NCBI RefSeq assembly: GCF_009738225.1
Contig: NZ_CP018187.1
Location: 72,501-136,500, forward strand
Reading direction: 5' to 3'
Source: Streptococcus salivarius
GTDB lineage: Bacteria > Bacillota > Bacilli > Lactobacillales > Streptococcaceae
Length of the DNA stretch: 64,000 bases
The notes under the pieces are model-generated. The model saw only the letters and a program-made list of their open reading frames with translations. It did not search any database and was not told where the DNA came from. Position 1 is the first letter of the stretch; the number at the start of each line of letters is the position of its first letter. A program made the translations under genes and the position numbers. Shown one piece after another: positions 1 through 64,000 of this stretch.

Positions 1-22
1 CCAGCTACCCCAGTTATACTTT

Positions 23-106
23 GCCGGCGTGGCGGAATTGGCAGACGCGCTGGACTCAAAATCCAGTGTCCGCAAGGACGTGCCGGTTCGACCCCGGCCG
101 CCGGTA
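23..106 (+). tRNA. tRNA-Leu (anticodon CAA)
   Basis: The 84-nt sequence folds as a class II tRNA. The seven-base acceptor strands GCCGGCG and CGCCGGT pair, with a final G-U pair and discriminator A. The anticodon loop CTCAAAA gives anticodon CAA, a long variable arm is present, and the T arm contains GGTTCGACCCC. The CCA end is not encoded. A rho-independent terminator follows directly. Confidence 0.95.
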
Positions 107-111
107 TAAGT

Positions 112-136
112 TACACTCCTTTAGGAGTGTTTTTTT
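112..136 (+). terminator. Terminator after tRNA-Leu
   Basis: ACACTCCT and AGGAGTGT form an 8-bp stem with a two-base loop, followed by a run of T. It separates the tRNA from polC, which starts 20 bases later. Confidence 0.85.
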
Positions 137-157
137 GTCTATAGGAGTTTAATTTTT

Positions 158-3100
158 ATGTCTGATAAATTTCAGCTTCTCTTAAAGCAAATTCGTTTTC
201 CTGAGGAACACGATGCTTTTAAAGAAATTAAAGATGGTTCTATCGAAACAGTAAAACTATTTAAATCAAAACGGCAGTGGTTTTTTGTTTTTTCTTTTCG
301 TAGTGTTCTTTCTTATGAGTCTTTTGTGCTTTTTGATAGTCTACTTCATTCTTCCTTCAATTCTTTAGGTGCCAAAGCTTCTTTTGAGATTCGTTTACTT
401 TCTACTTCTTGCGATGATTCTTTACTTGGAGATTATTTTTCATATGCCTTAGATAGTTTAAAAGTTTCTCACTTTTCTATTTATTCTTTATTCTCAAATC
501 TAAAGGTTGAAATTTCAAATAATAGTATTTGTGTTAAGGCTCCAGCGCATATAATTAAAGAAAACTTACAGGATAGATTTATTTCTTTGATTTCTAAATC
601 TCTTTCTCAAGTTGGTTTATCTGACGTATCAATTTCTGTTCTTGAAGATAAGGAAGCGTCATCTTCTATTGAAGAGGCTTATGAAACAAACAAGGTTTCT
701 TTACAAGAACAAGCTGAATCTCAGGCAAGACAGGCTCTTCAATCTATTCTTGAGAGTGCTCCAGCACCGAAACCTGTGAATGAACTGCCCCAAAATTTTG
801 CTGAGAAACAAAGTCAACGGCAGGCTAGTTTTGATAAGGCTGAAATAACGCCAATGGTTGATATTAATTCTGAAGAGAATCGTGTTGTTTTTGAAGGATA
901 TATTTTTGATGTAGAGCAACGTGAAACTAAGACGGGTCGAATTATTATTAATTTCAAGGTAACTGATTATACCTCTAGTTTTGCAATGCAGCGCTGGGTC
1001 AAAGATAGTGATGAGCTTGCTAAGTTCGATATGATAAAAAAGGGGAACTGGGTAAGAGTTCGCGGTCGTATTGAGAATAATCCTTTCACTCATAGTCTGA
1101 CAATGAATGTACAAGATATCAAAGAGATTTCGTACACACCTCGCAAGGATTTGATGCCTGAGGGACAAAAGCGTGTGGAATTTCATGCACATACTAACAT
1201 GTCGACTATGGATGCCATGCCAACTGTGGAAGAGCTTATTGATACTGCTGCTTCTTGGGGGCATCCAGCTGTTGCTATAACTGATCACGCTAATGTTCAG
1301 AGTTTTCCTCATGGCTACCATAGGGCTAAGAAAGCTGGTATTAAAGCTATTTTTGGTCTTGAAGCCAATCTTGTTGAGGATAAAGTTCCTATTGTTTATA
1401 ATTCCCAGAATTTGGAATTAAAAGAAGCTACTTATGTTGTATTTGACGTTGAGACAACGGGCTTGTCTGCTGTTCATAATGATTTGATTCAGATTGCGGC
1501 ATCAAAAATGCATAAAGGTAATATTATTGAGCAATTTGATGAATTTATAGACCCAGGGCATCCTCTTTCTGCTTTTACTACTGAGTTGACAGGTATTACT
1601 GATAATCATGTAAAAGGTGCTAAACCTTTAGTCCAAGTTTTACAGGAGTTTCAAGAATTCTGTCAAGGAACTGTGCTAGTAGCTCATAATGCGACTTTTG
1701 ACGTTGGTTTTATGAATGCCAATTATGAAAGACATCAGTTACCAACAATTTCACAACCAGTTATTGATACTTTAGAATTTGCACGAAATCTTTATCCTGA
1801 GTATAAGCGTCATGGTTTGGGTCCTTTGACGAAGCGGTTTGGTGTGGCTTTGGATCACCACCACATGGCTAATTATGATGCGGAAGCAACGGGCCGTTTG
1901 TTGTTTATCTTCATAAAAGATGTGTTTGATAAGCACGGTTTGACTAATTTGGAACAGTTGAACACGGATTTGGTTTCTGAAGATTCGTATAAAAAGTCTC
2001 GTGTTAAACATGCGACACTGTATGTTCAGAATCAAATTGGCTTGAAGAATATCTTTAAGTTGGTAAGTTTATCAAATGTCTCATACTTTGAGGGGGTAGC
2101 ACGTATTCCTCGTACGGTCTTAGATGAGTATCGTGAGGGAATCATTGTAGGTTCTGCTTGTGCTGATGGTGAGGTTTTTGATACGCTTCTGTCTCATGGT
2201 ATTGACAAGGCAGTTGAAGTTGCTAAATATTATGACTTTATTGAAGTTATGCCACCAGCGATTTATGCACCATTGATTGCGAAGGACTTAATTAAGGATG
2301 AGGTGGCTATAGAACAACTGATTCGAGATTTGATCGAAGTCGCTAGTCGTCTGGACAAGCCTGTGCTTGCTACAGGAAATGTACATTATATCAATCCTGA
2401 GGATGCGATTTATCGTGAAATCATTGTTCGTGCTTTGGGACAAGGAGCAATGATTAATAGGCCAATCGGTAAGGGAGAAAATGCGAAACCTGCTCCTTTA
2501 CCTGAAGCGCATTTTAGAACAACGAATGAGATGCTAGATGACTTTGCCTTTTTGGGAAAAGATTTAGCCTATGAAATTGTTGTAACTAATACGCAGGCTA
2601 TGGCTGACCAAATTGAAGAGGTCGAGGTTGTCAAAAAAGACTTGTACACACCTTTCATTGATCGTGCGGAAGAACAGGTTGCGGAGATGACATATGCTAG
2701 AGCGTTTGAGCTCTATGGTAATCCTTTGCCTGATATTATTGATCTGCGAATTGAGAAAGAGTTGTCCTCAATTCTTGGTAATGGTTTTGCCGTAATTTAC
2801 CTGGCTTCGCAGATGCTGGTTAACCGTTCAAATGAACGTGGGTACCTAGTTGGTTCGCGTGGATCTGTCGGTTCTAGTTTTGTTGCGACGATGATTGGAA
2901 TTACTGAGGTTAATCCGATGCCGCCACACTATTTATGTCCTAAATGTCAACACTCAGAGTTCATTACAGATGGTTCTTATGGATCTGGCTTCGATTTGCC
3001 TGATAAGGAGTGTTCGGAATGTGGAACGGAGTATAAAAAAGATGGTCAGGATATTCCTTTCGAGACTTTCCTAGGTTTTGATGGGGATAAGGTTCCGGAT

Positions 3101-4552
3101 ATCGATTTGAACTTTTCCGGTGATGATCAACCATCAGCCCACTTGGATGTTCGTGATATTTTTGGAGAGCAATATGCTTTTCGTGCCGGAACAGTAGGTA
3201 CTGTTGCAGATCGGACGGCTTATGGTTTTGTCAAAGGTTACGAACGTGACTATAATAAGTTTTACCGTGATGCCGAGGTCGATCGTCTGGCTATGGGTGC
3301 CGCTGGGGTTAAGCGAAACACAGGTCAGCACCCGGGTGGTATCGTTGTTATTCCAAATTATATGGATGTCTATGATTTTACACCTGTTCAATATCCGGCT
3401 GATGATGTAACGGCTGCCTGGCAGACGACTCACTTTAATTTCCACGATATCGATGAGAACGTGTTGAAGCTTGATATTCTGGGACATGATGATCCGACTA
3501 TGATTCGTAAGTTGCAGGATTTATCAGGAATTGATCCAAAAGATATTCGAGCAGATGACCCAGATGTAATGAAACTTTTTTCAGGGACTGAAATTTTGGG
3601 GGTAACACCTGAACAGATTGGGACACCAACGGGAATGTTAGGAATCCCTGAGTTTGGGACTAACTTTGTTCGTGGTATGGTAGACGAGACGCATCCGACG
3701 ACTTTTGCGGAACTCTTACAGTTATCTGGTTTGTCCCATGGTACAGACGTTTGGTTGGGTAATGCACAAGATTTGATCAAGGAAGGTATTGCCACTCTGA
3801 AAACCGTTATCGGTTGTCGTGACGATATCATGGTATACCTAATGCATGCGGGATTAGATCCTAAGATGGCCTTCACCATTATGGAACGTGTGCGTAAGGG
3901 AATGTGGTTGAAAATTTCTGAAGAAGAGCGAGATGGCTATATTCAAGCCATGCGTGAAAATAATGTTCCAGACTGGTATATTGAATCTTGTGGTAAAATC
4001 AAATACATGTTCCCTAAAGCCCATGCGGCAGCCTACGTTATGATGGCCCTGCGTGTAGCTTATTTCAAAGTGCACCATCCTATTTATTACTATTGTGCCT
4101 ACTTTTCAATTCGAGCTAAAGCATTCGAGCTTAAAACGATGTCTGCGGGTCTTGATGCTGTTAAAGCTCGAATGGAAGATATTAAGGAGAAGCGCCAACG
4201 AAATGAAGCGACTAATGTTGAAAATGACTTATTTACGACGCTTGAGATTGTCAATGAAATGTTAGAACGTGGCTTTACCTTTGGCCAGTTAGATCTTTAT
4301 AAGAGTCAGGCAACTGAATTTCTGATTGAAGGAGATACCTTGATTCCACCGTTTATTGCACTTGAAGGTTTGGGTGAGAACGTTGCTAAGCAAGTGGTTG
4401 CTGCGCGTGAAGAAGGTGAGTTCCTTTCCAAAACAGAATTGCGTAAACGAGGAGGTTTATCATCAACCTTGGTTGAAAAATTGGATGAAATGGGAATCCT
4501 AGGAAATATGCCAGAAGATAATCAATTAAGTCTTTTTGATGATTTCTTTTAA
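158..4552 (+). CDS. polC: DNA polymerase III alpha subunit, PolC type
   Basis: Replicative DNA polymerase of low-GC Gram-positives, with built-in 3'-5' proofreading. The 1464 residues match the family length. In order one sees an N-terminal domain, an OB-fold (about 230-335), the first half of a PHP domain ([14 protein letters not shown], about 343), and an inserted DEDD exonuclease beginning near residue 430 (FDVETTG, with D430 and E432). The PHP domain then resumes, and a zinc module with two CxxC pairs (about 927-955) precedes the catalytic PDIDLNF motif with D981 and D983. The ATG follows AGGAG. It stands alone between two terminators. Confidence 0.98.
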
Positions 4553-4580
4553 TCGCTAAAGAGAATCGTCATCAACTTTG

Positions 4581-4613
4581 AGAGAATGGAGTCAGTCTCC
4601 GTTCTCTTTTTGT
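4581..4613 (+). terminator. Terminator after polC
   Basis: AGAGAATGGAG pairs with CTCCGTTCTCT around a five-base loop and is followed by TTTTTG. Confidence 0.85.
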
Positions 4614-4675
4614 TTAGGGGTCTGCATGTGATGCTAACAAGCCAAAGCTGAGAAGAAACCTTTTTCTTCGTCTTA

Positions 4676-4684
4676 TGGTATACT
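4676..4684 (+). promoter_or_regulatory. Extended -10 promoter of pepS
   Basis: TGGTATACT is an extended -10 element 31 bases before the pepS ATG. No convincing -35 box is seen. The ribosome binding site AAGGAG starts at about 4704. Confidence 0.6.
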
Positions 4685-4715
4685 GATAGAAAAATATAGT
4701 TTCAAGGAGTTAATC

Positions 4716-5957
4716 ATGGTTTTACCAAATTTTAAAGAAAATCTTGAGAAATATGCTAAATTACTGGTTGCTAATGGGATTAATGTGCAACCTGGTCACA
4801 CAGTGGCCTTGAGCATTGATGTAGAACAAGCAGAGCTAGCTCACCTCTTAGTAAAAGAAGCCTATGCTTTAGGAGCAGCTGAGGTAATCGTTCAATGGTC
4901 AGATGATATTATTAATCGCGAGCGCTTCTTGCATGCTGATATGGACCGCATCGAAGAGGTTCCTGCCTATAAAAAAGCTGAGATGGAATATTTGTTGGCC
5001 AAAAAGGCAAGTCGCTTAGGTGTTCGTTCATCAGATCCAGGTGCCCTTAATGGTGTAGCTCCTGAACGTTTATCTGCTCATGCAAAAGCTACTGGAGTGG
5101 CCTTTAAACCTATGCAGGTGGCAACTCAGTCTAATAAGGTTAGTTGGACTGTAGCTGCTGCAGCTGGTAAGGAATGGGCTAAGAAGGTCTTTCCTGATGC
5201 TTCGAGTGATGAGGAAGCTGTAGATTTACTTTGGGACCAAATTTTCAAGACCTGTCGTGTTTATGAAGAGGATCCTGTACGTGCTTGGAAGGAACATGCT
5301 GAACGTTTGGATGCTAAAGCACGCCTACTCAATGAGGCACAATTCTCAGCCTTGCATTACCAAGCACCTGGAACAGATTTGACTCTAGGATTGCCTAAAA
5401 ATCACGTTTGGGAGTCTGCAGGTGCCATCAATGCGCAAGGTGAAGGCTTCCTTCCTAATATGCCAACAGAAGAAGTCTTTACGGCACCAGATTTTCGTCG
5501 TGCAGATGGCTATGTCTCAAGTACAAAGCCTCTAAGTTACAATGGCAATATTATTGAGGGAATCAAGGTAACCTTCAAAGACGGTGAAATTGTAGATATC
5601 ACAGCGTACCAGGGCGATGAGGTGATGAAGAATCTCGTCTTCAACAATAATGGGGCGCGTGCTCTAGGTGAATGTGCTCTGGTACCAGATCCAAGTCCTA
5701 TTTCACAGTCAGGCATCACCTTCTTTAACACTCTTTTTGATGAGAATGCATCCAACCACCTAGCTATTGGAGCAGCCTATGCTACCAGTGTTGAGGGAGG
5801 GGCAGACATGACAGAAGAGGAGCTTAAGGAAGCTGGTCTTAATCGTTCTGATGTACACGTAGATTTTATGATTGGTTCAAATCAAATGGATATTGATGGC
5901 ATCCGCCAAGATGGTAGTCGTGTACCAATCTTCCGAAATGGGGATTGGGTAATCTAA
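4716..5957 (+). CDS. pepS: Aminopeptidase PepS (M29 family)
   Basis: Cytoplasmic metallo-aminopeptidase of family M29 (thermophilic aminopeptidase family). It removes N-terminal residues from peptides and serves peptide nitrogen nutrition. The 413-residue length is typical for streptococcal PepS. The C-terminal half carries the conserved family features: GLPKNHVWESAG, the ENASNHLAIG stretch and the HVDFMIGS motif, which together supply the Glu/His/Asp metal ligands. The ATG follows AAGGAG and an extended -10 promoter. The next gene starts 19 bases after the stop codon and may be co-transcribed. Confidence 0.93.
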   Translation: MVLPNFKENLEKYAKLLVANGINVQPGHTVALSIDVEQAELAHLLVKEAYALGAAEVIVQWSDDIINRERFLHADMDRIEEVPAYKKAEMEYLLAKKASRLGVRSSDPGALNGVAPERLSAHAKATGVAFKPMQVATQSNKVSWTVAAAAGKEWAKKVFPDASSDEEAVDLLWDQIFKTCRVYEEDPVRAWKEHAERLDAKARLLNEAQFSALHYQAPGTDLTLGLPKNHVWESAGAINAQGEGFLPNMPTEEVFTAPDFRRADGYVSSTKPLSYNGNIIEGIKVTFKDGEIVDITAYQGDEVMKNLVFNNNGARALGECALVPDPSPISQSGITFFNTLFDENASNHLAIGAAYATSVEGGADMTEEELKEAGLNRSDVHVDFMIGSNQMDIDGIRQDGSRVPIFRNGDWVI

Positions 5958-5976
5958 GTATGATGGAGAATTTATC

Positions 5977-6207
5977 ATGATTGGAAGTATGATAGTTGGT
6001 TTTCTAATTGGCCTTATTGCTTCTGCTATATCAAATAGGGGTGAACGTATGGGTTGTATTGGCAAGACCTTTGTTGGATGGCTAGGTGCTTTTGTTGGTC
6101 AGCTTCTTTTTGGAAATTGGGGACCGATGTTAGCAGATACTGCTATAGTCCCTTCGGTGCTAGGTGCTGTTATCTTATTAGCCCTTTTTTGGAATCGTAA
6201 TAGTTAG
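5977..6207 (+). CDS. GlsB/YeaQ/YmgE-family small membrane protein
   Basis: A 76-residue membrane protein with three hydrophobic segments (about 2-18, 28-45 and 55-72) and glycine-rich turns. It begins MIGSMIVGFLIGLIAS, the usual start of the transglycosylase-associated (GlsB/YeaQ/YmgE) family. Members are linked to envelope and general stress, but no biochemical activity is established. The start is set by GGAGA upstream of the ATG. It lies just after pepS and before a terminator. Confidence 0.85.
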   Translation: MIGSMIVGFLIGLIASAISNRGERMGCIGKTFVGWLGAFVGQLLFGNWGPMLADTAIVPSVLGAVILLALFWNRNS

Positions 6208-6212
6208 AAATG

Positions 6213-6256
6213 AAAGAGTTCTGAGGTATTGGTTAGATATCTAAGGACTCTTTTTT
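6213..6256 (+). terminator. Terminator after the pepS unit
   Basis: AAAGAGT and ACTCTTT close an imperfect stem whose 3' side merges into a run of six T. Confidence 0.65.
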
Positions 6257-6339
6257 CTTATTTTTTCATTTTCATATACCACTTTTAGAAAAACTGTGGT
6301 AGAGTAATAAAAACAGCATCTATTTGGAAAGGACTAGAA

Positions 6340-6768
6340 ATGAGCGACTTAGATAAAAATATGGCTGTAAAAAGTATGGTAGTTATGCGTAAGGCTTTTC
6401 GTACCATCGATGCCAAGGTTTCTGAGACTTTTAAAGAATTTAATTTGACACCAACTCAATTTGGGGTCATGGACGTACTAAATGCCAAAGGACGTATGAA
6501 GATTGGCGAATTAATTGATCGCATGCTTGCTACCTCCGGTAATATGACTGTCGTTATTAAAAATATGGAGAAAAAAGGCTGGCTGACGCGAGAAGCCTGC
6601 CAAACAGATAAGCGTGCTTTCGAGGTTGATTTGACGGATGAGGGACGTCGTATTATTCAAGCAGCAATCCCCCCACATCAGCGAGCTATTGAGGAGACTT
6701 TTTCCGTTCTGATACCTGAAGAGCAGGCACAGTTGGTAGAGCTACTGAAAAAATTTAAGAATGTCTGA
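6340..6768 (+). CDS. MarR-family transcriptional regulator
   Basis: A 142-residue winged-helix regulator of the MarR family. The recognition region is visible as LTPTQFGVMDVLNAKGRMKIGELIDRMLATSGNMTVVIKNMEKKGWL, and the wing follows with R-x-x-x-x-D-K-R (about 87-94). These proteins bind palindromes as dimers and are often released by phenolic or oxidising compounds. It is 87 bases upstream of an FMN-dependent reductase that it plausibly controls, as in many streptococci. The ligand is not predictable. AAGGA precedes the ATG. Confidence 0.9.
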   Translation: MSDLDKNMAVKSMVVMRKAFRTIDAKVSETFKEFNLTPTQFGVMDVLNAKGRMKIGELIDRMLATSGNMTVVIKNMEKKGWLTREACQTDKRAFEVDLTDEGRRIIQAAIPPHQRAIEETFSVLIPEEQAQLVELLKKFKNV

Positions 6769-6855
6769 GCATATTTCTTTATATTTCTAATGAAATCGCA
6801 TATATTACTATGTAGTATTAATTATTAATTGTTAGAAATACAAAGGAAATGTATC

Positions 6856-7401
6856 ATGAAAAACATTCTATTTATCGTTGGGTCTCTTCGTAAGGGATCA
6901 TTTAACCACCAATTAGCAGAAGAAGCTGAGAAAATGCTAGCTGATAAAGCTAATGTTTCTTATCTTGACTATAGTCAAGTACCTGTTTTTAATCAGGATT
7001 TAGAAAGTCCGGTTCTTCCTGTTTTGGCAGAAGTTCGAGAGCAGGTCTTGGCAGCAGATGCAATCTGGATTTTCTCACCGGTTTATAATTTCTCAATTCC
7101 TGGGCCAGTGAAAAATTTACTTGACTGGTTGAGCCGCGCCCTTGACCTATCAGATCCTTCAGGACCATCAGCTCTTCAAGATAAGATTGTAACCGTGTCA
7201 TCAGTTGCTAATGGTGGTCACAATCAACTTTTTGATGTCTACAAAGAATTGTTACCATTTATCCGTACCCAAGTGGTTGGTGATTTTACAGCGACACGTG
7301 TAAATGATACAGCATGGGTGGATGGAAAATTCGTAGCAACAGCAGAAGTTCTTGAAAGCCTTCAGACTCAAGCAGCGGCTTTGGTTGAAGCCATTAAATA
7401 A
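6856..7401 (+). CDS. NADPH-dependent FMN reductase family protein
   Basis: A 181-residue flavodoxin-fold reductase. The N-terminus [20 protein letters not shown] contains the phosphate-binding GSLRKGSFN loop for FMN, and the conserved [22 protein letters not shown] follows in the middle. Such enzymes reduce FMN, quinones or azo and nitro compounds with NAD(P)H. The ATG at 6856 is preferred over an upstream in-frame TTG because AAAGGA lies nine bases before it and translation there gives the canonical start of the family. It is probably regulated by the adjacent MarR protein. Confidence 0.9.
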
Positions 7402-7409
7402 GAATAATG

Positions 7410-7442
7410 AATACCCGAGGTATCTAGCTTCGGGTATTTTTA
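7410..7442 (+). terminator. Terminator after the FMN reductase
   Basis: AATACCCGA pairs with TTCGGGTATT and a short T run follows. Confidence 0.8.
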
Positions 7443-7454
7443 TATGCAACAATG

Positions 7455-7476
7455 AAAAAAGACACCCTAAGGTGTC
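7455..7476 (-). terminator. Terminator after tRNA-Cys
   Basis: On the minus strand GACACC-TTAG-GGTGTC is followed by TTTTTT, 13 bases beyond the tRNA 3' end. Confidence 0.8.
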
Positions 7477-7488
7477 CTCGTATTATGA

Positions 7489-7559
7489 AGGCGGTAGACG
7501 GATTTGAACCGACGATCAAGCTTTTGCAGAGCCGTGCCTTACCACTTGGCTATACCGCC
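7489..7559 (-). tRNA. tRNA-Cys (anticodon GCA)
   Basis: A 71-nt cloverleaf on the minus strand. The acceptor strands GGCGGTA and TACCGCC pair, U73 is the discriminator as expected for tRNA-Cys, the anticodon loop CTGCAAA contains GCA, and the T arm reads GGTTCAAATCC. CCA is not encoded. Confidence 0.95.
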
Positions 7560-7734
7560 ATAACAGATACCATTCTATCGAAAAAACAAAGATTCGTCAA
7601 GTCTCTTTCATCAAATTGGCTGGTTGATTGTTCAAACTGCCTATTTACAAGAAATATAAAGAGGCTGAAAGACATTCAACCTCTTTATATTTCTTGTAAT
7701 TGTTGTAGATAGATTACTAACACGTATGTTTTGA

Positions 7735-9267
7735 TTATTGTCTAATCAAGTAATCAAAGGCTCCGATAGCAGCTGTAGCACCAGATCCCATGGAAATAAT
7801 GATTTGTTTGTAGGCGCTGTCAGTACAGTCACCTGCGGCAAAAATACCAGGGATATTTGTTGAACCAAATTTATCAACGATAATTTCTTGGCGTTCATTG
7901 AGTTCAATACCACTGTCTTTGAGCCAAGCAGTACTTGGTACAAGACCAATTTGGACAAAGACACCTTCAAGATCAAGATGTTTTTCTTCGTTTGTATCAC
8001 GCTCAACGTAACTCAAACCAGTCACATGATCTTGACCAAGAATTTCTTTGGTTGCAACGTTCTTAAGAATGGTTAGATTATCAGTTTTAGCAGCTCGTTC
8101 TTGTAAGACTTGATCTGCCTTTAATTCAGGCAAGAACTCTAAGACTGTAACGTGTTTAGTAATACCCGCTAAATCCAAAGCAGCTTCCAAACCTGAGTTA
8201 CCACCACCGATAACAGCAACATTTTTTCCTTCAAATAGAGGACCATCGCAGTGTGGACAGTAAGTAACCCCTTTATTGCGGAATTCATCTTCACCAGGAA
8301 CGTTGATATTACGCCATTTGGCTCCTAGTGCTAGGATAGCCGTTTTAGATTTTAAAACGGCACCGTTAGCTAGTGTGACTTCAATAAGTTCTTTCTTCTC
8401 AATGCCAGTAGCTAATTGACTTTTGATGATATCAACATTGTAAGATTTTGTATGCTCTTCAACTTGGGCCATTAACTTAGGACCTTCTGTATATAGCGTA
8501 CCAATCATGTTCTCAATACCAACTGTCTCGATAACTTGCCCACCAAAAGTTTCTGCTAAAAGCCCAGTTTTAAGCCCTTTACGAGCAGCGTAAATTGCAG
8601 CACTGTTTCCAGCAGGACCACCACCAATAACCAAAACATCATAGACACCTTTACCAGCGAAAGCCTCAGCTTCAAGTGGTCCGTCCAACTTTTCTACAAG
8701 CTGTTCAATGGTTGCACGACCAGAAGTAAATTCTTCTTGGTCTTTGTAAACCGTAGGAACAGACATGATACCTTTGGCTTTGACCTCATCTTGATACATA
8801 CCACCTTCAATCATAGTGTGAGTGATATTTGGGTTCAAAACAGCCATTATATTAAAGGCTTGAACAACGTCTGGACAATTGTGACAAGTTAATGAAACAT
8901 AAGTTTCTAAATCAATGGGTTTATCAATCTTCTTGATACGTTCGATAGTGTCATCATCAACTTTAGGTGGACGACCAGAAACTTGCAAGAGAGCTAAAAT
9001 GAAAGATGTGAATTCGTGGCCCATTGGTAAGCCTGAGAAAATAACACGACTTTTTTGCCCTTTTTGTGCAATACCAAAACTAGGTTGACGTTTTAAATGT
9101 GTTGATTCAAGACTAATGCGGTCAGACATAGCGACAATCTCGTCTAAAAATTCTTTTACTTTACGAGAATTATCATCATCCCCTAAATCTGTTTGTAATA
9201 CAATATCAGATTCTAGTAAATTTAAATACTGCGCTAATTGTGTCTTGATTTCTTTATCTAAGACCAT
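7735..9267 (-). CDS. ahpF: Alkyl hydroperoxide reductase subunit F
   Basis: NADH:peroxiredoxin oxidoreductase that re-reduces AhpC. The 510 residues include an N-terminal tandem thioredoxin-fold domain with redox pair TCHNC (C128, C131). A thioredoxin-reductase-like part follows, with FAD-binding GGGPAGNSAA, the redox pair YCPHCDG, the NAD-binding GGGNSGLEAA and a C-terminal FAD signature ending in AAGDC. It lies 16 bases after ahpC and is clearly co-transcribed. Together they form the two-component NADH peroxidase that protects streptococci, which lack catalase. Confidence 0.97.
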   Translation of the reverse strand: MVLDKEIKTQLAQYLNLLESDIVLQTDLGDDDNSRKVKEFLDEIVAMSDRISLESTHLKRQPSFGIAQKGQKSRVIFSGLPMGHEFTSFILALLQVSGRPPKVDDDTIERIKKIDKPIDLETYVSLTCHNCPDVVQAFNIMAVLNPNITHTMIEGGMYQDEVKAKGIMSVPTVYKDQEEFTSGRATIEQLVEKLDGPLEAEAFAGKGVYDVLVIGGGPAGNSAAIYAARKGLKTGLLAETFGGQVIETVGIENMIGTLYTEGPKLMAQVEEHTKSYNVDIIKSQLATGIEKKELIEVTLANGAVLKSKTAILALGAKWRNINVPGEDEFRNKGVTYCPHCDGPLFEGKNVAVIGGGNSGLEAALDLAGITKHVTVLEFLPELKADQVLQERAAKTDNLTILKNVATKEILGQDHVTGLSYVERDTNEEKHLDLEGVFVQIGLVPSTAWLKDSGIELNERQEIIVDKFGSTNIPGIFAAGDCTDSAYKQIIISMGSGATAAIGAFDYLIRQ

Positions 9268-9283
9268 GGATACCCCCTGGTTG

Positions 9284-9844
9284 TTAAATTTTACCTACAA
9301 GATCTAAGCTAGGAGTAAGTGTTTCAGCTCCTTCTTTCCATTTGGCTGGACAAACTTCACCTGGATGTTGACGAATATATTGAGCAGCACGGACTTTATC
9401 AATAAGAGTGCTTGCATCACGTCCAATACCATCAGCGTTAATTTCCATCATTTGGATAACACCATCTGGATCAATAATGAATGTACCACGTTGTGCGAGA
9501 CCATCTTGTCCAAGAACATCAAAACCTTGTGAGATGTGGTGTGAAGGATCTCCAATCATAGGATAAGTAATAGTTCCAACAACATCTGAGTCATCATGCC
9601 AAGCTTTGTGAACAAAGTGAGTATCGGTAGAGACAGAGTAAACCTCTACACCAAGAGATTTAAGAGCTTCATATTGTTCTTGAAGGTCACCGAGTTCAGT
9701 TGGGCAGACAAATGAAAAATCTGCAGGGTAGAAGCAGAAGACCGCCCATTTACCTTTAACATCTTCATCTGTAACAGTAATGAATTCCCCGTTGTGATAA
9801 GCCTGTGCTGAAAATTCAATAATTTCTTTTCCGACTAATGACAA
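9284..9844 (-). CDS. ahpC: Alkyl hydroperoxide reductase subunit C (2-Cys peroxiredoxin)
   Basis: A typical 2-Cys peroxiredoxin that reduces H2O2, organic peroxides and peroxynitrite. The peroxidatic cysteine is in [10 protein letters not shown] (C47) and the resolving cysteine in [10 protein letters not shown] near the C-terminus. I start it at a TTG (9844), giving [11 protein letters not shown] and 186 residues, the normal family length. AGGAGGAC lies just upstream, and the longer reading frame would run through the promoter. The leading gene of ahpCF. Confidence 0.95.
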
Positions 9845-9875
9845 AATAATGTCCTCCTCTATTTTTAATAGCCTA

Positions 9876-9904
9876 ATTATAAACGAAATACTCATCAACC
9901 TCAA
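9876..9904 (-). promoter_or_regulatory. ahpCF promoter
   Basis: On the minus strand TTGAGG and a perfect TATAAT are separated by 17 bases, 32 bases upstream of the TTG start. Confidence 0.75.
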
Positions 9905-10025
9905 AGAAAACGATTGCAATTTTAATGAGAGGGGGATTTTTCTAATGGTCAGACTGATTTTAGAGCTTGTCAAATGTCACTTTTTTTGATAAACTATTAT
10001 AGTTGCGTAAAGTGACAAATACTCA

Positions 10026-10084
10026 TTCTAAGCCGATTGTGGTCTTGTTGCCGCAGGGTGGGACTGCAAGTCTAAAGCTTAGAA
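10026..10084 (+). promoter_or_regulatory. Structured leader of rpsB
   Basis: TTCTAAGC (10026-10033) and GCTTAGAA (10077-10084) form a perfect 8-bp closing stem around a GC-richer interior, 33 bases before the rpsB ATG. A promoter with TTGTCA at 9967 and TAAACT at 9990 (17-base spacer) would transcribe it. This looks like a ribosomal-protein autoregulatory leader, but I cannot match it to a named class. Confidence 0.5.
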
Positions 10085-10116
10085 GAGGAAAAAACAATTT
10101 TTAAGGAGAAATACTC

Positions 10117-10884
10117 ATGGCAGTAATTTCAATGAAACAACTTCTTGAGGCTGGTGTTCACTTCGGTCACCAAACTCGTCGCTGGAATCCTAAGATGGCT
10201 AAGTACATCTTCACAGAACGTAACGGAATCCACGTTATTGACTTGCAACAAACTGTAAAAATGGCTGATACAGCTTACGAATTCGTTCGTGAAGCAGCAG
10301 CTAACGATGCAGTAATTTTGTTCGTTGGTACTAAAAAACAAGCAGCTGAAGCAGTAGCTGAAGAAGCAACTCGTGCTGGTCAATACTACATCAACCACCG
10401 TTGGTTGGGTGGTACTCTTACAAACTGGGATACTATCCAAAAACGTATCGCTCGTTTGAAAGAAATCAAACAAATGGAAGCTGACGGAACTTTCGAAGTT
10501 CTTCCTAAGAAAGAAGTTGCACTTCTTAACAAACAACGTGCACGTCTTGAAAAATTCTTGGGTGGTATCGAAGATATGCCTCGCATTCCAGATGTAATCT
10601 ACATCGTTGACCCACACAAAGAACAAATCGCTGTTAAAGAAGCTAAAAAACTTGGTATCCCAGTTGTAGCGATGGTTGATACAAACGCTGATCCAGATGA
10701 GATCGATGTAATCATCCCAGCTAACGATGACGCTATCCGTGCCGTTAAATTGATCACTTCAAAAATGGCTGATGCTATCATCGAAGGTAACCAAGGTGAA
10801 GATGCTTCTGCAGATTTCCAAGAAGCAGCTGCAGCTGATTCAATCGAAGAAATCGTTGAAGTTGTCGAAGGTGACAACAACTAA
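10117..10884 (+). CDS. rpsB: 30S ribosomal protein S2
   Basis: Structural protein of the small subunit. The 255 residues begin [27 protein letters not shown], the invariant S2 start, and contain the [12 protein letters not shown] and [12 protein letters not shown] signatures. The acidic C-terminal tail is usual in streptococci. AAGGAG precedes the ATG. Codon use is strongly biased, as expected of a highly expressed gene. It pairs with tsf downstream. Confidence 0.98.
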
Positions 10885-10964
10885 TCTTTAAGATTGGTTA
10901 GGGCTATATGCCCACTTAAGATACGACAAACACCTAAGGGGCGGGGCTCAGCCCTGCCCCTTAG
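10883..10964 (+). promoter_or_regulatory. Two hairpins between rpsB and tsf
   Basis: The first is a nested stem: ATCTTTAAG pairs with CTTAAGAT and encloses GGGC-TATAT-GCCC. The second is a long GC-rich hairpin (10934-10964) in which CTAAGGGG pairs with CCCCTTAG. No long T run follows, so partial termination or RNA processing fits better than full termination. Confidence 0.6.
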
Positions 10965-10994
10965 TTTGATAAAATAAATTTGGAGAAAAACAAA

Positions 10995-12035
10995 ATGGCA
11001 GAAATTACAGCTAAACTTGTTAAAGAATTGCGTGAAAAATCTGGTGCTGGTGTCATGGACGCTAAAAAAGCATTGGTTGAAGTTGAAGGTGATATCGAAA
11101 AAGCGATTGAATTGCTTCGCGAAAAAGGTATGGCTAAAGCAGCTAAGAAAGCTGATCGTGTTGCAGCTGAAGGTTTGACTGGTGTTTACGTTAACGGTAA
11201 CGTTGCAGCAGTTGTTGAAGTTAACGCTGAAACTGACTTCGTTGCGAAGAACGCTCAATTCGTTGAGTTGGTAAACGAAACAGCTAAAGTAATTGCTGAA
11301 GGTAAACCAGCTAACAACGAAGAAGCACTTGCATTGACTATGCCTTCAGGTGAAACTCTTGAAGCTGCATACGTGACTGCTACAGCTACTATCGGTGAAA
11401 AGATTTCATTCCGTCGTTTTGCAGTTGTTGAGAAAACTGATGCCCAACACTTCGGAGCTTACCAACACAACGGTGGACGTATCGGTGTTGTTTCAGTTAT
11501 CGAAGGTGGAGATGATGCTCTTGCAAAACAAATCTCAATGCACATCGCAGCGATGAAACCAACTGTTCTTTCATACACTGAATTGGACGAACAATTTGTT
11601 AAAGATGAATTGGCACAACTTAACCACGCTATCGATCAAGATAACGAAAGCCGTGCAATGGTTAACAAACCAGCTCTTCCACACCTTAAATATGGTTCTA
11701 AAGCTCAATTGACTGATGCTGTTCTTGCTCAAGCTGAAGAAGATATCAAAGCTGAGTTGGCTGCTGAAGGTAAACCAGAAAAAATCTGGGATAAAATCAT
11801 CCCAGGTAAAATGGACCGCTTCTTGCTTGACAACACTAAAGTTGACCAAGCTTACACTCTTCTTGCTCAAGTTTACATCATGGACGACAGCAAAACAGTT
11901 GAAGCTTACCTTGAATCAGTAAACGCTTCAGTAGTAGAATTCGTTCGCTTTGAAGTTGGTGAAGGTATCGAAAAAGCATCTAACGACTTTGAATCAGAAG
12001 TTGCAGCTACAATGGCAGCAGCACTTAACAACTAA
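10995..12035 (+). CDS. tsf: Elongation factor Ts
   Basis: Guanine-nucleotide exchange factor for EF-Tu. The 346 residues begin [27 protein letters not shown], with the UBA-like N-terminal domain, followed by the TDFVAKN motif that contacts EF-Tu and the dimerisation core. The ATG at 10995 has GGAGAA upstream. An in-frame TTG 15 bases earlier would overlap that site and is rejected. Codon use is strongly biased, as in rpsB. Confidence 0.98.
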
Positions 12036-12057
12036 TTCTAGTTGCTAGATAAAAGGA

Positions 12058-12093
12058 AAGAAGTTACGTAAATGAATCGTAACTTCTTTTTTG
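12058..12093 (+). terminator. Terminator after tsf
   Basis: AAGAAGTTACG pairs with CGTAACTTCTT around a nine-base loop and is followed by T residues. Confidence 0.85.
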
Positions 12094-12100
12094 TTGTTAT

Positions 12101-12127
12101 TAAAAAACATCTGAGCATGCCCCAGAC
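12101..12127 (-). terminator. Terminator of the minus-strand exporter gene
   Basis: On the minus strand CGTCTG and CAGATG flank a GCATGC-containing core and are followed by TTTTTT. Confidence 0.65.
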
Positions 12128-12140
12128 GTTAACAAAGTAA

Positions 12141-12611
12141 TTAATGAGCGAAGGTATTTACACCAAGTAGAAGAGAGAGTGTTCCCATGATGATACCTGC
12201 AAGGATAACCCCCAGCATAACGGCAATAACACTACGTTTAAAGTCCCAATCTAGGATAGATGCTGCTAGGGTACCAGTCCAGGCTCCTGTTCCTGGAAGT
12301 GGAATTCCCACAAAAAGGAGGAGGGCCCAGAAGACCCCCTTATCTCCGGCAGCTTTTTCAAGTTTTTGGCCACCACTGTGACCTTTTTTAAGACACCAGG
12401 TAAAGAAGCCACCAATTAGAGGTTTGTCTGTTCCCCATTCGAGAACACGGCGGGCGAAGAAGAAGATAATTGGAACTGGAATCATGTTCCCAATAACACA
12501 AAGAATTAAGGCTTGCCACCAAGGGATACCTGAGGCGATAGCAACAGGAACGGCTCCACGGAGCTCAACCAAGGGAATCATAGAGATTAAGAATGCAATG
12601 ATGTATTTCAT
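12141..12611 (-). CDS. Putative small multidrug export protein (COG2426 family)
   Basis: A 156-residue integral membrane protein with about four hydrophobic segments. It carries the family signature ELRGAVPVAIASG near the N-terminus and GIPLPGTGAWTG in the second half. The Pfam family is named after a weakly supported drug-export role, and the true substrate is unknown. It is monocistronic, convergent with tsf, and ends at its own terminator. Upstream to ctsR (12612-12909) I see only promoter-like sequence and a weak CtsR-like half-site pair near 12737. Confidence 0.8.
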   Translation of the reverse strand: MKYIIAFLISMIPLVELRGAVPVAIASGIPWWQALILCVIGNMIPVPIIFFFARRVLEWGTDKPLIGGFFTWCLKKGHSGGQKLEKAAGDKGVFWALLLFVGIPLPGTGAWTGTLAASILDWDFKRSVIAVMLGVILAGIIMGTLSLLLGVNTFAH

Positions 12612-12861
12612 GAGTAACCTTTCATAGAGAAATAAAATAAAGACTAAAAGTCACAAGAGCTTTATCAAGAGTGATAAGACTAATACTACTGCGAAAGTGC
12701 TAAAAAGTACTTGTTGGATTAGGTGGGGCTCAGCCTGTCAAAGTGGATCAAACACTTAAAGTTACCTAATATTTTAGTCTTATTTATTGTATCTTATATG
12801 GTCTCTAATGACAACTTTAAAAAGCTTTTTGAAGGTATAGTTTCCCATGTGCTGACATTTT

Positions 12862-12890
12862 TGGTATAATAATAGTCAGTTATAGTCAAA
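12862..12890 (+). promoter_or_regulatory. ctsR-clpC promoter with CtsR operator
   Basis: The extended -10 TGGTATAAT (12862-12870) is followed by two direct heptads AGTCAGT and AGTCAAA (12874-12880 and 12884-12890) separated by three bases. This matches the known CtsR box of directly repeated GGTCAAA-type heptads. It sits over the transcription start, fitting autoregulation of the heat-shock operon. Confidence 0.8.
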
Positions 12891-12909
12891 TTAGACTGGA
12901 GGAATTAAG

Positions 12910-13365
12910 ATGGCAAGAAATACATCAGATAGTATAGAAGAATATATTAAAGAATTGCTGGGCCAGTCTGGAATTGCTGAGATTCAACGCTCGAACTTAG
13001 CAGATACTTTTCAAGTTGTACCGAGTCAGATTAATTATGTTATTAAGACCCGCTTTACAGAAAGTCGTGGTTATATTGTTGAGAGTAAGCGTGGAGGTGG
13101 CGGTTATATTCGTATCGTCAAAGTCAGATTCTCTGATAAGCACCACATGATTAATGATTTGCTTCAGAACTTAGCGGATCAGCTCAGCGAGCAGGTATTT
13201 ACAGACTTGATCCAGTTGCTTTTTGATGAAAAAATCATCACAGAGCGTGAGGGAAATTTGATTTTAGCAACTGCTAGTGATGATATTTTAGGCGCAGATG
13301 CGGCTGCTATTCGTTCGCGTATTCTACGCTCGCTATTACTTAGATTGGATAGAAAAGGAAATTAG
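12910..13365 (+). CDS. ctsR: CtsR, heat-shock repressor
   Basis: Class III stress-gene repressor controlling clp genes. The 151 residues contain the N-terminal winged helix (SDSIEEYIKELLGQSG, then VPSQINYVIKTRFT) and the conserved glycine-rich wing ESKRGGGGYIRI, the thermosensing loop of CtsR. AGGAG precedes the ATG and an operator overlaps its promoter. The stop codon is directly followed by the clpC ATG, so the two genes are translationally coupled. Confidence 0.96.
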   Translation: MARNTSDSIEEYIKELLGQSGIAEIQRSNLADTFQVVPSQINYVIKTRFTESRGYIVESKRGGGGYIRIVKVRFSDKHHMINDLLQNLADQLSEQVFTDLIQLLFDEKIITEREGNLILATASDDILGADAAAIRSRILRSLLLRLDRKGN

Positions 13366-15816
13366 ATGACGACATATTCAAGAAAAATGCAGGCCATTTT
13401 CCATCGTGCTCAGCTTGAGGCAGAGCGTTTTGGAAGTCCTTTCTTGGAGACTTGGCATGTGCTTCTGGCTATGGTTGAGGTTCCAGGATCTGTAGCTTAC
13501 CTAACATTTACTGATTTTGAGGACCGTATTCGTGCGGAAGAGATTGAGACCGCTGCTGTACTAGCGATGGAGAAAAGTCCAAAAGACTTGTCTGAATCAG
13601 ATATTATCGATTTACGTGCACAGTCACATGCTTTAGAGGCTATGTTGCAAGAGGCAGAGGGAATTGCTAGTGTAACTGGTGCTGTAGAGGTAGGGTCTGA
13701 ACATGTATTGATGGCCTTCCTTCTTCATAAGGATTTGATGGTTTGTCGTCTCCTTGAAGTTGCTGGTTTTCAATATAAGGATGACAGCGATAAGCCTCGC
13801 ATTATCGATTTACGACGTTCTTTGGAGCGTTACGCAGGTCTTAGTAAGCAAGATTTGAAGTCCATTCATGACCTTCGTAAGCCTAAAAAATCAAAGGCAT
13901 CAGGAAATTTTGCTAATATGATGCAGCCTCCTCAATCTTCTACTGGGGAGTTGGCAGATTATACCAAGGACTTAACGGCAGTGGCCGAGTCAGGTGCTCT
14001 TGATCCTGTTATTGGACGTGAGAAAGAGATTTCACGCATGATTCAGGTTTTGAGTCGTAAAACGAAGAATAACCCAGTTCTTGTAGGTGAAGCAGGTGTT
14101 GGTAAGACGGCACTTGCGCTTGGCTTGGCACAGCGTATTGCTTCAGGCGAAGTACCTTTTGAGCTGGCTGATATGCGTATCTTAGAGCTTGATATGATGA
14201 GTGTGGTTGCAGGAACACGTTTCCGTGGAGACTTCGAAGAACGTATGAATCAAATCATCGATGAGATTGAAGCTGATGGAAAAATCATTCTCTTTATTGA
14301 CGAACTGCATACGATTATTGGTTCTGGTTCAGGTATTGATAGTACCTTAGATGCGGCAAATATTTTGAAACCTGCTCTAGCTCGTGGAACCCTTCATATG
14401 GTTGGAGCTACCACTCAAGCAGAGTATCAAAAGCATATTGAGAAAGATGCAGCTCTTTCTCGCCGTTTTGCTAAGATTACAATTGAGGAGCCAAGTGTAG
14501 CTGAGGCGATTGATATTCTAAAAGGCCTACGTTCGTCTTATGAAGACTATCATCGTGTAACGATTACTGATGAAGCAGTTGAGACAGCGGTCAAGGCGGC
14601 GCATCGTTATTTGACGAGTAAAAACTTGCCTGACTCTGCCATTGACCTTTTAGATGAAGCAAGTGCAACTGTTCAAGGTCGTATTAAAAAAGAAGCCAAA
14701 CGTGAGATAACGCCTTTGGATGAAGCGCTTCTATCTGGTGATATGAAGGCTGCTGTTAAACAATATAAGGCTAGCCAAAAAGCAAAATTACCAAAACCTG
14801 CCTTGGTAGATGCGGATCAGATTATGCAAACCCTTAGTCGTCTATCAGGTATCCCTGTTGAGAAGATGACTCAGGCAGATAGCAAGCGTTACTTAAATCT
14901 GGAAGCAGAGCTTCACAAACGTGTTATTGGTCAAGACGAGGCAGTTTCAGCGATTAGTCGTGCTATTCGTCGTAACCAGTCAGGTATTCGTACTGGAAAA
15001 CGTCCGATTGGTTCCTTCATGTTCCTTGGGCCTACTGGTGTTGGTAAGACAGAATTGGCCAAGGCATTGGCGGAAGTTCTCTTTGATGATGAGTCAGCTT
15101 TGCTTCGCTTTGATATGTCAGAATACATGGAAAAATTTGCGGCTAGCCGACTTAACGGTGCTCCTCCAGGTTATGTTGGATATGATGAGGGTGGTGAATT
15201 AACAGAGAAAGTTCGCAATAAGCCTTACTCAGTTCTCCTCTTTGACGAGGTGGAAAAAGCTCACCCAGATATTTTCAACATCCTCTTACAGGTTTTGGAT
15301 GATGGTGTCTTGACGGATAGTCGAGGTCGTAAAGTTGACTTCTCAAATACCATTATCATTATGACTTCGAACTTGGGAGCGACTGCTCTTCGTGATGATA
15401 AGACTGTTGGTTTTGGAGTCCAAGACATTTCTCATAATCACCAAGCTATGCAGTCACGTATCATGGAAGAACTTAAGAAGGCCTACCGCCCAGAGTTTAT
15501 CAACCGTATTGATGAAAAGGTTGTCTTCCATAGCCTAGAGGAAGAGCAACTTCGTGAGATTGTCAAGATTATGGTAAAACCGTTGGTTTCAGCTTTGGCA
15601 GAAAAAGGAATTGACTTAAAATTCCAACCAGCTGCTCTCAAGCATTTGGCTAAAGATGGCTATGATGTTGAGATGGGTGCTCGTCCATTACGTCGTACGA
15701 TTCAAACTCAAGTGGAGGACAAGTTATCTGAGCTCTTACTAGGTGGCCAAGTAGTTAGTGGACAAACTCTTAAAATCGGCTGCTCGAAAGATAAATTAAC
15801 CTTTACAGTAGTGTAA
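13366..15816 (+). CDS. clpC: ClpC, AAA+ unfoldase
   Basis: HSP100 ATPase that unfolds proteins for ClpP or refolds them. The 816 residues hold an N-terminal Clp repeat domain, a first AAA module with Walker A GEAGVGKTA (about 241-249) and Walker B LFIDELH. A short middle domain follows, then a second AAA module with GPTGVGKTE and LLFDEVEKAHPD, and the sensor-2 GARPLRR. CtsR represses it through the shared promoter. Confidence 0.96.
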   Translation: MTTYSRKMQAIFHRAQLEAERFGSPFLETWHVLLAMVEVPGSVAYLTFTDFEDRIRAEEIETAAVLAMEKSPKDLSESDIIDLRAQSHALEAMLQEAEGIASVTGAVEVGSEHVLMAFLLHKDLMVCRLLEVAGFQYKDDSDKPRIIDLRRSLERYAGLSKQDLKSIHDLRKPKKSKASGNFANMMQPPQSSTGELADYTKDLTAVAESGALDPVIGREKEISRMIQVLSRKTKNNPVLVGEAGVGKTALALGLAQRIASGEVPFELADMRILELDMMSVVAGTRFRGDFEERMNQIIDEIEADGKIILFIDELHTIIGSGSGIDSTLDAANILKPALARGTLHMVGATTQAEYQKHIEKDAALSRRFAKITIEEPSVAEAIDILKGLRSSYEDYHRVTITDEAVETAVKAAHRYLTSKNLPDSAIDLLDEASATVQGRIKKEAKREITPLDEALLSGDMKAAVKQYKASQKAKLPKPALVDADQIMQTLSRLSGIPVEKMTQADSKRYLNLEAELHKRVIGQDEAVSAISRAIRRNQSGIRTGKRPIGSFMFLGPTGVGKTELAKALAEVLFDDESALLRFDMSEYMEKFAASRLNGAPPGYVGYDEGGELTEKVRNKPYSVLLFDEVEKAHPDIFNILLQVLDDGVLTDSRGRKVDFSNTIIIMTSNLGATALRDDKTVGFGVQDISHNHQAMQSRIMEELKKAYRPEFINRIDEKVVFHSLEEEQLREIVKIMVKPLVSALAEKGIDLKFQPAALKHLAKDGYDVEMGARPLRRTIQTQVEDKLSELLLGGQVVSGQTLKIGCSKDKLTFTVV

Positions 15817-15825
15817 AAATCAAAC

Positions 15826-15862
15826 AAAAAGACAGATTACAGGTGTAGTTTGTCTTTTTTTG
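15826..15862 (+). terminator. Terminator after clpC
   Basis: AAAGACA pairs with TGTCTTT in an imperfect stem that ends in seven T. Confidence 0.75.
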
Positions 15863-15910
15863 TGTCAATAGGAGTCAAGGTAGAGTCAATCTTTCTGTAA
15901 AGATGGGGTA

Positions 15911-15937
15911 AAAGAAAAAGCCGAGCAAAGCTCGACT
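15911..15937 (-). terminator. Terminator of the downstream dac gene
   Basis: On the minus strand AGTCGAGC-TTT-GCTCGGCT is followed by TTTTTCTTT, eight bases after the stop codon. Confidence 0.85.
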
Positions 15938-15944
15938 GTAATAA

Positions 15945-17201
15945 TTAGAGTTTTTCGTTGACAAAGTTGACAAAGTGATTCCACCAGACCTTGAGGAAGA
16001 AGCTTTTCTTAACTTCTTTACCAGCAACCAGTTCCATGCTAGGCATACCTTGGTTAGGCAAGTAACCTTCTCCTACAAGTGATTTATCTTCAAAGGTAGC
16101 CGTTCCAACCTTGTCACTTGAGTTGACAGGGGCTTGGACTTGATTGGTAGTGACTTTAATATGTTTACTATTGTTAGCATCTATTTTTTGGATGATATTA
16201 AAGTCAGACTTAGCAACAGCAGTGACTTGCTTAGATTTACCATCAATAACATGGGCTTGACTTTTACCGATGGCTTGTCCTTTTTTGGCAATGGTCTTGC
16301 TTTCCCAATGATAGACAACGTAGTTAAGTAGGTCATTTGTTGCAGTGAAACGGGCGTAGTCATCAGTATCGGTATTATCAGCATTCAAAATGACTGTGAT
16401 AATGCTCATGCCACTTTCATTTGAGTGGGCCACGAAGGAAGCACCGGCTAAATCAGTGGTTCCCGTTTTTAGGCCATCCACCCCTTTACGGTAACTAGGT
16501 TGTCCCTTAAGCATATAGTTGAAGGTTTTAAGTTTGTTGACACCATCAAAATCAGCTTCAGTTTTTTTAGTGATGTCGAGAATTTCAGGATATTCTTTCA
16601 CCACGTGTTGTGCAATGATAGCAACATCTTTAGCACTCATGGTATTTTCTTCGTCTGATTTAGAGCCTGGATAGATATTGTCACCTAAGTAAGAATTATT
16701 GAGACCAGAGGCATTGACAATCTTGGCATCAGTGATACCCCAATCTTTAAGTTGGGCTTTCATCATGTCGACAAACTTACTTTCGGTTCCTCCGATTTCT
16801 TCGGCTAGAGCAATCGATGCACTATTGGCACTGGAAATAAGAGTTGCGTCAAGAAGTTGTTTGACAGTGTATTTGCGGGCATCTAGTGGGATATTGGATA
16901 CTCCGGCACTGACAGTTAGTTCAAAGGGGTAGTCAGAAATATCAACTTTGCTGTTCCATTTGAGGTCTCCCTGATCTACCGCTTTATAAACCATGTAGGC
17001 TGTTAGGAGCTTGGTAATAGAGCCAATCCCTGTAGAAGTGGTTGCATCTTTTTCGTATAAAATTTTGCCAGTAGTAGCTTCGACAGCAATGGCATGTTTG
17101 GCTGCGGCATCATATCCTTTTTTCTTATCTGCTGCAAAAGCAGGGGCTACGCTTCCCAGACAGAGTAAGAAGGTCATCATAAGCGTAATCAGTTTTTTCA
17201 T
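15945..17201 (-). CDS. D-alanyl-D-alanine carboxypeptidase (copy 1)
   Basis: Low-molecular-weight penicillin-binding protein that trims the terminal D-Ala of peptidoglycan pentapeptides outside the membrane. The 418 residues have a signal peptide ending near FAADKKKG, then the SxxK motif in GSITKL, SxN in SSANSA and KTG in LKTGTTDLAG. A C-terminal beta domain and an amphipathic anchor follow, ending KSFFLKVWWNHFVNFVNEKL. I start at MKKLITL because AAGGAA precedes it. It is a close paralogue of the next gene. Confidence 0.94.
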   Translation of the reverse strand: MKKLITLMMTFLLCLGSVAPAFAADKKKGYDAAAKHAIAVEATTGKILYEKDATTSTGIGSITKLLTAYMVYKAVDQGDLKWNSKVDISDYPFELTVSAGVSNIPLDARKYTVKQLLDATLISSANSASIALAEEIGGTESKFVDMMKAQLKDWGITDAKIVNASGLNNSYLGDNIYPGSKSDEENTMSAKDVAIIAQHVVKEYPEILDITKKTEADFDGVNKLKTFNYMLKGQPSYRKGVDGLKTGTTDLAGASFVAHSNESGMSIITVILNADNTDTDDYARFTATNDLLNYVVYHWESKTIAKKGQAIGKSQAHVIDGKSKQVTAVAKSDFNIIQKIDANNSKHIKVTTNQVQAPVNSSDKVGTATFEDKSLVGEGYLPNQGMPSMELVAGKEVKKSFFLKVWWNHFVNFVNEKL

Positions 17202-17302
17202 GGTTTGTTCCTTCATGTGTTTTGGATATTTATTATACCACATTTTGAGAGGAACATAAGGTGTAGAGAAGGGGCATTTACTAACAGGACTAATTTTGAA
17301 GG

Positions 17303-17341
17303 CAAGATAAAACTACCTTTTGATATCTAAAAGGTAGTTTT
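17303..17341 (-). terminator. Terminator between the two dac genes
   Basis: A 13-bp perfect inverted repeat, AAAACTACCTTTT and its complement, with a 7-base loop. It lies just after the stop codon of the upstream dac gene, so the two copies appear to be transcribed separately. Confidence 0.8.
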
Positions 17342-17345
17342 GTGT

Positions 17346-18593
17346 TTACTTATTTCCTGTAAAGAAATTAACGATATGGTTCCACCAAACTTTTAAGAAG
17401 AAACTTTTCTTGATAGATTGGTTGGCTGTTACCGAAATTTGAGGCGGATCAGAGATGTAACCTGTTCCTACGAGATTCTTATCATCAAAGGTTGCTGTTC
17501 CAATAGTGTCACCTTTTTTGATAGGTGCTGTTATGGTTTTTGCTTTGATTTTAACAGCATCATTTTTGCTGTTTATTTTTTGAATGACTGTGAGGTCTGA
17601 CTCGAGCTTAGCAGAGATGGTTTGACGGTCTCCATCGGCTACCTTAATATCATTTTTCTTGACGATTTGTCCTTTGGTGTTGAGGGTTTTGATTTCCCAG
17701 TTTTGAGTCACATAATCTAGCAACTCATTTGTGGCTGTGAATCGAGCAGCTTCATCCTCTCCGCCATTGTCCGCATTCATAACAACTGTAATCAAACTCA
17801 TGCCATTTTCATTGGAGTGGGCTACAAAGGATGCCCCTGCAAGTTCGGTTGTTCCAGTCTTGAGTCCATCAACGCCTTCACGGTAGTTGTCTTGCCCCTC
17901 CAACATGTAGTTGTGTGTCGTTAATTTGTTGTCACCTTCGAAGTCAGTTTCGGTTTGCTTGGTGATTTCAAGTACCTGAGGATAGTCTTTGATGAGGTGG
18001 TCCGCAATAATTGCAACATCTAGGGCGCTCATCGTATTCTCGTCATCTGGTTTTGAGCCAGGATAGCGGTTATCCCCAAGATATTTATTATTTAGGCCAG
18101 AAGCGTTATATAATTTAGCATCTGTAATGCCCCATTCTTTTAGTTGGGCTGTCATAGTGTCAACGAAGGCACTCTCTGATCCTGAGATTTTTTCAGCCAG
18201 AGCAATAGCAGCACTGTTAGCGCTGGAAATGAGGGTGGCATCTAGGAGTTGTTTAACAGTGTATTTTCGGGAATCCAGTGGGGCATTTGAAACTTCTGAA
18301 TCAACGGTTAAGTTGAAAGGATAGTCTGAAATATCTACTTCAGTGTCCCAGGTAATTTTTCCTTGATCAACTGCTTTATAGACCATGTAGGCTGTTAGGA
18401 TTTTAGTCATTGAAGCCACACCATCAGGGGTAGTGGCGTCCTTTTCATAGAGGACTTTTCCTGTAGTTGCTTCGATAGCAATCGCATGTTTAGCGGAAAC
18501 ATTGAAGTCATCTGTCTGTTCTTGTGCTAGAGCAGGTGTTACTAGGCCTAGTAAGATTAAGGCAATCATAATGATGTGTTGTAATTTTTTCAT
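17346..18593 (-). CDS. D-alanyl-D-alanine carboxypeptidase (copy 2)
   Basis: Second extracytoplasmic D,D-carboxypeptidase, 415 residues, colinear with copy 1 over its whole length. It has a signal peptide (ending near ALAQEQ), SMTK for SxxK, SSANSA for SxN and LKTGTTELAG for KTG. The same C-terminal anchor (KKSFFLKVWWNHIVNFF) is present. The ATG at 18593 is chosen because AAAGGA lies at the right distance. Both copies keep all catalytic motifs, so both should be active. Confidence 0.94.
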   Translation of the reverse strand: MKKLQHIIMIALILLGLVTPALAQEQTDDFNVSAKHAIAIEATTGKVLYEKDATTPDGVASMTKILTAYMVYKAVDQGKITWDTEVDISDYPFNLTVDSEVSNAPLDSRKYTVKQLLDATLISSANSAAIALAEKISGSESAFVDTMTAQLKEWGITDAKLYNASGLNNKYLGDNRYPGSKPDDENTMSALDVAIIADHLIKDYPQVLEITKQTETDFEGDNKLTTHNYMLEGQDNYREGVDGLKTGTTELAGASFVAHSNENGMSLITVVMNADNGGEDEAARFTATNELLDYVTQNWEIKTLNTKGQIVKKNDIKVADGDRQTISAKLESDLTVIQKINSKNDAVKIKAKTITAPIKKGDTIGTATFDDKNLVGTGYISDPPQISVTANQSIKKSFFLKVWWNHIVNFFTGNK

Positions 18594-18711
18594 AGTCATT
18601 CCTTTGTCTCTCATAAGTGTTTATTATATCACAAAACGACTTAAATATCTGAGAGAAAGGGAATCTTAGCTGCTAACTTATGCCGGAGCTCTGCCATTTT
18701 TGACTATATTA

Positions 18712-18781
18712 TGGTAAAATGAAAGTTATATCAAATGAATGACATAAAGTTGACCGGTTCGTTTTTATAAGGGCTGGTCAT
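18712..18781 (+). promoter_or_regulatory. pnp promoter and leader hairpin
   Basis: The extended -10 TGGTAAAAT (18712-18720) is followed by a leader in which TGACC and GGTCA (about 18752-18781) close a hairpin just before the pnp ribosome binding site. pnp mRNA leaders are often processed for autoregulation. That role is only inferred here. Confidence 0.45.
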
Positions 18782-18802
18782 GGATAAAAAGAGGGATCAA
18801 AC

Positions 18803-21040
18803 ATGGCTAAACAAACTTTTGAGATGACCTTTGCAGGACGCCCGCTTGTCGTTGAAGTTGGGCAGGTAGCCAAGCAGGCTAATGGTGCTGTCGTCGTGCG
18901 TTATGGAGATACAACGGTATTATCAACAGCTGTTATGTCTAAAAAGATGGCAACTGCAGATTTCTTTCCTTTACAGGTTAATTATGAGGAAAAAATGTAT
19001 GCAGCTGGTAAGTTCCCGGGGGGCTTTAACAAGCGTGAGGGTCGTCCCTCAACAGATGCCACGTTGACTGCTCGCCTCATTGACCGTCCTATTCGTCCTA
19101 TGTTTGCGGAAGGCTTCCGAAATGAAGTTCAAGTCATTAACACCGTCCTCTCTTATGATGAGAATGCTAGTGCTCCGATGGCAGCTATGTTTGGCAGCTC
19201 TTTAGCTCTTTCTATTTCTGACATTCCTTTCAATGGTCCGATTGCTGGGGTTCAAGTGGCCTATGCCGCAGAAGATTTCATCATCAACCCAAGTGCAGCA
19301 GATAAGGAAATTTCACTTTTAGACTTGACAGTGGCAGGTACCAAGGAAGCTATCAATATGGTAGAGTCGGGTGCTCAGGAATTGTCTGAGGATATTATGT
19401 TGCAAGCACTCTTGAAGGGACATGAGGCTATTCAAGAGTTGGTTGATTTCCAAAATTATATCGTTGCAGCTGTTGGTAAGGAAAAGGCTGAGGTTGAACT
19501 TCTACAAGTTGATACTGATTTGAAAGTCGAAATCGAAACGGCTTATTATGATCAGTTAGCTAATGCTGTTCAGGTGGAAGAAAAACTGGCGCGTGAAGCA
19601 GCAACCCAGGCTGTTAAAGAAGAGGTCCTTACTTCTTATCAAGAACGCTTTGCAGAAGATGAAGATAAGGAAACCATTCTGCGTGATGTAGCAGAAATCC
19701 TTGAGCAGATGGAACATGCTGAAGTACGCCGTCTCATTACCGAGGATAAGGTTCGTCCAGATGGTCGTCGTGTGGATGAAATCCGTCCTTTGGACGCAGA
19801 GATTGACTTTCTTCCTAAGGTTCATGGTTCAGGTCTCTTTACACGTGGACAAACTCAAGCCTTGTCAGTTTTGACTTTAGCACCTATGAGTGATACACAA
19901 CTTGTTGATGGTTTGGATCCAGAGTATAAGAAACGCTTCCTTCACCACTATAATTTCCCTCAGTATTCAGTGGGTGAAACAGGGCGTTACGGTGCACCAG
20001 GTCGACGTGAAATAGGTCACGGAGCCCTAGGTGAACGTGCCCTTGCTCAGGTTCTTCCAAGTGTTGAAGAGTTCCCTTATGCTATCCGTTTGGTAGCAGA
20101 AGTCTTGGAGTCAAATGGTTCTTCCTCACAAGCCTCTATTTGTGCAGGAACCTTGGCTCTTATGGCTGGTGGTGTACCGATTAAGGCGCCTGTTGCAGGG
20201 ATAGCTATGGGGCTTATCTCAGATGGTACTAACTACACTGTCCTGACTGATATTCAAGGTTTAGAAGACCATTTTGGAGATATGGACTTTAAAGTAGCTG
20301 GTACACGTCAAGGAATTACAGCTCTTCAGATGGATATTAAGATTTCAGGTATTACACCTGCCATTCTCGAAGAGGCTTTGGCTCAAGCCAAGGTAGCTCG
20401 TTTTGAGATTCTTGACGTTATTGAGTCAGCAATCGCTGAGCCACGTCCAGAATTGGCACCAACAGCGCCTAAGATTGACAGTATTCAGATTCCTGTTGAC
20501 AAGATTAAGGTTGTCATCGGTAAAGGTGGCGAAACGATTGACAAGATTATCGCTGAGACTGGTGTCACTATCGATATCGATGAAGAAGGTCTTGTTCAGA
20601 TTTTCTCTAGTGATCAGGATGCCATTAACCGTGCTAAAGCTATCATCTTTGATCTTGTACGTGAAGCTAAGGTTGGAGAGGTTTACACTGTACCAGTTGT
20701 GCGTATTGAAAAGTTCGGTGCCTTTGTTCACCTCTTTAATAAGACAGATGCTCTTGTCCACATCTCAGAACTAGCTTGGGAACGCACTGAGCGTGTCGAG
20801 GATGTGGTTAAAGTTGGGGATACAGTAACTGTTAAAATTATCAAAATCGATGAAAAAGGACGTATCGATGCCTCAATCAAGACCTTGCTCCCTAAGCCTG
20901 AAAAGATTGAGGACGGGGAAAATAAAGGAGAGCATCGTCACCGCCGTCGTTCTCATCACAAGCCACGCCACCATAATGAAAATGGTGAAGCACCGAAAAA
21001 TCCTGATAAATCAGAAACGAAAGAACAGATAGAAGAATGA
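18803..21040 (+). CDS. pnp: Polynucleotide phosphorylase
   Basis: Phosphorolytic 3'-5' exoribonuclease of mRNA decay. The 745 residues comprise two RNase PH domains (the first starting [21 protein letters not shown], the second near residue 312) joined by an alpha-helical linker. A KH domain with [12 protein letters not shown] (about 568) and an S1 domain (about 620-695) follow, then a basic, His-rich tail ([16 protein letters not shown]). The next gene starts inside its last codons, so they form one operon. Confidence 0.97.
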
Positions 21041-21807
21041 CAGAAAATCAAGAATTGCAAGCTTTTGATGAAACTCTAAAAGAATTTTTAAAGGAACCAG
21101 ACCACTTTTTGACCAGTCTGGCTTTGGTTAATCACCTACAACGTACTCCCGTCTTGGCTGCCCAAGACCTCTACGCAGTTGAAGTGGAAGGCAAGAAGGT
21201 TGTTCCTGTCTTCACTAGTGAACAGGACTTACAATCTTTCAAAGCTACTCAAGAGAGTGCTCGAGAACAGACTTGGATAGAACGTTCAAGCTTAGATATC
21301 CTAACACAACTGGTTCAGGCAGAGCTTTTTGGTCTTGCTTTCAATTTAAAAGAGGATGGTGATTTCTCAAATACCACTCTTTTTGCAAGCAGTGAACTTA
21401 TCCAGTTTATCAACTATTTCACTCAGACGCTCAATAACCTTTTGGGTGAGGAAAATCAAAAGGCAGATTCTAAAGATAAGATTTATCTTGTCCCAGCCTT
21501 TGTTCACAAGCGCGAGGAAGATGGTCAGGATGACCGTTTCTTTGCGACCATGTCGAATGCAGAGGGACAGAGTTATGTGCCAGTGTTTACGAACTTAACG
21601 AGCTTTGCAAAATGGTACGGTAACGAAACTTTTGGCCTACCTTTCCGTAAGGCTAAAGGGACGATTTTACAATGGCCACTGTCAGAAATTTACCAGCCTT
21701 CAACAGGTGAAAATGAGTTGGATAAGGTTCAAGGTATTGTCATCAATCCGTTTGATGAGCAACCTGAGTTAGTCGATTGGTCTTATTTTGAGGGGGATAG
21801 CGAGTAG
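21037..21807 (+). CDS. SseB-domain protein
   Basis: A 256-residue cytoplasmic protein that resembles the SseB N-terminal domain family. The repeated unit [24 protein letters not shown] (about 50-70) recurs as [19 protein letters not shown] in the second half, so it seems to be a two-repeat SseB fold. Function in streptococci is unknown. It overlaps pnp by four bases and precedes cysE, a conserved streptococcal arrangement. Confidence 0.75.
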
Positions 21808-21893
21808 ACCTAGTGTTTACAGCTTTCCACTTTAAAGAAATAATAGGGCCACAACAAACAATAATAGCAATAATGATGTAAGGAGTGACCTAA

Positions 21894-22514
21894 ATGGGTT
21901 GGTGGAAAGAAAGTATTGATATAGTAAAGAAAAATGACCCAGCAGCTCGGACGAGTCTGGAGGTTCTTTTAACCTACCCTGGATTAAAAGCCTTGGCTGC
22001 TCATCGTATCTCACATTTTCTCTGGCGCCACCATTGTCGACTTTTAGCGCGTATGCATAGTCAGTTTTGGCGCTTCTGGACTCAAATCGAGATTCACCCA
22101 GGGGCTCAGATTGCTGAAGGTGTTTTCATTGACCATGGCTCAGGCCTTGTCATTGGTGAGACAGCTGTTGTGGAGAAGGGTGCTATGCTTTACCACGGTG
22201 TCACTTTAGGTGGTACTGGTAAAGATGTCGGAAAACGTCACCCAACCGTTCGTGAGGGTGCCTTGGTTTCAGCCCATGCTCAGGTCATAGGCCCTATTGA
22301 GATTGGAAAGAATTCTAAGGTCGGTGCGGCAGCTGTGGTTGTTGCGGATGTCCCAGAAGATGTTACAGTCGTTGGTGTTCCTGCTAAGGTTGTGCGTGTT
22401 CATGGTCAAAAGGATGAAGAAGTTATCCACGATATTGAAGAAGGACGTGAATACTATAGCGAAAAGCTAGAAGACCTTCTAAAAGCAGCTAGCTTTCACT
22501 CATCACGGCTATAA
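21894..22514 (+). CDS. cysE: Serine O-acetyltransferase
   Basis: Transfers acetyl from acetyl-CoA to L-serine, the first step of cysteine synthesis. The 206 residues have an alpha-helical N-terminus (WWKESIDIVKKNDPAARTS) followed by the left-handed parallel beta-helix with hexapeptide repeats. The active-site stretch DHGSGLVIGETAVV with YHGVTLGGTGK is intact. AAGGAG precedes the ATG. It lies upstream of cysS with two tiny membrane genes between, linking cysteine supply with its tRNA charging. Confidence 0.95.
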   Translation: MGWWKESIDIVKKNDPAARTSLEVLLTYPGLKALAAHRISHFLWRHHCRLLARMHSQFWRFWTQIEIHPGAQIAEGVFIDHGSGLVIGETAVVEKGAMLYHGVTLGGTGKDVGKRHPTVREGALVSAHAQVIGPIEIGKNSKVGAAAVVVADVPEDVTVVGVPAKVVRVHGQKDEEVIHDIEEGREYYSEKLEDLLKAASFHSSRL

Positions 22515-22526
22515 GGAAAGGAAACG

Positions 22527-22685
22527 ATGAAACTCTTTAGTTCAAAGGTGACTCGATTGACGGTCGTGGGCCCTCTTGCCCTTGTTTACATTGCTTTACA
22601 TAGAGCAGACTATAGCATGGCAGCCTTGTGGTTTTGCATTGCTCTTTTATGGGCTGGTCTTGTTTTTAAGCAACGTCACAAGTAA
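22527..22685 (+). CDS. Small membrane protein, 52 aa
   Basis: Begins MKLFSSKVTRLTVV and contains two hydrophobic stretches (about 10-23 and 31-45), ending in the basic KQRHK. The ATG has AAGGAAAGGA upstream and begins 12 bases after the cysE stop codon. I do not recognise a family. Good ribosome binding site and tight spacing make it a likely real gene. Confidence 0.65.
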   Translation: MKLFSSKVTRLTVVGPLALVYIALHRADYSMAALWFCIALLWAGLVFKQRHK

Positions 22686-22695
22686 TACTTGAGTT

Positions 22696-22863
22696 ATGAA
22701 AAATTTATTCAAAAACAATCCTTTTTTGGTCTTCTATATAGTTGGGAGTTTCCTTTCAGCTATGTCTCTCTTGGCTCAAGGTCAGCTGGTTGCGGCTATA
22801 TGGATTATCATTCTTGTGATACTCTTGTGTTTATACCTAAACCATATCAAGAATAAAAAATAG
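22696..22863 (+). CDS. Small membrane protein, 55 aa
   Basis: Begins MKNLFKNNPFLVFYIVG with two hydrophobic segments (about 9-25 and 32-48) and a basic C-terminus HIKNKK. It starts ten bases after the preceding small gene. No strong ribosome binding site is seen, so translational coupling is likely. It shares topology with its neighbour (positive inside, two spans), but the sequences are not clearly related. Confidence 0.55.
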   Translation: MKNLFKNNPFLVFYIVGSFLSAMSLLAQGQLVAAIWIIILVILLCLYLNHIKNKK

Positions 22864-22890
22864 TTTCCAGTTAATTGAAAGGAATCTCTA

Positions 22891-24234
22891 GTGATTAAAA
22901 TTTATGATACGATGACGCGTTCGCTCCGTGATTTTGTACCTTTGACAGAAAATGTTGTCAATATGTATGTCTGCGGACCAACAGTTTACAATTATATTCA
23001 TATCGGAAATGCCCGTTCAGCAGTAGCTTTTGATACTATTCGTCGTTATTTTGAGTATTGTGGCTACACAGTCAACTATATTTCTAACTTTACGGATGTA
23101 GATGATAAGATCATCAAGGCAGCCAATGAAGCTGGCATTTCAACTAAAGAATTGTCGGACAAGTTTATCGCGGCTTTTATGGAAGATATTGCACAGCTTG
23201 GCATTAAACCAGCGACACAAAATCCTCGTGTTATTAACTACATGGATGAAATCATTGCATTTGTGTCAACCTTGGTTGACAAAGGATTCGCCTATGTCTC
23301 TGAAGGTGATGTTTACTTCCGAGTAGCTAAGTCAAACAACTATGCTAAATTGGCTAACAAGACTTTGGAAGATCTTGAAATTGGTGCAAGCGGACGTACG
23401 GATGCTGAAACAGAACGTAAGGAGAATCCTCTGGATTTTGCCCTTTGGAAAGCTGCCAAAGAGGGAGAAGTTTCTTGGGACAGCCCGTGGGGACCAGGTC
23501 GTCCTGGTTGGCACATCGAATGTTCAGTTATGGCGACTGAAATCCTTGGAGATACCATCGACATCCATGGTGGAGGGGCAGACCTTGAGTTTCCACACCA
23601 TACCAATGAAATTGCCCAATCAGAAGCCAAAACTGGCAAGACCTTCGCCAACTACTGGATGCACAACGGTTTTGTCAATGTGGACAATGAGAAAATGTCA
23701 AAATCCTTAGGTAACTTTGTAACGGTTCATGATATGCTTAAGACAGTCGATGGTCAAGTGCTTCGCTTCTTCCTAGCAACACAACAGTACCGTAAGCCAA
23801 TTAACTTTACTGAAAAAGCTATTCATGATGCTGAAGTCAATCTTAAGTATTTGAAAAACACCCACAGCCTTCCATTGACAGATCAGGTGAATCAAGATGA
23901 GTTGCAAACTTATCTTGATGCCTTCCAAGAAGCTATGGATGATGACTTTAATACAGCGAATGGTGTGACTGTTCTGTTTGACATGGCCAAATGGATTAAT
24001 TCAGGCAATTATGACCAAACCGTTAAGGATGCTTTTGAAAAAATGCTCCAAGTCTTCGGTATTGTTTTCGAAGAAGAAGTCCTTGATGAAGATATCGAAA
24101 AACTCATTGAAGAGCGTCAAGCAGCGCGTGCCAACAAGGACTTTGCGACAGCAGACCGCATTCGCGATGAGTTGGCTGCTCAAGGTATCAAACTTCTTGA
24201 TACCAAGGAGGGCGTGAGGTGGACACGTGACTAA
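22891..24234 (+). CDS. cysS: Cysteinyl-tRNA synthetase
   Basis: Class I synthetase that charges tRNA-Cys. The 447 residues start at a GTG preceded by AAAGGA. Visible motifs are CGPTVYNYIHIGNARS (the HIGH-like HIGN and the zinc-ligand Cys), WHIECS and HGGGADLEFPHH for zinc and cysteine recognition, and EKMSKSLGN for KMSKS. The last codons overlap the start of mrnC by eight bases, as in other Firmicutes. Confidence 0.97.
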   Translation: MIKIYDTMTRSLRDFVPLTENVVNMYVCGPTVYNYIHIGNARSAVAFDTIRRYFEYCGYTVNYISNFTDVDDKIIKAANEAGISTKELSDKFIAAFMEDIAQLGIKPATQNPRVINYMDEIIAFVSTLVDKGFAYVSEGDVYFRVAKSNNYAKLANKTLEDLEIGASGRTDAETERKENPLDFALWKAAKEGEVSWDSPWGPGRPGWHIECSVMATEILGDTIDIHGGGADLEFPHHTNEIAQSEAKTGKTFANYWMHNGFVNVDNEKMSKSLGNFVTVHDMLKTVDGQVLRFFLATQQYRKPINFTEKAIHDAEVNLKYLKNTHSLPLTDQVNQDELQTYLDAFQEAMDDDFNTANGVTVLFDMAKWINSGNYDQTVKDAFEKMLQVFGIVFEEEVLDEDIEKLIEERQAARANKDFATADRIRDELAAQGIKLLDTKEGVRWTRD

Positions 24235-24628
24235 ACATCTTGATGTCAACCTTATTAATGGTATTGCTCTCGCTTTTGAGGGAGATGCTGTTTATTCCTT
24301 GTACATTCGCCGTCACCTGATTTTTCAAGGTCAGACCAAGCCAAATCAATTGCACCGTCTAGCTACACGCTATGTGTCGGCAAAGGCGCAGGCTAGTCTC
24401 ATTGAAAAAATGCTAGAGCAAGAGCTTTTGACTGAAAAAGAGCTAGATATCTATAAACGAGGTCGTAATGCGAATAGTCATACCAAGGCTAAAAATACAG
24501 ATGTCATTACCTACAAAATGTCAACAGGCTTCGAAGCAGTCATGGGCTATCTTCATATGACTGAGGATATTGCTCGCTTAGAGGAACTAATTGCTTGGTG
24601 TATTGACGAAGTTGAAAAAGAAATCTAA
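24227..24628 (+). CDS. mrnC: Mini-ribonuclease 3
   Basis: A 133-residue RNase III catalytic domain without a double-stranded-RNA-binding domain, used for 23S rRNA maturation. The family signature is AFEGDAVYSLYIRRHL, with the catalytic Asp. The later RGRNANSHTKAKNTDVITYKMSTGFEAVMGYLH holds the second conserved acidic region. It starts at a GTG inside cysS and is therefore translationally coupled. Confidence 0.93.
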   Translation: MTKHLDVNLINGIALAFEGDAVYSLYIRRHLIFQGQTKPNQLHRLATRYVSAKAQASLIEKMLEQELLTEKELDIYKRGRNANSHTKAKNTDVITYKMSTGFEAVMGYLHMTEDIARLEELIAWCIDEVEKEI

Positions 24629-24630
24629 AA

Positions 24631-24654
24631 ATTCTGCCGAGAGCAGGATTTTTT
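24631..24654 (+). terminator. Terminator after mrnC
   Basis: ATTCTGC and GCAGGAT form a 7-bp stem (one G-T pair) followed by six T. Confidence 0.75.
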
Positions 24655-24851
24655 GTTATTTAAAGGCTATAAAAATTGTGATAATTAGTTGAAACATCAA
24701 AATTTAGATTATTTGAGAATCAAAGTAATTCAGCGATTTGACAATAAAAAATAAGATGAAACTAATATTTAGCACCTTGAAAATGAGAAAGTTAAGGGGT
24801 GTCTGACACGTGTAAAACCCCGATGTTATAGCGTTTTTTAATAAAACTAAT

Positions 24852-24881
24852 TTGACAGAAAGTAAAAAAAAAGTCTATAAT
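24852..24881 (+). promoter_or_regulatory. Promoter of the secreted protein gene
   Basis: TTGACA and TATAAT are both perfect consensus boxes, spaced by 18 bases. The 200 bases before them are AT-rich and contain a CACGTG palindrome within an imperfect GGGG/CCCC hairpin near 24795-24823. Confidence 0.8.
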
Positions 24882-24917
24882 ATTAATAAATGAGACCATC
24901 TAAAAATGAGGAGGTGA

Positions 24918-26591
24918 ATGGAAATAGCTAAGAAAAAAGTTTTCTATACAACTTTTGCTGCTTTGATTTTATCTAGCTTTACGCTTCAAACAGGTAAAGC
25001 AGATGAAGTTCAGGTAAAATCTGATGAAGCTAAAATAGATTATGTTAATAGTGAGGCACCGACTCCAGTTGCTCCTCAAGCTGATCTTTCATCGGTAGGA
25101 GCTAAGGCAGAGCCAGCGAGTCAAGTAAGTTCAGTAGTGACCTCAACGTCACTGATGGTTGTCTCTTCAAGTGAGACAGATGAGGGGCTTCTTGAGGTAC
25201 ATTCTCAAGTTGATATCGTGGAGACTAGCGTTTCTACGACGACACCTCATTCAGAAGAGGCTCGTGCCCAAGCTTTTGGTGAGGATCGATCAGTAGCGGC
25301 GTCTGAACGAGGAGATGCAAACCCAACATCTGATTCTGAACAAGCTAAACCAAATATTGTGCTTACTTATGATAAGTCTCGTGAGGCTACAGCGACTGCA
25401 GAGTCACAAGCTGTGACTTCAATGTACAAGAGTGAAAGTACACTATATACATCAGAACTTGCTGGAAATACACATGATGTTATTGAAAAATCAGAGTATT
25501 CTTCATTGGATTCTCATAAGACATCTGTAAGTGCAACTCCTACTAGCCAAGCTATTGCAACTTCTGAAGTCGCTTCTGAGTCTGCAAGCACTGCTAGCTC
25601 TCTTGCATCTACGGCTCCAGAAACGAGTCAGTTAAATAATAATTCAGAAGATAGCTTAACTGTCCTCACGATTGGTTGGAAAGATTCATCATCAACTTCT
25701 GAGGTCTTTGAAACTTCTGAAGTGGTTTCTATGTTGCAAAGTGAGAGTTTGACCTATTCGTCAGAGGTAACCTTTACGGATGGACTTATCTCAGAAATCT
25801 TAGCGACTCCAATCACTTCTGAAGTATACACCGTTGTTCCAAAACGAGATAGTACTGGAGCGCTTCTTGAAGATCAATCTGCTGTTACAGGGAATACAGA
25901 CATTCTTTATTTAGCACGTGGTGAAATCTTTAACGTCAATTTTGATGTTAACAAGATGGAAGGTAAGAAGATTAAGGGCCTTAATCTAGTCCTTGATGGC
26001 AAACAAATTCATCATAGCTACTTTGTTGAAGGAACTCTGGATGAGGTCAATGCTGGTTTGAGTGCCTACCATTTGGCAGAACAAACGACTGGTATTCATA
26101 AAATGACCTTTGAGTTGATTGATACGAATAACAATATTCATTACCTGACACAGACTTTTAGCGTCTTCAATGAAGGCGAGCGTCCAGTGACACCTGATAG
26201 TTACCGTAGGAATCAGTATTCATCAACGACAACAATGACTGTACCGGTTACTTATAATACCAGTGCAAATAACTATACTGAGACCGCCAATCATATACAA
26301 GCTACGGCTGTTAATGAGTTGGCTGAGACAACTAGAGCGTTAACACAGCAATTAGCAGAACAAATTGCTGAGGTTTTGAGTGGTTGGTCTTCAGCGATTT
26401 CTGGAAATAATTCAACAAGCACAGGTTCAATTGATATCTTCCAAGCGGCAGGTAAAACCATTACTCAAGCTGCGAGAAAGATTGCAGAATCAATCTCAGA
26501 TCCAGATACAATTGGTAAGCAAGCTTTGGCTGCTGCAACTGTTGTTCTCGTTCTTCTAGTGCTTTACTTAGCAGCAATTACATTTATTTAA
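24918..26591 (+). CDS. Secreted Ser/Thr-rich membrane-anchored protein
   Basis: A 557-residue surface protein. A signal peptide (KKKVFYTTFAALILSSFTLQTGKA) is followed by a long low-complexity Ser/Thr/Glu region (about 30-300) with recurrent SEV and TSE motifs. A more structured domain (about 305-420, with GEIFNVNFDVNKMEGKKIKGLNL and GIHKMTFELIDTNNNIHYLTQTF) comes next, then an alanine-rich helical part and a C-terminal membrane span (VVLVLLVLYLAAITFI). There is no LPxTG motif, so sortase anchoring is not indicated. AGGAGGTGA abuts the ATG, an unusually perfect Shine-Dalgarno. Function unknown; adhesion or wall interaction is a guess. Confidence 0.8.
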   Translation: MEIAKKKVFYTTFAALILSSFTLQTGKADEVQVKSDEAKIDYVNSEAPTPVAPQADLSSVGAKAEPASQVSSVVTSTSLMVVSSSETDEGLLEVHSQVDIVETSVSTTTPHSEEARAQAFGEDRSVAASERGDANPTSDSEQAKPNIVLTYDKSREATATAESQAVTSMYKSESTLYTSELAGNTHDVIEKSEYSSLDSHKTSVSATPTSQAIATSEVASESASTASSLASTAPETSQLNNNSEDSLTVLTIGWKDSSSTSEVFETSEVVSMLQSESLTYSSEVTFTDGLISEILATPITSEVYTVVPKRDSTGALLEDQSAVTGNTDILYLARGEIFNVNFDVNKMEGKKIKGLNLVLDGKQIHHSYFVEGTLDEVNAGLSAYHLAEQTTGIHKMTFELIDTNNNIHYLTQTFSVFNEGERPVTPDSYRRNQYSSTTTMTVPVTYNTSANNYTETANHIQATAVNELAETTRALTQQLAEQIAEVLSGWSSAISGNNSTSTGSIDIFQAAGKTITQAARKIAESISDPDTIGKQALAAATVVLVLLVLYLAAITFI

Positions 26592-26599
26592 CATGCTTT

Positions 26600-26622
26600 G
26601 CCCTCGTAAGAGGGCTTTTTTT
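26600..26622 (+). terminator. Terminator after the secreted protein gene
   Basis: GCCCTC-GTAA-GAGGGC followed by seven T. Confidence 0.9.
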
Positions 26623-26638
26623 ATGATAGAATTAGCTT

Positions 26639-27382
26639 ATGAAAACAACTAAAGAATCAAGTCTAGACATTGTTTACGGTGTGCACGCCGTAACAGAGAG
26701 TCTAGAAGCAAATACTGGTAATAAACTCTATATTCAAGATGATCTTCGAGGGAAAAATGTTGATGCCATTAAGGCCTTGGCAGCTGAAAAGAAGGTTTCC
26801 ATCTCTTGGACACCTAAGAAAACCTTGTCTGATATGACAGGTGGGGCTGTGCATCAAGGTTTTGTTCTTCGTGTGTCAGAGTTCGCTTATTCTGAGCTCT
26901 CAGTTATTATGGATAAGGCTGAACAAGAGGAGAATCCTCTAGTCCTCATTTTAGATGGACTTAACGACCCTCATAACTTTGGTTCTATCCTACGTACAGC
27001 TGATGCTACTCAGGTGACAGGAGTTATTATTCCTAAGCATCGTGCTGTGGGGGTAACACCTGTCGTTGCCAAGACATCAACAGGGGCCGTGGAGCATATT
27101 CCCGTTGCCCGAGTGACTAATCTTAGCCAAACTCTTGATAAGCTTAAAGAAGCAGGCTTCTGGGTGTTTGGAACGGATATGGATGGGACCCCATCTCATA
27201 AATGGAATACAGCTGGAAAGGTTGCTCTTATCATTGGTAATGAAGGTAAGGGAATCTCTGCTAACATCAAGAAACAAGTGGATGAGATGATTACTATACC
27301 CATGAGTGGTCATGTGCAGAGCCTTAATGCCAGTGTGGCTGCAGCAGTTCTCATGTATGAAGTTTATCGAAACCGATTGTAA
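26639..27382 (+). CDS. rlmB: TrmH-family rRNA methyltransferase (RlmB)
   Basis: SPOUT-class enzyme expected to 2'-O-methylate a guanosine of 23S rRNA. The 247 residues start with a substrate-binding domain (DIVYGVHAVTESLEAN). The knotted catalytic domain follows, with motifs LDGLNDPHNFGSILRTADA, IIGNEGKGIS and IPMSGHVQSLNASVAAAVL. It is followed after two bases by the NYN nuclease gene and then degV, the usual Firmicute arrangement. Confidence 0.92.
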   Translation: MKTTKESSLDIVYGVHAVTESLEANTGNKLYIQDDLRGKNVDAIKALAAEKKVSISWTPKKTLSDMTGGAVHQGFVLRVSEFAYSELSVIMDKAEQEENPLVLILDGLNDPHNFGSILRTADATQVTGVIIPKHRAVGVTPVVAKTSTGAVEHIPVARVTNLSQTLDKLKEAGFWVFGTDMDGTPSHKWNTAGKVALIIGNEGKGISANIKKQVDEMITIPMSGHVQSLNASVAAAVLMYEVYRNRL

Positions 27383-27384
27383 CT

Positions 27385-27900
27385 ATGAAAAAAAGAATAC
27401 TTCTAGTTGATGGTTATAATATGATTGCCTTTTGGCAAGAAACCCGTCAACTCTTTAAGACCAATCAGCTTGATGAAGCTCGTGAAACATTGCTTCGTAA
27501 GCTCAATCATTATGCTAACTTTGAACATATTGATATTATCTGTGTGTTTGATGCCCAGTTTGTTCCAGGGAGCCGTCAGCGTTATGATCAGTATCGTATC
27601 AGTGTTATTTTTACTGAGGAAGATGAGACAGCAGATAGCTATATTGAGCGCGCAGCGGCTGAGATGAATACTGTTCAAAATTTAGTTGAAGTAGCAACTA
27701 GTGACTTAAATGAACAGTGGGCTATCTTTTCACAAGGAGCTTTACGTGTTTCGGCGCGTGAGTTGGAAGAGCGTGTCAATACTGTTAAGTCTGACTTAGA
27801 CAAGATGTCGGCACATATTGACTTAAAGACACCAAAACTACGTCCATGGGACGATGCACAATTAGGGAAATTACAGGACCTTTTAAATGAAATAGAATAG
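27385..27900 (+). CDS. NYN-domain ribonuclease (YacP/Rae1 family)
   Basis: A 171-residue PIN-like nuclease. It begins [13 protein letters not shown], the acidic NYN motif, with further acidic residues in IICVFDAQF and [14 protein letters not shown]. Bacillus Rae1 is a ribosome-associated endoribonuclease of this family, so the same role is inferred. It follows rlmB by two bases and precedes degV by eight, all in one operon. Confidence 0.88.
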
Positions 27901-27908
27901 AGGGACAT

Positions 27909-28769
27909 ATGACATTTAATATTTTGACAGATTCCACAGCAGATCTAGATGAAAAATGGGCTCAGGAGAATAAGGTAGAGCTCGTTGGTTTGACCATTAC
28001 GCTTGATGATATTGCCTATGAGACCGTTGGTCCTAACCGTTTAACGAGTGACCGTCTCTTAGAACGTATGCAAGAAGGTAGTCAGCCCACCACAAGCCAG
28101 GTGAATGTTGGTCAATTTGAAGAATTTTTTCGTCGTCATGCTAAAAATGGTGATGCTCTTCTCTATATTGCCTTCTCATCAGTGCTTTCAGGTACTTATC
28201 AAAGTGCTGTTATGGCGCGTGACATGATTTTGGATGAATACCCAGAAGCTATCATTGAGATTGTAGATACCCTGGCGGCAGCAGGTGGGGAAGGTTATCT
28301 CTCTATCTTGGCGGCAGAAGCTCGTGACCAAGGTAAGAGCTTATCTGAAACGAAAGCTATGATTGAGGACATTCTGCCACGTTTACGGACCTATTTCTTA
28401 GTTGATGATCTCTACCATCTCATGCGTGGGGGACGTCTCTCAAAGAGCTCAGCTATTATTGGTAGTTTGATTAATATTAAACCTCTCCTTTGGTTAGATG
28501 CTTCAGGCAAGTTGGTTCCTCTGGCCAAGATCCGTGGACGTAAAAAAGCTATTAAAGAAATGGTCCTACAAGCTACCCAGGATATCGGACATAGCACAGC
28601 AATTGTTGCTTATGCCAATGATATTGAAGCGGCGGAGAATCTAAAAGAACAATTGTTAGCAGTTGACGGCATTGAGCAAATTCTCATTATGCCACTTGGG
28701 CCAGTTATTTCTACCCACGTCGGACCAGATACCTTGGCCGTCTTCACGATTGGTAAAGAAGCTAGATAG
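27909..28769 (+). CDS. DegV-family fatty-acid-binding protein
   Basis: A 286-residue cytoplasmic lipid-binding protein of the DegV/FakB family. It begins [15 protein letters not shown], and contains [13 protein letters not shown], the conserved [11 protein letters not shown] stretch for the fatty-acid carboxylate, and [16 protein letters not shown]. Relatives present fatty acids to the kinase FakA for phosphorylation. Which fatty acid this one holds cannot be told. AGGGA precedes the ATG. Confidence 0.9.
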
Positions 28770-28778
28770 AAAAAAGTG

Positions 28779-28806
28779 TCAGATAGGATTTCCTATCTGA
28801 TTTTTG
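28779..28806 (+). terminator. Terminator after degV
   Basis: TCAGATAGGA-TT-TCCTATCTGA is a perfect 10-bp hairpin followed by five T. Confidence 0.9.
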
Positions 28807-28868
28807 TTTTCTGAAATGATAGATTAATAGAATATAAAAAGATAATATATACAAAATGAATGATATAT

Positions 28869-28896
28869 TTGACATAACGTAAAATAATGCTATAAT
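28869..28896 (+). promoter_or_regulatory. Promoter of the membrane protein/XRE pair
   Basis: TTGACA, 16 bases, then TATAAT with an upstream TGC (extended -10). The ribosome binding site GGAGG follows at about 28910. Confidence 0.85.
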
Positions 28897-28921
28897 GAAT
28901 CTAGAAAATGGAGGAAACAAA

Positions 28922-29392
28922 ATGAAGAAGTCAAAGAAAAAAGTAGCTAGCACGATGGATGAACGTGCTCAGTTGATCAGCGGAGAATCTTCTGCTAGAG
29001 GTTATTGGATAGCCATGCTTGGTATGTTTGTAACGATTATGGTTGCTAGTAAGACACACTCCGTCGAATTAGTGCAGTCACTATTAATCATCACTTTCTT
29101 TGGTTCTATGTGCCTAGTATTAGTTCACAGCGTATCACGTAATGGGCATCCATGGTTGCTAGACAAAAAACTTGAGAAGAAGATGCTTATAATTTCCTGG
29201 GTAATGTGTTTTTTGGGAATTTTTATATTGCTAATGGGCCTCTTAAGTCTATTTCAGTCGTTTAAGATAGGGAAGAATCTTATGAGTAGTGTAGCATTTT
29301 TGACATTGGGTTTGACCCTTATTTGTGACTGCTGGGTTATTATTAAAAGAATTAAGAAAAACCGTTTGGAAGAACTAGAAGATGAAGAATAG
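28922..29392 (+). CDS. Unknown four-span membrane protein
   Basis: A 156-residue protein with a basic N-terminus (MKKSKKKV), about four membrane segments (residues 29-45, 51-68, 88-108 and 120-140) and a charged C-terminal tail KNRLEELEDEE. The ATG at 28922 follows GGAGG. An upstream in-frame ATG lies inside the promoter and is rejected. It is paired with a small XRE regulator nine bases downstream, a common streptococcal two-gene module of unknown role. Confidence 0.75.
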   Translation: MKKSKKKVASTMDERAQLISGESSARGYWIAMLGMFVTIMVASKTHSVELVQSLLIITFFGSMCLVLVHSVSRNGHPWLLDKKLEKKMLIISWVMCFLGIFILLMGLLSLFQSFKIGKNLMSSVAFLTLGLTLICDCWVIIKRIKKNRLEELEDEE

Positions 29393-29400
29393 GATTTTGA

Positions 29401-29601
29401 ATGAAAAATTTAAAATTAAAGTCAGCTCGTGTAGCAAAGGATCTCACTCAACAGGGGTTGGCAGATGCTATAGGAGTCTCTCGTCAGACTATCTCAGCTA
29501 TTGAAAAGGGAGACTACAACCCGACTATAAACCTGTGTATTGCTATCTGCAAAACTCTGGACAAAACTTTAGACCAGCTTTTTTGGGAATCTGAGGATTA
29601 A
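29401..29601 (+). CDS. XRE-family regulator, 66 aa
   Basis: A single Cro/CI-type helix-turn-helix: LKSARVAKDLTQQGLADAIGVSRQTISAIEKGDYNPTINLCIAICKTL. This resembles Bacillus YozG-like small regulators, which are normally made with a neighbouring membrane protein. It probably controls the two-gene unit from the promoter at 28869. The target is not shown by the sequence. Confidence 0.85.
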   Translation: MKNLKLKSARVAKDLTQQGLADAIGVSRQTISAIEKGDYNPTINLCIAICKTLDKTLDQLFWESED

Positions 29602-29690
29602 TTTGTACCCCCTTAGAGGTTAATTAGTTATGATTTCTAGTCTTATACCTTATAAAATTAGAGACTAAAAAAATACAAAAAATAAAAGAA

Positions 29691-29728
29691 AAACACCTCC
29701 AAATGACTTGCCTTGGACGTGTTTTTTT
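29691..29728 (+). terminator. Terminator after the XRE gene
   Basis: AAACAC/GTGTTT and TCCAA/TTGGA form a stem with one mismatch, ending in seven T. Confidence 0.8.
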
Positions 29729-29747
29729 GATATTATGTTAAACGGTA

Positions 29748-29825
29748 TTGTTTACCCCATTTGAAAGGCCCCGGAACCTTCCAAATACTTTTCGATGGGA
29801 AGGAACACCCATCACTCGTAAACAA
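29748..29825 (+). promoter_or_regulatory. L13-type leader of rplM-rpsI
   Basis: TTGTTTAC (29748-29755) and GTAAACAA (29818-29825) form a closing stem. They enclose one hairpin built on ATTTG/CAAAT with AAGG/CCTT and a second, GATGGG/CCCATC. This architecture and position match the L13 leader of Firmicutes, by which free L13 represses its operon. A covariance search would confirm it. Confidence 0.75.
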
Positions 29826-29851
29826 AAATCGAACTATATATAGGAGAAATC

Positions 29852-30298
29852 ATGAACAAAACAACATTTATGGCTAAACCAGGCCAAGTTGAACGTAAAT
29901 GGTATGTCGTTGACGCAACTGATGTGCCACTTGGACGTCTTTCTGCAGTAGTTGCTAGCGTACTTCGCGGAAAAAACAAACCAACTTTCACACCACACAC
30001 TGATACAGGTGACTTCGTAATCGTTATCAATGCTGAAAAAGTTAAATTGACTGGTAAAAAAGCAACTGATAAGATCTACTACACTCACTCAATGTACCCA
30101 GGTGGATTGAAACAAATCTCAGCAGGTGAACTTCGTTCTAAAAATGCTGTTCGTTTGATTGAAAAATCAGTTAAAGGTATGCTTCCACACAACACTCTTG
30201 GACGCGCACAAGGTATGAAATTGAAAGTCTTCGTTGGCGGTGAGCACACTCACGCTGCACAACAACCAGAAGTACTTGATATCTCAGGACTTATCTAA
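29852..30298 (+). CDS. rplM: 50S ribosomal protein L13
   Basis: A 148-residue large-subunit protein. It begins [30 protein letters not shown] and contains the diagnostic [18 protein letters not shown] stretch ([20 protein letters not shown]). The ribosome binding site is AGGAG. It is co-transcribed with rpsI 27 bases downstream. Codon use is biased to high expression. Confidence 0.98.
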
Positions 30299-30325
30299 TT
30301 CTAAGAGGAAAGGAGCACTAATATA

Positions 30326-30718
30326 ATGGCACAAGCACAATATGCAGGTACAGGACGCCGTAAAAACGCCGTTGCACGCGTACGTTTGGTTCCAGGTACT
30401 GGTAAAATCACAGTTAACAAAAAAGATGTAGAAGAATACATCCCACACGCAGACCTTCGTCTCGTTATCAACCAACCTTTCGCAGTTACTTCAACTGAAG
30501 GTTCATACGACGTACACGTTAACGTTGTAGGTGGTGGATACGCTGGTCAATCAGGTGCGATCCGTCACGGTATCGCTCGTGCACTTCTTCAAGTAGACCC
30601 AGACTTCCGCGATTCATTGAAACGCGCTGGACTTCTTACTCGTGATGCACGTATGGTTGAACGTAAGAAACCAGGTCTTAAGAAAGCTCGTAAAGCTTCA
30701 CAATTCTCAAAACGTTAA
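30326..30718 (+). CDS. rpsI: 30S ribosomal protein S9
   Basis: A 130-residue small-subunit protein with [17 protein letters not shown] at the N-terminus and the invariant C-terminal [12 protein letters not shown] that reaches the P site. Its last codons are the left attachment site of an integrative element. The element restores the coding end, so the protein is intact. The normal terminator downstream has been displaced by insertions. Confidence 0.98.
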
Positions 30719-30743
30719 TCAAAACCTTATTATACCAACGTTT
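30702..30743 (+). other. attL of element A in the rpsI 3' end
   Basis: The 18 bases 30702-30719 (AATTCTCAAAACGTTAAT) recur exactly at 39476-39493. Inside lies AAACGTT (30710-30716), facing AACGTTT (30737-30743), an inverted pair typical of tyrosine-recombinase core sites. In three other copies in this window the pair is spaced by 18 bases. Here it is 20. Confidence 0.8.
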
Positions 30744-30756
30744 ACAGACACTTTTT

Positions 30757-30777
30757 GGTGTCAGTTGGTGTTAATTA
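30757..30777. repeat. Left arm-type repeat of element A
   Basis: Two tandem half-units of the form GGTGTNAnTT (GGTGTCAGTT then GGTGTTAATT) lie between the core site and the integrase stop. The same motif pair in the order GGTGTTAATT, GGTGTCAATT is at 39349-39369 near the right end. Such paired arms usually bind the integrase N-terminal domain. Confidence 0.6.
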
Positions 30778-31824
30778 TAGTGATAAGTCGTTTAAGAGAC
30801 TTAAAGCATCGGCATCTTGCTGGTGCTTTTTTTCTGGCATTAATTCAAGATAATATTGCTGAGTTGTCAAAATTGAATTGTGTCCCAAACGTCTTGAAAT
30901 ATAATCCAGACTAATATCTTTTGAAAATAGAAAAGAAGCATGGGTATCACGTAAACCGTGAAATGTTGTTTTAGTTAGGTCAAGTTGTTTCAGTAAGCGT
31001 TGAAGTTGACCAGCTTGTCTAAATCCGTTCCAATCAAAAACATAATCTGTTTTAGTGTTAGCTAGATTTACTAGGATTTGATAGATATCTTTATTGATAG
31101 AAATATCACGCTTAGAATGTTTGGTTTTTAGTTGTGTATCATCGTTAGTTGGGCTAATTGAACGCCTAACTTTAATACCGTACTCAAAAATATCTTCTTT
31201 TTTGAGACCAAGTAATTCGCCACGTCTGGCACCAGTTTCAAGGGCTAGAGCTACTAATACATTAAATTCATCATCTTCTGCATGATTTAAGCAATACCGC
31301 CTTAATAGTTTAAATTCTGTTACTGATAGTGGGATATTGCGTTTAGGAAGTTCTTTCCCTTTTGATTTTAAGAGATGACCAAAGTCATTTGTAATTAAAC
31401 CACGAGCATAAGCATATTTTAATGAACCACGTATCTTCAAAACTAGCTCTTTTACAGTTTTCTTTGAGTGAGACTCAGCATATTTATCAATCTTTTTTTG
31501 CATGATAATATCATCAAGATGTTTGAGCTGAATTCCATCAAAAAGACTGTCGACAACTACAAGAGTACGCTTATAGTTGATGAAGGTTGCTTCACGGACA
31601 TCATTTTTCTTCACAGTTTCTACCCAGTTACGGTAAAAATCTGTAAATAGTGTAGAACGTTCAGCAATATTTTTACCACGTCCTTTTTCAAGCTCCATTT
31701 CTAAAGTCCAAAGTTCAGCGTCTTTTTTGATACTGAAAGTTTTAGTTTCTCGCTTGTATTTTCCTTTTTTGTAAAGTGAAACAGTTGCACGGTAAGAGTT
31801 GCCACGTTTAGTAATAGTTGCCAT
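30775..31824 (-). CDS. Tyrosine integrase of element A
   Basis: Site-specific recombinase that inserts and excises the element at rpsI. The 349 residues have an N-terminal AP2-like arm-binding domain (SYRATVSLYKKGKYKRETKTFS), a SAM-like core-binding domain (about 60-160) and the catalytic domain. The catalytic residues are R200 (ETGARRGELL), H289 and R292 (FHGLRDTHAS), H315 (RRLGH) and tyrosine 324 (TTQQYY). All are present, so it should be active. Its 3' end lies 56 bases from the attachment core, as usual for such elements. Confidence 0.94.
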   Translation of the reverse strand: MATITKRGNSYRATVSLYKKGKYKRETKTFSIKKDAELWTLEMELEKGRGKNIAERSTLFTDFYRNWVETVKKNDVREATFINYKRTLVVVDSLFDGIQLKHLDDIIMQKKIDKYAESHSKKTVKELVLKIRGSLKYAYARGLITNDFGHLLKSKGKELPKRNIPLSVTEFKLLRRYCLNHAEDDEFNVLVALALETGARRGELLGLKKEDIFEYGIKVRRSISPTNDDTQLKTKHSKRDISINKDIYQILVNLANTKTDYVFDWNGFRQAGQLQRLLKQLDLTKTTFHGLRDTHASFLFSKDISLDYISRRLGHNSILTTQQYYLELMPEKKHQQDADALSLLNDLSL

Positions 31825-31915
31825 TTTATCATCCTTTCTTTTATAAAAAATGATTGATAAAATAGACTAGTCCTTCATAGGATAAACGAAAAGTTCTATT
31901 TTATCAATCGTTAAT

Positions 31916-32098
31916 TCAGTTTACACAGTGATTTTCAATAAAATTAAGGAGCTTAGATTTTAAATATCGTTCTTGTTTTCCAAGCATAAAACATTGAAAA
32001 TCGGGGTGTTTACGAATATATTTATCAAATGATTTTGGGTCGATACCTAGAAGATCAGAAGCTTGTTGCCTTGTTAGTAATAATGGGTAATTACTCAT
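31916..32098 (-). CDS. Excisionase-like DNA-binding protein
   Basis: A 60-residue protein with a MerR-like helix-turn-helix of the excisionase type, LLTRQQASDLLGIDPKSFDKYIRKHPDF, followed by a basic stretch. Located between integrase and Rep, it is the expected directionality factor. Its start overlaps the last codons of the Rep gene by eight bases. Confidence 0.75.
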   Translation of the reverse strand: MSNYPLLLTRQQASDLLGIDPKSFDKYIRKHPDFQCFMLGKQERYLKSKLLNFIENHCVN

Positions 32099-32684
32099 CG
32101 TTTTCGTCCCCTTTTTCTATCCGTTTTGGATTGTGTCTACGTGAATCCAGATAACGAGCGAAAAAGTAAGTACGTTCAATAATTAATCCTAGTAAAGTAG
32201 TGTTGTTATCTCGCGCATACCAGACTAGTTCTTCAAATTCGGTAAAATCGTTTTGCTCAATCGTATCAATAACTTCTGTCACGAAGTCATCAGAGTTTTG
32301 TTGTAACAAAAATTGGTCAAGGTTAAATCCACAACCGCTTTCGATATTTTTAATGTCATAGGGAGTTTTATCAGGATTCTCGGCATGGGTAAAGTAGTCA
32401 TACATTCCCTTTGGAGATATTACAGGTTCGACATGGGCAGGACCGTTTAACTTATCTTTGATAAGTTCTGATACTTGAGAGTAACTTTTAAGAGAATCAA
32501 AATAGAATGCACCATGTTTGTGGGCTTTTTTAAATTCTCCTGTTTCTTTATTTATATCTTTATCATGCCATGGAGAAAGTACAAAGGGAACGTGAATCTC
32601 TTCCAGAACCTCTAAATAGTTATCTGGAGCACTTTCTTTATAGAATAGGAAAGCCCACTTATTGGAACGTTGTTCTTTTGCCAT
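32091..32684 (-). CDS. Rolling-circle initiator, Rep_2 (pMV158 RepB) family
   Basis: A 197-residue HUH endonuclease. Visible are the metal-site residues H40 and D43 (PWHDKDIN), the HUH motif HKH at 55-57 (KAHKHGAFYF) and the catalytic tyrosine region MYDYFTH (Y95 or Y97). These align with H39, D42, H55, H57 and Y99 of pMV158 RepB. A hairpin with the pMV158-type nick sequence lies 60 bases upstream. In IMEs such proteins may serve replication of the excised circle, act as relaxase, or both. Confidence 0.88.
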   Translation of the reverse strand: MAKEQRSNKWAFLFYKESAPDNYLEVLEEIHVPFVLSPWHDKDINKETGEFKKAHKHGAFYFDSLKSYSQVSELIKDKLNGPAHVEPVISPKGMYDYFTHAENPDKTPYDIKNIESGCGFNLDQFLLQQNSDDFVTEVIDTIEQNDFTEFEELVWYARDNNTTLLGLIIERTYFFARYLDSRRHNPKRIEKGDENDE

Positions 32685-32746
32685 ATAGAAGTACCTCTTT
32701 TGAATATATTTGGATTAATTTAAAAGGTGTGATTAATGATTATTGA

Positions 32747-32778
32747 TTTTATGGGGGGTCGTAGTAACCCCCATAAAA
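32747..32778 (-). other. Double-strand origin hairpin with pMV158-type nick site
   Basis: An 11-bp perfect stem (TTTTATGGGGG and complement) presents a ten-base loop. On the minus strand the loop reads TTACTACGAC and contains TACTACGAC, the sequence cut by pMV158-family RepB between G and A. The location just upstream of a RepB-like gene supports a working origin. Confidence 0.85.
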
Positions 32779-32802
32779 TCCCTAGGGAATTAGGTGATAT
32801 AG

Positions 32803-32845
32803 AACGGTGCTGTTTGGCTATCACTGCGTGAGCCACAGCACCGTT
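32803..32845. repeat. Large hairpin upstream of the Rep origin
   Basis: AACGGTGCTGT pairs with ACAGCACCGTT (11 bp), extended by TGGCT/AGCCA inside. It follows the stop codon of the membrane protein gene, with a T run on the plus side only, so it is not a minus-strand terminator. A single-strand origin or transfer signal is possible. Confidence 0.5.
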
Positions 32846-32848
32846 TTT

Positions 32849-33448
32849 CTATTTTCGCTTAGTGCCGATAAAGCATAACCATTTACCCTTACGTTGTGGC
32901 TGTGAAAAGTAATAGTCAGGATTACAGCTACTAATTTCTTCACTAATAAGAGTTTCCATTTCCTTAAGAAGTTTTGCAGCTTGTTGGGTTTTGGGAATCT
33001 TAATTAGTACTACAGCTTTATCTATTTGAATATCTACAACAGCTTCATGAACTGTTTGATTAAACTGTTTATTGATAGGGTTATAGCGTGTTACTTTTTC
33101 TTCTTTTACTGTAATCATTGTTTCTGAGAGTTCACTTTGTTTTAAAAACCTACGAATGCTTAGGGTCTGCTTGATAGATTTCCAAATGTTTGTTAGGTTG
33201 TCATTTTCTCGCCGAAATTGAAATTCATGTGCAAATAATACAGTTAGGGAAGCTGTAGCTATAAGGAGTGTTACTGAGCAAAAAGTATTGAGTATACTTA
33301 CAAGTCGATATAAGAAAGATAGATAAGCAATGTTTTGTAAGGAATACATACCAAAACTTAGTACGAACGAACAGACACCACAAAATAACACTGTAGCAAA
33401 AAGAATAAGACAGGTATTAAAAATGTTTTGAAAGTATGTTTTTTTCAT
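32849..33448 (-). CDS. Unknown two-span membrane protein of element A
   Basis: A 199-residue protein with two hydrophobic segments (about 9-35 and 48-72). A cytoplasmic part (about 75-199) follows with a coiled, charged stretch and alternating beta-like segments (AVVDIQIDKAVVLIKIPKTQ). I do not recognise a family. It starts 3 bases after the TcpA-like ATPase stop codon. A membrane partner of the transfer ATPase is a reasonable but unproven reading. Confidence 0.65.
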   Translation of the reverse strand: MKKTYFQNIFNTCLILFATVLFCGVCSFVLSFGMYSLQNIAYLSFLYRLVSILNTFCSVTLLIATASLTVLFAHEFQFRRENDNLTNIWKSIKQTLSIRRFLKQSELSETMITVKEEKVTRYNPINKQFNQTVHEAVVDIQIDKAVVLIKIPKTQQAAKLLKEMETLISEEISSCNPDYYFSQPQRKGKWLCFIGTKRK

Positions 33449-33451
33449 AGC

Positions 33452-34540
33452 TTATAAGATTCCTTTCGTTGTATAATAAGTTGGGCAGAGTAAAGGCAGG
33501 ACTTGATAAGGGTGTTCATTATCAATAATCTGGACAATCCCAGTCCCTTTACCAACAGGAATGACAATGCCTTCTGGGTCAAGGTCTGGAAACAAAAATT
33601 GCGTAGTTTTCTTATTGATGTTACCGACTTGAATGAGTACATTGAGTTGTTCTCGAACAGAAACGGGAATCGTATTGTGGTCGAAGCGTTGACTGACTAG
33701 AAGCAAATGAACTTTTGTAGCACGCCCTAGAAGTGCAATTTGTGACAGTAAGGAAAAGAATGAGTCCTTGATGTTTTTATTAACGGCCTCGGATAGAGCA
33801 AGGACTTCATCTATGACGATAGTCAAATGTTTAAACTCATGACGTGGATTTTCAAAAAGTATCCCTTGTCGCTTATGAATAATAGACAAACACTGACTCA
33901 AGCTTTCGTTTATTTCTGATACAAAATCTGACTTAGAACGATTTTCTTTAGGATGAATAACTGCTATTTGTTGTTGTTTTGCCCAACGAGATGGGGTATC
34001 AAATTTGGGGTCAACGATAATCAGGTCAGAAATATTTTTCAGAACACTAAGTAAGTAAGTTAGAGTATAGCTTTTTCCGCTTCCTGAATTTCCTGCTATT
34101 GCGATAGAAGTGACTTTCTCATAGTTAATCACCAGATTTTTCATAATAGGTATATTGTTACCTTTTAAAGATAATGCGAACTGGTCAAGGTCTGAAATCA
34201 CTAGACGTTGAGAGATTCCCTTTTTCCAAGGGAAGAATAACCCACGTTGTACGTGTATGTCATCAGTTTTTAATGCGATGAAGTAAGCTGAATTTTGTTT
34301 CAACAATGTGAACCGTGGATAAAGCGAAGCGTTAGCGATCAAGAAAATTTTTTGATACAAGTCATCATCAATGATAAATCCGGAAGGAAGACGAGGAATA
34401 AAGATAAATCCATCTTCACGAACGATTATGTCAAAAGAGTTAGTATAAGACGTTTCACCCTGTAGCAAAGAGCCCAAAGCCATATTTAGGCTCTGTAACA
34501 GGTATTGTTCCAACTCTCTTTTTGTAAGAGATTGAACCAT
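33452..34540 (-). CDS. FtsK/SpoIIIE-type ATPase (TcpA-like coupling protein)
   Basis: A 362-residue P-loop ATPase with Walker A AGNSGSGKSYTL (about 149-160), Walker B HLTIVIDEVLAL, and the sensor-like GRATKVHLLLVSQRFD. No membrane segment is visible, unlike larger TcpA proteins, so it may depend on a membrane partner. In IMEs these proteins bring the nicked DNA to a transfer channel. It overlaps the upstream 106-aa gene by one base. Confidence 0.85.
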   Translation of the reverse strand: MVQSLTKRELEQYLLQSLNMALGSLLQGETSYTNSFDIIVREDGFIFIPRLPSGFIIDDDLYQKIFLIANASLYPRFTLLKQNSAYFIALKTDDIHVQRGLFFPWKKGISQRLVISDLDQFALSLKGNNIPIMKNLVINYEKVTSIAIAGNSGSGKSYTLTYLLSVLKNISDLIIVDPKFDTPSRWAKQQQIAVIHPKENRSKSDFVSEINESLSQCLSIIHKRQGILFENPRHEFKHLTIVIDEVLALSEAVNKNIKDSFFSLLSQIALLGRATKVHLLLVSQRFDHNTIPVSVREQLNVLIQVGNINKKTTQFLFPDLDPEGIVIPVGKGTGIVQIIDNEHPYQVLPLLCPTYYTTKGIL

Positions 34541-34860
34541 TATTGCACCTCTTTCAATGCATCGGCTTTGAAGTAAACATTATAGTTGACTTCACATGCT
34601 TGTAAGTTATCAAAACTAACGAGAGAAAGGTAGTCAGGAAGTGTAGGCATTTCAAGAAATTTCACTTGAAATGGTGGGAGTCCTTTTTGACCAAACCATG
34701 TTTTGTAAGCGATAACTTCACCAGTTGGTTTACCATCTTCAAATTTTTGTTGCGGTTCAAGCTCGTCACTAAGCAGGTAGATAGGAGCTTGAAAGTTAAC
34801 GTATTGTTCTGCTGTTTGTTTTGAGTAACCACCTTTGCGGTACTGTGGTTTCATTTTCAT
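34540..34860 (-). CDS. Unknown small protein of element A, 106 aa
   Basis: Begins MKMKPQYRKGGYSKQTAEQYVNFQAPIYL. The C-terminal half is hydrophobic and beta-rich (GLPPFQVKFLEMPTLPDYLSLVSFDNLQ). It has no signal or membrane segment. It is the first gene of the minus-strand mobility operon and its stop overlaps the start of the TcpA-like gene. I do not recognise the family. Confidence 0.65.
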   Translation of the reverse strand: MKMKPQYRKGGYSKQTAEQYVNFQAPIYLLSDELEPQQKFEDGKPTGEVIAYKTWFGQKGLPPFQVKFLEMPTLPDYLSLVSFDNLQACEVNYNVYFKADALKEVQ

Positions 34861-34954
34861 AGTTTAAATACCTCGTGTATTCTATTTTGTGATAAAAAAT
34901 ATAGGAGACATGCTCGGTTTGAGGTCATGAGCTGGACTTGTTGATTTTTCCTTT

Positions 34955-35060
34955 CTATCTTATAGGAGATTCAGGAGATGAATTTCGGAATTTTTTTAAA
35001 AATATTTTTTTATTTTTCTCCCTATCTTTAAGGAGATTCGGTTGTCTAAATTCGGAACAT
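34955..35060. repeat. Direct repeats upstream of the mobility operon
   Basis: CTATCTTATAGGAGATTC (34955-34972) and CTATCTTTAAGGAGATTC (35022-35039) are 67 bases apart. Each is followed eight bases later by AATTTCGGAA or AAATTCGGAA. They lie before the first gene of the minus-strand operon and could bind a regulator or a relaxation protein. Confidence 0.6.
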
Positions 35061-35068
35061 TTCACAAA

Positions 35069-35099
35069 AAAACTGATAATCTATCTGATTATCAGTTTT
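35069..35099 (-). terminator. Terminator of the sigma-like gene
   Basis: A 13-bp perfect hairpin, AAAACTGATAATC with a five-base loop. On the minus strand it is followed by seven consecutive T. Confidence 0.85.
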
Positions 35100-35104
35100 A
35101 GGTT

Positions 35105-35536
35105 TTAAACATAATCTTTTAAAAGTTTTTGCAATGTTTCTTGATGTTTTTTAAAGTGAGCTGTTACGGTTTTATCGCTAAGACCAGTAAGCTTGGCTAA
35201 TTTAGTTGACGACATAGGCTTATCAGCTAGTTTGCCTCGCATGATGATTTTGTCACTTGGATTTAAAGTTTCAATAAAATTAGCTATGAGTCCTAACATT
35301 TCATTTTGAAAAAAAGCTTCTTCAGTATTTAGCAAATCACTTTTGATAACTTCGTATTTTTCTGTTGTACGACCATCAACCGAAATGTTTTCATCAAGGC
35401 TTTCAAGGTGGTGATATCGATTACGACGATTTGCATTGTCAAATGATTTATCATCAGTACGTAGAATCTTATCCCAGACTTCAATATCTTTTTTATCTTT
35501 TGAAGTGAGGCGGTGGCTAAAAGTTAGTTTAAACAT
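35105..35536 (-). CDS. Sigma-like HTH regulator of element A
   Basis: A 143-residue protein. The C-terminus (LNPSDKIIMRGKLADKPMSSTKLAKLTGLSDKTVTAHFKKHQETLQKLLKD) resembles sigma-70 region 4: a helix-turn-helix with a conserved dimer-like context. The N-terminal part is charged and matches no domain I know. Similar small sigma-like proteins occur in streptococcal IMEs. A role in switching on excision or transfer is inference. Confidence 0.65.
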   Translation of the reverse strand: MFKLTFSHRLTSKDKKDIEVWDKILRTDDKSFDNANRRNRYHHLESLDENISVDGRTTEKYEVIKSDLLNTEEAFFQNEMLGLIANFIETLNPSDKIIMRGKLADKPMSSTKLAKLTGLSDKTVTAHFKKHQETLQKLLKDYV

Positions 35537-35756
35537 GGGAGTTCCTTTCTTAGTCCTTTTTTAGGAAGGAAAGAAACTTTTATGAGCTATACTGAATACC
35601 GATAAAGTGCAAAAAGGCACAGCAAATAAACGGATAAACAGATATATGCAGAACTCGACCATTATCGTCTAAGTTTTCATATTCGTTTCAATCCGTCCAT
35701 TTGATGCATTAATTAGGACTTTTCTTGTTGGGAGTGAAGAAAAAGACACGCAATTT

Positions 35757-35765
35757 TGGTATACT
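35757..35765 (+). promoter_or_regulatory. Extended -10 promoter of the cargo genes
   Basis: TGGTATACT is followed by two nearby TTTAGTA boxes (TATTTAGTAAATA and ACTATTTAGTATG). The stretch 35537-35887 otherwise holds no gene. It is the divergent control region between the mobility genes and the cargo. Confidence 0.5.
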
Positions 35766-35887
35766 TATTTAGTAAATATGTCATGTCTTATCTTTACTAT
35801 TTAGTATGAAGTAGATAGTGTTATTTACAATAGTAGATAAAGTATATAAGGTAGATAAGGTTACTAATTTTAATACGAGGAGAAAAA

Positions 35888-37216
35888 ATGTCTAATAACA
35901 TTCCATGTTTAACTGGTGGTATACTATTCGGACTCATTCTTGAAGCGAGAAAGTCTAGGACTAGGGTACGTAGTAGGGAATTAGATAAAAATGACGGTTT
36001 GACTGAAGTTAACATTATGCTGTCATTGCTTGAAATTTTTAATGGAGGACCTCAGCTGAGACCTCAAGGAACGTCATTAAAAAAGGACGTGTCTCAATAT
36101 AAGAAATGTGAATTATCTTCGACTACATATCTGCCATTTGATAACCAAAAATCTATCGCCTCTTTTGCAGATTCAGTAAAACAAAATAAAAAAGACACAC
36201 TTAATCGTATGTCGACATTTATCAGTGATAAGTTTGCAGAATCAAGATTGGAGTGGTTCGTCTCTGCAATTATAGAAACTATTAGTAACGATAAAACAAT
36301 TGATGCATCGGAATACTTTAGGGTTTCTATTAATAGTGTTGTATCTAAGTCAGAGTTATCCAATGTTACAACAATAGAAATAGAGTCGTTCTTATTAGAT
36401 GTCATGAGATATATATTTGTTAATAAAATAGATAATGAACTCGGTAAATCTACATTTAAGTCATGGTATTCACAAAGTGGGATAAAAACGCAATGGAAAT
36501 TCATTAATTCAGAACTTGGAAAACATCTACCCAAATTAGAAATAACTAGATATGCAACCAATATAGCAAATACTGAGGAAAGAACTGATAGTATAGAGGA
36601 GCAGGAACATACCGAAGAAGTACCAATCGAGACAGAGGATAGAATTAATCTAAATGTGGAAACTGACGAGTCCATGAGACAACAAGAGCTAAAAAATTCT
36701 GCAGTTGTAAATCAGTATGCTAATGATATCTATAATATTAAGACCGCCAATAATATAATTAACAATAATCCATCACGGGCAGTATTGTCTTCAGATGGTT
36801 TTTACAATCTATTTGTAAAATACGATGAGGAATATGAGGGAACTTGTTTTACAATACGAAGAGATAGGATGCTTAATGGGACACCAGAGCATATTAGAAC
36901 CAAGTTCTCTAAGTTTTCATTTGATGATGTTGAGGAAATAGTTAGTCTTCCAGCTTTGTTTCTTCCCGAATATAAGAATAACAAGGAGATTCCATTTGGA
37001 TACTTGGGTCGGTTGAGAGAAATAAACATACCTAAGTATGGGGACCCAGTATTTCATTTTAAAACGACGAAAAGCGTACCTGTAGATTGGGTGAACTTAC
37101 ATAAAGATGAACTTATGATTGCTCCATTTGAGCTGGAGAACACTCATTGGGCTATTAAACGAGCTAACTTAATGAATGTATTAGAAGTTTTAACCGATGG
37201 TAGCGAAACAGAGTAA
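35888..37216 (+). CDS. Unknown cargo protein 1 of element A, 442 aa
   Basis: Unrecognised. It begins SNNIPCLTGGILFGLILEARKSRTRVRSREL, a short hydrophobic patch followed by a basic stretch. It continues as a mainly alpha-helical domain to about 220, an acidic linker (EERTDSIEEQEHTEEVPIETED, about 228-250) and a C-terminal globular part (about 290-440) rich in aromatic residues. GAGGAG precedes the ATG. Codon use is AT-rich, unlike the core genes. It leads a plus-strand set of three in the cargo position of an IME. An anti-phage role is possible but not shown. Confidence 0.7.
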   Translation: MSNNIPCLTGGILFGLILEARKSRTRVRSRELDKNDGLTEVNIMLSLLEIFNGGPQLRPQGTSLKKDVSQYKKCELSSTTYLPFDNQKSIASFADSVKQNKKDTLNRMSTFISDKFAESRLEWFVSAIIETISNDKTIDASEYFRVSINSVVSKSELSNVTTIEIESFLLDVMRYIFVNKIDNELGKSTFKSWYSQSGIKTQWKFINSELGKHLPKLEITRYATNIANTEERTDSIEEQEHTEEVPIETEDRINLNVETDESMRQQELKNSAVVNQYANDIYNIKTANNIINNNPSRAVLSSDGFYNLFVKYDEEYEGTCFTIRRDRMLNGTPEHIRTKFSKFSFDDVEEIVSLPALFLPEYKNNKEIPFGYLGRLREINIPKYGDPVFHFKTTKSVPVDWVNLHKDELMIAPFELENTHWAIKRANLMNVLEVLTDGSETE

Positions 37217-37384
37217 AAATCTAACGGCAGGTTGAAAATTGGTTAAGGTTCTATGGAGTTTGTAAGTATTGAGTTGCTACAATTATCACTAGATAAATTC
37301 TATCTAGATATGATTTTCGTTTTAATATGGGCTACAAAAAATATGTCAAAGCGTTTTACTGTTTAAGGAGTGTACAATAATTTT

Positions 37385-38386
37385 ATGCAATCTTTTATGC
37401 AATCTATTAATGGTAGTGAAGTCTATTTTCAATCATTTTTAATAATTTTTTTAGTTATTCTATTGTCATTGATTCTTTTATTTAACAAAGATAGATTTCA
37501 AAGAGTACTATTTATTTCGATTATAATATCTATTTTAATAATAGATTTTATTGTCTTTATGAATAAATGTACTTCTATACAGTTATTTGCCGTTATGAAC
37601 AAACCGGAGGTGACTGCTAGCTTGATGGTTGCAATACCAACTGTTAGTACGTGGATTATGGAATCTAGAACAAAAACAGAACTAGAAAAGATAAATAATT
37701 TAAAAACGGCACAGGAAATTAGAGAAAATATTAACGATGAAAAAAGTGAATTGATTAGTGAGATTGAAGATATCATAGGACCGGAAAAACTTAATAAGTT
37801 GGATTCTCTTAGTATATTGCGAATGCTAAATAGTTTAGATAATTTTTTAATGAAACTTAGCGAAGTCTCATCTATATATCGTCAGTTAAATACTATTACA
37901 TTTAAGTTAGATATTGAGAGGTTGTATGGGGTTACATATCAATTATTTGAAGAAGGGTTAAAAAAACGTATATTCCCTGAAAAAGGAGATATAACTAGTA
38001 GATTTGGAGAAATTTTTACTAAGCTAATAAAAAATAAATTATTGTACGGTATTGAGTCAAAAGAAAGCAAAGATATCTATAGAGATATAGCATTTTTACT
38101 TTTGGATGATCAATTTGAAAAGTTGTATTATATTGACTTTGCTGATATTTTTGAAAAAGAAAAACTAATCATAGAACAATTATCATCTGATGGCAGAGGT
38201 AAAGAAGTCTTCTTTAATCATAAAGAATTTTTTAAGTGTACAATATCAAACTCACTAGTATCAATGTTGAAAGATGATAATACTTTCAAAGAATGTAATG
38301 TTTCAAAGTTAGATGATGACAATAGGGAAAAATTTGAACAACTATGTCGTAATGGAGAAGAGGGAATGAGTGATGATGAAATATAA
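37385..38386 (+). CDS. Unknown membrane-anchored cargo protein 2
   Basis: About 333 residues. Two hydrophobic spans near the N-terminus (QSFLIIFLVILLSLILLF, and LFISIIISILIIDFIVFM) precede a third weaker one and a long cytoplasmic, helical domain with coiled-coil character (TKTELEKINNLKTAQEIRENINDEKSELISEIEDI). The start is uncertain. ATG 37385 is 14 bases after AAGGAG, whereas a GTG at 37370 overlaps it. The 3' end overlaps the next gene, so proteins 2 and 3 are co-translated. No known domain. Confidence 0.65.
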   Translation: MQSFMQSINGSEVYFQSFLIIFLVILLSLILLFNKDRFQRVLFISIIISILIIDFIVFMNKCTSIQLFAVMNKPEVTASLMVAIPTVSTWIMESRTKTELEKINNLKTAQEIRENINDEKSELISEIEDIIGPEKLNKLDSLSILRMLNSLDNFLMKLSEVSSIYRQLNTITFKLDIERLYGVTYQLFEEGLKKRIFPEKGDITSRFGEIFTKLIKNKLLYGIESKESKDIYRDIAFLLLDDQFEKLYYIDFADIFEKEKLIIEQLSSDGRGKEVFFNHKEFFKCTISNSLVSMLKDDNTFKECNVSKLDDDNREKFEQLCRNGEEGMSDDEI

Positions 38387-39197
38387 AGAAGAATTTTATT
38401 TACTGGATGGACGGGAAGATATTTCACTTAATCAGGAGGATTGTGATTATTTTCTATATGAAACAGACGATACCTTTAATTTTAAGAATAAAGAAGATAG
38501 AGGAGTAATAAAAAACACAATTCGTGAAAAATATGAGGAATTTAAAGCCTCTTCTATAAAACAGGAAACATATGAATTAAAACAGGGAACATATAAATTC
38601 TCATTTAGTAGGGACTATACAGAATTAGATACACAAGAAGAATTACGTAAAAAAACTTTTTGGAGTGGCTGGAACAGTATAGCTTATGAAAAGTATATTA
38701 ATGATTCTACTGAACATTACTTTTTTGTTATTGGTGATATTAAGGAAAATACCGACAAGGCTATACGTCTTCATATTATTCATTTTGAGAGAGCGAAATT
38801 AGACAAACTCTTACAAAAAAAAGAATTGGCTGCTAATGGAGTATACTACTTTTACTTTTCACAAGAGAGAGATTTAGATATAGACGAGATATTGAAAAAT
38901 GATTTTTCAAGTTTAGAAGGAACATGGAAAAATGGGAAAAATGAAAAATTAATAATTAAGGGAGCGACCATAACCAATAAAAAACATAAATTGTTCATAC
39001 CTAGTAAGAATGATAATGTAGATTTTCCTTTTCTGTATGTTAAACCATTTTTTGGTGGTGGTTATGCCATGGGTTTACTGAAAGCTGGCGACAAACTTCC
39101 CAAATTTCCAGATGTTTCAAATTATATGAGACCAAGGCTAGTATTAGGTCAAACGCTAGTTCAATACAAAGAGTATGACTACTTTTATAGAAGTTGA
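38370..39197 (+). CDS. Unknown cargo protein 3
   Basis: About 275 soluble residues, very rich in aromatic residues and lysine. The C-terminal 90 residues (LEGTWKNGKNEKLIIKGATITNKKHKLFI... then RLVLGQTLVQYKEYDYFYRS) look like a small beta domain of the DUF6287 type seen in streptococcal lipoproteins, at low confidence. The start is one of GTG 38370, ATG 38373 or ATG 38376, all inside the preceding gene. It is translationally coupled to cargo protein 2. Confidence 0.65.
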   Translation: MMMKYKEEFYLLDGREDISLNQEDCDYFLYETDDTFNFKNKEDRGVIKNTIREKYEEFKASSIKQETYELKQGTYKFSFSRDYTELDTQEELRKKTFWSGWNSIAYEKYINDSTEHYFFVIGDIKENTDKAIRLHIIHFERAKLDKLLQKKELAANGVYYFYFSQERDLDIDEILKNDFSSLEGTWKNGKNEKLIIKGATITNKKHKLFIPSKNDNVDFPFLYVKPFFGGGYAMGLLKAGDKLPKFPDVSNYMRPRLVLGQTLVQYKEYDYFYRS

Positions 39198-39348
39198 TAT
39201 AGTCATAATTAATTGTTAGGAAAACTCAAGTAACTGAATCAAATTTAAACTAGAGATTTAGGGATATATATTAAAGATAAAGCATAGTATTTTCCTATAT
39301 AAAATAAAACCACCTCGAATTAAGAGATGGTTGACTAGTCTATTTTAT

Positions 39349-39369
39349 GGTGTTAATTGGTGTCAATTT
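39349..39369. repeat. Right arm-type repeat of element A
   Basis: GGTGTTAATT followed by GGTGTCAATT, the counterpart of the left arm repeat at 30757. The rest of 39198-39475 is AT-rich and without a gene. Confidence 0.6.
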
Positions 39370-39475
39370 TATCTAAATGTATGGATTTCAGTCTATTTTC
39401 ATGGAAGTTTCATTATTTTAAATATTGATATAAAGGGATTTGTAAGTATTGAGAGTTTGTAGTTTTCAATAGAGA

Positions 39476-39750
39476 AATTCTCAAAACGTTAATTCGTTAC
39501 TGGACAGCAGAGTCCAAACGAAAACACTTTGCAACTTGCAAGGTGTTTTTTTGTATGAGAATTGGCGGTGCGCAATTAGGATAGTTCTAGCGACTTTAGT
39601 CGCATAGAGATATGCTATGCATAGTTGCCCCAAGAAAATAAGCGAAGCGACATTTGATTGGATGGCAACCACTGCACTCAAAACGTTAATCAATACGATA
39701 CTATCAACGTTTACAGACATTCAAGAATTTTCTCTTGGATGTCTTTTTTG
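39476..39750 (+). repeat. Junction module, copy 1 (attR of A)
   Basis: Starts with the 18-bp direct repeat of element A. It carries a hairpin with T run (39522-39552, AAACACTTTGCA pairing across ACT), several small stem-loops (for example GCGACTTTAGTCGC) and GTTGCC/GGCAAC pairing. It ends at a second core, AAACGTTAAT (39681-39690), with inverted partner AACGTTT at 39706, and a terminator-like stem near 39715-39750. Copies 2 and 3 are about 95 percent alike by eye. Confidence 0.85.
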
Positions 39751-39820
39751 TATAAAAAATAGTTGTTTTTCGGAAAGTTAGCTATTAATATTTATCAATG
39801 ATAAAAATAGCATGTTTTAA

Positions 39821-39857
39821 GGGACTGACCCCAAAAAGTGAGAATTTAATAAAAAGA
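39821..39857 (+). mobile_element. IS end remnant left of copY
   Basis: GGGACTGACCCC followed by AGTGAGAATTTAAT matches, in inverted orientation, the sequence at 42892-42930 right of copB (GGCACTGACCCCC, then ATGAGAATTAAAT). The pair brackets the copper operon like terminal repeats of an insertion sequence. The family is not certain. Confidence 0.55.
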
Positions 39858-39858
39858 C

Positions 39859-39919
39859 TTGACATAATTCGTTTACAATGGTAAACTTATTTTAAACATA
39901 TTCGTTTACATCTGTAGAC
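39859..39919 (+). promoter_or_regulatory. copYB promoter with two cop boxes
   Basis: TTGACA (39859-39864), 17 bases, then TAAACT with an upstream TGG. The first operator, GTTTACAATGGTAAAC (39871-39886), covers the -10 region. The second, GTTTACATCTGTAGAC (39904-39919), contains a perfect TACANNTGTA cop box. Repression by copper-free CopY is expected. Confidence 0.88.
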
Positions 39920-39937
39920 AACTAGGAGGGAAGGAGA

Positions 39938-40387
39938 ATGAGCACAATAGAATTTAATACTTATATCACAGATGCAGAATGGGAAGTCATGCGTGTAGTT
40001 TGGGCAAATGATCGAGTAACTAGTAAAAAAGTCATTTCCGTATTGCAAGAAAAAATGGACTGGACACAATCCACTATCAAAACGATCTTAGGTCGATTAG
40101 TTGGAAAAGGCGTACTAAATACAGTGCATGAAGGTAGAAAGTTTATTTACACTGCCAATATTGAAGAGACAGAAGCCGTAAGGGATTATGCAGAAGATAT
40201 TTTTAACCGTATTTGCAATAAGAAAGTCGGAAATGTAATAGGAAGCATCATTGAAGATCATGTTTTAAGCTTCGATGATATAGATCGACTAGAAAAAATA
40301 TTAGAGATGAAAAAATCTTTCGCAGTAGAAGAAGTGGATTGCAATTGTCCAGAAGGACAATGCGAATGTCATTTACATCATCATTAA
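39938..40387 (+). CDS. copY: CopY, copper-responsive repressor
   Basis: A 149-residue BlaI/CopY-type repressor. The N-terminal winged helix (ITDAEWEVMRVVWANDRVTSKKVISVLQEKMDWTQSTIKTILGRLVGKG) binds the cop boxes upstream. The C-terminal CNCPEGQCEC provides the CxCxxxxCxC site where Cu(I) displaces zinc, followed by a His-rich end. The ribosome binding site is AAGGAG. It is the first gene of a two-gene operon. Confidence 0.95.
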   Translation: MSTIEFNTYITDAEWEVMRVVWANDRVTSKKVISVLQEKMDWTQSTIKTILGRLVGKGVLNTVHEGRKFIYTANIEETEAVRDYAEDIFNRICNKKVGNVIGSIIEDHVLSFDDIDRLEKILEMKKSFAVEEVDCNCPEGQCECHLHHH

Positions 40388-40406
40388 GCATAAGGAGGAA
40401 TTTAAG

Positions 40407-42587
40407 ATGAATAATGACAACAAATATTCGTCCCATAATCACCATGATTATGACGACATGGATAAGTTAAAACACGAGCATGGAATCACCGATGAACATG
40501 GATACCATAAGGATCAACATCAAGTACATCAAGCTGGGCATGATCACTGCGGGCACAGTGGACATGATCACAGCGGGCATAATCACAGCGGACACAGTGG
40601 GCATGATCACAGCGGGCATAATCACAGCGGGCACAGTGGGCATGCCCACCATCATCACGGAAGCTTTAAGGAACTTTTCTTAAAGTCATTGCCACTAGGA
40701 ATCATTATTATGTTCTTTTCCCCTTTGCATGGATTTAAACTACCATTCCAGTTTACTTTTCCATATTCTGATATTGTAGTAGCTATTTTATCTACTATAT
40801 TAATTATTTATGGGGGACGTCCATTCTATCAAGGTGCAGTTGACGAATTTAAACAAAAAAAACCTGGAATGATGGCACTCGTTTCTTTAGGTATAAGTGT
40901 TTCATATTTATACAGTATTTATGCTGTGATCATTACCTACGTAACGGGTGAACACTTGATGGACTTTTTCTTTGAATTTGCTTCATTACTATTAATCATG
41001 CTATTAGGTCACTGGATTGAGATGAAAGCTATTGGAGAAGCAGGAGACGCACAAGCAGCATTGGCTAAGTTAGTGCCGAAAGATGCTCACGTTGTATTAG
41101 AAGACGATTCAATTGAAACACGACCAGTTGCTGACTTACAGGTAGGTGATTTAATTCGTGTTCAAGCCGGAGAAAATGTGCCAGCAGACGGGATTATCGA
41201 GCGTGGCGAATCACGTTTAAATGAAGCTCTTTTGACTGGAGAATCAAAAGCAGTTAAAAAAGGCCCTGGCGATGAAGTAATCGGGGGCTCAACAAATGGA
41301 GAAGGGGTTCTTTATATTAAAGTGAATGAGACAGGTGATCAATCCTTCATCTCTCAAGTTCAGAATTTAATCAGCCAAGCTCAAAGTCAGCCTTCCAGAG
41401 CAGAAAATATTGCTCAAAAGGTTGCAGGGTGGCTCTTCTATATTGCTGTTATTGTCGCGCTAATTGCTTTTGTAGTGTGGATGATTATTGGAGATATCCC
41501 AACGGCAGTTATATTTACTATTACTACATTAGTTATTGCTTGTCCGCACGCATTGGGTCTGGCTATTCCATTGGTAACCGCCCGTAGCACAAGCTTAGGA
41601 GCTAGCCGTGGCTTACTAGTAAAAGACCGCCAAGCCTTAGAAATAGCTCAAGATGCAGATGTGATTATTTTAGATAAAACGGGTACTTTAACAACTGGTG
41701 AATTTAAAGTATTAGATGTAAAACTTCTTAATGACAAATATACAAAAGAGGAAATCATTGCCTTATTGGCAGGTATTGAAGGAGGATCTAGCCACCCAAT
41801 TGCTCAATCAATTGTAAGTTTCGCCGAGCAGCAAAATATACGTCCAGCATCTTTTGATTCGATTGATGTGATTTCCGGTTCTGGAGTAGAGGGTAAAGCA
41901 GGTGGGCACCGTTACCAATTAATCAGTCAAAAAGCCTATGGACGTAATCTTGATATGGATACTCCAAAGGGAGCAACTCTTAGTGTCTTAGTAGAAAACG
42001 ATGATGCCATTGGTGCTGTAGCTTTAGGGGACGAATTAAAACCAACAAGTAAAGAGTTAATTAAAGCTCTTAAAAAGAACAATATTCGACCAATTATGGC
42101 AACAGGTGATAATGAAAAAGCGGCTCAAGGCGCGGCAGTAGATTTAGGGATTGAATATAGATCAAATCAATCTCCACAAGACAAATATGAGTTAGTTAAA
42201 ACACTTAAAGATGAAGGAAAGAAAGTTATCATGGTAGGTGATGGTGTAAATGATGCTCCTTCTCTTGCCTTAGCAGATGTTGGTATAGCTATAGGTGCTG
42301 GAACTCAAGTTGCGTTGGATTCAGCTGATGTCATATTGACTCAATCCGATCCAGGAGATATTGGATCATTCATTGATTTAGCACACAAAACAACTCGTAA
42401 AATGAAACAAAACCTATTTTGGGGAGCTGGTTATAACTTTATAGCTATCCCTCTAGCTGCAGGAATTTTGGCTCCTATTGGTATCACATTAAGCCCTGCA
42501 TTAGGAGCAATCCTAATGTCTGTGTCAACAGTCATCGTCGCCATTAATGCTATGTTATTACGTTTAGATCCAAAAAATAACGGTTAA
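40407..42587 (+). CDS. copB: CopB-type copper-exporting P-type ATPase
   Basis: A 726-residue P1B ATPase that pumps copper out of the cell. In place of a CxxC metal-binding domain it has a long His-rich N-terminus (about 1-88) with repeats of HSGHDHSGHN. The motifs are the CPH membrane metal site (IACPHALG), phosphorylation motif DKTGTLT, GDGVNDAPSLA in the hinge and the actuator LLTGES. CPH plus His-rich tail defines the CopB/TcrB type. copA and copZ are missing. The operon ends in debris. Confidence 0.95.
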   Translation: MNNDNKYSSHNHHDYDDMDKLKHEHGITDEHGYHKDQHQVHQAGHDHCGHSGHDHSGHNHSGHSGHDHSGHNHSGHSGHAHHHHGSFKELFLKSLPLGIIIMFFSPLHGFKLPFQFTFPYSDIVVAILSTILIIYGGRPFYQGAVDEFKQKKPGMMALVSLGISVSYLYSIYAVIITYVTGEHLMDFFFEFASLLLIMLLGHWIEMKAIGEAGDAQAALAKLVPKDAHVVLEDDSIETRPVADLQVGDLIRVQAGENVPADGIIERGESRLNEALLTGESKAVKKGPGDEVIGGSTNGEGVLYIKVNETGDQSFISQVQNLISQAQSQPSRAENIAQKVAGWLFYIAVIVALIAFVVWMIIGDIPTAVIFTITTLVIACPHALGLAIPLVTARSTSLGASRGLLVKDRQALEIAQDADVIILDKTGTLTTGEFKVLDVKLLNDKYTKEEIIALLAGIEGGSSHPIAQSIVSFAEQQNIRPASFDSIDVISGSGVEGKAGGHRYQLISQKAYGRNLDMDTPKGATLSVLVENDDAIGAVALGDELKPTSKELIKALKKNNIRPIMATGDNEKAAQGAAVDLGIEYRSNQSPQDKYELVKTLKDEGKKVIMVGDGVNDAPSLALADVGIAIGAGTQVALDSADVILTQSDPGDIGSFIDLAHKTTRKMKQNLFWGAGYNFIAIPLAAGILAPIGITLSPALGAILMSVSTVIVAINAMLLRLDPKNNG
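40535..40650 (+). repeat. In-frame tandem repeat in copB
   Basis: Imperfect repeats, roughly 39 bases long and built from GGGCATGATCACAGC-like 15- to 18-base units, encode the His/Gly-rich metal-binding tail. All are in frame. Slippage could change the number of histidines. Confidence 0.8.
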
Positions 42588-42671
42588 CAGATTGAATGAT
42601 GGAAACTCCTTAAAGTATCAAGATACAATAGTTTTACAGGAGAAAAAGAGATGTAAGTAATGGCTCTTTGT

Positions 42672-42718
42672 AAAATCGTGTTGGTAGAAGTAGACGATTT
42701 TTCTACCAACACGATTTT
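42672..42718 (+). terminator. Strong hairpin after copB
   Basis: An 18-bp perfect inverted repeat (AAAATCGTGTTGGTAGAA and complement) with an 11-base loop, ending in T residues. It may terminate copYB. The flanking GGCTCTTTGT also looks like an insertion-sequence tip. Just before it, AGGAG-N7-ATG-TAA may be the start of a lost copZ. The rest of 42588-43232 holds only IS debris and AT-rich sequence. Confidence 0.65.
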
Positions 42719-42782
42719 TAATTTATTATAGAACTGATTTCTGTTAAAATCCTAAAAGCCACCTATTTCGACAGTTTTATAG

Positions 42783-42930
42783 CTTGTTATTCTATTTTCT
42801 TGACAATAATACCACCGTCTCCACACGTTTTTTAACCATAAAAAGCCACCTCCATGAGCATTTGATTATATTGTACCAAATCCAACTTGGAGGTGTTTTT
42901 ATTTAATTCTCATTTACGGGGGTCAGTGCC
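42783..42930 (-). pseudogene. IS remnant with truncated transposase start
   Basis: On the minus strand an IS-like tip (GGCACTGACCCC at the 42930 end) is followed by GGAGGTGG and a start MVKKRVETVV that soon meets a stop. The rest of the transposase is gone. This is the inverted counterpart of 39821-39857. Confidence 0.5.
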
Positions 42931-43232
42931 AATTAAAATTGCGTATTTTTTATTTAAAATGTATTAGAATTAAATTCATATAAAATATGCACGAAAAATA
43001 AATCAAAATTAAAAAGTACAAATTAATGAAGTGATTATTGATAAAAATAGTTAATAATTGGTTAAACAAAATATATAACTCGTTTATAAATTTATAGAAA
43101 TGAACCATTATAAATCTCCTCTTAAATATTGAAAAAACCATTGGCAGTGGACATACTTTAAGACTATATATTTCTGAAACTAGTTTCACAATACAAATAT
43201 TGACATGCAATTATTAATTGGTGGATTTTAAG

Positions 43233-43284
43233 TTGACATCTACAAAGCTTAATGTTAGAATACATTCAAAAATATATTTGAATG
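43233..43284 (+). promoter_or_regulatory. cadD-cadC promoter and ArsR-type operator
   Basis: TTGACA (43233-43238), 17 bases, TAGAAT with upstream TGT (43253-43261). CATTCAAA (43263-43270) faces TTTGAATG (43277-43284) as a perfect 8-bp palindrome with a six-base centre over the transcription start. This is the usual form of CadC operators. Confidence 0.85.
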
Positions 43285-43293
43285 AGGTATTTT

Positions 43294-43908
43294 ATGATTC
43301 AAAATGTTGTTACTTCAATAATCCTGTATTCTGGGACAGCCGTAGACTTACTTATTATCCTAATGTTATTTTTTGCCAAAAGAAAAAGCAGAAAGGACAT
43401 CATTAACATCTATTTAGGACAATTTCTAGGCTCTGTTAGTCTAATATTCCTAAGTTTGCTTTTTGCATTTGTCTTAAATTATATTCCTAGTAAAGAGATT
43501 TTAGGTTTACTCGGTTTGATTCCAATTTTCCTAGGCCTCAAGGTTTTGCTTTTAGGAGATTCTGATGGAGAAGCTATTGCAAAAGATGGTTTGCGAAAAG
43601 ACAATAAAAACCTGATTTTTCTAGTCGCTATGATTACTTTTGCAAGTTGTGGCGCTGACAATATTGGTGTCTTTGTCCCATATTTTACCACCTTAAATTT
43701 AGCGAATTTGATAGTGACTTTACTTACTTTTCTAGTCATGATTTATCTCTTGGTTTTTTCTGCCCAAAAATTAGCACAAGTCCCTTCTGTTGGAGAAACT
43801 TTGGAAAAATATAGCAGATGGTTTATTGCCGTTGTCTATTTAGGATTGGGGATGTATATCCTGATTGAAAACAACAGCTTTGACATGCTATGGGCTGTGT
43901 TAGGCTAG
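43294..43908 (+). CDS. cadD: CadD-family cadmium resistance transporter
   Basis: A 204-residue membrane protein with about five to six spans. It has the family pattern VVTSIILYSGTAVDLLIILMLFF at the N-terminus and MITFASCGADNIGVFVPYF in the middle. CadD gives resistance to cadmium by export or sequestration. The ATG at 43294 is chosen because GAGG lies six bases upstream. An earlier in-frame ATG overlaps the operator. Followed by its regulator 11 bases later. Confidence 0.9.
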   Translation: MIQNVVTSIILYSGTAVDLLIILMLFFAKRKSRKDIINIYLGQFLGSVSLIFLSLLFAFVLNYIPSKEILGLLGLIPIFLGLKVLLLGDSDGEAIAKDGLRKDNKNLIFLVAMITFASCGADNIGVFVPYFTTLNLANLIVTLLTFLVMIYLLVFSAQKLAQVPSVGETLEKYSRWFIAVVYLGLGMYILIENNSFDMLWAVLG

Positions 43909-43919
43909 GAGAAAAAATT

Positions 43920-44258
43920 ATGAAAAAAGATAGTATCTGTCAAGTGGATGTTATAAATCAACAAAATGTTACAACCGCAACGAACTACCTTGAAAAGGAA
44001 AAAGTCCAAAAATCACTTCGCATTTTATCAAAATTTACCGATAATAAACAGATAAATATCATCTTTTATCTCCTTGCCGTCGAAGAACTCTGTGTCTGCG
44101 ATATAGCCTGTTTATTAAATCTCAGTATGGCATCTGCCTCCCACCATCTTCGTAAACTAGCCAATCAAAACATCTTGGACACTAGAAGAGAGGGGAAAAT
44201 TATATATTATTTTATAAAAGATGAGGAAATCAGAGATTTTTTTAATCAACTAGGATAA
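43920..44258 (+). CDS. cadC: CadC/CadX-type ArsR regulator
   Basis: A 112-residue ArsR/SmtB winged-helix repressor. The metal-sensing ELCVCDIACLL motif sits in helix 4 region and the recognition helix reads MASASHHLRKLANQNILDTRREGKIIYYF. A further Cys near the N-terminus (SICQVDV) completes the expected thiolate site for Cd/Pb/Zn. AGGAG precedes the ATG. It should bind the palindrome upstream of cadD and release it on metal. Confidence 0.92.
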   Translation: MKKDSICQVDVINQQNVTTATNYLEKEKVQKSLRILSKFTDNKQINIIFYLLAVEELCVCDIACLLNLSMASASHHLRKLANQNILDTRREGKIIYYFIKDEEIRDFFNQLG

Positions 44259-44301
44259 CAACTATTTTTACTACTTTTCCATGATTATAGGGAGATTATA
44301 T

Positions 44302-44436
44302 ATGAAATTTTTTGATGAAAATTACTCACAAGAAATACCTACTCGTATCAAATGTTTAAGAAAAAAGTATAATTTAAAGCAAAGCGACCTAGGTAATGCA
44401 GGTCAAGTTAGCCAAGTTGAAAAGGGAGGAATTTGA
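44302..44436 (+). pseudogene. Truncated XRE-family regulator
   Basis: Reads MKFFDENYSQEIPTRIKCLRKKYNLKQSDL and stops after 44 residues within the helix-turn-helix (VSQVEKGGI). A full regulator would continue. The break joins directly to the next truncated gene, suggesting one deletion. Confidence 0.65.
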
Positions 44437-44442
44437 AAGAAT

Positions 44443-44790
44443 TTGTATCTTTTATTTTTTGTTTCATTTATGCCCTATGCTACTGGAATAGTTAGTAGTC
44501 ATTTCATGAATCATACGGCACAGCTCTTTTATGGACTGATCGTTATTGTTTCAACGGTAGCAAACTGGTTTTTACATAAAGTAATTGATAAACCCAATAT
44601 AGATCAGAAAGAATTACTTGAAGCTACCGCACAATATAGGAAGTTATTGATACCTGACCTAATAATTAAAGGAGTGGGATTGATTCTATCCTTAATTCTC
44701 TATCCTCCGATTATGATGTATAGTGTTTTAATTGCGGCATTTTACATCATAACTTTAAAAACACTATCCGAAAAAAGAGTGAATAACTAA
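44443..44790 (+). pseudogene. 5'-truncated TMEM175-like channel gene
   Basis: About 115 residues similar in layout to the C-terminal two thirds of a TMEM175/DUF1211 channel (FVSFMPYATGIVSSHFMNHTAQLFYGLIV). The N-terminal FSDA signature span is missing. A complete relative is at 62024. From 44791 to 44955 I see no gene. Confidence 0.6.
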
Positions 44791-44955
44791 AAAACGGTGA
44801 CCAAAGTTAGGTGTATTATTTTAATGCTTAGAGACCTAAACTATTCCCCTATTTTAAAAATATTGATTCAGATTTTATGAAATTAAAAAGTAGATATTGT
44901 TCAGAAAATCCTTGATATTACGCTGTTTTTAGTCCAACTGAAATCCATACTTTCC

Positions 44956-45262
44956 AAACCAGGTCTTAAGAAAGCTCGTAAAGCTAGCCAGTTCTCTAAA
45001 CGTTAATTCGTTACTGGACAGCAGAGTACAAACGAAAACACTTTGCAACTTGCAAGGTGTTTTTTGTATGAGAATTGGCGGTGCGCAATTAGGATAGCTC
45101 TAGCGACTTTAGTCGCATAGAGATATGCTATGCATAGTTGCCCCAAGAAAATAAGCGAAGCGATATTTGATTGGATGGCAACCACTGCACTCAAAACGTT
45201 AATCAATACGATTATATCAACGTTTCAAGACATTCAAGAGTTATCTCTTGGATGTCTTTTTT
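44956..45262 (+). repeat. Junction module, copy 2, with rpsI tail
   Basis: The first 51 bases encode [16 protein letters not shown] and stop, the exact C-terminus of S9, but with codons different from the resident rpsI (for example AGCCAG for TCACAA). It continues TTCGTTACTGGACAG, a T-run hairpin (45035-45066) and the same stem-loops as copy 1, then the second core (45194-45203) with AACGTTT at 45219 and a terminator-like stem, GACATTCAAGAG/CTCTTGGATGTC. Confidence 0.88.
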
Positions 45263-45300
45263 TATCAAAAAATCTATAGTTTCCCTGAAATTTCCCTGAC

Positions 45301-46509
45301 CTAATTTTTAAGATTCCTAAATGCAATTTCACCAACAGTTTGATTTACTATATCTTTAGTATTAACATAAGTCTTTGTAATTTCTTTGTCACTATGAGTT
45401 AAGTCTTCAGAAATTACTTCAAGTGGAACTCCAGCTTGTTTTGCGAGTGTCGCACCAGTATGTCTTAGTTTGTGTGGGGAAGCTGGTGCTAGTTCAGAGT
45501 GCCTGCGTCTGACTGATTTCATTCTATAATTCAGATAATCTATATGGAGTGGTAAGTTAATATTGTTTGAACGATCATTATAGGTGAAAACAAACTGTTT
45601 TTGATTTTGTCGAAGACCAAATAGTTTAAGTTCTTCTTGTTGCTTCACTTTCCATTTTGCCAGTAAGCCCATCAATTCAACTGGAGCTTTAAAAATAGTC
45701 TTTTTATTGCCTTTTGTTGATTTGACATTACCAAAACGGTCTAGTGCTTGCTCAATAAGTATTTCTCCAGTAGAAAAATTAATGTGTTTCCATTGCAAAG
45801 CATAACTTTCTGATTTTCGGTCAGATAAGAAGAATGTCGTATAAAAGAGCGTGTAATCTTTTAGGTCTATTAGGCCATTTTCTAAATCTGTATCAAAAGC
45901 TAGTAGCCAAGATGTTAACTCCTCTTTATCTAGGGAAAGATCTTCCTCACGTTTGCTTTCTTTAAGGAGAATCTTTTTATTAGCTTTAATTCTACTAATT
46001 GTTTTTCGAAGTTTATTTGAAGGAATATAATCTAGTTCCTCAGCCCAATCAAATACGGAGTTAACATAGCTTCTAATCACTTTAAAATTAGCATAGCTAT
46101 TTGCTTTGGGAGTGAGTAGTGAAAGAATAAGTTGTTTATTATTATTTAGGTATTCAATGGAATATTTACCTAGAATAGGTAAGATATGTAGTCTGAAGAG
46201 GTTTTCTGTTTGAAAAACAGCTACCTTTGTAGGTGGTTTAATTGTAGTTGTGGTTTGACCTGCCTTGTAAGGTTCTAACCAAATTTGTTTATAAAAGTTC
46301 TCAAAAGTGATTTCTTCCTTTTTATCAACAGGAAGATTATTTCTTGCTTTTTCTATATTCACTGCAAATTTAAGTTCAGCTTCCCTAGCCTCCCTTTTTG
46401 TTTTAAAACGCTTTTCATAATATTGCCCCAGACCCAGTTTCCCTTGAATATCAGTGGGAACATAGAGTTTTAATTGATAGGTTCTATTTTTCGTTTTCTT
46501 AAAAGCCAT
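45301..46509 (-). CDS. Tyrosine integrase of element C
   Basis: A 402-residue recombinase, unlike the integrase of element A except in the catalytic core. It has an N-terminal arm-binding domain (NRTYQLKLYVPTDIQGKLG), SAM-like domain (about 66-165) and catalytic residues R231 (LSDRKSESYAL), H346 and R349 (SPHKLRHTGAT), H372 (LTHSD) and Y381 (ITKTYVN). The set is complete. Its stop codon is 76 bases from the AACGTTT core, placing it at the element end as expected. Confidence 0.92.
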   Translation of the reverse strand: MAFKKTKNRTYQLKLYVPTDIQGKLGLGQYYEKRFKTKREAREAELKFAVNIEKARNNLPVDKKEEITFENFYKQIWLEPYKAGQTTTTIKPPTKVAVFQTENLFRLHILPILGKYSIEYLNNNKQLILSLLTPKANSYANFKVIRSYVNSVFDWAEELDYIPSNKLRKTISRIKANKKILLKESKREEDLSLDKEELTSWLLAFDTDLENGLIDLKDYTLFYTTFFLSDRKSESYALQWKHINFSTGEILIEQALDRFGNVKSTKGNKKTIFKAPVELMGLLAKWKVKQQEELKLFGLRQNQKQFVFTYNDRSNNINLPLHIDYLNYRMKSVRRRHSELAPASPHKLRHTGATLAKQAGVPLEVISEDLTHSDKEITKTYVNTKDIVNQTVGEIAFRNLKN

Positions 46510-46510
46510 T

Positions 46511-46792
46511 TTAATCTCCCGATGCGCTTATTTCTAACCTTGTCATCCATTGATTGATACTTTCCTTATTGAAACGAATAGATTTTCCAATTCGGATATA
46601 GGGTAGCCCCATTGCAATCCAAATATCAAGTGTATTATTAGAGATTCCAAGGTAGTTACAAGTCTGTTTTTTGTTTAGAAAAGGGCTGTCAGCCCCAATA
46701 TCTTCTTTAAAATGATGAATTTCGTTCTTTATTAGTGTTGCAATCATTTGCTGAATTTCTTGAGTTTGTTCTTCTGGTAATTGTACTAGCAT
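46511..46792 (-). CDS. Excisionase-like protein of element C
   Basis: A 93-residue protein: a helical N-terminus (EEQTQEIQQMIATLIKNEI) followed by an excisionase-type helix-turn-helix, FLNKKQTCNYLGISNNTLDIWIAMGLPYIRIGKSIRFNKESINQWM. It lies one base upstream of the integrase gene, so the pair is co-transcribed and controls excision direction. Confidence 0.85.
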   Translation of the reverse strand: MLVQLPEEQTQEIQQMIATLIKNEIHHFKEDIGADSPFLNKKQTCNYLGISNNTLDIWIAMGLPYIRIGKSIRFNKESINQWMTRLEISASGD

Positions 46793-46845
46793 ATATTATT
46801 CTCCTTTTAAAAGTAAAAAACCAAGGTTTCATTTTACCTTGGTCG

Positions 46846-47988
46846 TTATTTTTTCTTTTGAACTGATAGCTGTTCTTTAAAAAGTTTATTCATTTTTTTC
46901 TGTCCCTCAGAAGAGTTGAGAGTATCTTTGTTGATTTCCCCTTTATAAATTTGTTCCATTAGAAGTAAGTATGCTTCACCTAAAGCAGTAGTGATAAGAC
47001 CAGCGGTTGTACCAGAAATAGCTCCACCAACACCGGTACCAATACCTGGGAAAAATTTCAATATATTAGAGACAATAGTTTTACCGATTAATGTAGCACT
47101 ACCAGATCCTAAAGTGGATGTTACGAAAGCTGTTAGGAAAGCTTTATTTATTTCGAGTCCAAATATTACAGTAATCGCACTAATCATAGCAACTTGAGTT
47201 GGCACTAGTAAAAATGCATCAGCAAAGGGGATTGGAGCGAAACCTTCTCCAAAACTTGCTGTTACCGCTGTTGCAATAGCAGCCCTAGCATGTTTTTTTT
47301 TTGCTTCTAGAGATACTTTTTGAATATTTTGTAGTGTATCTTGAAGCTCGGAAGGTAATACTTCAGACATTACATTTATTAAGGTATCCAGCCCAAAGGA
47401 TTTCGCAACATATTCTTCATCAAAATCCATGTCCTGAGCAAGAATTGGTACAACCTTACAAATATCAAGGTTTTCTTGTTCTACATGATTTTTCATTTCC
47501 AAAGCTTTTTTTCTTGGAACAGATTGTGTGAGTACCACGATTATTGGGACTTTGGAGTTTTTATTTTTTTCAGAGAACTCCTTTAGCCACTCTACCTCAG
47601 AACTATCAAAGGTACGGTTTGCTCCTACATTAATGCAGTACCAAATACAGTGGATTGTTTTGTTGATGTCATTAGAGGAGTAACCTTCGCTTATTAATTT
47701 TATTACTTCATCTTTTACGTTGTCTTGTTGGTCAGAAGAAAGTTCGAAACCGGGAGTGTCATAAATGGAGAGAGGATAGTCACTCTTAACAATTTTTCTG
47801 ATTTCTTGTGTTACTGGTCTACCTAGACCGGTATCAGCAAAGTCACCTCTAAACAAACTGTTAATGAGTGTACTTTTTCCTACCCCAGATTTACCAATAA
47901 CTATTATGTTAAGCTGTTTTAGATTATTTATTTTATCATTAATTGCATTAATACATTGTTGAGCAATACTATCTGTATCAATCTGCAT
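46846..47988 (-). CDS. P-loop GTPase with hydrophobic DUF697-like C-terminus
   Basis: 380 residues. The GTPase part has G1 GKSGVGKST (32-40), G3 DTPGFE (from D77) and a G4-position VVLTQS, which lacks the usual NKxD/TKxD aspartate. The second half holds Ala/Gly-rich helices (about 235-335), including GFAPIPFADAFLLVPTQVAMI, typical of DUF697-type membrane-associating regions. It belongs with Era/EngA-like membrane GTPases. The cellular role is unknown. A small membrane gene lies just upstream on the same strand. Confidence 0.8.
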   Translation of the reverse strand: MQIDTDSIAQQCINAINDKINNLKQLNIIVIGKSGVGKSTLINSLFRGDFADTGLGRPVTQEIRKIVKSDYPLSIYDTPGFELSSDQQDNVKDEVIKLISEGYSSNDINKTIHCIWYCINVGANRTFDSSEVEWLKEFSEKNKNSKVPIIVVLTQSVPRKKALEMKNHVEQENLDICKVVPILAQDMDFDEEYVAKSFGLDTLINVMSEVLPSELQDTLQNIQKVSLEAKKKHARAAIATAVTASFGEGFAPIPFADAFLLVPTQVAMISAITVIFGLEINKAFLTAFVTSTLGSGSATLIGKTIVSNILKFFPGIGTGVGGAISGTTAGLITTALGEAYLLLMEQIYKGEINKDTLNSSEGQKKMNKLFKEQLSVQKKK

Positions 47989-48008
47989 TGATTTCTTCCT
48001 TTATATAA

Positions 48009-48212
48009 TTATTTTTTTTTGACTAGTTCATCTTCCCATGAGACACTATAGTGCTGTCGATTATTTATCCCTACTTGTTTTTTATATAAATAATTAGTGG
48101 TTTTTTTCAAGACTTTCGGTAATAACGTTGTAGAAACTATTATTGCTCCAGTTCCTATAATGTACTTCATTTTAGATTTTTTTTTAATTGGTTTCGAATT
48201 TTTCTTTGACAT
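48009..48212 (-). CDS. Small basic membrane protein next to the GTPase
   Basis: 67 residues: a lysine-rich start (MSKKNSKPIKKKSKMKY), one hydrophobic segment (IIGTGAIIVSTTLLPKVL) and a polar tail. It ends 20 bases before the GTPase ATG, so the two form an operon. I recognise no family. Start set at the ATG; an upstream GTG lacks a binding site. Confidence 0.6.
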   Translation of the reverse strand: MSKKNSKPIKKKSKMKYIIGTGAIIVSTTLLPKVLKKTTNYLYKKQVGINNRQHYSVSWEDELVKKK

Positions 48213-48291
48213 AATATTTCTCACTAAATTTAAGTTTTGAAGTAATTATATCATATAAAACATTAAAATTGCTACAAAATTTCAACATTAT

Positions 48292-48645
48292 TCAACTATC
48301 TTTATTTCCCATAACATAAGTAAATTGTTTTGCTGTTTCTGCATCAAAAGTGCGGTAGCTAACGACTCCTAGGCCTTTGACGTTTGATTCAGAGATAAGA
48401 ATGGAGCAATCTGATTTGACTTGTTCCACAAAGGCGATGTGGCTATAGGTTGGATCTGCTCCAGCTTGTCCTGGGCTAAAAGATAGTGCGGAGTGCTCGG
48501 TAGGGGTATTTCCAGAAAAGAGGTCTTCACAGATGGTAGTTAGGGTATCTATCCCACCACGTTCACGGACAGTGTTTAAGGTGCTCAGTCCACCAGACCA
48601 GGCTTTAAAGTTGTTTAGTGAATTGATTTCGACTTTGTATTCCAT
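48292..48645 (-). pseudogene. Chimeric ICE remnant (small ORF fused to CHAP fragment)
   Basis: The first 52 residues (MEYKVEINSLNNFKAWSGG...) resemble a small conserved ICE/phage protein. From about residue 55 the reading changes to the C-terminal part of a CHAP-type peptidoglycan hydrolase (ADPTYSHIAFVEQVKSDCSILISESNVKGLG). The join near nucleotide 48485 is in frame. It looks like the scar of a large deletion, not a functional gene. Confidence 0.6.
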
Positions 48646-48659
48646 AAGAGATTTCCTTT

Positions 48660-49235
48660 CTAGTGTTCATAGTGTTTGTTGGTTTTGAGGAGTCTTAAGA
48701 TAGCCTCCCCACGATCAGTTATTTCACGGCTATTCTGAATCATCTTCATGTATTCTGTTTGCATGATTTTGTCTGCTTCAGAAACGAGTGCGAGAGAGTT
48801 TGCGACTTGATAGGTTAACCAGCGAATGGTTCGTTCGATACTGTAGGGTTGTGGACTGGTTGAGAGTTTTAAGGGTTCGACCCCTCCAAAGAGCCTTTGC
48901 CATTTTTCATCGGGCTTATAGGCTCCAAAACGGGTGACACCATCATAGACTTGGATTTCCTTGTTCACGATGCCTCTTGCGATTTCTCCGAGGTCCACAC
49001 CGTTGATGTATTCCTCCACAACGCCTTGGGCTTTCTGGTCTGAAAAGCGTAGCTCGTAGCGGTTCCAGATACCAAAAATCTCCAAGGATTCTTCCAAGGA
49101 GATATTTTCCATACGGGCGATTTCGTATCGCTTTTCATAAAAGTTGAAGTAGAGCTGACTTTGACGGCTCCCAAAGTAAAGGGAGAGACCGTGATTGGCT
49201 TCCATATCGTCGTTATCGGTGAAGGAGCATGATAT
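48660..49235 (-). pseudogene. 3' fragment of a MobT/Rep_trans relaxase gene
   Basis: 181 residues from the internal ATG correspond to the C-terminal half of a Rep_trans (Tn916 Orf20-like, MobT) relaxase: GLSLYFGSRQSQLYFNFYEKRYE and IWNRYELRFSDQKA. Family-like coding sequence (FTDNDD) continues a few codons upstream of the ATG to about 49235 and then stops at the boundary with the HAD gene. The N-terminal domain is lost. Confidence 0.75.
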
Positions 49236-49250
49236 TTCATGATCTTAGAT

Positions 49251-49985
49251 CTATTTGAAGTCATGATTAATATCAAATAAACCAAGAACTAAATCTCGAA
49301 GTTCACTTGCACTAAAGACCTCATAAGCAGGCATTTCTTCTTTCTCTTTTGCTATCTGTCTGTTTCGATGGTTGAACCAGATAGGATGCCATCCAGCGTT
49401 ATAACTTCCTTCGATATCGTTGATAAAGGTATCCCCAATGTATAGGCTTTCTGAAGGTAAGAAATTTAACTTTTTGGCAGTATAGTCAAAGATTTCTTGT
49501 TGAGGTTTGCTATACCCTGTGGTCTGACTAATAATGATTTTTTTCTTTTCAAAATATTGATAGGCACCAATAAGCTGGAGTTTTCGACTCTGTAAGTCAA
49601 CAGGGCCATTAGTTAGAATACCGATTGGGATGTGGTTTTCATGTAGAGCCAGCAGTAGTTGATGTATCTCAGGAATCATTGTAATCTGATCGAGTTCATA
49701 TTCATAGTCAGCTTGGAAGTCTAGAGCTTCTGTCCTAGATATACTATCGATGCCAAATTCTTCCATAGTCTTCTGACAGCGAAAAATTCTAAGTTCCTCA
49801 ATACTGATGAGTTTTTTCGTGTATTTAGGAAAAGCAACATCAGACCAATATCTAAAACGTTTGTAAATGTTATCTATTTGTTGGATATCAATCGTTGGAA
49901 AACATTTCTCAACGCTACGTTTAAAGGGGAGTTGATGGTCATAAAGAGTGTCATCAAGGTCAAAAACAATATTTTTATAAGTCAT
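49251..49985 (-). CDS. HAD-family phosphatase (YjjG-like)
   Basis: A 244-residue haloacid-dehalogenase hydrolase. Motif I is VFDLDDTLYD, motif II LTNGPVDLQ, and motif IV IGDTFINDIEG with a Lys in between (TGYSKPQQEIF). It has a helical C1 cap as in nucleotide or sugar-phosphate phosphatases of the YjjG group. It begins four bases after lacR on the same strand, so it shares lacR expression. A role in dephosphorylating sugar phosphates is plausible only. Confidence 0.85.
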   Translation of the reverse strand: MTYKNIVFDLDDTLYDHQLPFKRSVEKCFPTIDIQQIDNIYKRFRYWSDVAFPKYTKKLISIEELRIFRCQKTMEEFGIDSISRTEALDFQADYEYELDQITMIPEIHQLLLALHENHIPIGILTNGPVDLQSRKLQLIGAYQYFEKKKIIISQTTGYSKPQQEIFDYTAKKLNFLPSESLYIGDTFINDIEGSYNAGWHPIWFNHRNRQIAKEKEEMPAYEVFSASELRDLVLGLFDINHDFK

Positions 49986-49989
49986 AATT

Positions 49990-50757
49990 CTAGTCCGCTT
50001 TTAAAATAGTAGTGTACTGGCTAAATTCCTCTAAGTGTTGAGGGCTAATCTGGTTATCTGTAATGATGGTATCGAGTTGATCTAGATTATAGAAGTTAAA
50101 GAAATCGTATCGATCGAATTTAGTACTGTCTACTAATAAGAATTTTTCTACAGCATTGTTTAGGGCAAGTTGTTGAATCACACCTTCCTTGTCACTATAT
50201 GTAGCAATAGAATTATGGGTAACAGCATTTGCACTAACAAAAGCTTTGGCAAATCTCATTGCTTTTAAATTTGTCGAAGCCATTGAACCTACAAAAGCTC
50301 CAGTTACTTCTCTATATTCACCGCCAAGAAGCAATAAATCAATGGTTTCGCTATCATTTAGAATCAAGAACACAGGGAGACTATTTGTAATGACACGAAT
50401 TTTATAACCTTTACGACCTTTCAATTCTAATGCCAGTTGTTCAAGTGTAGTTCCGGGTCCAATAAAAATAGTATCGCCATCTTTGATTAAAGAGCAGGCT
50501 TTTTTAGCAATGTCAATTTTTTCTTTTGTATTTAGACTTTTCTTCTCGATATGTGTCTTTTCAAGTGGCTTTTTAGAGGAAAGCAATTGTGCACCACCAT
50601 GAGTACGTCTTAAAAGTCCATCAGCTTCTAGAGCATCAAGGTCTCTACGGGCTGTCATATCGGAAATATCTAGTTCATCTATTATTTCTTTTATGGTTAT
50701 GGTCCCGTCAATCTTTAACATATCTAAAATTTTTTCTAATCGTCGTTTTTTGTTCAT
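49990..50757 (-). CDS. lacR: LacR, DeoR-family repressor of the lac operon
   Basis: A 255-residue regulator. The N-terminal DeoR helix-turn-helix reads RLEKILDMLKIDGTITIKEIIDELDISDMTARRDLDALEADGLLRRTHGGA. The C-terminal sugar-phosphate sensor domain follows (GDTIFIGPGTTLEQLA, then LLLGGEY). It is divergent from lacA across a 480-base control region. In streptococci LacR is released by tagatose-6-phosphate. Confidence 0.92.
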   Translation of the reverse strand: MNKKRRLEKILDMLKIDGTITIKEIIDELDISDMTARRDLDALEADGLLRRTHGGAQLLSSKKPLEKTHIEKKSLNTKEKIDIAKKACSLIKDGDTIFIGPGTTLEQLALELKGRKGYKIRVITNSLPVFLILNDSETIDLLLLGGEYREVTGAFVGSMASTNLKAMRFAKAFVSANAVTHNSIATYSDKEGVIQQLALNNAVEKFLLVDSTKFDRYDFFNFYNLDQLDTIITDNQISPQHLEEFSQYTTILKAD

Positions 50758-50810
50758 ATGAAGACTCTTCTTTCATAAAGTAATTTTTTTCCAAAGATAA
50801 TTCTCTTTTA

Positions 50811-50873
50811 ATTGTATCATAAAAGACAATATTTTCAAGGCGAAACAAACAATTTCAAACAAAAAACAAACGT
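50811..50873 (-). promoter_or_regulatory. lacR promoter and operator-like repeats
   Basis: On the minus strand TTGAAA, 16 bases, then TACAAT with an upstream TGA. Further upstream (50843-50873) repeated AAACAAAC units match the repeated AACAAA tracts before the lacA promoter, as expected for DeoR-type repressor sites. Confidence 0.6.
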
Positions 50874-51064
50874 TAGATGATGAAATAAGAACAGAGGGTT
50901 GACGTATATTAACTTAGGTCAGATTTTGTATAAGACGAAAATAAGGTAGGACCTCTTAATCAGTAAATTATAGAAAGTAAAAGACTTTTGTAATACTTGA
51001 ATAGATATTTCACGTCCATTTTGTGATGGTTTAAATGAACAATAATTTAACGGTGTTATCTACT

Positions 51065-51169
51065 TTTAAAAAAGCAAACAAAAAAACAAACAAAAAATAA
51101 ACAAAAAGTGTTGCTTTTTGTTTAGATGTTTGGTATTATATAAACAAAGAAATGATGAAAACGTTATTT
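51065..51169 (+). promoter_or_regulatory. lac operon promoter, LacR-like repeats and cre-like site
   Basis: Repeated CAAACAAA/TAAACAAA units (51075-51106) precede TTGCTT (51111-51116), 17 bases, then TATTAT with upstream TGG (51131-51139). TGAAAACGTTATTT (51156-51169) matches 12 of 14 positions of a catabolite-response element just after the start point, fitting CcpA repression. Confidence 0.65.
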
Positions 51170-51237
51170 CGAACATTTTGCAAAATATTTTCTACTTCTA
51201 CGTAGCATTTCTTTCTAAAATTTAGGAGGTAGTCAAA

Positions 51238-51663
51238 ATGGCTATTGTTGTTGGTGCAGATCTCAAAGGTACGAGATTAAAAGATGTTGTGAAAAATTTT
51301 CTTGTAGAAGAAGGTTTTGAGGTAATTGATGTGACTAAGGACGGACAAGATTTTGTTGATGTTACCTTGGCAGTTGCCTCTGAAGTAAATAAAGATGAGC
51401 AAAACTTAGGTATTGTAATTGATGCTTATGGAGCTGGTCCATTCATGGTAGCAACTAAAATTAAAGGTATGGTTGCAGCAGAAGTTTCAGATGAACGCTC
51501 AGCTTATATGACACGTGGACATAACAATTCACGAATGATTACGGTTGGCGCTGAAATCGTCGGTGATGAGCTTGCTAAAAACATCGCTAAAGGTTTCGTC
51601 AATGGTAAATATGATGGCGGACGTCATCAAATCCGAGTAGATATGCTTAACAAGATGTGTTAA
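51238..51663 (+). CDS. lacA: Galactose-6-phosphate isomerase subunit LacA
   Basis: A 141-residue subunit of the LacAB isomerase (RpiB/LacA/LacB fold), which turns galactose-6-phosphate into tagatose-6-phosphate. It shows [20 protein letters not shown] at the start and [36 protein letters not shown] in the middle. Both subunits are needed to form the active site. AGGAGG precedes the ATG. First gene of the operon, 16 bases before lacB. Confidence 0.96.
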
Positions 51664-51679
51664 GAAAAGGAGTTAAGGA

Positions 51680-52195
51680 ATGAGAATCGCAATTGGATGT
51701 GACCACATTGTCACAGATGAAAAAATGGCAGTATCAGAATTCTTGAAATCAAAAGGACATGAGGTCCTTGATTTCGGGACATATGACCACGTACGTACTC
51801 ACTACCCTATCTATGGTAAAAAAGTCGGTGAAGCAGTAGTAAGTGGTCAAGCAGACTTGGGAGTATGTATCTGTGGTACAGGTGTTGGCATTAACAATGC
51901 AGTCAATAAAGTTCCAGGTGTTCGCTCAGCGTTGGTTCGTGATATGACATCAGCTATATATGCAAAAGAAGAGTTAAATGCGAATGTTATCGGTTTCGGT
52001 GGAATGATTACTGGTGGTCTTCTTATGAATGACATCATTGAAGCTTTCATTGAAGCAGAGTACAAGCCAACAGAAGAAAATAAAAAATTGATTGCAAAAA
52101 TCGAACACGTTGAAACTCATAATGCACATCAAGCAGATGAAGATTTCTTTACAGAATTCCTTGAAAAATGGGACCGTGGTGAGTATCACGACTAG
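51680..52195 (+). CDS. lacB: Galactose-6-phosphate isomerase subunit LacB
   Basis: A 171-residue partner of LacA. It begins [36 protein letters not shown] and contains the catalytic-cysteine stretch [29 protein letters not shown]. It follows lacA with AAGGAG as binding site. The usual next gene, lacC, is absent. A 123-base non-coding gap leads to lacD. Confidence 0.96.
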
Positions 52196-52318
52196 ATAAT
52201 AGATCTATAAATCTCATAATCAGATAAAATAATTAGTTGAAAATTTTTACGTATAAACTAGAGAAATTCATCTTGTAAAAGAACTTAGTAAGAAAAGTAT
52301 AAAAGAGGTATTTAAAAA

Positions 52319-53299
52319 ATGGTACTTACAGAACAGAAACGCAAGTATTTGGAAAAACTTTCAGACGAAAATGGTATTATCTCAGCTTTGGCATTTGACC
52401 AACGTGGTGCTTTGAAACGTTTGATGGCACAATATCAAGATGCAGAGCCAACTGTAGCTCAAATGGAAGAACTGAAGGTTTTGGTTGCTGATGAACTTAC
52501 AAAATATGCATCATCAATGTTGCTTGATCCTGAATACGGACTTCCAGCAACAAAAGCATTGGATAAAGAAGCTGGTCTTCTTCTTGCCTATGAAAAAACA
52601 GGTTATGATACATCAAGTACAAAACGTTTGCCTGACTGCTTGGATGTTTGGTCTGCAAAACGTATCAAAGAGCAAGGCGCTGATGCCGTTAAGTTCTTGC
52701 TTTACTATGATGTAGACAGCTCAGATGAACTTAACCAACAAAAACAAGCTTATATTGAACGTGTTGGTTCTGAATGTGTCGCTGAAGATATTCCTTTCTT
52801 CTTGGAAATCCTTGCTTATGATGAAGAAATTTCAGATGCAGGTTCTGTTGAATATGCAAAAGTGAAACCTCGCAAAGTCATTGAAGCGATGAAAGTTTTC
52901 TCTGATCCACGCTTTAACATTGATGTTCTTAAAGTAGAAGTACCAGTTAACGTTAAATATGTTGAAGGTTTTGCTGATGGTGAAGTGGTTTACAGTAAAG
53001 CTGAAGCTGCTGACTTCTTTAAAGCACAAGAAGAAGCAACTAACCTTCCATACATCTATCTAAGTGCAGGTGTGTCTGCTAAATTGTTCCAAGAAACATT
53101 GCAATTTGCTCACGACTCAGGTGCCAAGTTTAATGGTGTGCTTTGTGGACGTGCTACTTGGGCAGGGTCTGTAGAACCTTACATCAAAGAAGGTGAAAAA
53201 GCAGCACGTGAGTGGTTGCGTACTACTGGATTCGAAAATATTGATGAACTTAACAAAGTTCTTGTTAAAACAGCTAGTCCATGGACTGATAAAGTATAG
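52319..53299 (+). CDS. lacD: Tagatose-1,6-bisphosphate aldolase
   Basis: A 326-residue class I (Schiff-base) aldolase that splits tagatose-1,6-bisphosphate into dihydroxyacetone phosphate and glyceraldehyde-3-phosphate. It has the LacD start [46 protein letters not shown], and the [17 protein letters not shown] stretch with the likely Schiff-base lysine. [13 protein letters not shown] is near the end. Its substrate requires a tagatose-6-phosphate kinase, which this operon lacks. Confidence 0.96.
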
Positions 53300-53326
53300 T
53301 AAAAACATAAAACGGAGGATATTGTT

Positions 53327-53644
53327 ATGAACAGAGAAGAGATGACTCTTTTAGGGTTTGAAATTGTTGCCTACGCTGGCGACGCTCGCTCTAAACTTTT
53401 GGAAGCGCTTAAAGCAGCTGAAAATGGTGACTTCGCTAAGGCAGATAATCTTGTAGTAGAAGCAGGAACTTGCATTGCAGAGGCTCACAATTCTCAGACA
53501 GCTATGTTGGCTCGAGAAGCTTCTGGGGAAGAACTTCCATACAGTGTTACTATGATGCATGGTCAGGATCACTTGATGACTACGGTCTTGTTAAAAGATG
53601 TGATTTATCACCTTATCGAACTTTATAAAAGAGGAGCAAAATAA
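53327..53644 (+). CDS. lacF: Lactose PTS enzyme IIA
   Basis: A 105-residue soluble phosphocarrier of the lactose/cellobiose PTS family. It is helical and trimeric in homologues. The phospho-histidine lies in [13 protein letters not shown] and the conserved [23 protein letters not shown] is at the N-terminus. It passes phosphate from HPr to LacE. GGAGG precedes the ATG, and its stop codon overlaps the lacE start by one base. Confidence 0.95.
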
Positions 53645-55350
53645 TGCATAAACTCATTGAACTTATTGAGAAGGGGAAACCATTCTTTGAGAAAATCTCT
53701 CGAAACATCTATCTCCGTGCTATTCGTGATGGATTTATCGCTGGTATGCCAGTCATCCTTTTCTCATCAATCTTTATCTTGATTGCCTATGTGCCAAATG
53801 CTTGGGGCTTTCACTGGTCTAAAGGTGTTGAAACTTTCTTGATGACTCCTTATAGCTATTCAATGGGTATCCTAGCATTCTTTGTTGGTGGTACTACCGC
53901 TAAAGCTTTGACGGACTCAATGAACCGTGACCTACCTGCGACTAATCAAATTAACTTCTTGTCTACAATGCTAGCGTCTATGGTTGGTTTCCTTTTGATG
54001 GCAGCTGAACCTGCTAAAGAAGGAGGCTTCTTGACAGCCTTCATGGGTACAAAAGGTCTCTTGACAGCATTTATCGCAGCCTTTGTGACAGTTAATGTTT
54101 ATAAAGTCTGTGTAAAAAATAATGTTACCATTCGTATGCCTGAAGAGGTTCCACCAAATATCTCTCAAGTATTTAAGGACTTGATTCCGTTCACTGTCTC
54201 AGTTGTTCTCCTATATGGACTTGAACTCCTTGTTAAGGGAACTCTTGGTGTAACTGTTGCAGAATCAATTGGTACCCTTCTTGCTCCTCTTTTCTCAGCT
54301 GCAGATGGTTACCTTGGAATTACTCTTATCTTTGGTGCTTATGCCTTCTTCTGGTTTGTTGGTATCCACGGTCCTTCAATTGTCGAACCAGCAATCGCTG
54401 CTATCACTTATGCCAATATCGATGCCAACTTGCATCTTATCCAAGCTGGACAACATGCAGATAAAGTTATCACTTCTGGTACTCAAATGTTTATTGTTAC
54501 CATGGGTGGTACAGGAGCGACATTGATTGTTCCATTCTTGTTCATGTGGATTTGTAAATCAGAACGTAACCGTGCCATCGGACGTGCCTCAGTTGTTCCA
54601 ACATTCTTTGGGGTTAACGAGCCAATCTTATTTGGTGCACCAATCGTATTGAATCCGATTTTCTTTGTACCGTTCATTTTAGCTCCGATTGTCAACGTTT
54701 GGATCTTTAAATTCTTTGTTGACACATTGAACATGAACTCATTCTCTGCCAACCTTCCATGGGTTACTCCTGGTCCGTTGGGAATTGTACTCGGTACTAA
54801 CTTCCAAGTTCTATCATTTATCTTAGCCGGACTCTTGGTAGTTGTTGATACTATCATTTATTACCCATTTGTTAAGGTATACGATGAACAAATTCTTGAA
54901 GAAGAACGTTCTGGTAAAACAAACGATGCTCTTAAAGAAAAAGTAGCTGCAAACTTCAATACTGCTAAAGCAGATGCCGTTCTTGGAAAAGCAGGCGTTG
55001 CTAAAGAAGATGTAGCAGCAAACAATAATATCACAAAAGAAACTAATGTCCTTGTTCTTTGTGCAGGTGGAGGTACAAGTGGCTTGCTTGCCAATGCCTT
55101 GAACAAAGCAGCAGCAGAATACAATGTTCCAGTCAAAGCGGCAGCGGGTGGTTACGGTGCTCACCGTGAAATGTTGCCAGAGTTTGACTTGGTAATCTTG
55201 GCTCCACAGGTCGCTTCAAACTTCGATGATATGAAGGCTGAAACAGACAAATTGGGCATTAAACTTGCAAAAACTGAAGGAGCTCAATATATCAAATTGA
55301 CACGTGATGGACAAGGTGCTCTTGCATTTGTTCAACAACAGTTTGATTAA
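53644..55350 (+). CDS. lacE: Lactose PTS enzyme IICB
   Basis: A 568-residue permease that imports and phosphorylates lactose. The IIC part (about 1-430) has eight to ten membrane spans and the conserved [24 protein letters not shown] flexible linker precedes IIB (about 465-568), whose phospho-cysteine is in [18 protein letters not shown]. The product is lactose-6-phosphate, the substrate of LacG downstream. Confidence 0.96.
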
Positions 55351-55366
55351 TAAATTTGTAAAAGTT

Positions 55367-56893
<1,527 letters not shown>

Positions 56894-56907
56894 TATCACC
56901 TGAGAAT

Positions 56908-57165
56908 GTAATAATTTGTTATCCGATTTTTAGATCAGGCTTTGAAAAGGTATATATTATTAATTTCGAAGATTGTCCTATAATTCCTGAGCTTGAAGCT
57001 ACCTCACTACTAAAATGTAGTAACTGGTGTGTTTCACCTGGAAAAGAGTGGATTTGCCATTCTGATTTAGCATTATCCGAATTTGAATGGGAAGTTTTAC
57101 AATTACTCGATGTAGCAATATGTGAGACTGTTCACTTCGAGGTAGATTATTTGCCTTTCCAATAA
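56908..57165 (+). pseudogene. Start-less ORF remnant between lacG and lacX
   Basis: An open frame of about 85 codons reads FEKVYIINFEDCPIIPELEA, then SPGKEWICHSDLALSEFEW, and ends LPFQ-stop, but has no ATG, GTG or TTG start in frame. It looks like the tail of a small acidic protein of unknown family truncated at its 5' end. Confidence 0.45.
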
Positions 57166-57185
57166 CAAAAAGAAAGGAATTAACT

Positions 57186-58085
57186 GTGACTATCGAATTA
57201 AAAAACGAGTATCTTACGGTTCAGTTTAAAACACTTGGTGGTCAACTGACTTCGATTAAAGACAAAGATGGGTTAGAATATCTCTGGCAAGCTGATCCAG
57301 AGTATTGGAATGGACAGGCACCAATTCTATTTCCTATCTGTGGTAGTTTACGTAATGATTGGGCTATTTATAGACCTCAAGAAAGACCCTTTTTTACAGG
57401 TCTAATTCGTAGACATGGTTTTGTTCGAAAAGAAGAATTTACTCTTGAAGAAGTTAATGAAAATAGCGTGACTTTCAGCATTAAACCAAATGCTGAGATG
57501 CTTGATAATTACCTTTATCGGTTTGAACTAAGAGTTGTTTATACCTTAAATGGGAAATCCATTAGAACCGAGTTTCAGGTAACGAACTTGGAAACTGAAA
57601 AAACGATGCCTTACTTCATTGGAGCCCATCCAGCATTCAATTGTCCTTTAGTAGAAGGCGAAAAGTATGAGGACTATTCTCTTGAATTTAGTGAGGTTGA
57701 GTCTTGTTCGATACCAAAGAGTTTCCCTGAGACAGGGTTATTAGATTTACAAGATCGGACGCCATTTTTGGAAAACCAAAAGTCTCTTGATTTGGATTAC
57801 TCACTTTTTTCTCATGACGCCATTACACTTGACCGACTGAAATCTCGCAGCGTGACACTTCGCTCGAGAAAGTCTGGTAAAGGTCTTCGAGTTGATTTTG
57901 ATGATTTTCCAAACTTGATTCTGTGGTCTACAGCTAATAAAAGTCCATTCATTGCTTTGGAACCTTGGAGTGGTCTCTCCACTTCACTTGAAGAAGGTAA
58001 TTTCTTAGAAGATAAAAGACAGGTAACGAAAATTTCACCTCAAGAAACTTCTAGAAAAACCTATGATATTACTATCCTTAATTAA
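57186..58085 (+). CDS. lacX: LacX, aldose 1-epimerase-family protein
   Basis: A 299-residue galactose-mutarotase-like protein. It begins with TIELKNEYLTVQFKTLGGQLTSIKDKDGLEYLWQ, and has RRHGFVRKEEF with a catalytic-type His and FIGAHPAFNCPL with another. It is the usual last gene of streptococcal lac operons. Its true substrate has not been settled. The start is a GTG preceded by AAAGGA. A terminator follows. Confidence 0.9.
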   Translation: MTIELKNEYLTVQFKTLGGQLTSIKDKDGLEYLWQADPEYWNGQAPILFPICGSLRNDWAIYRPQERPFFTGLIRRHGFVRKEEFTLEEVNENSVTFSIKPNAEMLDNYLYRFELRVVYTLNGKSIRTEFQVTNLETEKTMPYFIGAHPAFNCPLVEGEKYEDYSLEFSEVESCSIPKSFPETGLLDLQDRTPFLENQKSLDLDYSLFSHDAITLDRLKSRSVTLRSRKSGKGLRVDFDDFPNLILWSTANKSPFIALEPWSGLSTSLEEGNFLEDKRQVTKISPQETSRKTYDITILN

Positions 58086-58128
58086 AATTTGTTATTATTT
58101 GAGTCTTCAATAAGATTTGAATACTCTT

Positions 58129-58190
58129 ACCTTGTGATGATAGAATGGTCTTCTCCGTGCCAGTCTTACATCGCAAGGTTTTTAAGTTTT
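58129..58190 (+). terminator. Terminator of the lac operon
   Basis: ACCTTGTGATG and CATCGCAAGGT form a stem with one mismatch around a long loop, followed by two T runs. Between here and 58493 there is no gene, only AT-rich sequence with weak GTGGC/GCCAC inverted repeats near 58313. Confidence 0.65.
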
Positions 58191-58493
58191 TTGTGGGTCT
58201 ATGTCAACTGTAGTTGGTGACGAAAAGCTAATATCTAAAGACAGTCTGGTAGTAAAAAAATAAGATTATTTACTACTTCTTGATTTAAAATAATAGTGAA
58301 GCCATTAATTTGTGGCAAATTTAATTTAAAATTTTGCCTCAAATTAGCCACACTTTTTATAGAACTAAGAGGAATAATGAAGTTCTCTTCCTATTAATAT
58401 TAGTAAATGTTAAGGATAAGTATTCTTTTTATTTTTTGGCGAATGCCGGCTTTTTTGCCACAAATGAGTATCAACATCTTTCGAATGGAATAG

Positions 58494-58534
58494 TTGACAA
58501 CTGTTTTTAAGAATTATACTATTGAATTGAATAG
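58494..58534 (+). promoter_or_regulatory. Promoter and operator of the ArsR-rhodanese gene
   Basis: TTGACA (58494-58499), 15 bases, TATACT (58515-58520). CTATTGAATTGAATAG (58519-58534) overlaps the -10 box and contains the ATTGAAT half-site found three times as full palindromes before trxA, suggesting autoregulation. Confidence 0.65.
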
Positions 58535-58550
58535 ATAAGGAGTTGATTTG

Positions 58551-59219
58551 ATGCAAGAGACAATGATTGATTACAAACAAAATATTTACCAAGAGCTATC
58601 TCGCTTAACAAAGGGGCTAGGAAGTGAGAAGCGTCTTGATATTTTAAATATATTATCACAGGGACCAAAGACAGTTGAGGGAATTGCGCATGCGACGGGT
58701 CTCTCTGTTGCCAATACTTCGCGCCACCTTCAGGTTTTAAAAGAAAGTCACTTGGTGGTGACGAGTCGAAATGGTAATTTTATCCGTTATAGCTTGGCTT
58801 CTGAAAAGGTTGTCCAGTTAGTCCTTCTGTTATTTGCCGTCGGTGAAGAACAGTTAGCAGAAGTCAGAGCGATTGAGTCAGACTATGATGAGGCAGCTGG
58901 TGTTCCTCAGATTGAGCTCGCTAATGCAATTGAATTAGCAGCTAAGACAGATGCTCTCCTACTTGATTTAAGGCCTGTTGAGGAGTATGAGGCAGGGCAC
59001 TTGCCAAAAGCTTGTAATTTACCAATCGATGAGTTTGATCAAAAAAAAGCTCAGCTTCCCAAAGAGAAGACCATCATTGTTTATTGTCGCGGGCGCCAAT
59101 GTGGCTATGCTAACCTAGCAGCACAGGATTTACAGAGTTTAGGCTACAGTATCTATAGTCTCAATCGCAGTTTTGCTGATTGGAAGTGGGGTGCATCCTC
59201 TCGTTCAGAACTTGACTAA
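58551..59219 (+). CDS. ArsR-type regulator fused to a rhodanese domain
   Basis: 222 residues. The N-terminal winged helix (about 15-95) contains SVANTSRHLQVLKESHLVVTSRNGNFIRYSL and no cysteine. The rhodanese domain (about 120-215) keeps the catalytic loop CRGRQCGYA with C179, plus DLRPVEEYEAGHLPKACNLP. Such fusions are thought to sense or handle sulfane sulfur or oxidants through the rhodanese cysteine. It precedes the thioredoxin operon and shares its half-site motif, so it is the likely regulator. AAGGAG precedes the ATG. Confidence 0.88.
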   Translation: MQETMIDYKQNIYQELSRLTKGLGSEKRLDILNILSQGPKTVEGIAHATGLSVANTSRHLQVLKESHLVVTSRNGNFIRYSLASEKVVQLVLLLFAVGEEQLAEVRAIESDYDEAAGVPQIELANAIELAAKTDALLLDLRPVEEYEAGHLPKACNLPIDEFDQKKAQLPKEKTIIVYCRGRQCGYANLAAQDLQSLGYSIYSLNRSFADWKWGASSRSELD

Positions 59220-59269
59220 GGTGTATTCCTTAGTCTTTTCTTATAACCGGAGACTCGTGAGCAAAATCG

Positions 59270-59496
59270 TTGCAAAATAGATTTAGTGTGCTATAATTCA
59301 ATTATTCAATAAAAAAGTTGAATTTCTTTTTTACTCAACCTATTCAATAATTTCATTGAATTGCATCTTTGAAATACTTCTTATTTAGTATCTCAAAGAA
59401 ACTAAGTGATACAAATTGGAGTTTTAGAAGGGCTAAGTTAACCTTTTTGAAATTCATTCTTTTATTCTTATGCTATTCAATTATATAATTGAATAG
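59270..59496 (+). promoter_or_regulatory. trxA promoter with three ATTCAAT palindromes
   Basis: TTGCAA (59270-59275), 16 bases, TATAAT with upstream TGC (59289-59297). Three inverted repeats of identical geometry, ATTCAAT-N6-ATTGAAT, follow at 59304-59323 (one mismatch), 59342-59361 and 59475-59494. An extra ATTCAAT half-site overlaps the -10 box. They fill most of the leader before trxA. Confidence 0.82.
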
Positions 59497-59525
59497 AAGC
59501 GATTTATTTTAGATAGGAGTTTTTT

Positions 59526-59840
59526 ATGACGACACAACTAACAACCGAAACATTTGCGAAATCTATCCAAAATGGGGTAAGTTTTATCGATTTTGGGGCG
59601 CAGTGGTGCCCACCTTGTCGGATGATGGAGCCGGTAGTGGAAGAACTTTCACAGGAATTTGACGGAAAAGTAACGATTGCTCAGGTGGATGTGGACCAAT
59701 CACAAGATCTGGCCAATCTCTTTGGCATTCGTTCTATCCCAACAATGGTGATTTTTAAAGATGGCAAACCCGTTGATGCTCTTGTTGGTGTTCATCCTAA
59801 ACAAACATTGATAGAAAAAATCCAAGCACAGTTATCATGA
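59526..59840 (+). CDS. trxA: Thioredoxin
   Basis: A 104-residue thioredoxin with active site WCPPC (C28, C31) instead of the common WCGPC. The proline shifts redox properties in homologues. The cis-proline loop IRSIPTMVIF and FDGKVTIAQVDVDQ are normal. AGGAG precedes the ATG. It is followed after eight bases by trxB, so the element carries its own complete thioredoxin system. Confidence 0.95.
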   Translation: MTTQLTTETFAKSIQNGVSFIDFGAQWCPPCRMMEPVVEELSQEFDGKVTIAQVDVDQSQDLANLFGIRSIPTMVIFKDGKPVDALVGVHPKQTLIEKIQAQLS

Positions 59841-59848
59841 GGTGATTT

Positions 59849-60769
59849 ATGTATGATGCAATTATTGTAGGTTCAGGACCTGCAGGGTACACAGCTGGCA
59901 TTTATTTAAGTCGAGCTGGTTTGAAAAATCGATTGATCACAGGCTATTCTGAGGGTGGTCAATTAACCACCACAACCCTCGTAGAAAATTATCCAGGTTT
60001 TGAAAACGGGATTGATGGCAATGAATTAGTCCAAACAATGCGCCGCCAAGCAGAACAGTTTGGCACCGAAATGACCTTTGGATTTGTTCAAAAAATTGAA
60101 GGCGAATCGTCTCCTTTCGAGGTACATCTGGATAATGGTGAAATCATTGATACCAAGGCCGTTATTATCGCAACAGGCTCTAGCGCTAAATACCTAGGAA
60201 TTGAAGGCGAAGAAGAGGCCATCGGAAAAGGTGTCAGCGCTTGTGCGACCTGTGATGCTTTCTTCTATAAAGAGCGTGAAATCCTTGTAGTTGGCGGGGG
60301 TGATGTCGCTATGGAAGAAGCCCTCTATTTGACACGCTTTGCATCGAAAGTGACCGTTATCCACCGCCGCAATGAGTTACGCGCATCTGATATTATGGCC
60401 AAACGGGCTCAGGCAAATGATAAAATTCATTGGATGTTAAATTACACGCCTGTCAAAGTTACATCTAATCTGATGGGAATGACTGGTTTGGATGTTCGTA
60501 ATAATGAAACAGGTGATATTGAGTACATTCAGGCTGACGGTCTCTTTGTGGCCATTGGTCATCAGCCAAACACCGATTTTCTTGATGGAAAATTAGCATT
60601 GGATGATAAAGGCTATATTCAAACACAGGCAGGAACAGCAAAGACCTCTGTTGCAGGTATTTTTGCAGCTGGTGATGTGCAAGATCCAAAATACCAACAA
60701 GCCATTACTGCAGCAGGTAGCGGTGCCATTGCTGCCCTAGATACATTGGCCTATATTGATAACCTATGA
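59849..60769 (+). CDS. trxB: Thioredoxin reductase
   Basis: A 306-residue low-molecular-weight thioredoxin reductase. The FAD motif is VGSGPAGYTAGIY, the redox-active pair is ACATCDAFF (about C134 and C137), the NADPH motif is VVGGGDVAMEEALY, and the C-terminal FAD motif ends GIFAAGDVQD. It should reduce the TrxA encoded upstream. Its stop codon overlaps the next start by four bases. Confidence 0.95.
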   Translation: MYDAIIVGSGPAGYTAGIYLSRAGLKNRLITGYSEGGQLTTTTLVENYPGFENGIDGNELVQTMRRQAEQFGTEMTFGFVQKIEGESSPFEVHLDNGEIIDTKAVIIATGSSAKYLGIEGEEEAIGKGVSACATCDAFFYKEREILVVGGGDVAMEEALYLTRFASKVTVIHRRNELRASDIMAKRAQANDKIHWMLNYTPVKVTSNLMGMTGLDVRNNETGDIEYIQADGLFVAIGHQPNTDFLDGKLALDDKGYIQTQAGTAKTSVAGIFAAGDVQDPKYQQAITAAGSGAIAALDTLAYIDNL

Positions 60770-61035
60770 TGAAATCAGTCACGTCTAGTATCGAATTAGA
60801 AGAACTGTTAGCCAAACATCAAAATTTAGCTCTTCTTGTTTCAGGAAATCAATGCAGTCTATCGTCTCTTGGGCAAAAAGAACTCATAGACATGGCTGAA
60901 CGAGAGCACTTGGTGCTTTACCAAGCAGATATTTTTCAAGTGCCCCGTCTTATTTCTTTATTTGGCATTCAGCCTACCCTGACGAGTTTATTAGTCTTTA
61001 AAAAGGGTCAATTGGTTGATAAGAAAGAGGTTTAA
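60766..61035 (+). CDS. Thioredoxin-like protein with a single cysteine
   Basis: 89 residues with thioredoxin-fold pattern: NLALLVSGNQCSLSSLGQ takes the place of the active site, and FGIQPTLTSLLVFKKGQLV contains the cis-proline loop. Only the first of the two active-site cysteines remains (C30), so it cannot work as a dithiol reductase. A monothiol or binding role is possible. It overlaps trxB by four bases and ends just before an S14 gene. Confidence 0.7.
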   Translation: MMKSVTSSIELEELLAKHQNLALLVSGNQCSLSSLGQKELIDMAEREHLVLYQADIFQVPRLISLFGIQPTLTSLLVFKKGQLVDKKEV

Positions 61036-61215
61036 ATGGCAAGAAAAGCTTTGATACAAAGGAAAAAGAAGGCCTATCCGGTTCAAGAATACTCACGCTG
61101 TTTGGCATGCGGCCGCCCGCATTCGGTTTACCGCAAGTTTAAACTTTGTCGGATTTGTTTACGCCAGCAAGTTTACCAAGGTGTCATTCCTGGGTTGAAA
61201 AAAGCTTCTTGGTAG
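61036..61215 (+). CDS. Ribosomal protein S14, zinc (type Z) paralogue
   Basis: A 59-residue S14 with four zinc ligands C22-LA-C25 and C38-RI-C41 in [25 protein letters not shown], ending IPGLKKASW as all type Z S14 proteins do. The housekeeping rpsN belongs to the spc ribosomal operon, which is not in this window, so this should be a second copy. It starts immediately after the stop codon of the thioredoxin-like gene. A ribosomal protein inside a redox operon on a mobile element is unusual. Confidence 0.9.
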
Positions 61216-61234
61216 TGGAAAGAAAGGAAGAAAT

Positions 61235-61885
61235 ATGGAAATTAGTTACTGGTCAGATATTGCCTGTCCATTTTGTTACATTGGTGCTAGTCGGATGAAG
61301 CGTGCTATGGCAGCTGTTGGTTTAAACCCGGAAGATTTGACAATGAAAGCTTACCAGCTAAATCCCAATGCGCCTTTAGAAACAAGTGAAACCATGCTCA
61401 CAGAGTTTGCTGCCAGTCACGGTATGACCACTGAGCAAGCTAAAGCTCAGTTTGCGCACATGGAAAGCATGGGAAATGAAGAAGGGCTTCGTATTGATAT
61501 GGCGGGGATTATCCCAACCAACACCTTTTCAGCTCACCGTCTTATTAAATGGTCGCAGAAGTATTTAGATAAAAAAGATCATCAAAATTTCATTATGGCC
61601 TTGTACTATCTTTACTTTGAAGAACATGCCAATATTGCGGATCATTCTGTGTTACTAGCTGTTATCAGTGAGTTCGCTCTACCACAAGAAGAGGCAGCGC
61701 AGGTTCTTGCTGGCGATGCGTTTGCTGACGAGGTCAAACGCGATATCTTAGAAGCCAATCAATCAGGCGTTCAAGGTGCACCTTTCTTTATTCTGAACAA
61801 TAAGTATGGCATTTCAGGTGCTCAGCCTTATGAATACATGTTAGCGGTATTAAAACAAATTCAAGCAGAGGAAGGAGCACAATAA
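61235..61885 (+). CDS. DsbA-family (FrnE-like) oxidoreductase
   Basis: A 216-residue cytoplasmic-type DsbA-fold protein without signal peptide. The redox motif CPFC (C11, C14) lies in ISYWSDIACPFCYIG, and the conserved NTFSAHRLIKW and the cis-proline loop VQGAPFFILNNKYGISGAQP identify the FrnE/2-hydroxychromene-isomerase-like branch. AAGGAAG precedes the ATG. FrnE relatives act in oxidative-stress or cadmium tolerance. The partner here is unknown. Confidence 0.88.
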   Translation: MEISYWSDIACPFCYIGASRMKRAMAAVGLNPEDLTMKAYQLNPNAPLETSETMLTEFAASHGMTTEQAKAQFAHMESMGNEEGLRIDMAGIIPTNTFSAHRLIKWSQKYLDKKDHQNFIMALYYLYFEEHANIADHSVLLAVISEFALPQEEAAQVLAGDAFADEVKRDILEANQSGVQGAPFFILNNKYGISGAQPYEYMLAVLKQIQAEEGAQ

Positions 61886-61886
61886 A

Positions 61887-62042
61887 ATGATAGATACCCC
61901 TTTTCAACTACTAGACAGCAATTCAGAAGAGACAGGTTTAGTTTGTGGGATTGATGGCTGCAGCATAGAGCCCTCAACACAGCCGTTAGAAAAAAGCAAA
62001 AAAGCAGTCATTAGGAGGGCAGAATGGAAAAACAAAGGGTAG
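61887..62042 (+). CDS. Micro-protein with CxxxxC motif, 51 aa
   Basis: Starts one base after the DsbA-like stop codon with AAGGAG upstream. It reads IDTPFQLLDSNSEETGLVCGIDGCSIEPS and ends in a basic stretch (SKKAVIRRAEWKNKG). C20-GIDG-C25 could bind a metal or form a disulfide. It overlaps the next gene by 19 bases in another frame. Unknown family. Confidence 0.6.
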   Translation: MIDTPFQLLDSNSEETGLVCGIDGCSIEPSTQPLEKSKKAVIRRAEWKNKG

Positions 62043-62587
62043 AAGCCTTGTCAGATGCTATATTGGCCATTATTGTCACAATTATGGCCTTGGAGTTACA
62101 GTTACCTAAGGAATTGACCGTAGTAGGACTTAGAAGCATGCTACCCATGCTTTTTATCTACATTACTAGTTTTTTGCAAATCATGGCAGTCTGGCTATAT
62201 TATCATGAACTCTACAAATTAGTAAATCATGTCAGCTTTCGTTTATTTGGAGCCAATAGTTTTTGGCTTTTAACAGCTAGTTTTGTTCCCTTAGCGACTC
62301 GAGGGATTGGACAGCATTCCGCTAATTTTGCCTTTCTCCTGTTTTACCTCATCGTTCTTGCCCTTTGGGATGTAGCTTGGATAATCATGACAGCAATGGT
62401 GATTAAGACGAGTCAAAGACCGTTATCAGCTGAAGAAAAAAAGATACCTTATCGGTGGGCACTATTATATGGATTGCAGCTAGTGATCATATTATTAGTT
62501 GGTTATCTTTTTCCAAATCTCATTCCTATTGCCCCGCTACTGATGATTGTTAATGTTATCTATGGTTTTTTAAGCAACAAATCTTGA
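62024..62587 (+). CDS. TMEM175-like potassium channel (DUF1211)
   Basis: 187 residues with five to six membrane spans. The signature at the start of span 1, RVEALSDAILAIIVTIMALEL, matches the (F/L)SDA motif of bacterial TMEM175 channels, tetrameric K+ channels. ANSFWLLTASFVPLATR is in the middle. AGGAGG precedes the ATG. Last gene of the redox operon and of element C. A truncated relative lies at 44443. Confidence 0.85.
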   Translation: MEKQRVEALSDAILAIIVTIMALELQLPKELTVVGLRSMLPMLFIYITSFLQIMAVWLYYHELYKLVNHVSFRLFGANSFWLLTASFVPLATRGIGQHSANFAFLLFYLIVLALWDVAWIIMTAMVIKTSQRPLSAEEKKIPYRWALLYGLQLVIILLVGYLFPNLIPIAPLLMIVNVIYGFLSNKS

Positions 62588-62626
62588 AAAAGACTAAAAA
62601 TAATGGCTAAATAGCATCGGTTATAA

Positions 62627-62910
62627 AAACCAGGTCTTAAGAAAGCTCGTAAAGCTAGCCAGTTCTCTAAACGTTAATTCGTTACTGGACAGCAGAGTAC
62701 AAACGAAAACACTTTGCAACTTGCAAGGTGTTTTTTTGTATGAGAATTGGCGGTGCGCAATTAGGATAGCTCTAGCGACTTTAGTCGCATAGAGATATGC
62801 TATGCATAGTTGCCCCAAGAAAACAAGCGAAGCGATGTTTGATTGGATGGCAACCACTGCACTCAAAACGTTAATCGATACGATTATATCAACGTTTCAA
62901 AGCACTCAAG
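62627..62910 (+). repeat. Junction module, copy 3, with rpsI tail
   Basis: The same 51-bp S9 C-terminal coding tail as copy 2 (62627-62677, identical), then the module with its T-run hairpin (62707-62737) and stem-loops. The second core is at 62866-62875 with inverted partner AACGTTT at 62891-62897. After 62910 it diverges from copies 1 and 2 and loses the terminator-like stem. Confidence 0.88.
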
Positions 62911-62921
62911 AGTTTGATATG

Positions 62922-62971
62922 ATACCTCTTAAGTAGACAAGGTAAATACCTAAAATCTACTTAAGAGGTAT
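62922..62971 (+). terminator. 16-bp perfect inverted repeat after module 3
   Basis: ATACCTCTTAAGTAGA and its exact complement flank an 18-base loop and are followed by TTTT. It can act as a terminator. The following ATG opens only 18 codons (MSRRERFTPYS...), perhaps the start of a lost transposase. Confidence 0.6.
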
Positions 62972-63016
62972 TTTTATGTCTAGAAGAGAAAGATTCACCC
63001 CATATTCACCTCATCA

Positions 63017-63160
63017 TTATTTTAAGCTATGAAATGCGATGTCACCTACAGTCTGATTGACGGTATCTTTAGTGTTAACATAAGTCTTTGTAATTTCTTT
63101 GTTACTATGATTTAGAACCTTTGAAATCGCTTCGAGAGAATAATCTATTTGTTTGGTGAG
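63017..63160 (-). pseudogene. C-terminal integrase fragment
   Basis: About 48 codons on the minus strand (LEAISKVLNHSNKEITKTYVNTKDTVNQTVGDIAFHSLK-stop by segments) match the last residues of the element C integrase, including the catalytic-tyrosine region ITKTYVN. The upstream part is gone. It sits beside a core site exactly as an intact integrase would. Confidence 0.8.
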
Positions 63161-63913
63161 ATATAGATTTCTCTGATTAAGTCGGAATACAAAGCGAAAC
63201 GATTGTTTACTTATAGGATAATCGCTATAACCTATCTATGGAGATGGTTTCGAATATGGTACAAGTGCTTAACGGGCAGAAGGAGGGATTAGTTAGACTA
63301 GAATAGATGATTGAGGATCTGATTCTAAAATTATTTTTCCCAATATACTTCTTTTATGGGTAGACAAGTTGGAAAATATCCTTATTTTGAGTTTTACTCA
63401 TAGTGTATACGAAAAATTTGTCAAAATCATTTTCTTAAAAAAATTTAGTTTAAACTCTATCAAAAATAAGATAGTAGCTTATTTTTTCATAATTCTAACT
63501 GATGTAAACGAATTCCTAAACAAAAAAACTCTCATAAATCCTAATTTTTATCTAATGCAACAAACTAAAGTCTTGTATATTATGTATTTATCATCCAAAA
63601 ATACCAGAAAATAAGTAGGTGCGATAATTTGAGAGTTGATATTGTTCTATACCTCAAATAACTTAGATTTGGTCATTTTATAGGACTCTTCTAGCCATTG
63701 TTTTTTATAATAATGAATGTATATTTTACAAATTATGCTTTTATATATGATTTAAATTTGTATTTAAACTTAGCAGAGGACATAATAAATTACCTAAAAT
63801 AACATTAAAATTAAAAATGATTAATTATTACTATTTGGTAACAGACTTCAAAAACCCTTTGTTTGTGGGAATTGTAGGATATATTAAAAATTTAAAAAAG
63901 TTTTTAAAAATTG
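63161..63913. other. AT-rich stretch without a recognisable gene
   Basis: Open frames here are short, lack binding sites and have low-complexity, AT-driven composition. One 81-codon frame (63369-63614) is probably chance. It is likely decayed element sequence. Confidence 0.5.
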
Positions 63914-64000
63914 TTGACATATCTCTAGATAGTGTTATAATCTATAGATGTCAGGGAGGTCCTGATACTAAATATATAATAATCCATTAGAGGAGAAACA
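63914..64000 (+). promoter_or_regulatory. Promoter and leader of a gene beyond the window
   Basis: TTGACA (63914-63919), 16 bases, TATAAT with upstream TGT (63933-63941). An operator-like TCTAGATA lies in the spacer and ATCTATAGAT covers the end of the -10 region. A small hairpin TCAGG/CCTGA follows, and AGGAGA ends six bases before the edge, so a start codon should follow at once. Confidence 0.75.

Follow-up and report, generated by a model that had tools for sequence, protein, structure and literature searches.

Why does a gene for a zinc-binding ribosomal protein lie among thiol-redox enzymes? The window examined here, a 64,000-nucleotide stretch of Streptococcus salivarius DNA, holds such an arrangement, and a sequence-only reading had named eight genes in it. 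All eight open reading frames were confirmed at 58551-62587 and matched to their families:

58551..59219, + strand: ArsR-rhodanese, candidate repressor (PF01022 HTH and PF00581 rhodanese domains; Cys 155, 179 and 184)
59526..59840, + strand: trxA, thioredoxin with WCPPC (TIGR01068, above cut-off)
59849..60769, + strand: trxB, thioredoxin reductase (TIGR01292, above cut-off)
60766..61035, + strand: trx1C, predicted Trx-fold protein with one Cys, NQCS replacing CxxC (no Pfam/NCBIfam family)
61036..61215, + strand: type-Z ribosomal protein S14 of 59 aa, with four Cys as zinc ligands and a clade of its own (NF005974)
61235..61885, + strand: FrnE/DsbA-family protein with a CPFC site (Cys 11 and 14) and no C-terminal CX4C tail (PF01323)
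61887..62042, + strand: CX4C protein, 51 aa, CGIDGC, predicted detached FrnE redox tail (FrnE comparison)
62024..62587, + strand: TMEM175-family membrane protein, accessory (PF06736)

The set is, as proposed, thiol-redox in content. From trxA to the TMEM175 gene the intergenic gaps are 8, −4, 0, 19, 1 and −19 bp, and this part is, as judged by its layout, the tight operon that had been described. The regulator gene, earlier counted into the same packed unit, is probably a separate transcript, since 306 bp and a terminator-like hairpin (59214..59235, + strand, hairpin scan; 7 such hairpins in the region against an expectation of 3.3 from shuffles) precede trxA. The gene order recurs in two further streptococci (G009 and G105) and, diverged and without the TMEM175 gene, in S. 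halotolerans (G558), so that the arrangement is not due to chance. In G009 the frame of the TMEM175 gene is broken into two, and the S. halotolerans locus gave no match to this gene.

Our main reading, to which we assign a probability of roughly 0.45, is that of an inducible repair operon for thiols under disulfide or sulfane-sulfur stress, which also resupplies zinc-type S14. The region 5' of arsR and the arsR-trxA spacer hold the following candidate control sites:

58494..58522, + strand: promoter-like TTGACA-17-TACTAT 5' of arsR (promoter scan)
overlapping the promoter-like site at 58494..58522 and continuing past it, + strand: half-operator-like ATTGAATTGAAT (sequence)
59270..59297, + strand: promoter-like TTGCAA-16-TATAAT, followed by operator 1 (promoter scan)
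59304..59323, + strand: predicted operator 1, ATTCAATAAAAAAGTTGAAT (motif common to 8 genomes)
59342..59361, + strand: predicted operator 2, ATTCAATAATTTCATTGAAT (motif common to 8 genomes)
59447..59474, + strand: promoter-like TTGAAA-16-TATGCT, abutting operator 3 (promoter scan)
59475..59494, + strand: predicted operator 3, ATTCAATTATATAATTGAAT (motif common to 8 genomes)

Promoter-like sites number 17 in the region against 10.5 expected in shuffles, and such boxes stand directly 5' of operators 1 and 3. The operator pattern ATTCAAY-N6-RTTGAAT occurs three times in the window (0.00 expected) and 17 times in eight genomes carrying the operon or a relative, always in the arsR-trxA spacer; at one locus (L128) the operators sit between an arsR remnant and trxA. 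A reversed control pattern had no match in the same eight-genome search. Because the pattern is confined to this spacer in the window and the eight genomes, the ArsR-rhodanese protein looks dedicated to the trxA-TMEM175 operon. A wider ArsR regulon was considered and rejected, as no operator was found elsewhere in the eight genomes at zero mismatches; the 20-bp operator thus makes an exact prediction of the regulon, namely one operon. At rest, the repressor would occupy the ATTCAA/TTGAAT palindromes just 3' of the −10 boxes and so block trxA-TMEM175.

The sensing site may lie in the rhodanese domain (61.5 bits, Pfam). Its loop, CRG[RHK]xC, contains C179 and C184, which are invariant in 11 of 11 aligned sequences, and the HTH part has no invariant Cys in the same alignment. 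The persulfide repressors BigR and SqrR sense through a dithiol in the HTH domain. The operon regulator shares their ArsR fold and a sulfur-stress context is plausible for it as well, but its Cys pair lies in the fused rhodanese domain and its HTH lacks conserved Cys. It was not assigned to BigR/SqrR (NF040642, 36.3 bits against a cut-off of 155, with no invariant Cys in the HTH) nor to TsoR (NF045707, 51.8 bits against a cut-off of 115). Release of ArsR would follow when C179 and C184 are loaded or cross-linked by reactive sulfur or by an oxidant, such as polysulfide, HOSCN or HOCl; the choice of inducer comes from the rhodanese domain.

A general cytosolic response to disulfide stress (of the allicin or diamide type) or to cadmium, with sulfane sulfur uninvolved and the rhodanese domain acting as a plain dithiol switch, appears somewhat unlikely to us. 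In its favour, a D. radiodurans frnE mutant is sensitive to cadmium and diamide (available part of PMC8945050), and there is a functional parallel in the allicin-resistance islands of Pseudomonas, which contain trx, dsbA/frnE-like genes and the K+ efflux gene kefC, with an insertion in each raising sensitivity (available part of PMC7119367). A bare dithiol switch, however, should not need an intact rhodanese loop with two Cys invariant in 11 of 11 sequences and a 61.5-bit domain score. This alternative differs from the repair reading in the inducer only. As far as the accessible text describes them (PMC7119367), the allicin islands resemble the operon as a horizontally spread thiol-stress set with thioredoxin, a DsbA/FrnE-like protein, a repressor gene and a K+ transport gene; they have TetR and KefC where the operon has ArsR-rhodanese and a TMEM175-family protein, and S14 and the split FrnE belong to the operon only. 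Unlike the islands, the eight operon genes include no ahpD, oye or osmC (Pfam).

On the repair reading, TrxB and TrxA would then reduce proteins and persulfides. All eight genomes that carry the operon or a relative also have another TrxB-like gene, at 38-43% identity to the operon trxB. The product of trx1C (89 aa) had no Pfam or NCBIfam match at E <= 0.1, and its sequence profile retrieved repeat-protein and weak matches only from the PDB; the fold assignment therefore rests on the AlphaFold2 model (pLDDT 84.6). Searched with Foldseek, this model gave 162 PDB matches at E <= 0.001, with thioredoxins predominating among the best 50 of the 162 (best thioredoxin match, E 5.8e-06), and the modelled protein has a Trx fold. 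It has no CxxC: NQCS with a single Cys is found in nine of nine aligned rows (frameshifted P0017 excluded) and the window copy has one Cys, which agrees with the one-cysteine thioredoxin-like protein reported before. The broken G583 copy reads NQFS instead of NQCS.

The FrnE body matches PF01323 (E 4.7e-30) and FrnE 5cnw (E 1.3e-28); 3gl5 (SCO1869) was the top structure match, and D. radiodurans FrnE was found both as 5cnw and as 5cp1. The body has a DsbA-like CXXC and only two Cys (11 and 14). No C-terminal CX4C follows in the same chain; the motif sits in the next ORF, 61887-62042. In many, not all, FrnE-subfamily members the CX4C is C-terminal (spelled CXXXXC in the available part of PMC8945050). 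A separate CX4C ORF lies 3' of 15 of the 18 FrnE matches; in two of the 18 the FrnE stands alone and has the tail fused to it, and in the remaining one (L171) the CX4C ORF is 5' of arsR. TAL-effector rows in the search that gave the FrnE structure matches were set aside because no stretch passes alone. The CxxxxC micro-protein of the sequence-only reading, a 51-aa ORF with CGIDGC, is indeed present, but this comparison identifies it as the separated C-terminal redox tail of a split FrnE. Such a split FrnE was found in two families of Lactobacillales, and a literature search on FrnE with CX4C returned no match.

FrnE of Deinococcus radiodurans has, like the operon FrnE, a DsbA-like fold and a CPxC site; in the operon the CX4C tail is a separate 51-aa product and the FrnE body stops before it. 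The D. radiodurans tail acts between molecules, on the active site of a second FrnE (available part of PMC8945050). The operon FrnE and a trans-acting CX4C tail may likewise reduce or isomerise protein disulfides, an activity that could be assayed with purified proteins and whose split form is conserved in the two families.

The operon S14 scores 94.9 bits against the type-Z model NF005974 (cut-off 77). Cys 22, 25, 38 and 41 are present in the window copy, and four Cys are kept in all nine full-length operon-type sequences. Compared with that of S. halotolerans, the window copy differs at 30.0 of 38.2 synonymous sites but at only 17.0 of 138.8 nonsynonymous ones (dS is saturated, and therefore pS and pN are reported with no ratio); at the sequence level, the zinc-type operon S14 is evidently under purifying selection. 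In a tree it separates from 26 housekeeping S14 at 100/98 (61 columns, of which the main split alone is used), placing it in a separate zinc-type lineage. Two other readings of S14 were rejected: a recent host-gene copy (identity to the listed streptococcal S14 rows is 58-61%, and the clade is separate) and a zinc-free alternative of the RpsN.2 type (the zinc ligands and all four Cys are retained). Housekeeping S14 was also found in both G009 and G105, where the host gene was checked.

A simple possibility, in our view on the unlikely side, is that S14 is a hitchhiker, captured once from another Firmicute between trx1C and frnE, expressed and harmless, with no redox role and eroding by drift, the rest being an ordinary Trx/FrnE thiol-stress operon. 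The distribution speaks for it: trx1C occurs in 7 of 284 Streptococcus genomes, and S14 is open in three of these and broken in four. In G151, G054 and G165 (S. marmotae) S14 has decayed while trx1C, FrnE and CX4C are open, and in G583 both S14 and trx1C have decayed. S14 was absent (tblastn, E <= 1e-2) from 20 of 20 ArsR-rhodanese neighbourhoods (18 outside Streptococcus; the set covers 20 of 24 genomes), and none lies between trxB and frnE of S. pantholopis (G584). Several copies are altered at family-invariant residues: among the nine full-length operon-type sequences, G26D occurs in three, including the open G009 copy, P28S in two and P52L in three, all at positions invariant in 92 of 92 housekeeping S14 (the non-operon rows among P0157-P0268 with 61 aa and ending in SW). 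In a useless S14, however, one would not expect ~122 of 139 nonsynonymous sites to stay the same against 30 of 38 synonymous sites changed, or all four Cys to persist in nine of nine copies, and an ill-fitting extra S14 would probably compete with host S14 and be purged. Four operon-type sequences with truncated or odd ends (P0151, P0155, P0204 and P0242) were left out of the comparison and also look decayed.

Because it is broken in four of the seven trx1C genomes and absent from all 20 neighbourhoods, S14 appears to be an accessory, not an obligatory, operon member. Where S14 does occur it belongs with the operon: in 197 Streptococcus genomes, operon-type matches (97-98%) came only from G009 and G105, both within the operon and never beside unrelated genes. 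S14 also adjoins trx1C where open (G558) and where broken (G583, G151, G054, G165), a set which, being found through trx1C, cannot test linkage. Relatives P0035 and P0021 were seen as proteins only.

Operon S14 has changes of its own: its knuckle reads CLAC where CERC is usual, and Q44, Q45 and V50 accompany it. If these altered the behaviour of the 30S head, ribosomes made under stress might differ in translation or be protected from oxidation where zinc is bound. We regard such a specialised ribosome as improbable. L23, A24, Q44, Q45 and V50, all operon-type consensus positions, each occur in <5% of the 92 housekeeping S14, L23 is common to nine of nine operon-type copies, and the S14 split is separate and well supported; yet an unusual donor could have left these changes as its mark, and the zinc ligands are unaltered. 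Still less probable, and in our judgement very much so, is a zinc buffer, in which a small four-Cys S14 binds zinc freed by thiol oxidation or stores zinc. Four Cys in nine of nine copies would suit this role, as would the zinc-limitation response of S. aureus under sulfide stress (available part of PMC5480029). But that same response induces zinc-free S14 instead, and R21, R27, F35, R39, G49, G53, S58 and W59, family-invariant non-ligand residues needless for mere zinc binding, are kept in nine of nine. Sequence does not distinguish between the three roles raised earlier for S14, as a substitute for the oxidised protein, as a zinc buffer or as part of a specialised ribosome, and its role in the operon is inferred.

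For the repair reading, the operon would provide fresh zinc-loaded S14 for building or refitting 30S subunits while existing S14, whose zinc thiolates would be oxidant targets, suffers damage. The gene might then decay where resupply brings no benefit, leaving the enzymes. A NaOCl redox-proteome table gives 19.6, 41.5 and 60.1 for type-Z S14 Cys27, values which in our reading are control, increase and treated percent oxidation; S14 is unnamed among the zinc-ribbon targets in the available running text (PMC5430705). Since it has the same oxidisable Cys, operon S14 should be no more oxidant-proof than host S14. The more specific proposal, that a mobile repressor-controlled operon swaps its S14 into 30S when zinc thiolates are attacked, with TrxAB, split FrnE and the one-Cys Trx keeping S14 reduced and zinc-loaded, is rather doubtful.

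In weighing the repair reading we counted for it the operators, the C179/C184 sensor, purifying selection and the separate clade of S14, the FrnE tail and S14 Cys27 oxidation. Counted against it were S14 being broken in four of seven genomes and found in none of 20 neighbourhoods, the invariant-residue changes, and the opposite answer given by NaOCl-treated M. smegmatis (PMC5430705) and sulfide-treated S. aureus (PMC5480029), which, in the accessible parts of these reports, induce zinc-free rpsN2.

The streptococcal RpsN.2 of the AdcR regulon is, like operon S14, a second regulated S14, but it is zinc-free and answers zinc scarcity, whereas operon S14 has four Cys and lies behind palindromes linked to ArsR-rhodanese (available part of PMC12707111). 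Among the literature matches listed, none describes the operon or a system with the whole gene set, as had been supposed, and none reports a dedicated, regulated zinc-keeping S14 beside thiol-repair enzymes. Zinc-free substitutes for ribosomal proteins when zinc is scarce are familiar; the more specific swapping proposal, if true, would supply a zinc-keeping counterpart of that switch, spread by elements whose own integration site is a ribosomal-protein gene. Some streptococci carry this apparently switchable thiol-repair set with a spare zinc-binding S14, which may allow refitting of ribosomes damaged by oxidants or reactive sulfur, and the operon S14 makes it possible to ask cleanly whether a damaged ribosomal protein is exchanged by the cell. 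In Streptomyces, the thiol-stress factor sigma-R drives trxBA and rpmE (L31), which gives thiol-stress control of a zinc-type ribosomal protein a precedent; there a sigma factor serves a dispersed regulon, here a repressor serves one operon.

The mobility claimed for the operon is supported by its position, flanked by direct repeats of the 3' end of rpsI:

30668-30719 (rpsI itself) and 44956-45007: further rpsI 3'-end copies, with a partial copy at 39476 (sequence repeat)
45301..46509, − strand: tyrosine integrase, left element end (PF00589)
62627..62678, + strand: rpsI 3'-end direct repeat, right element end (sequence repeat)

The rpsI gene was identified by PF00380. With a tyrosine integrase adjoining the rpsI 3'-end direct repeats, the window operon appears as cargo of an rpsI-3'-end element, which also carries a Rep_trans (PF02486) gene and sugar-utilisation genes. 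IMESag-rpsI likewise integrates at the rpsI 3' end and, in the available part of its description (PMC5090054), reportedly lacks obvious cargo; the window element, with its tyrosine integrase and Rep_trans-family gene, brings sugar-utilisation genes and the redox/S14 operon. Carriage on a mobile chromosomal island is known in one case, the window.

We rejected plasmids and viruses as carriers of the streptococcal version: a search of 72,556 plasmid records with trx1C gave no match, and in IMG/VR no relative was confirmed. A nucleotide search of plasmids matched 122 records, each over less than 80% of the query; the pieces seen (the best 20 and 40 spread across the 122) were trxB, one rpsN and short FrnE stretches of lactic-acid bacteria. 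Among the rows listed for these records, the piece matched in Enterococcus faecium plasmids was the rpsI 3'-end repeat.

The eight ORFs that the sequence-only reading had placed at 58551-62587 are real and lie where it put them, and its family assignments are right throughout: an ArsR-rhodanese regulator (arsR), trxA, trxB, a one-cysteine thioredoxin-fold gene (trx1C), a type-Z S14, frnE, a CX4C ORF and TMEM175. Its "tightly packed unit" holds from trxA to TMEM175, where the intergenic gaps are 8, -4, 0, 19, 1 and -19 bp, and does not extend to arsR, which is set apart by a hairpin and by 306 bp before trxA. Since the S14 start codon directly abuts the trx1C stop, S14 looks translationally coupled to trx1C. 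That no system with this gene set has been described agrees with our search of literature titles and abstracts, which found none. The parts are of known kinds (thioredoxin system, FrnE, ArsR-rhodanese, rpsI element); new here are the way the genes are combined, the extra S14 and the splitting of FrnE.

The operon S14 carries four zinc-ligand cysteines. A recent copy of the streptococcal S14 gene was rejected as its source, because it forms a separate clade: nine operon-type rows separate from 26 housekeeping S14 in the tree (support 100/98). Operon-type proteins are 59 aa long, versus 61 aa for housekeeping ones, and their consensus at L23, A24, Q44, Q45 and V50 is found in <5% of 92 housekeeping S14. 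Two genomes with the window's gene order (G009 and G105) also have the housekeeping streptococcal S14. The S. halotolerans locus has the same gene order, with no TMEM175 match, and its S14 protein is 80% identical to the window's; 30.0 of 38.2 synonymous as against 17.0 of 138.8 nonsynonymous sites have changed, arguing for purifying selection on the operon S14 over a long time.

In three other genomes (G151, G054 and G165) S14 has decayed and the frames of trx1C, FrnE and CX4C remain open; G583 has broken copies of both trx1C and S14, and FrnE was not found there; the trxB-frnE interval of S. pantholopis holds neither trx1C nor S14. Among nine full-length operon-type S14, G26D occurs in three (including the open copy of G009), P28S in two and P52L in three, at sites invariant in 92/92 housekeeping S14. 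Given purifying selection on one side, and decay, absence and changes at invariant residues on the other, S14 is a real but dispensable operon member. No operon-type S14 turned up without a neighbouring trx1C, which in G583 is a broken one.

The proposed chain would run from sensing by ArsR to use of the operon S14, for which resupply during recovery would be a better wording than oxidant resistance, because it has the same four cysteines. In a redox proteome table from M. smegmatis treated with NaOCl, Cys27 of type-Z S14 is listed with 19.6, 41.5 and 60.1, read here as control, increase and treated percent oxidation, and the running-text passage on zinc-ribbon targets does not name S14 (PMC5430705). 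These figures give the replacement idea an outside footing. Its weak points are the unchanged four cysteines and the known stress answers: in the passages cited, NaOCl in M. smegmatis (PMC5430705) and sulfide in S. aureus (PMC5480029) induce zinc-free rpsN2, the opposite direction to a zinc-keeping S14. Since these stresses induce the zinc-free form instead, zinc scarcity would not be the stress that the operon S14 should answer.

The arsR-trxA spacer contains three copies of the palindrome ATTCAAY-N6-RTTGAAT (shuffle mean 0.00), our candidate operators:

59214-59235, terminator-like hairpin 3' of arsR
59270-59297, promoter-like box directly 5' of operator 1
59304, operator 1
59342, operator 2
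59447-59474, promoter-like box directly 5' of operator 3
59475, operator 3

As such boxes are common in the region (17 found, 10.5 expected), what counts as evidence is that they stand beside the operators, rather than how many there are. Across eight Streptococcus genomes that carry the operon or a relative, all 17 occurrences of the motif lie between arsR and trxA, and a reversed control pattern gave 0 matches; at zero mismatches the predicted regulon is one operon. In L128, the G165 locus, operators sit between an arsR remnant and trxA; just 22 arsR residues matched there, yet both operators are retained. In an alignment of 11 ArsR proteins (eight from Streptococcus including the window, three from family f9 of the order), no cysteine is invariant except C179 and C184, both in the rhodanese loop. 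Because of this, and because the HTH part has no conserved cysteine, the rhodanese domain is likely the sensing part; for the latter reason the BigR/SqrR sensing scheme is not applicable here.

A C-terminal CXXXXC tail is present in many FrnE proteins, and PMC8945050 describes D. radiodurans FrnE crystals in which one molecule's tail sits at another's active site, which it is proposed to regenerate. The window FrnE is without this tail, and the next ORF (51 aa) provides the motif (VCGIDGCSI). The "CxxxxC micro-protein" of the sequence-only reading is thus present, and is better seen as a FrnE tail, a separate CX4C ORF following FrnE in 15 of 18 FrnE matches in the loci scanned; two others, both standalone copies, have fused tails, and the remaining one (L171) has its CX4C ORF 5' of arsR. 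Fused tails occur in 14 among the matches listed for the window FrnE (120 of 729 homologues). Both Streptococcus (f1) and family f9 have the separate form, and we infer that it works on FrnE in trans. Standalone FrnE genes with fused tails (LSCGPEGCRI) were seen in two Streptococcus genomes (L183 2722-3432 and L184 7073-7783), in L183 ~8 kb away from the split operonic FrnE. Among the matches listed, Lactiplantibacillus, Pediococcus and Leuconostoc plasmids carry FrnE/DsbA-family genes that match the window FrnE at 82% identity over a short stretch, so related sets may be mobile in food lactic-acid bacteria too.

The trx1C protein matched no Pfam or NCBIfam family; Foldseek identifies its predicted model (pLDDT 84.6, nine-row alignment) as a thioredoxin fold, with a best E of 5.8e-06, and NQCS is invariant in 9/9 rows used. 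Natural TrxA-trx1C chimeras (proteins P0025-P0027 and P0013) join near a shared LFGI stretch in the two sequences read (P0013 and P0025), which suggests recombination between these two thioredoxin-fold genes. Among species-level genomes the operon is rare (trx1C in 7/284 Streptococcus). The 90% clusters nearest the window trx1C, FrnE and S14 (P0001, P0030 and P0150) hold 777, 1875 and 184 member sequences, from sources marked ena and lgn, which points to the operon being common in some of the communities sampled.

ArsR-rhodanese occurs at E <= 1e-20 in 24 of 395 Lactobacillales genomes. Of 20 neighbourhoods opened, 18 outside Streptococcus, 15 contain trxA, trxB or frnE relatives and none S14; judged by gene content, the family core is ArsR-rhodanese with varying subsets of Trx, TrxB, FrnE and CX4C, without S14. 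Among loci with context, trx1C and S14 are found in Streptococcus only. The G151, G054 and G165 loci (L126, L127, L128) have a luciferase-like monooxygenase gene between the CX4C ORF and TMEM175 (PF00296 in L126).

The mobility claimed for the operon is supported: it is the final cargo ahead of the right-hand rpsI repeat of an integrase-bearing element.

30668-30719, rpsI 3' end (rpsI by PF00380)
30775-31824, integrase
39476, partial copy of the rpsI 3'-end repeat
44956-45007, rpsI 3'-end repeat
45301-46509, integrase
62627-62678, right-hand rpsI 3'-end repeat

Rep_OBD and Rep_trans genes accompany the two integrases. In G009 the operon is next to rpsI (PF00380), from which a 105-aa integrase remnant (PF00589) separates it, and has an rpsI-type repeat after TMEM175. 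The rpsI elements known in group B streptococci are, for the type cited, without obvious cargo (PMC5090054), whereas the window element carries the redox operon. By eye, no rpsI was seen among the ORFs displayed around the S. halotolerans operon; a search of plasmid records gave no trx1C, and none was confirmed in IMG/VR.

The repeats divide 30668-62678 into three stretches, two of which start with their own integrase, and this looks like tandem accretion at the 3' end of rpsI. Among the matches listed, the right-hand 52-base repeat has short matches (88-91%) in many plasmids of Enterococcus faecium; no feature is annotated beneath them, and they are possibly an attachment-like site. At 39938-42587 a BlaI/CopY-family repressor (PF03965) precedes a P-type ATPase (PF00122) that is 726 aa long and rich in His; the pair is likely cargo for metal transport, carried by the neighbouring stretch. 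The redox operon's own element holds, at 49990-58085, a predicted lactose/tagatose-type set (DeoR-family regulator, LacAB-type isomerase, LacD-type aldolase, PTS EIIC/EIIB, glycosyl hydrolase family 1, aldose epimerase), and a GTPase-like ORF (MMR_HSR1, DUF697; 46849-47988) lies within the element, beside integrase and Rep_trans genes. Elsewhere in the window, two adjacent minus-strand ORFs (16275-17102 and 17667-18494; DNA 72% identical) look by eye like duplicated carboxypeptidase-type genes.
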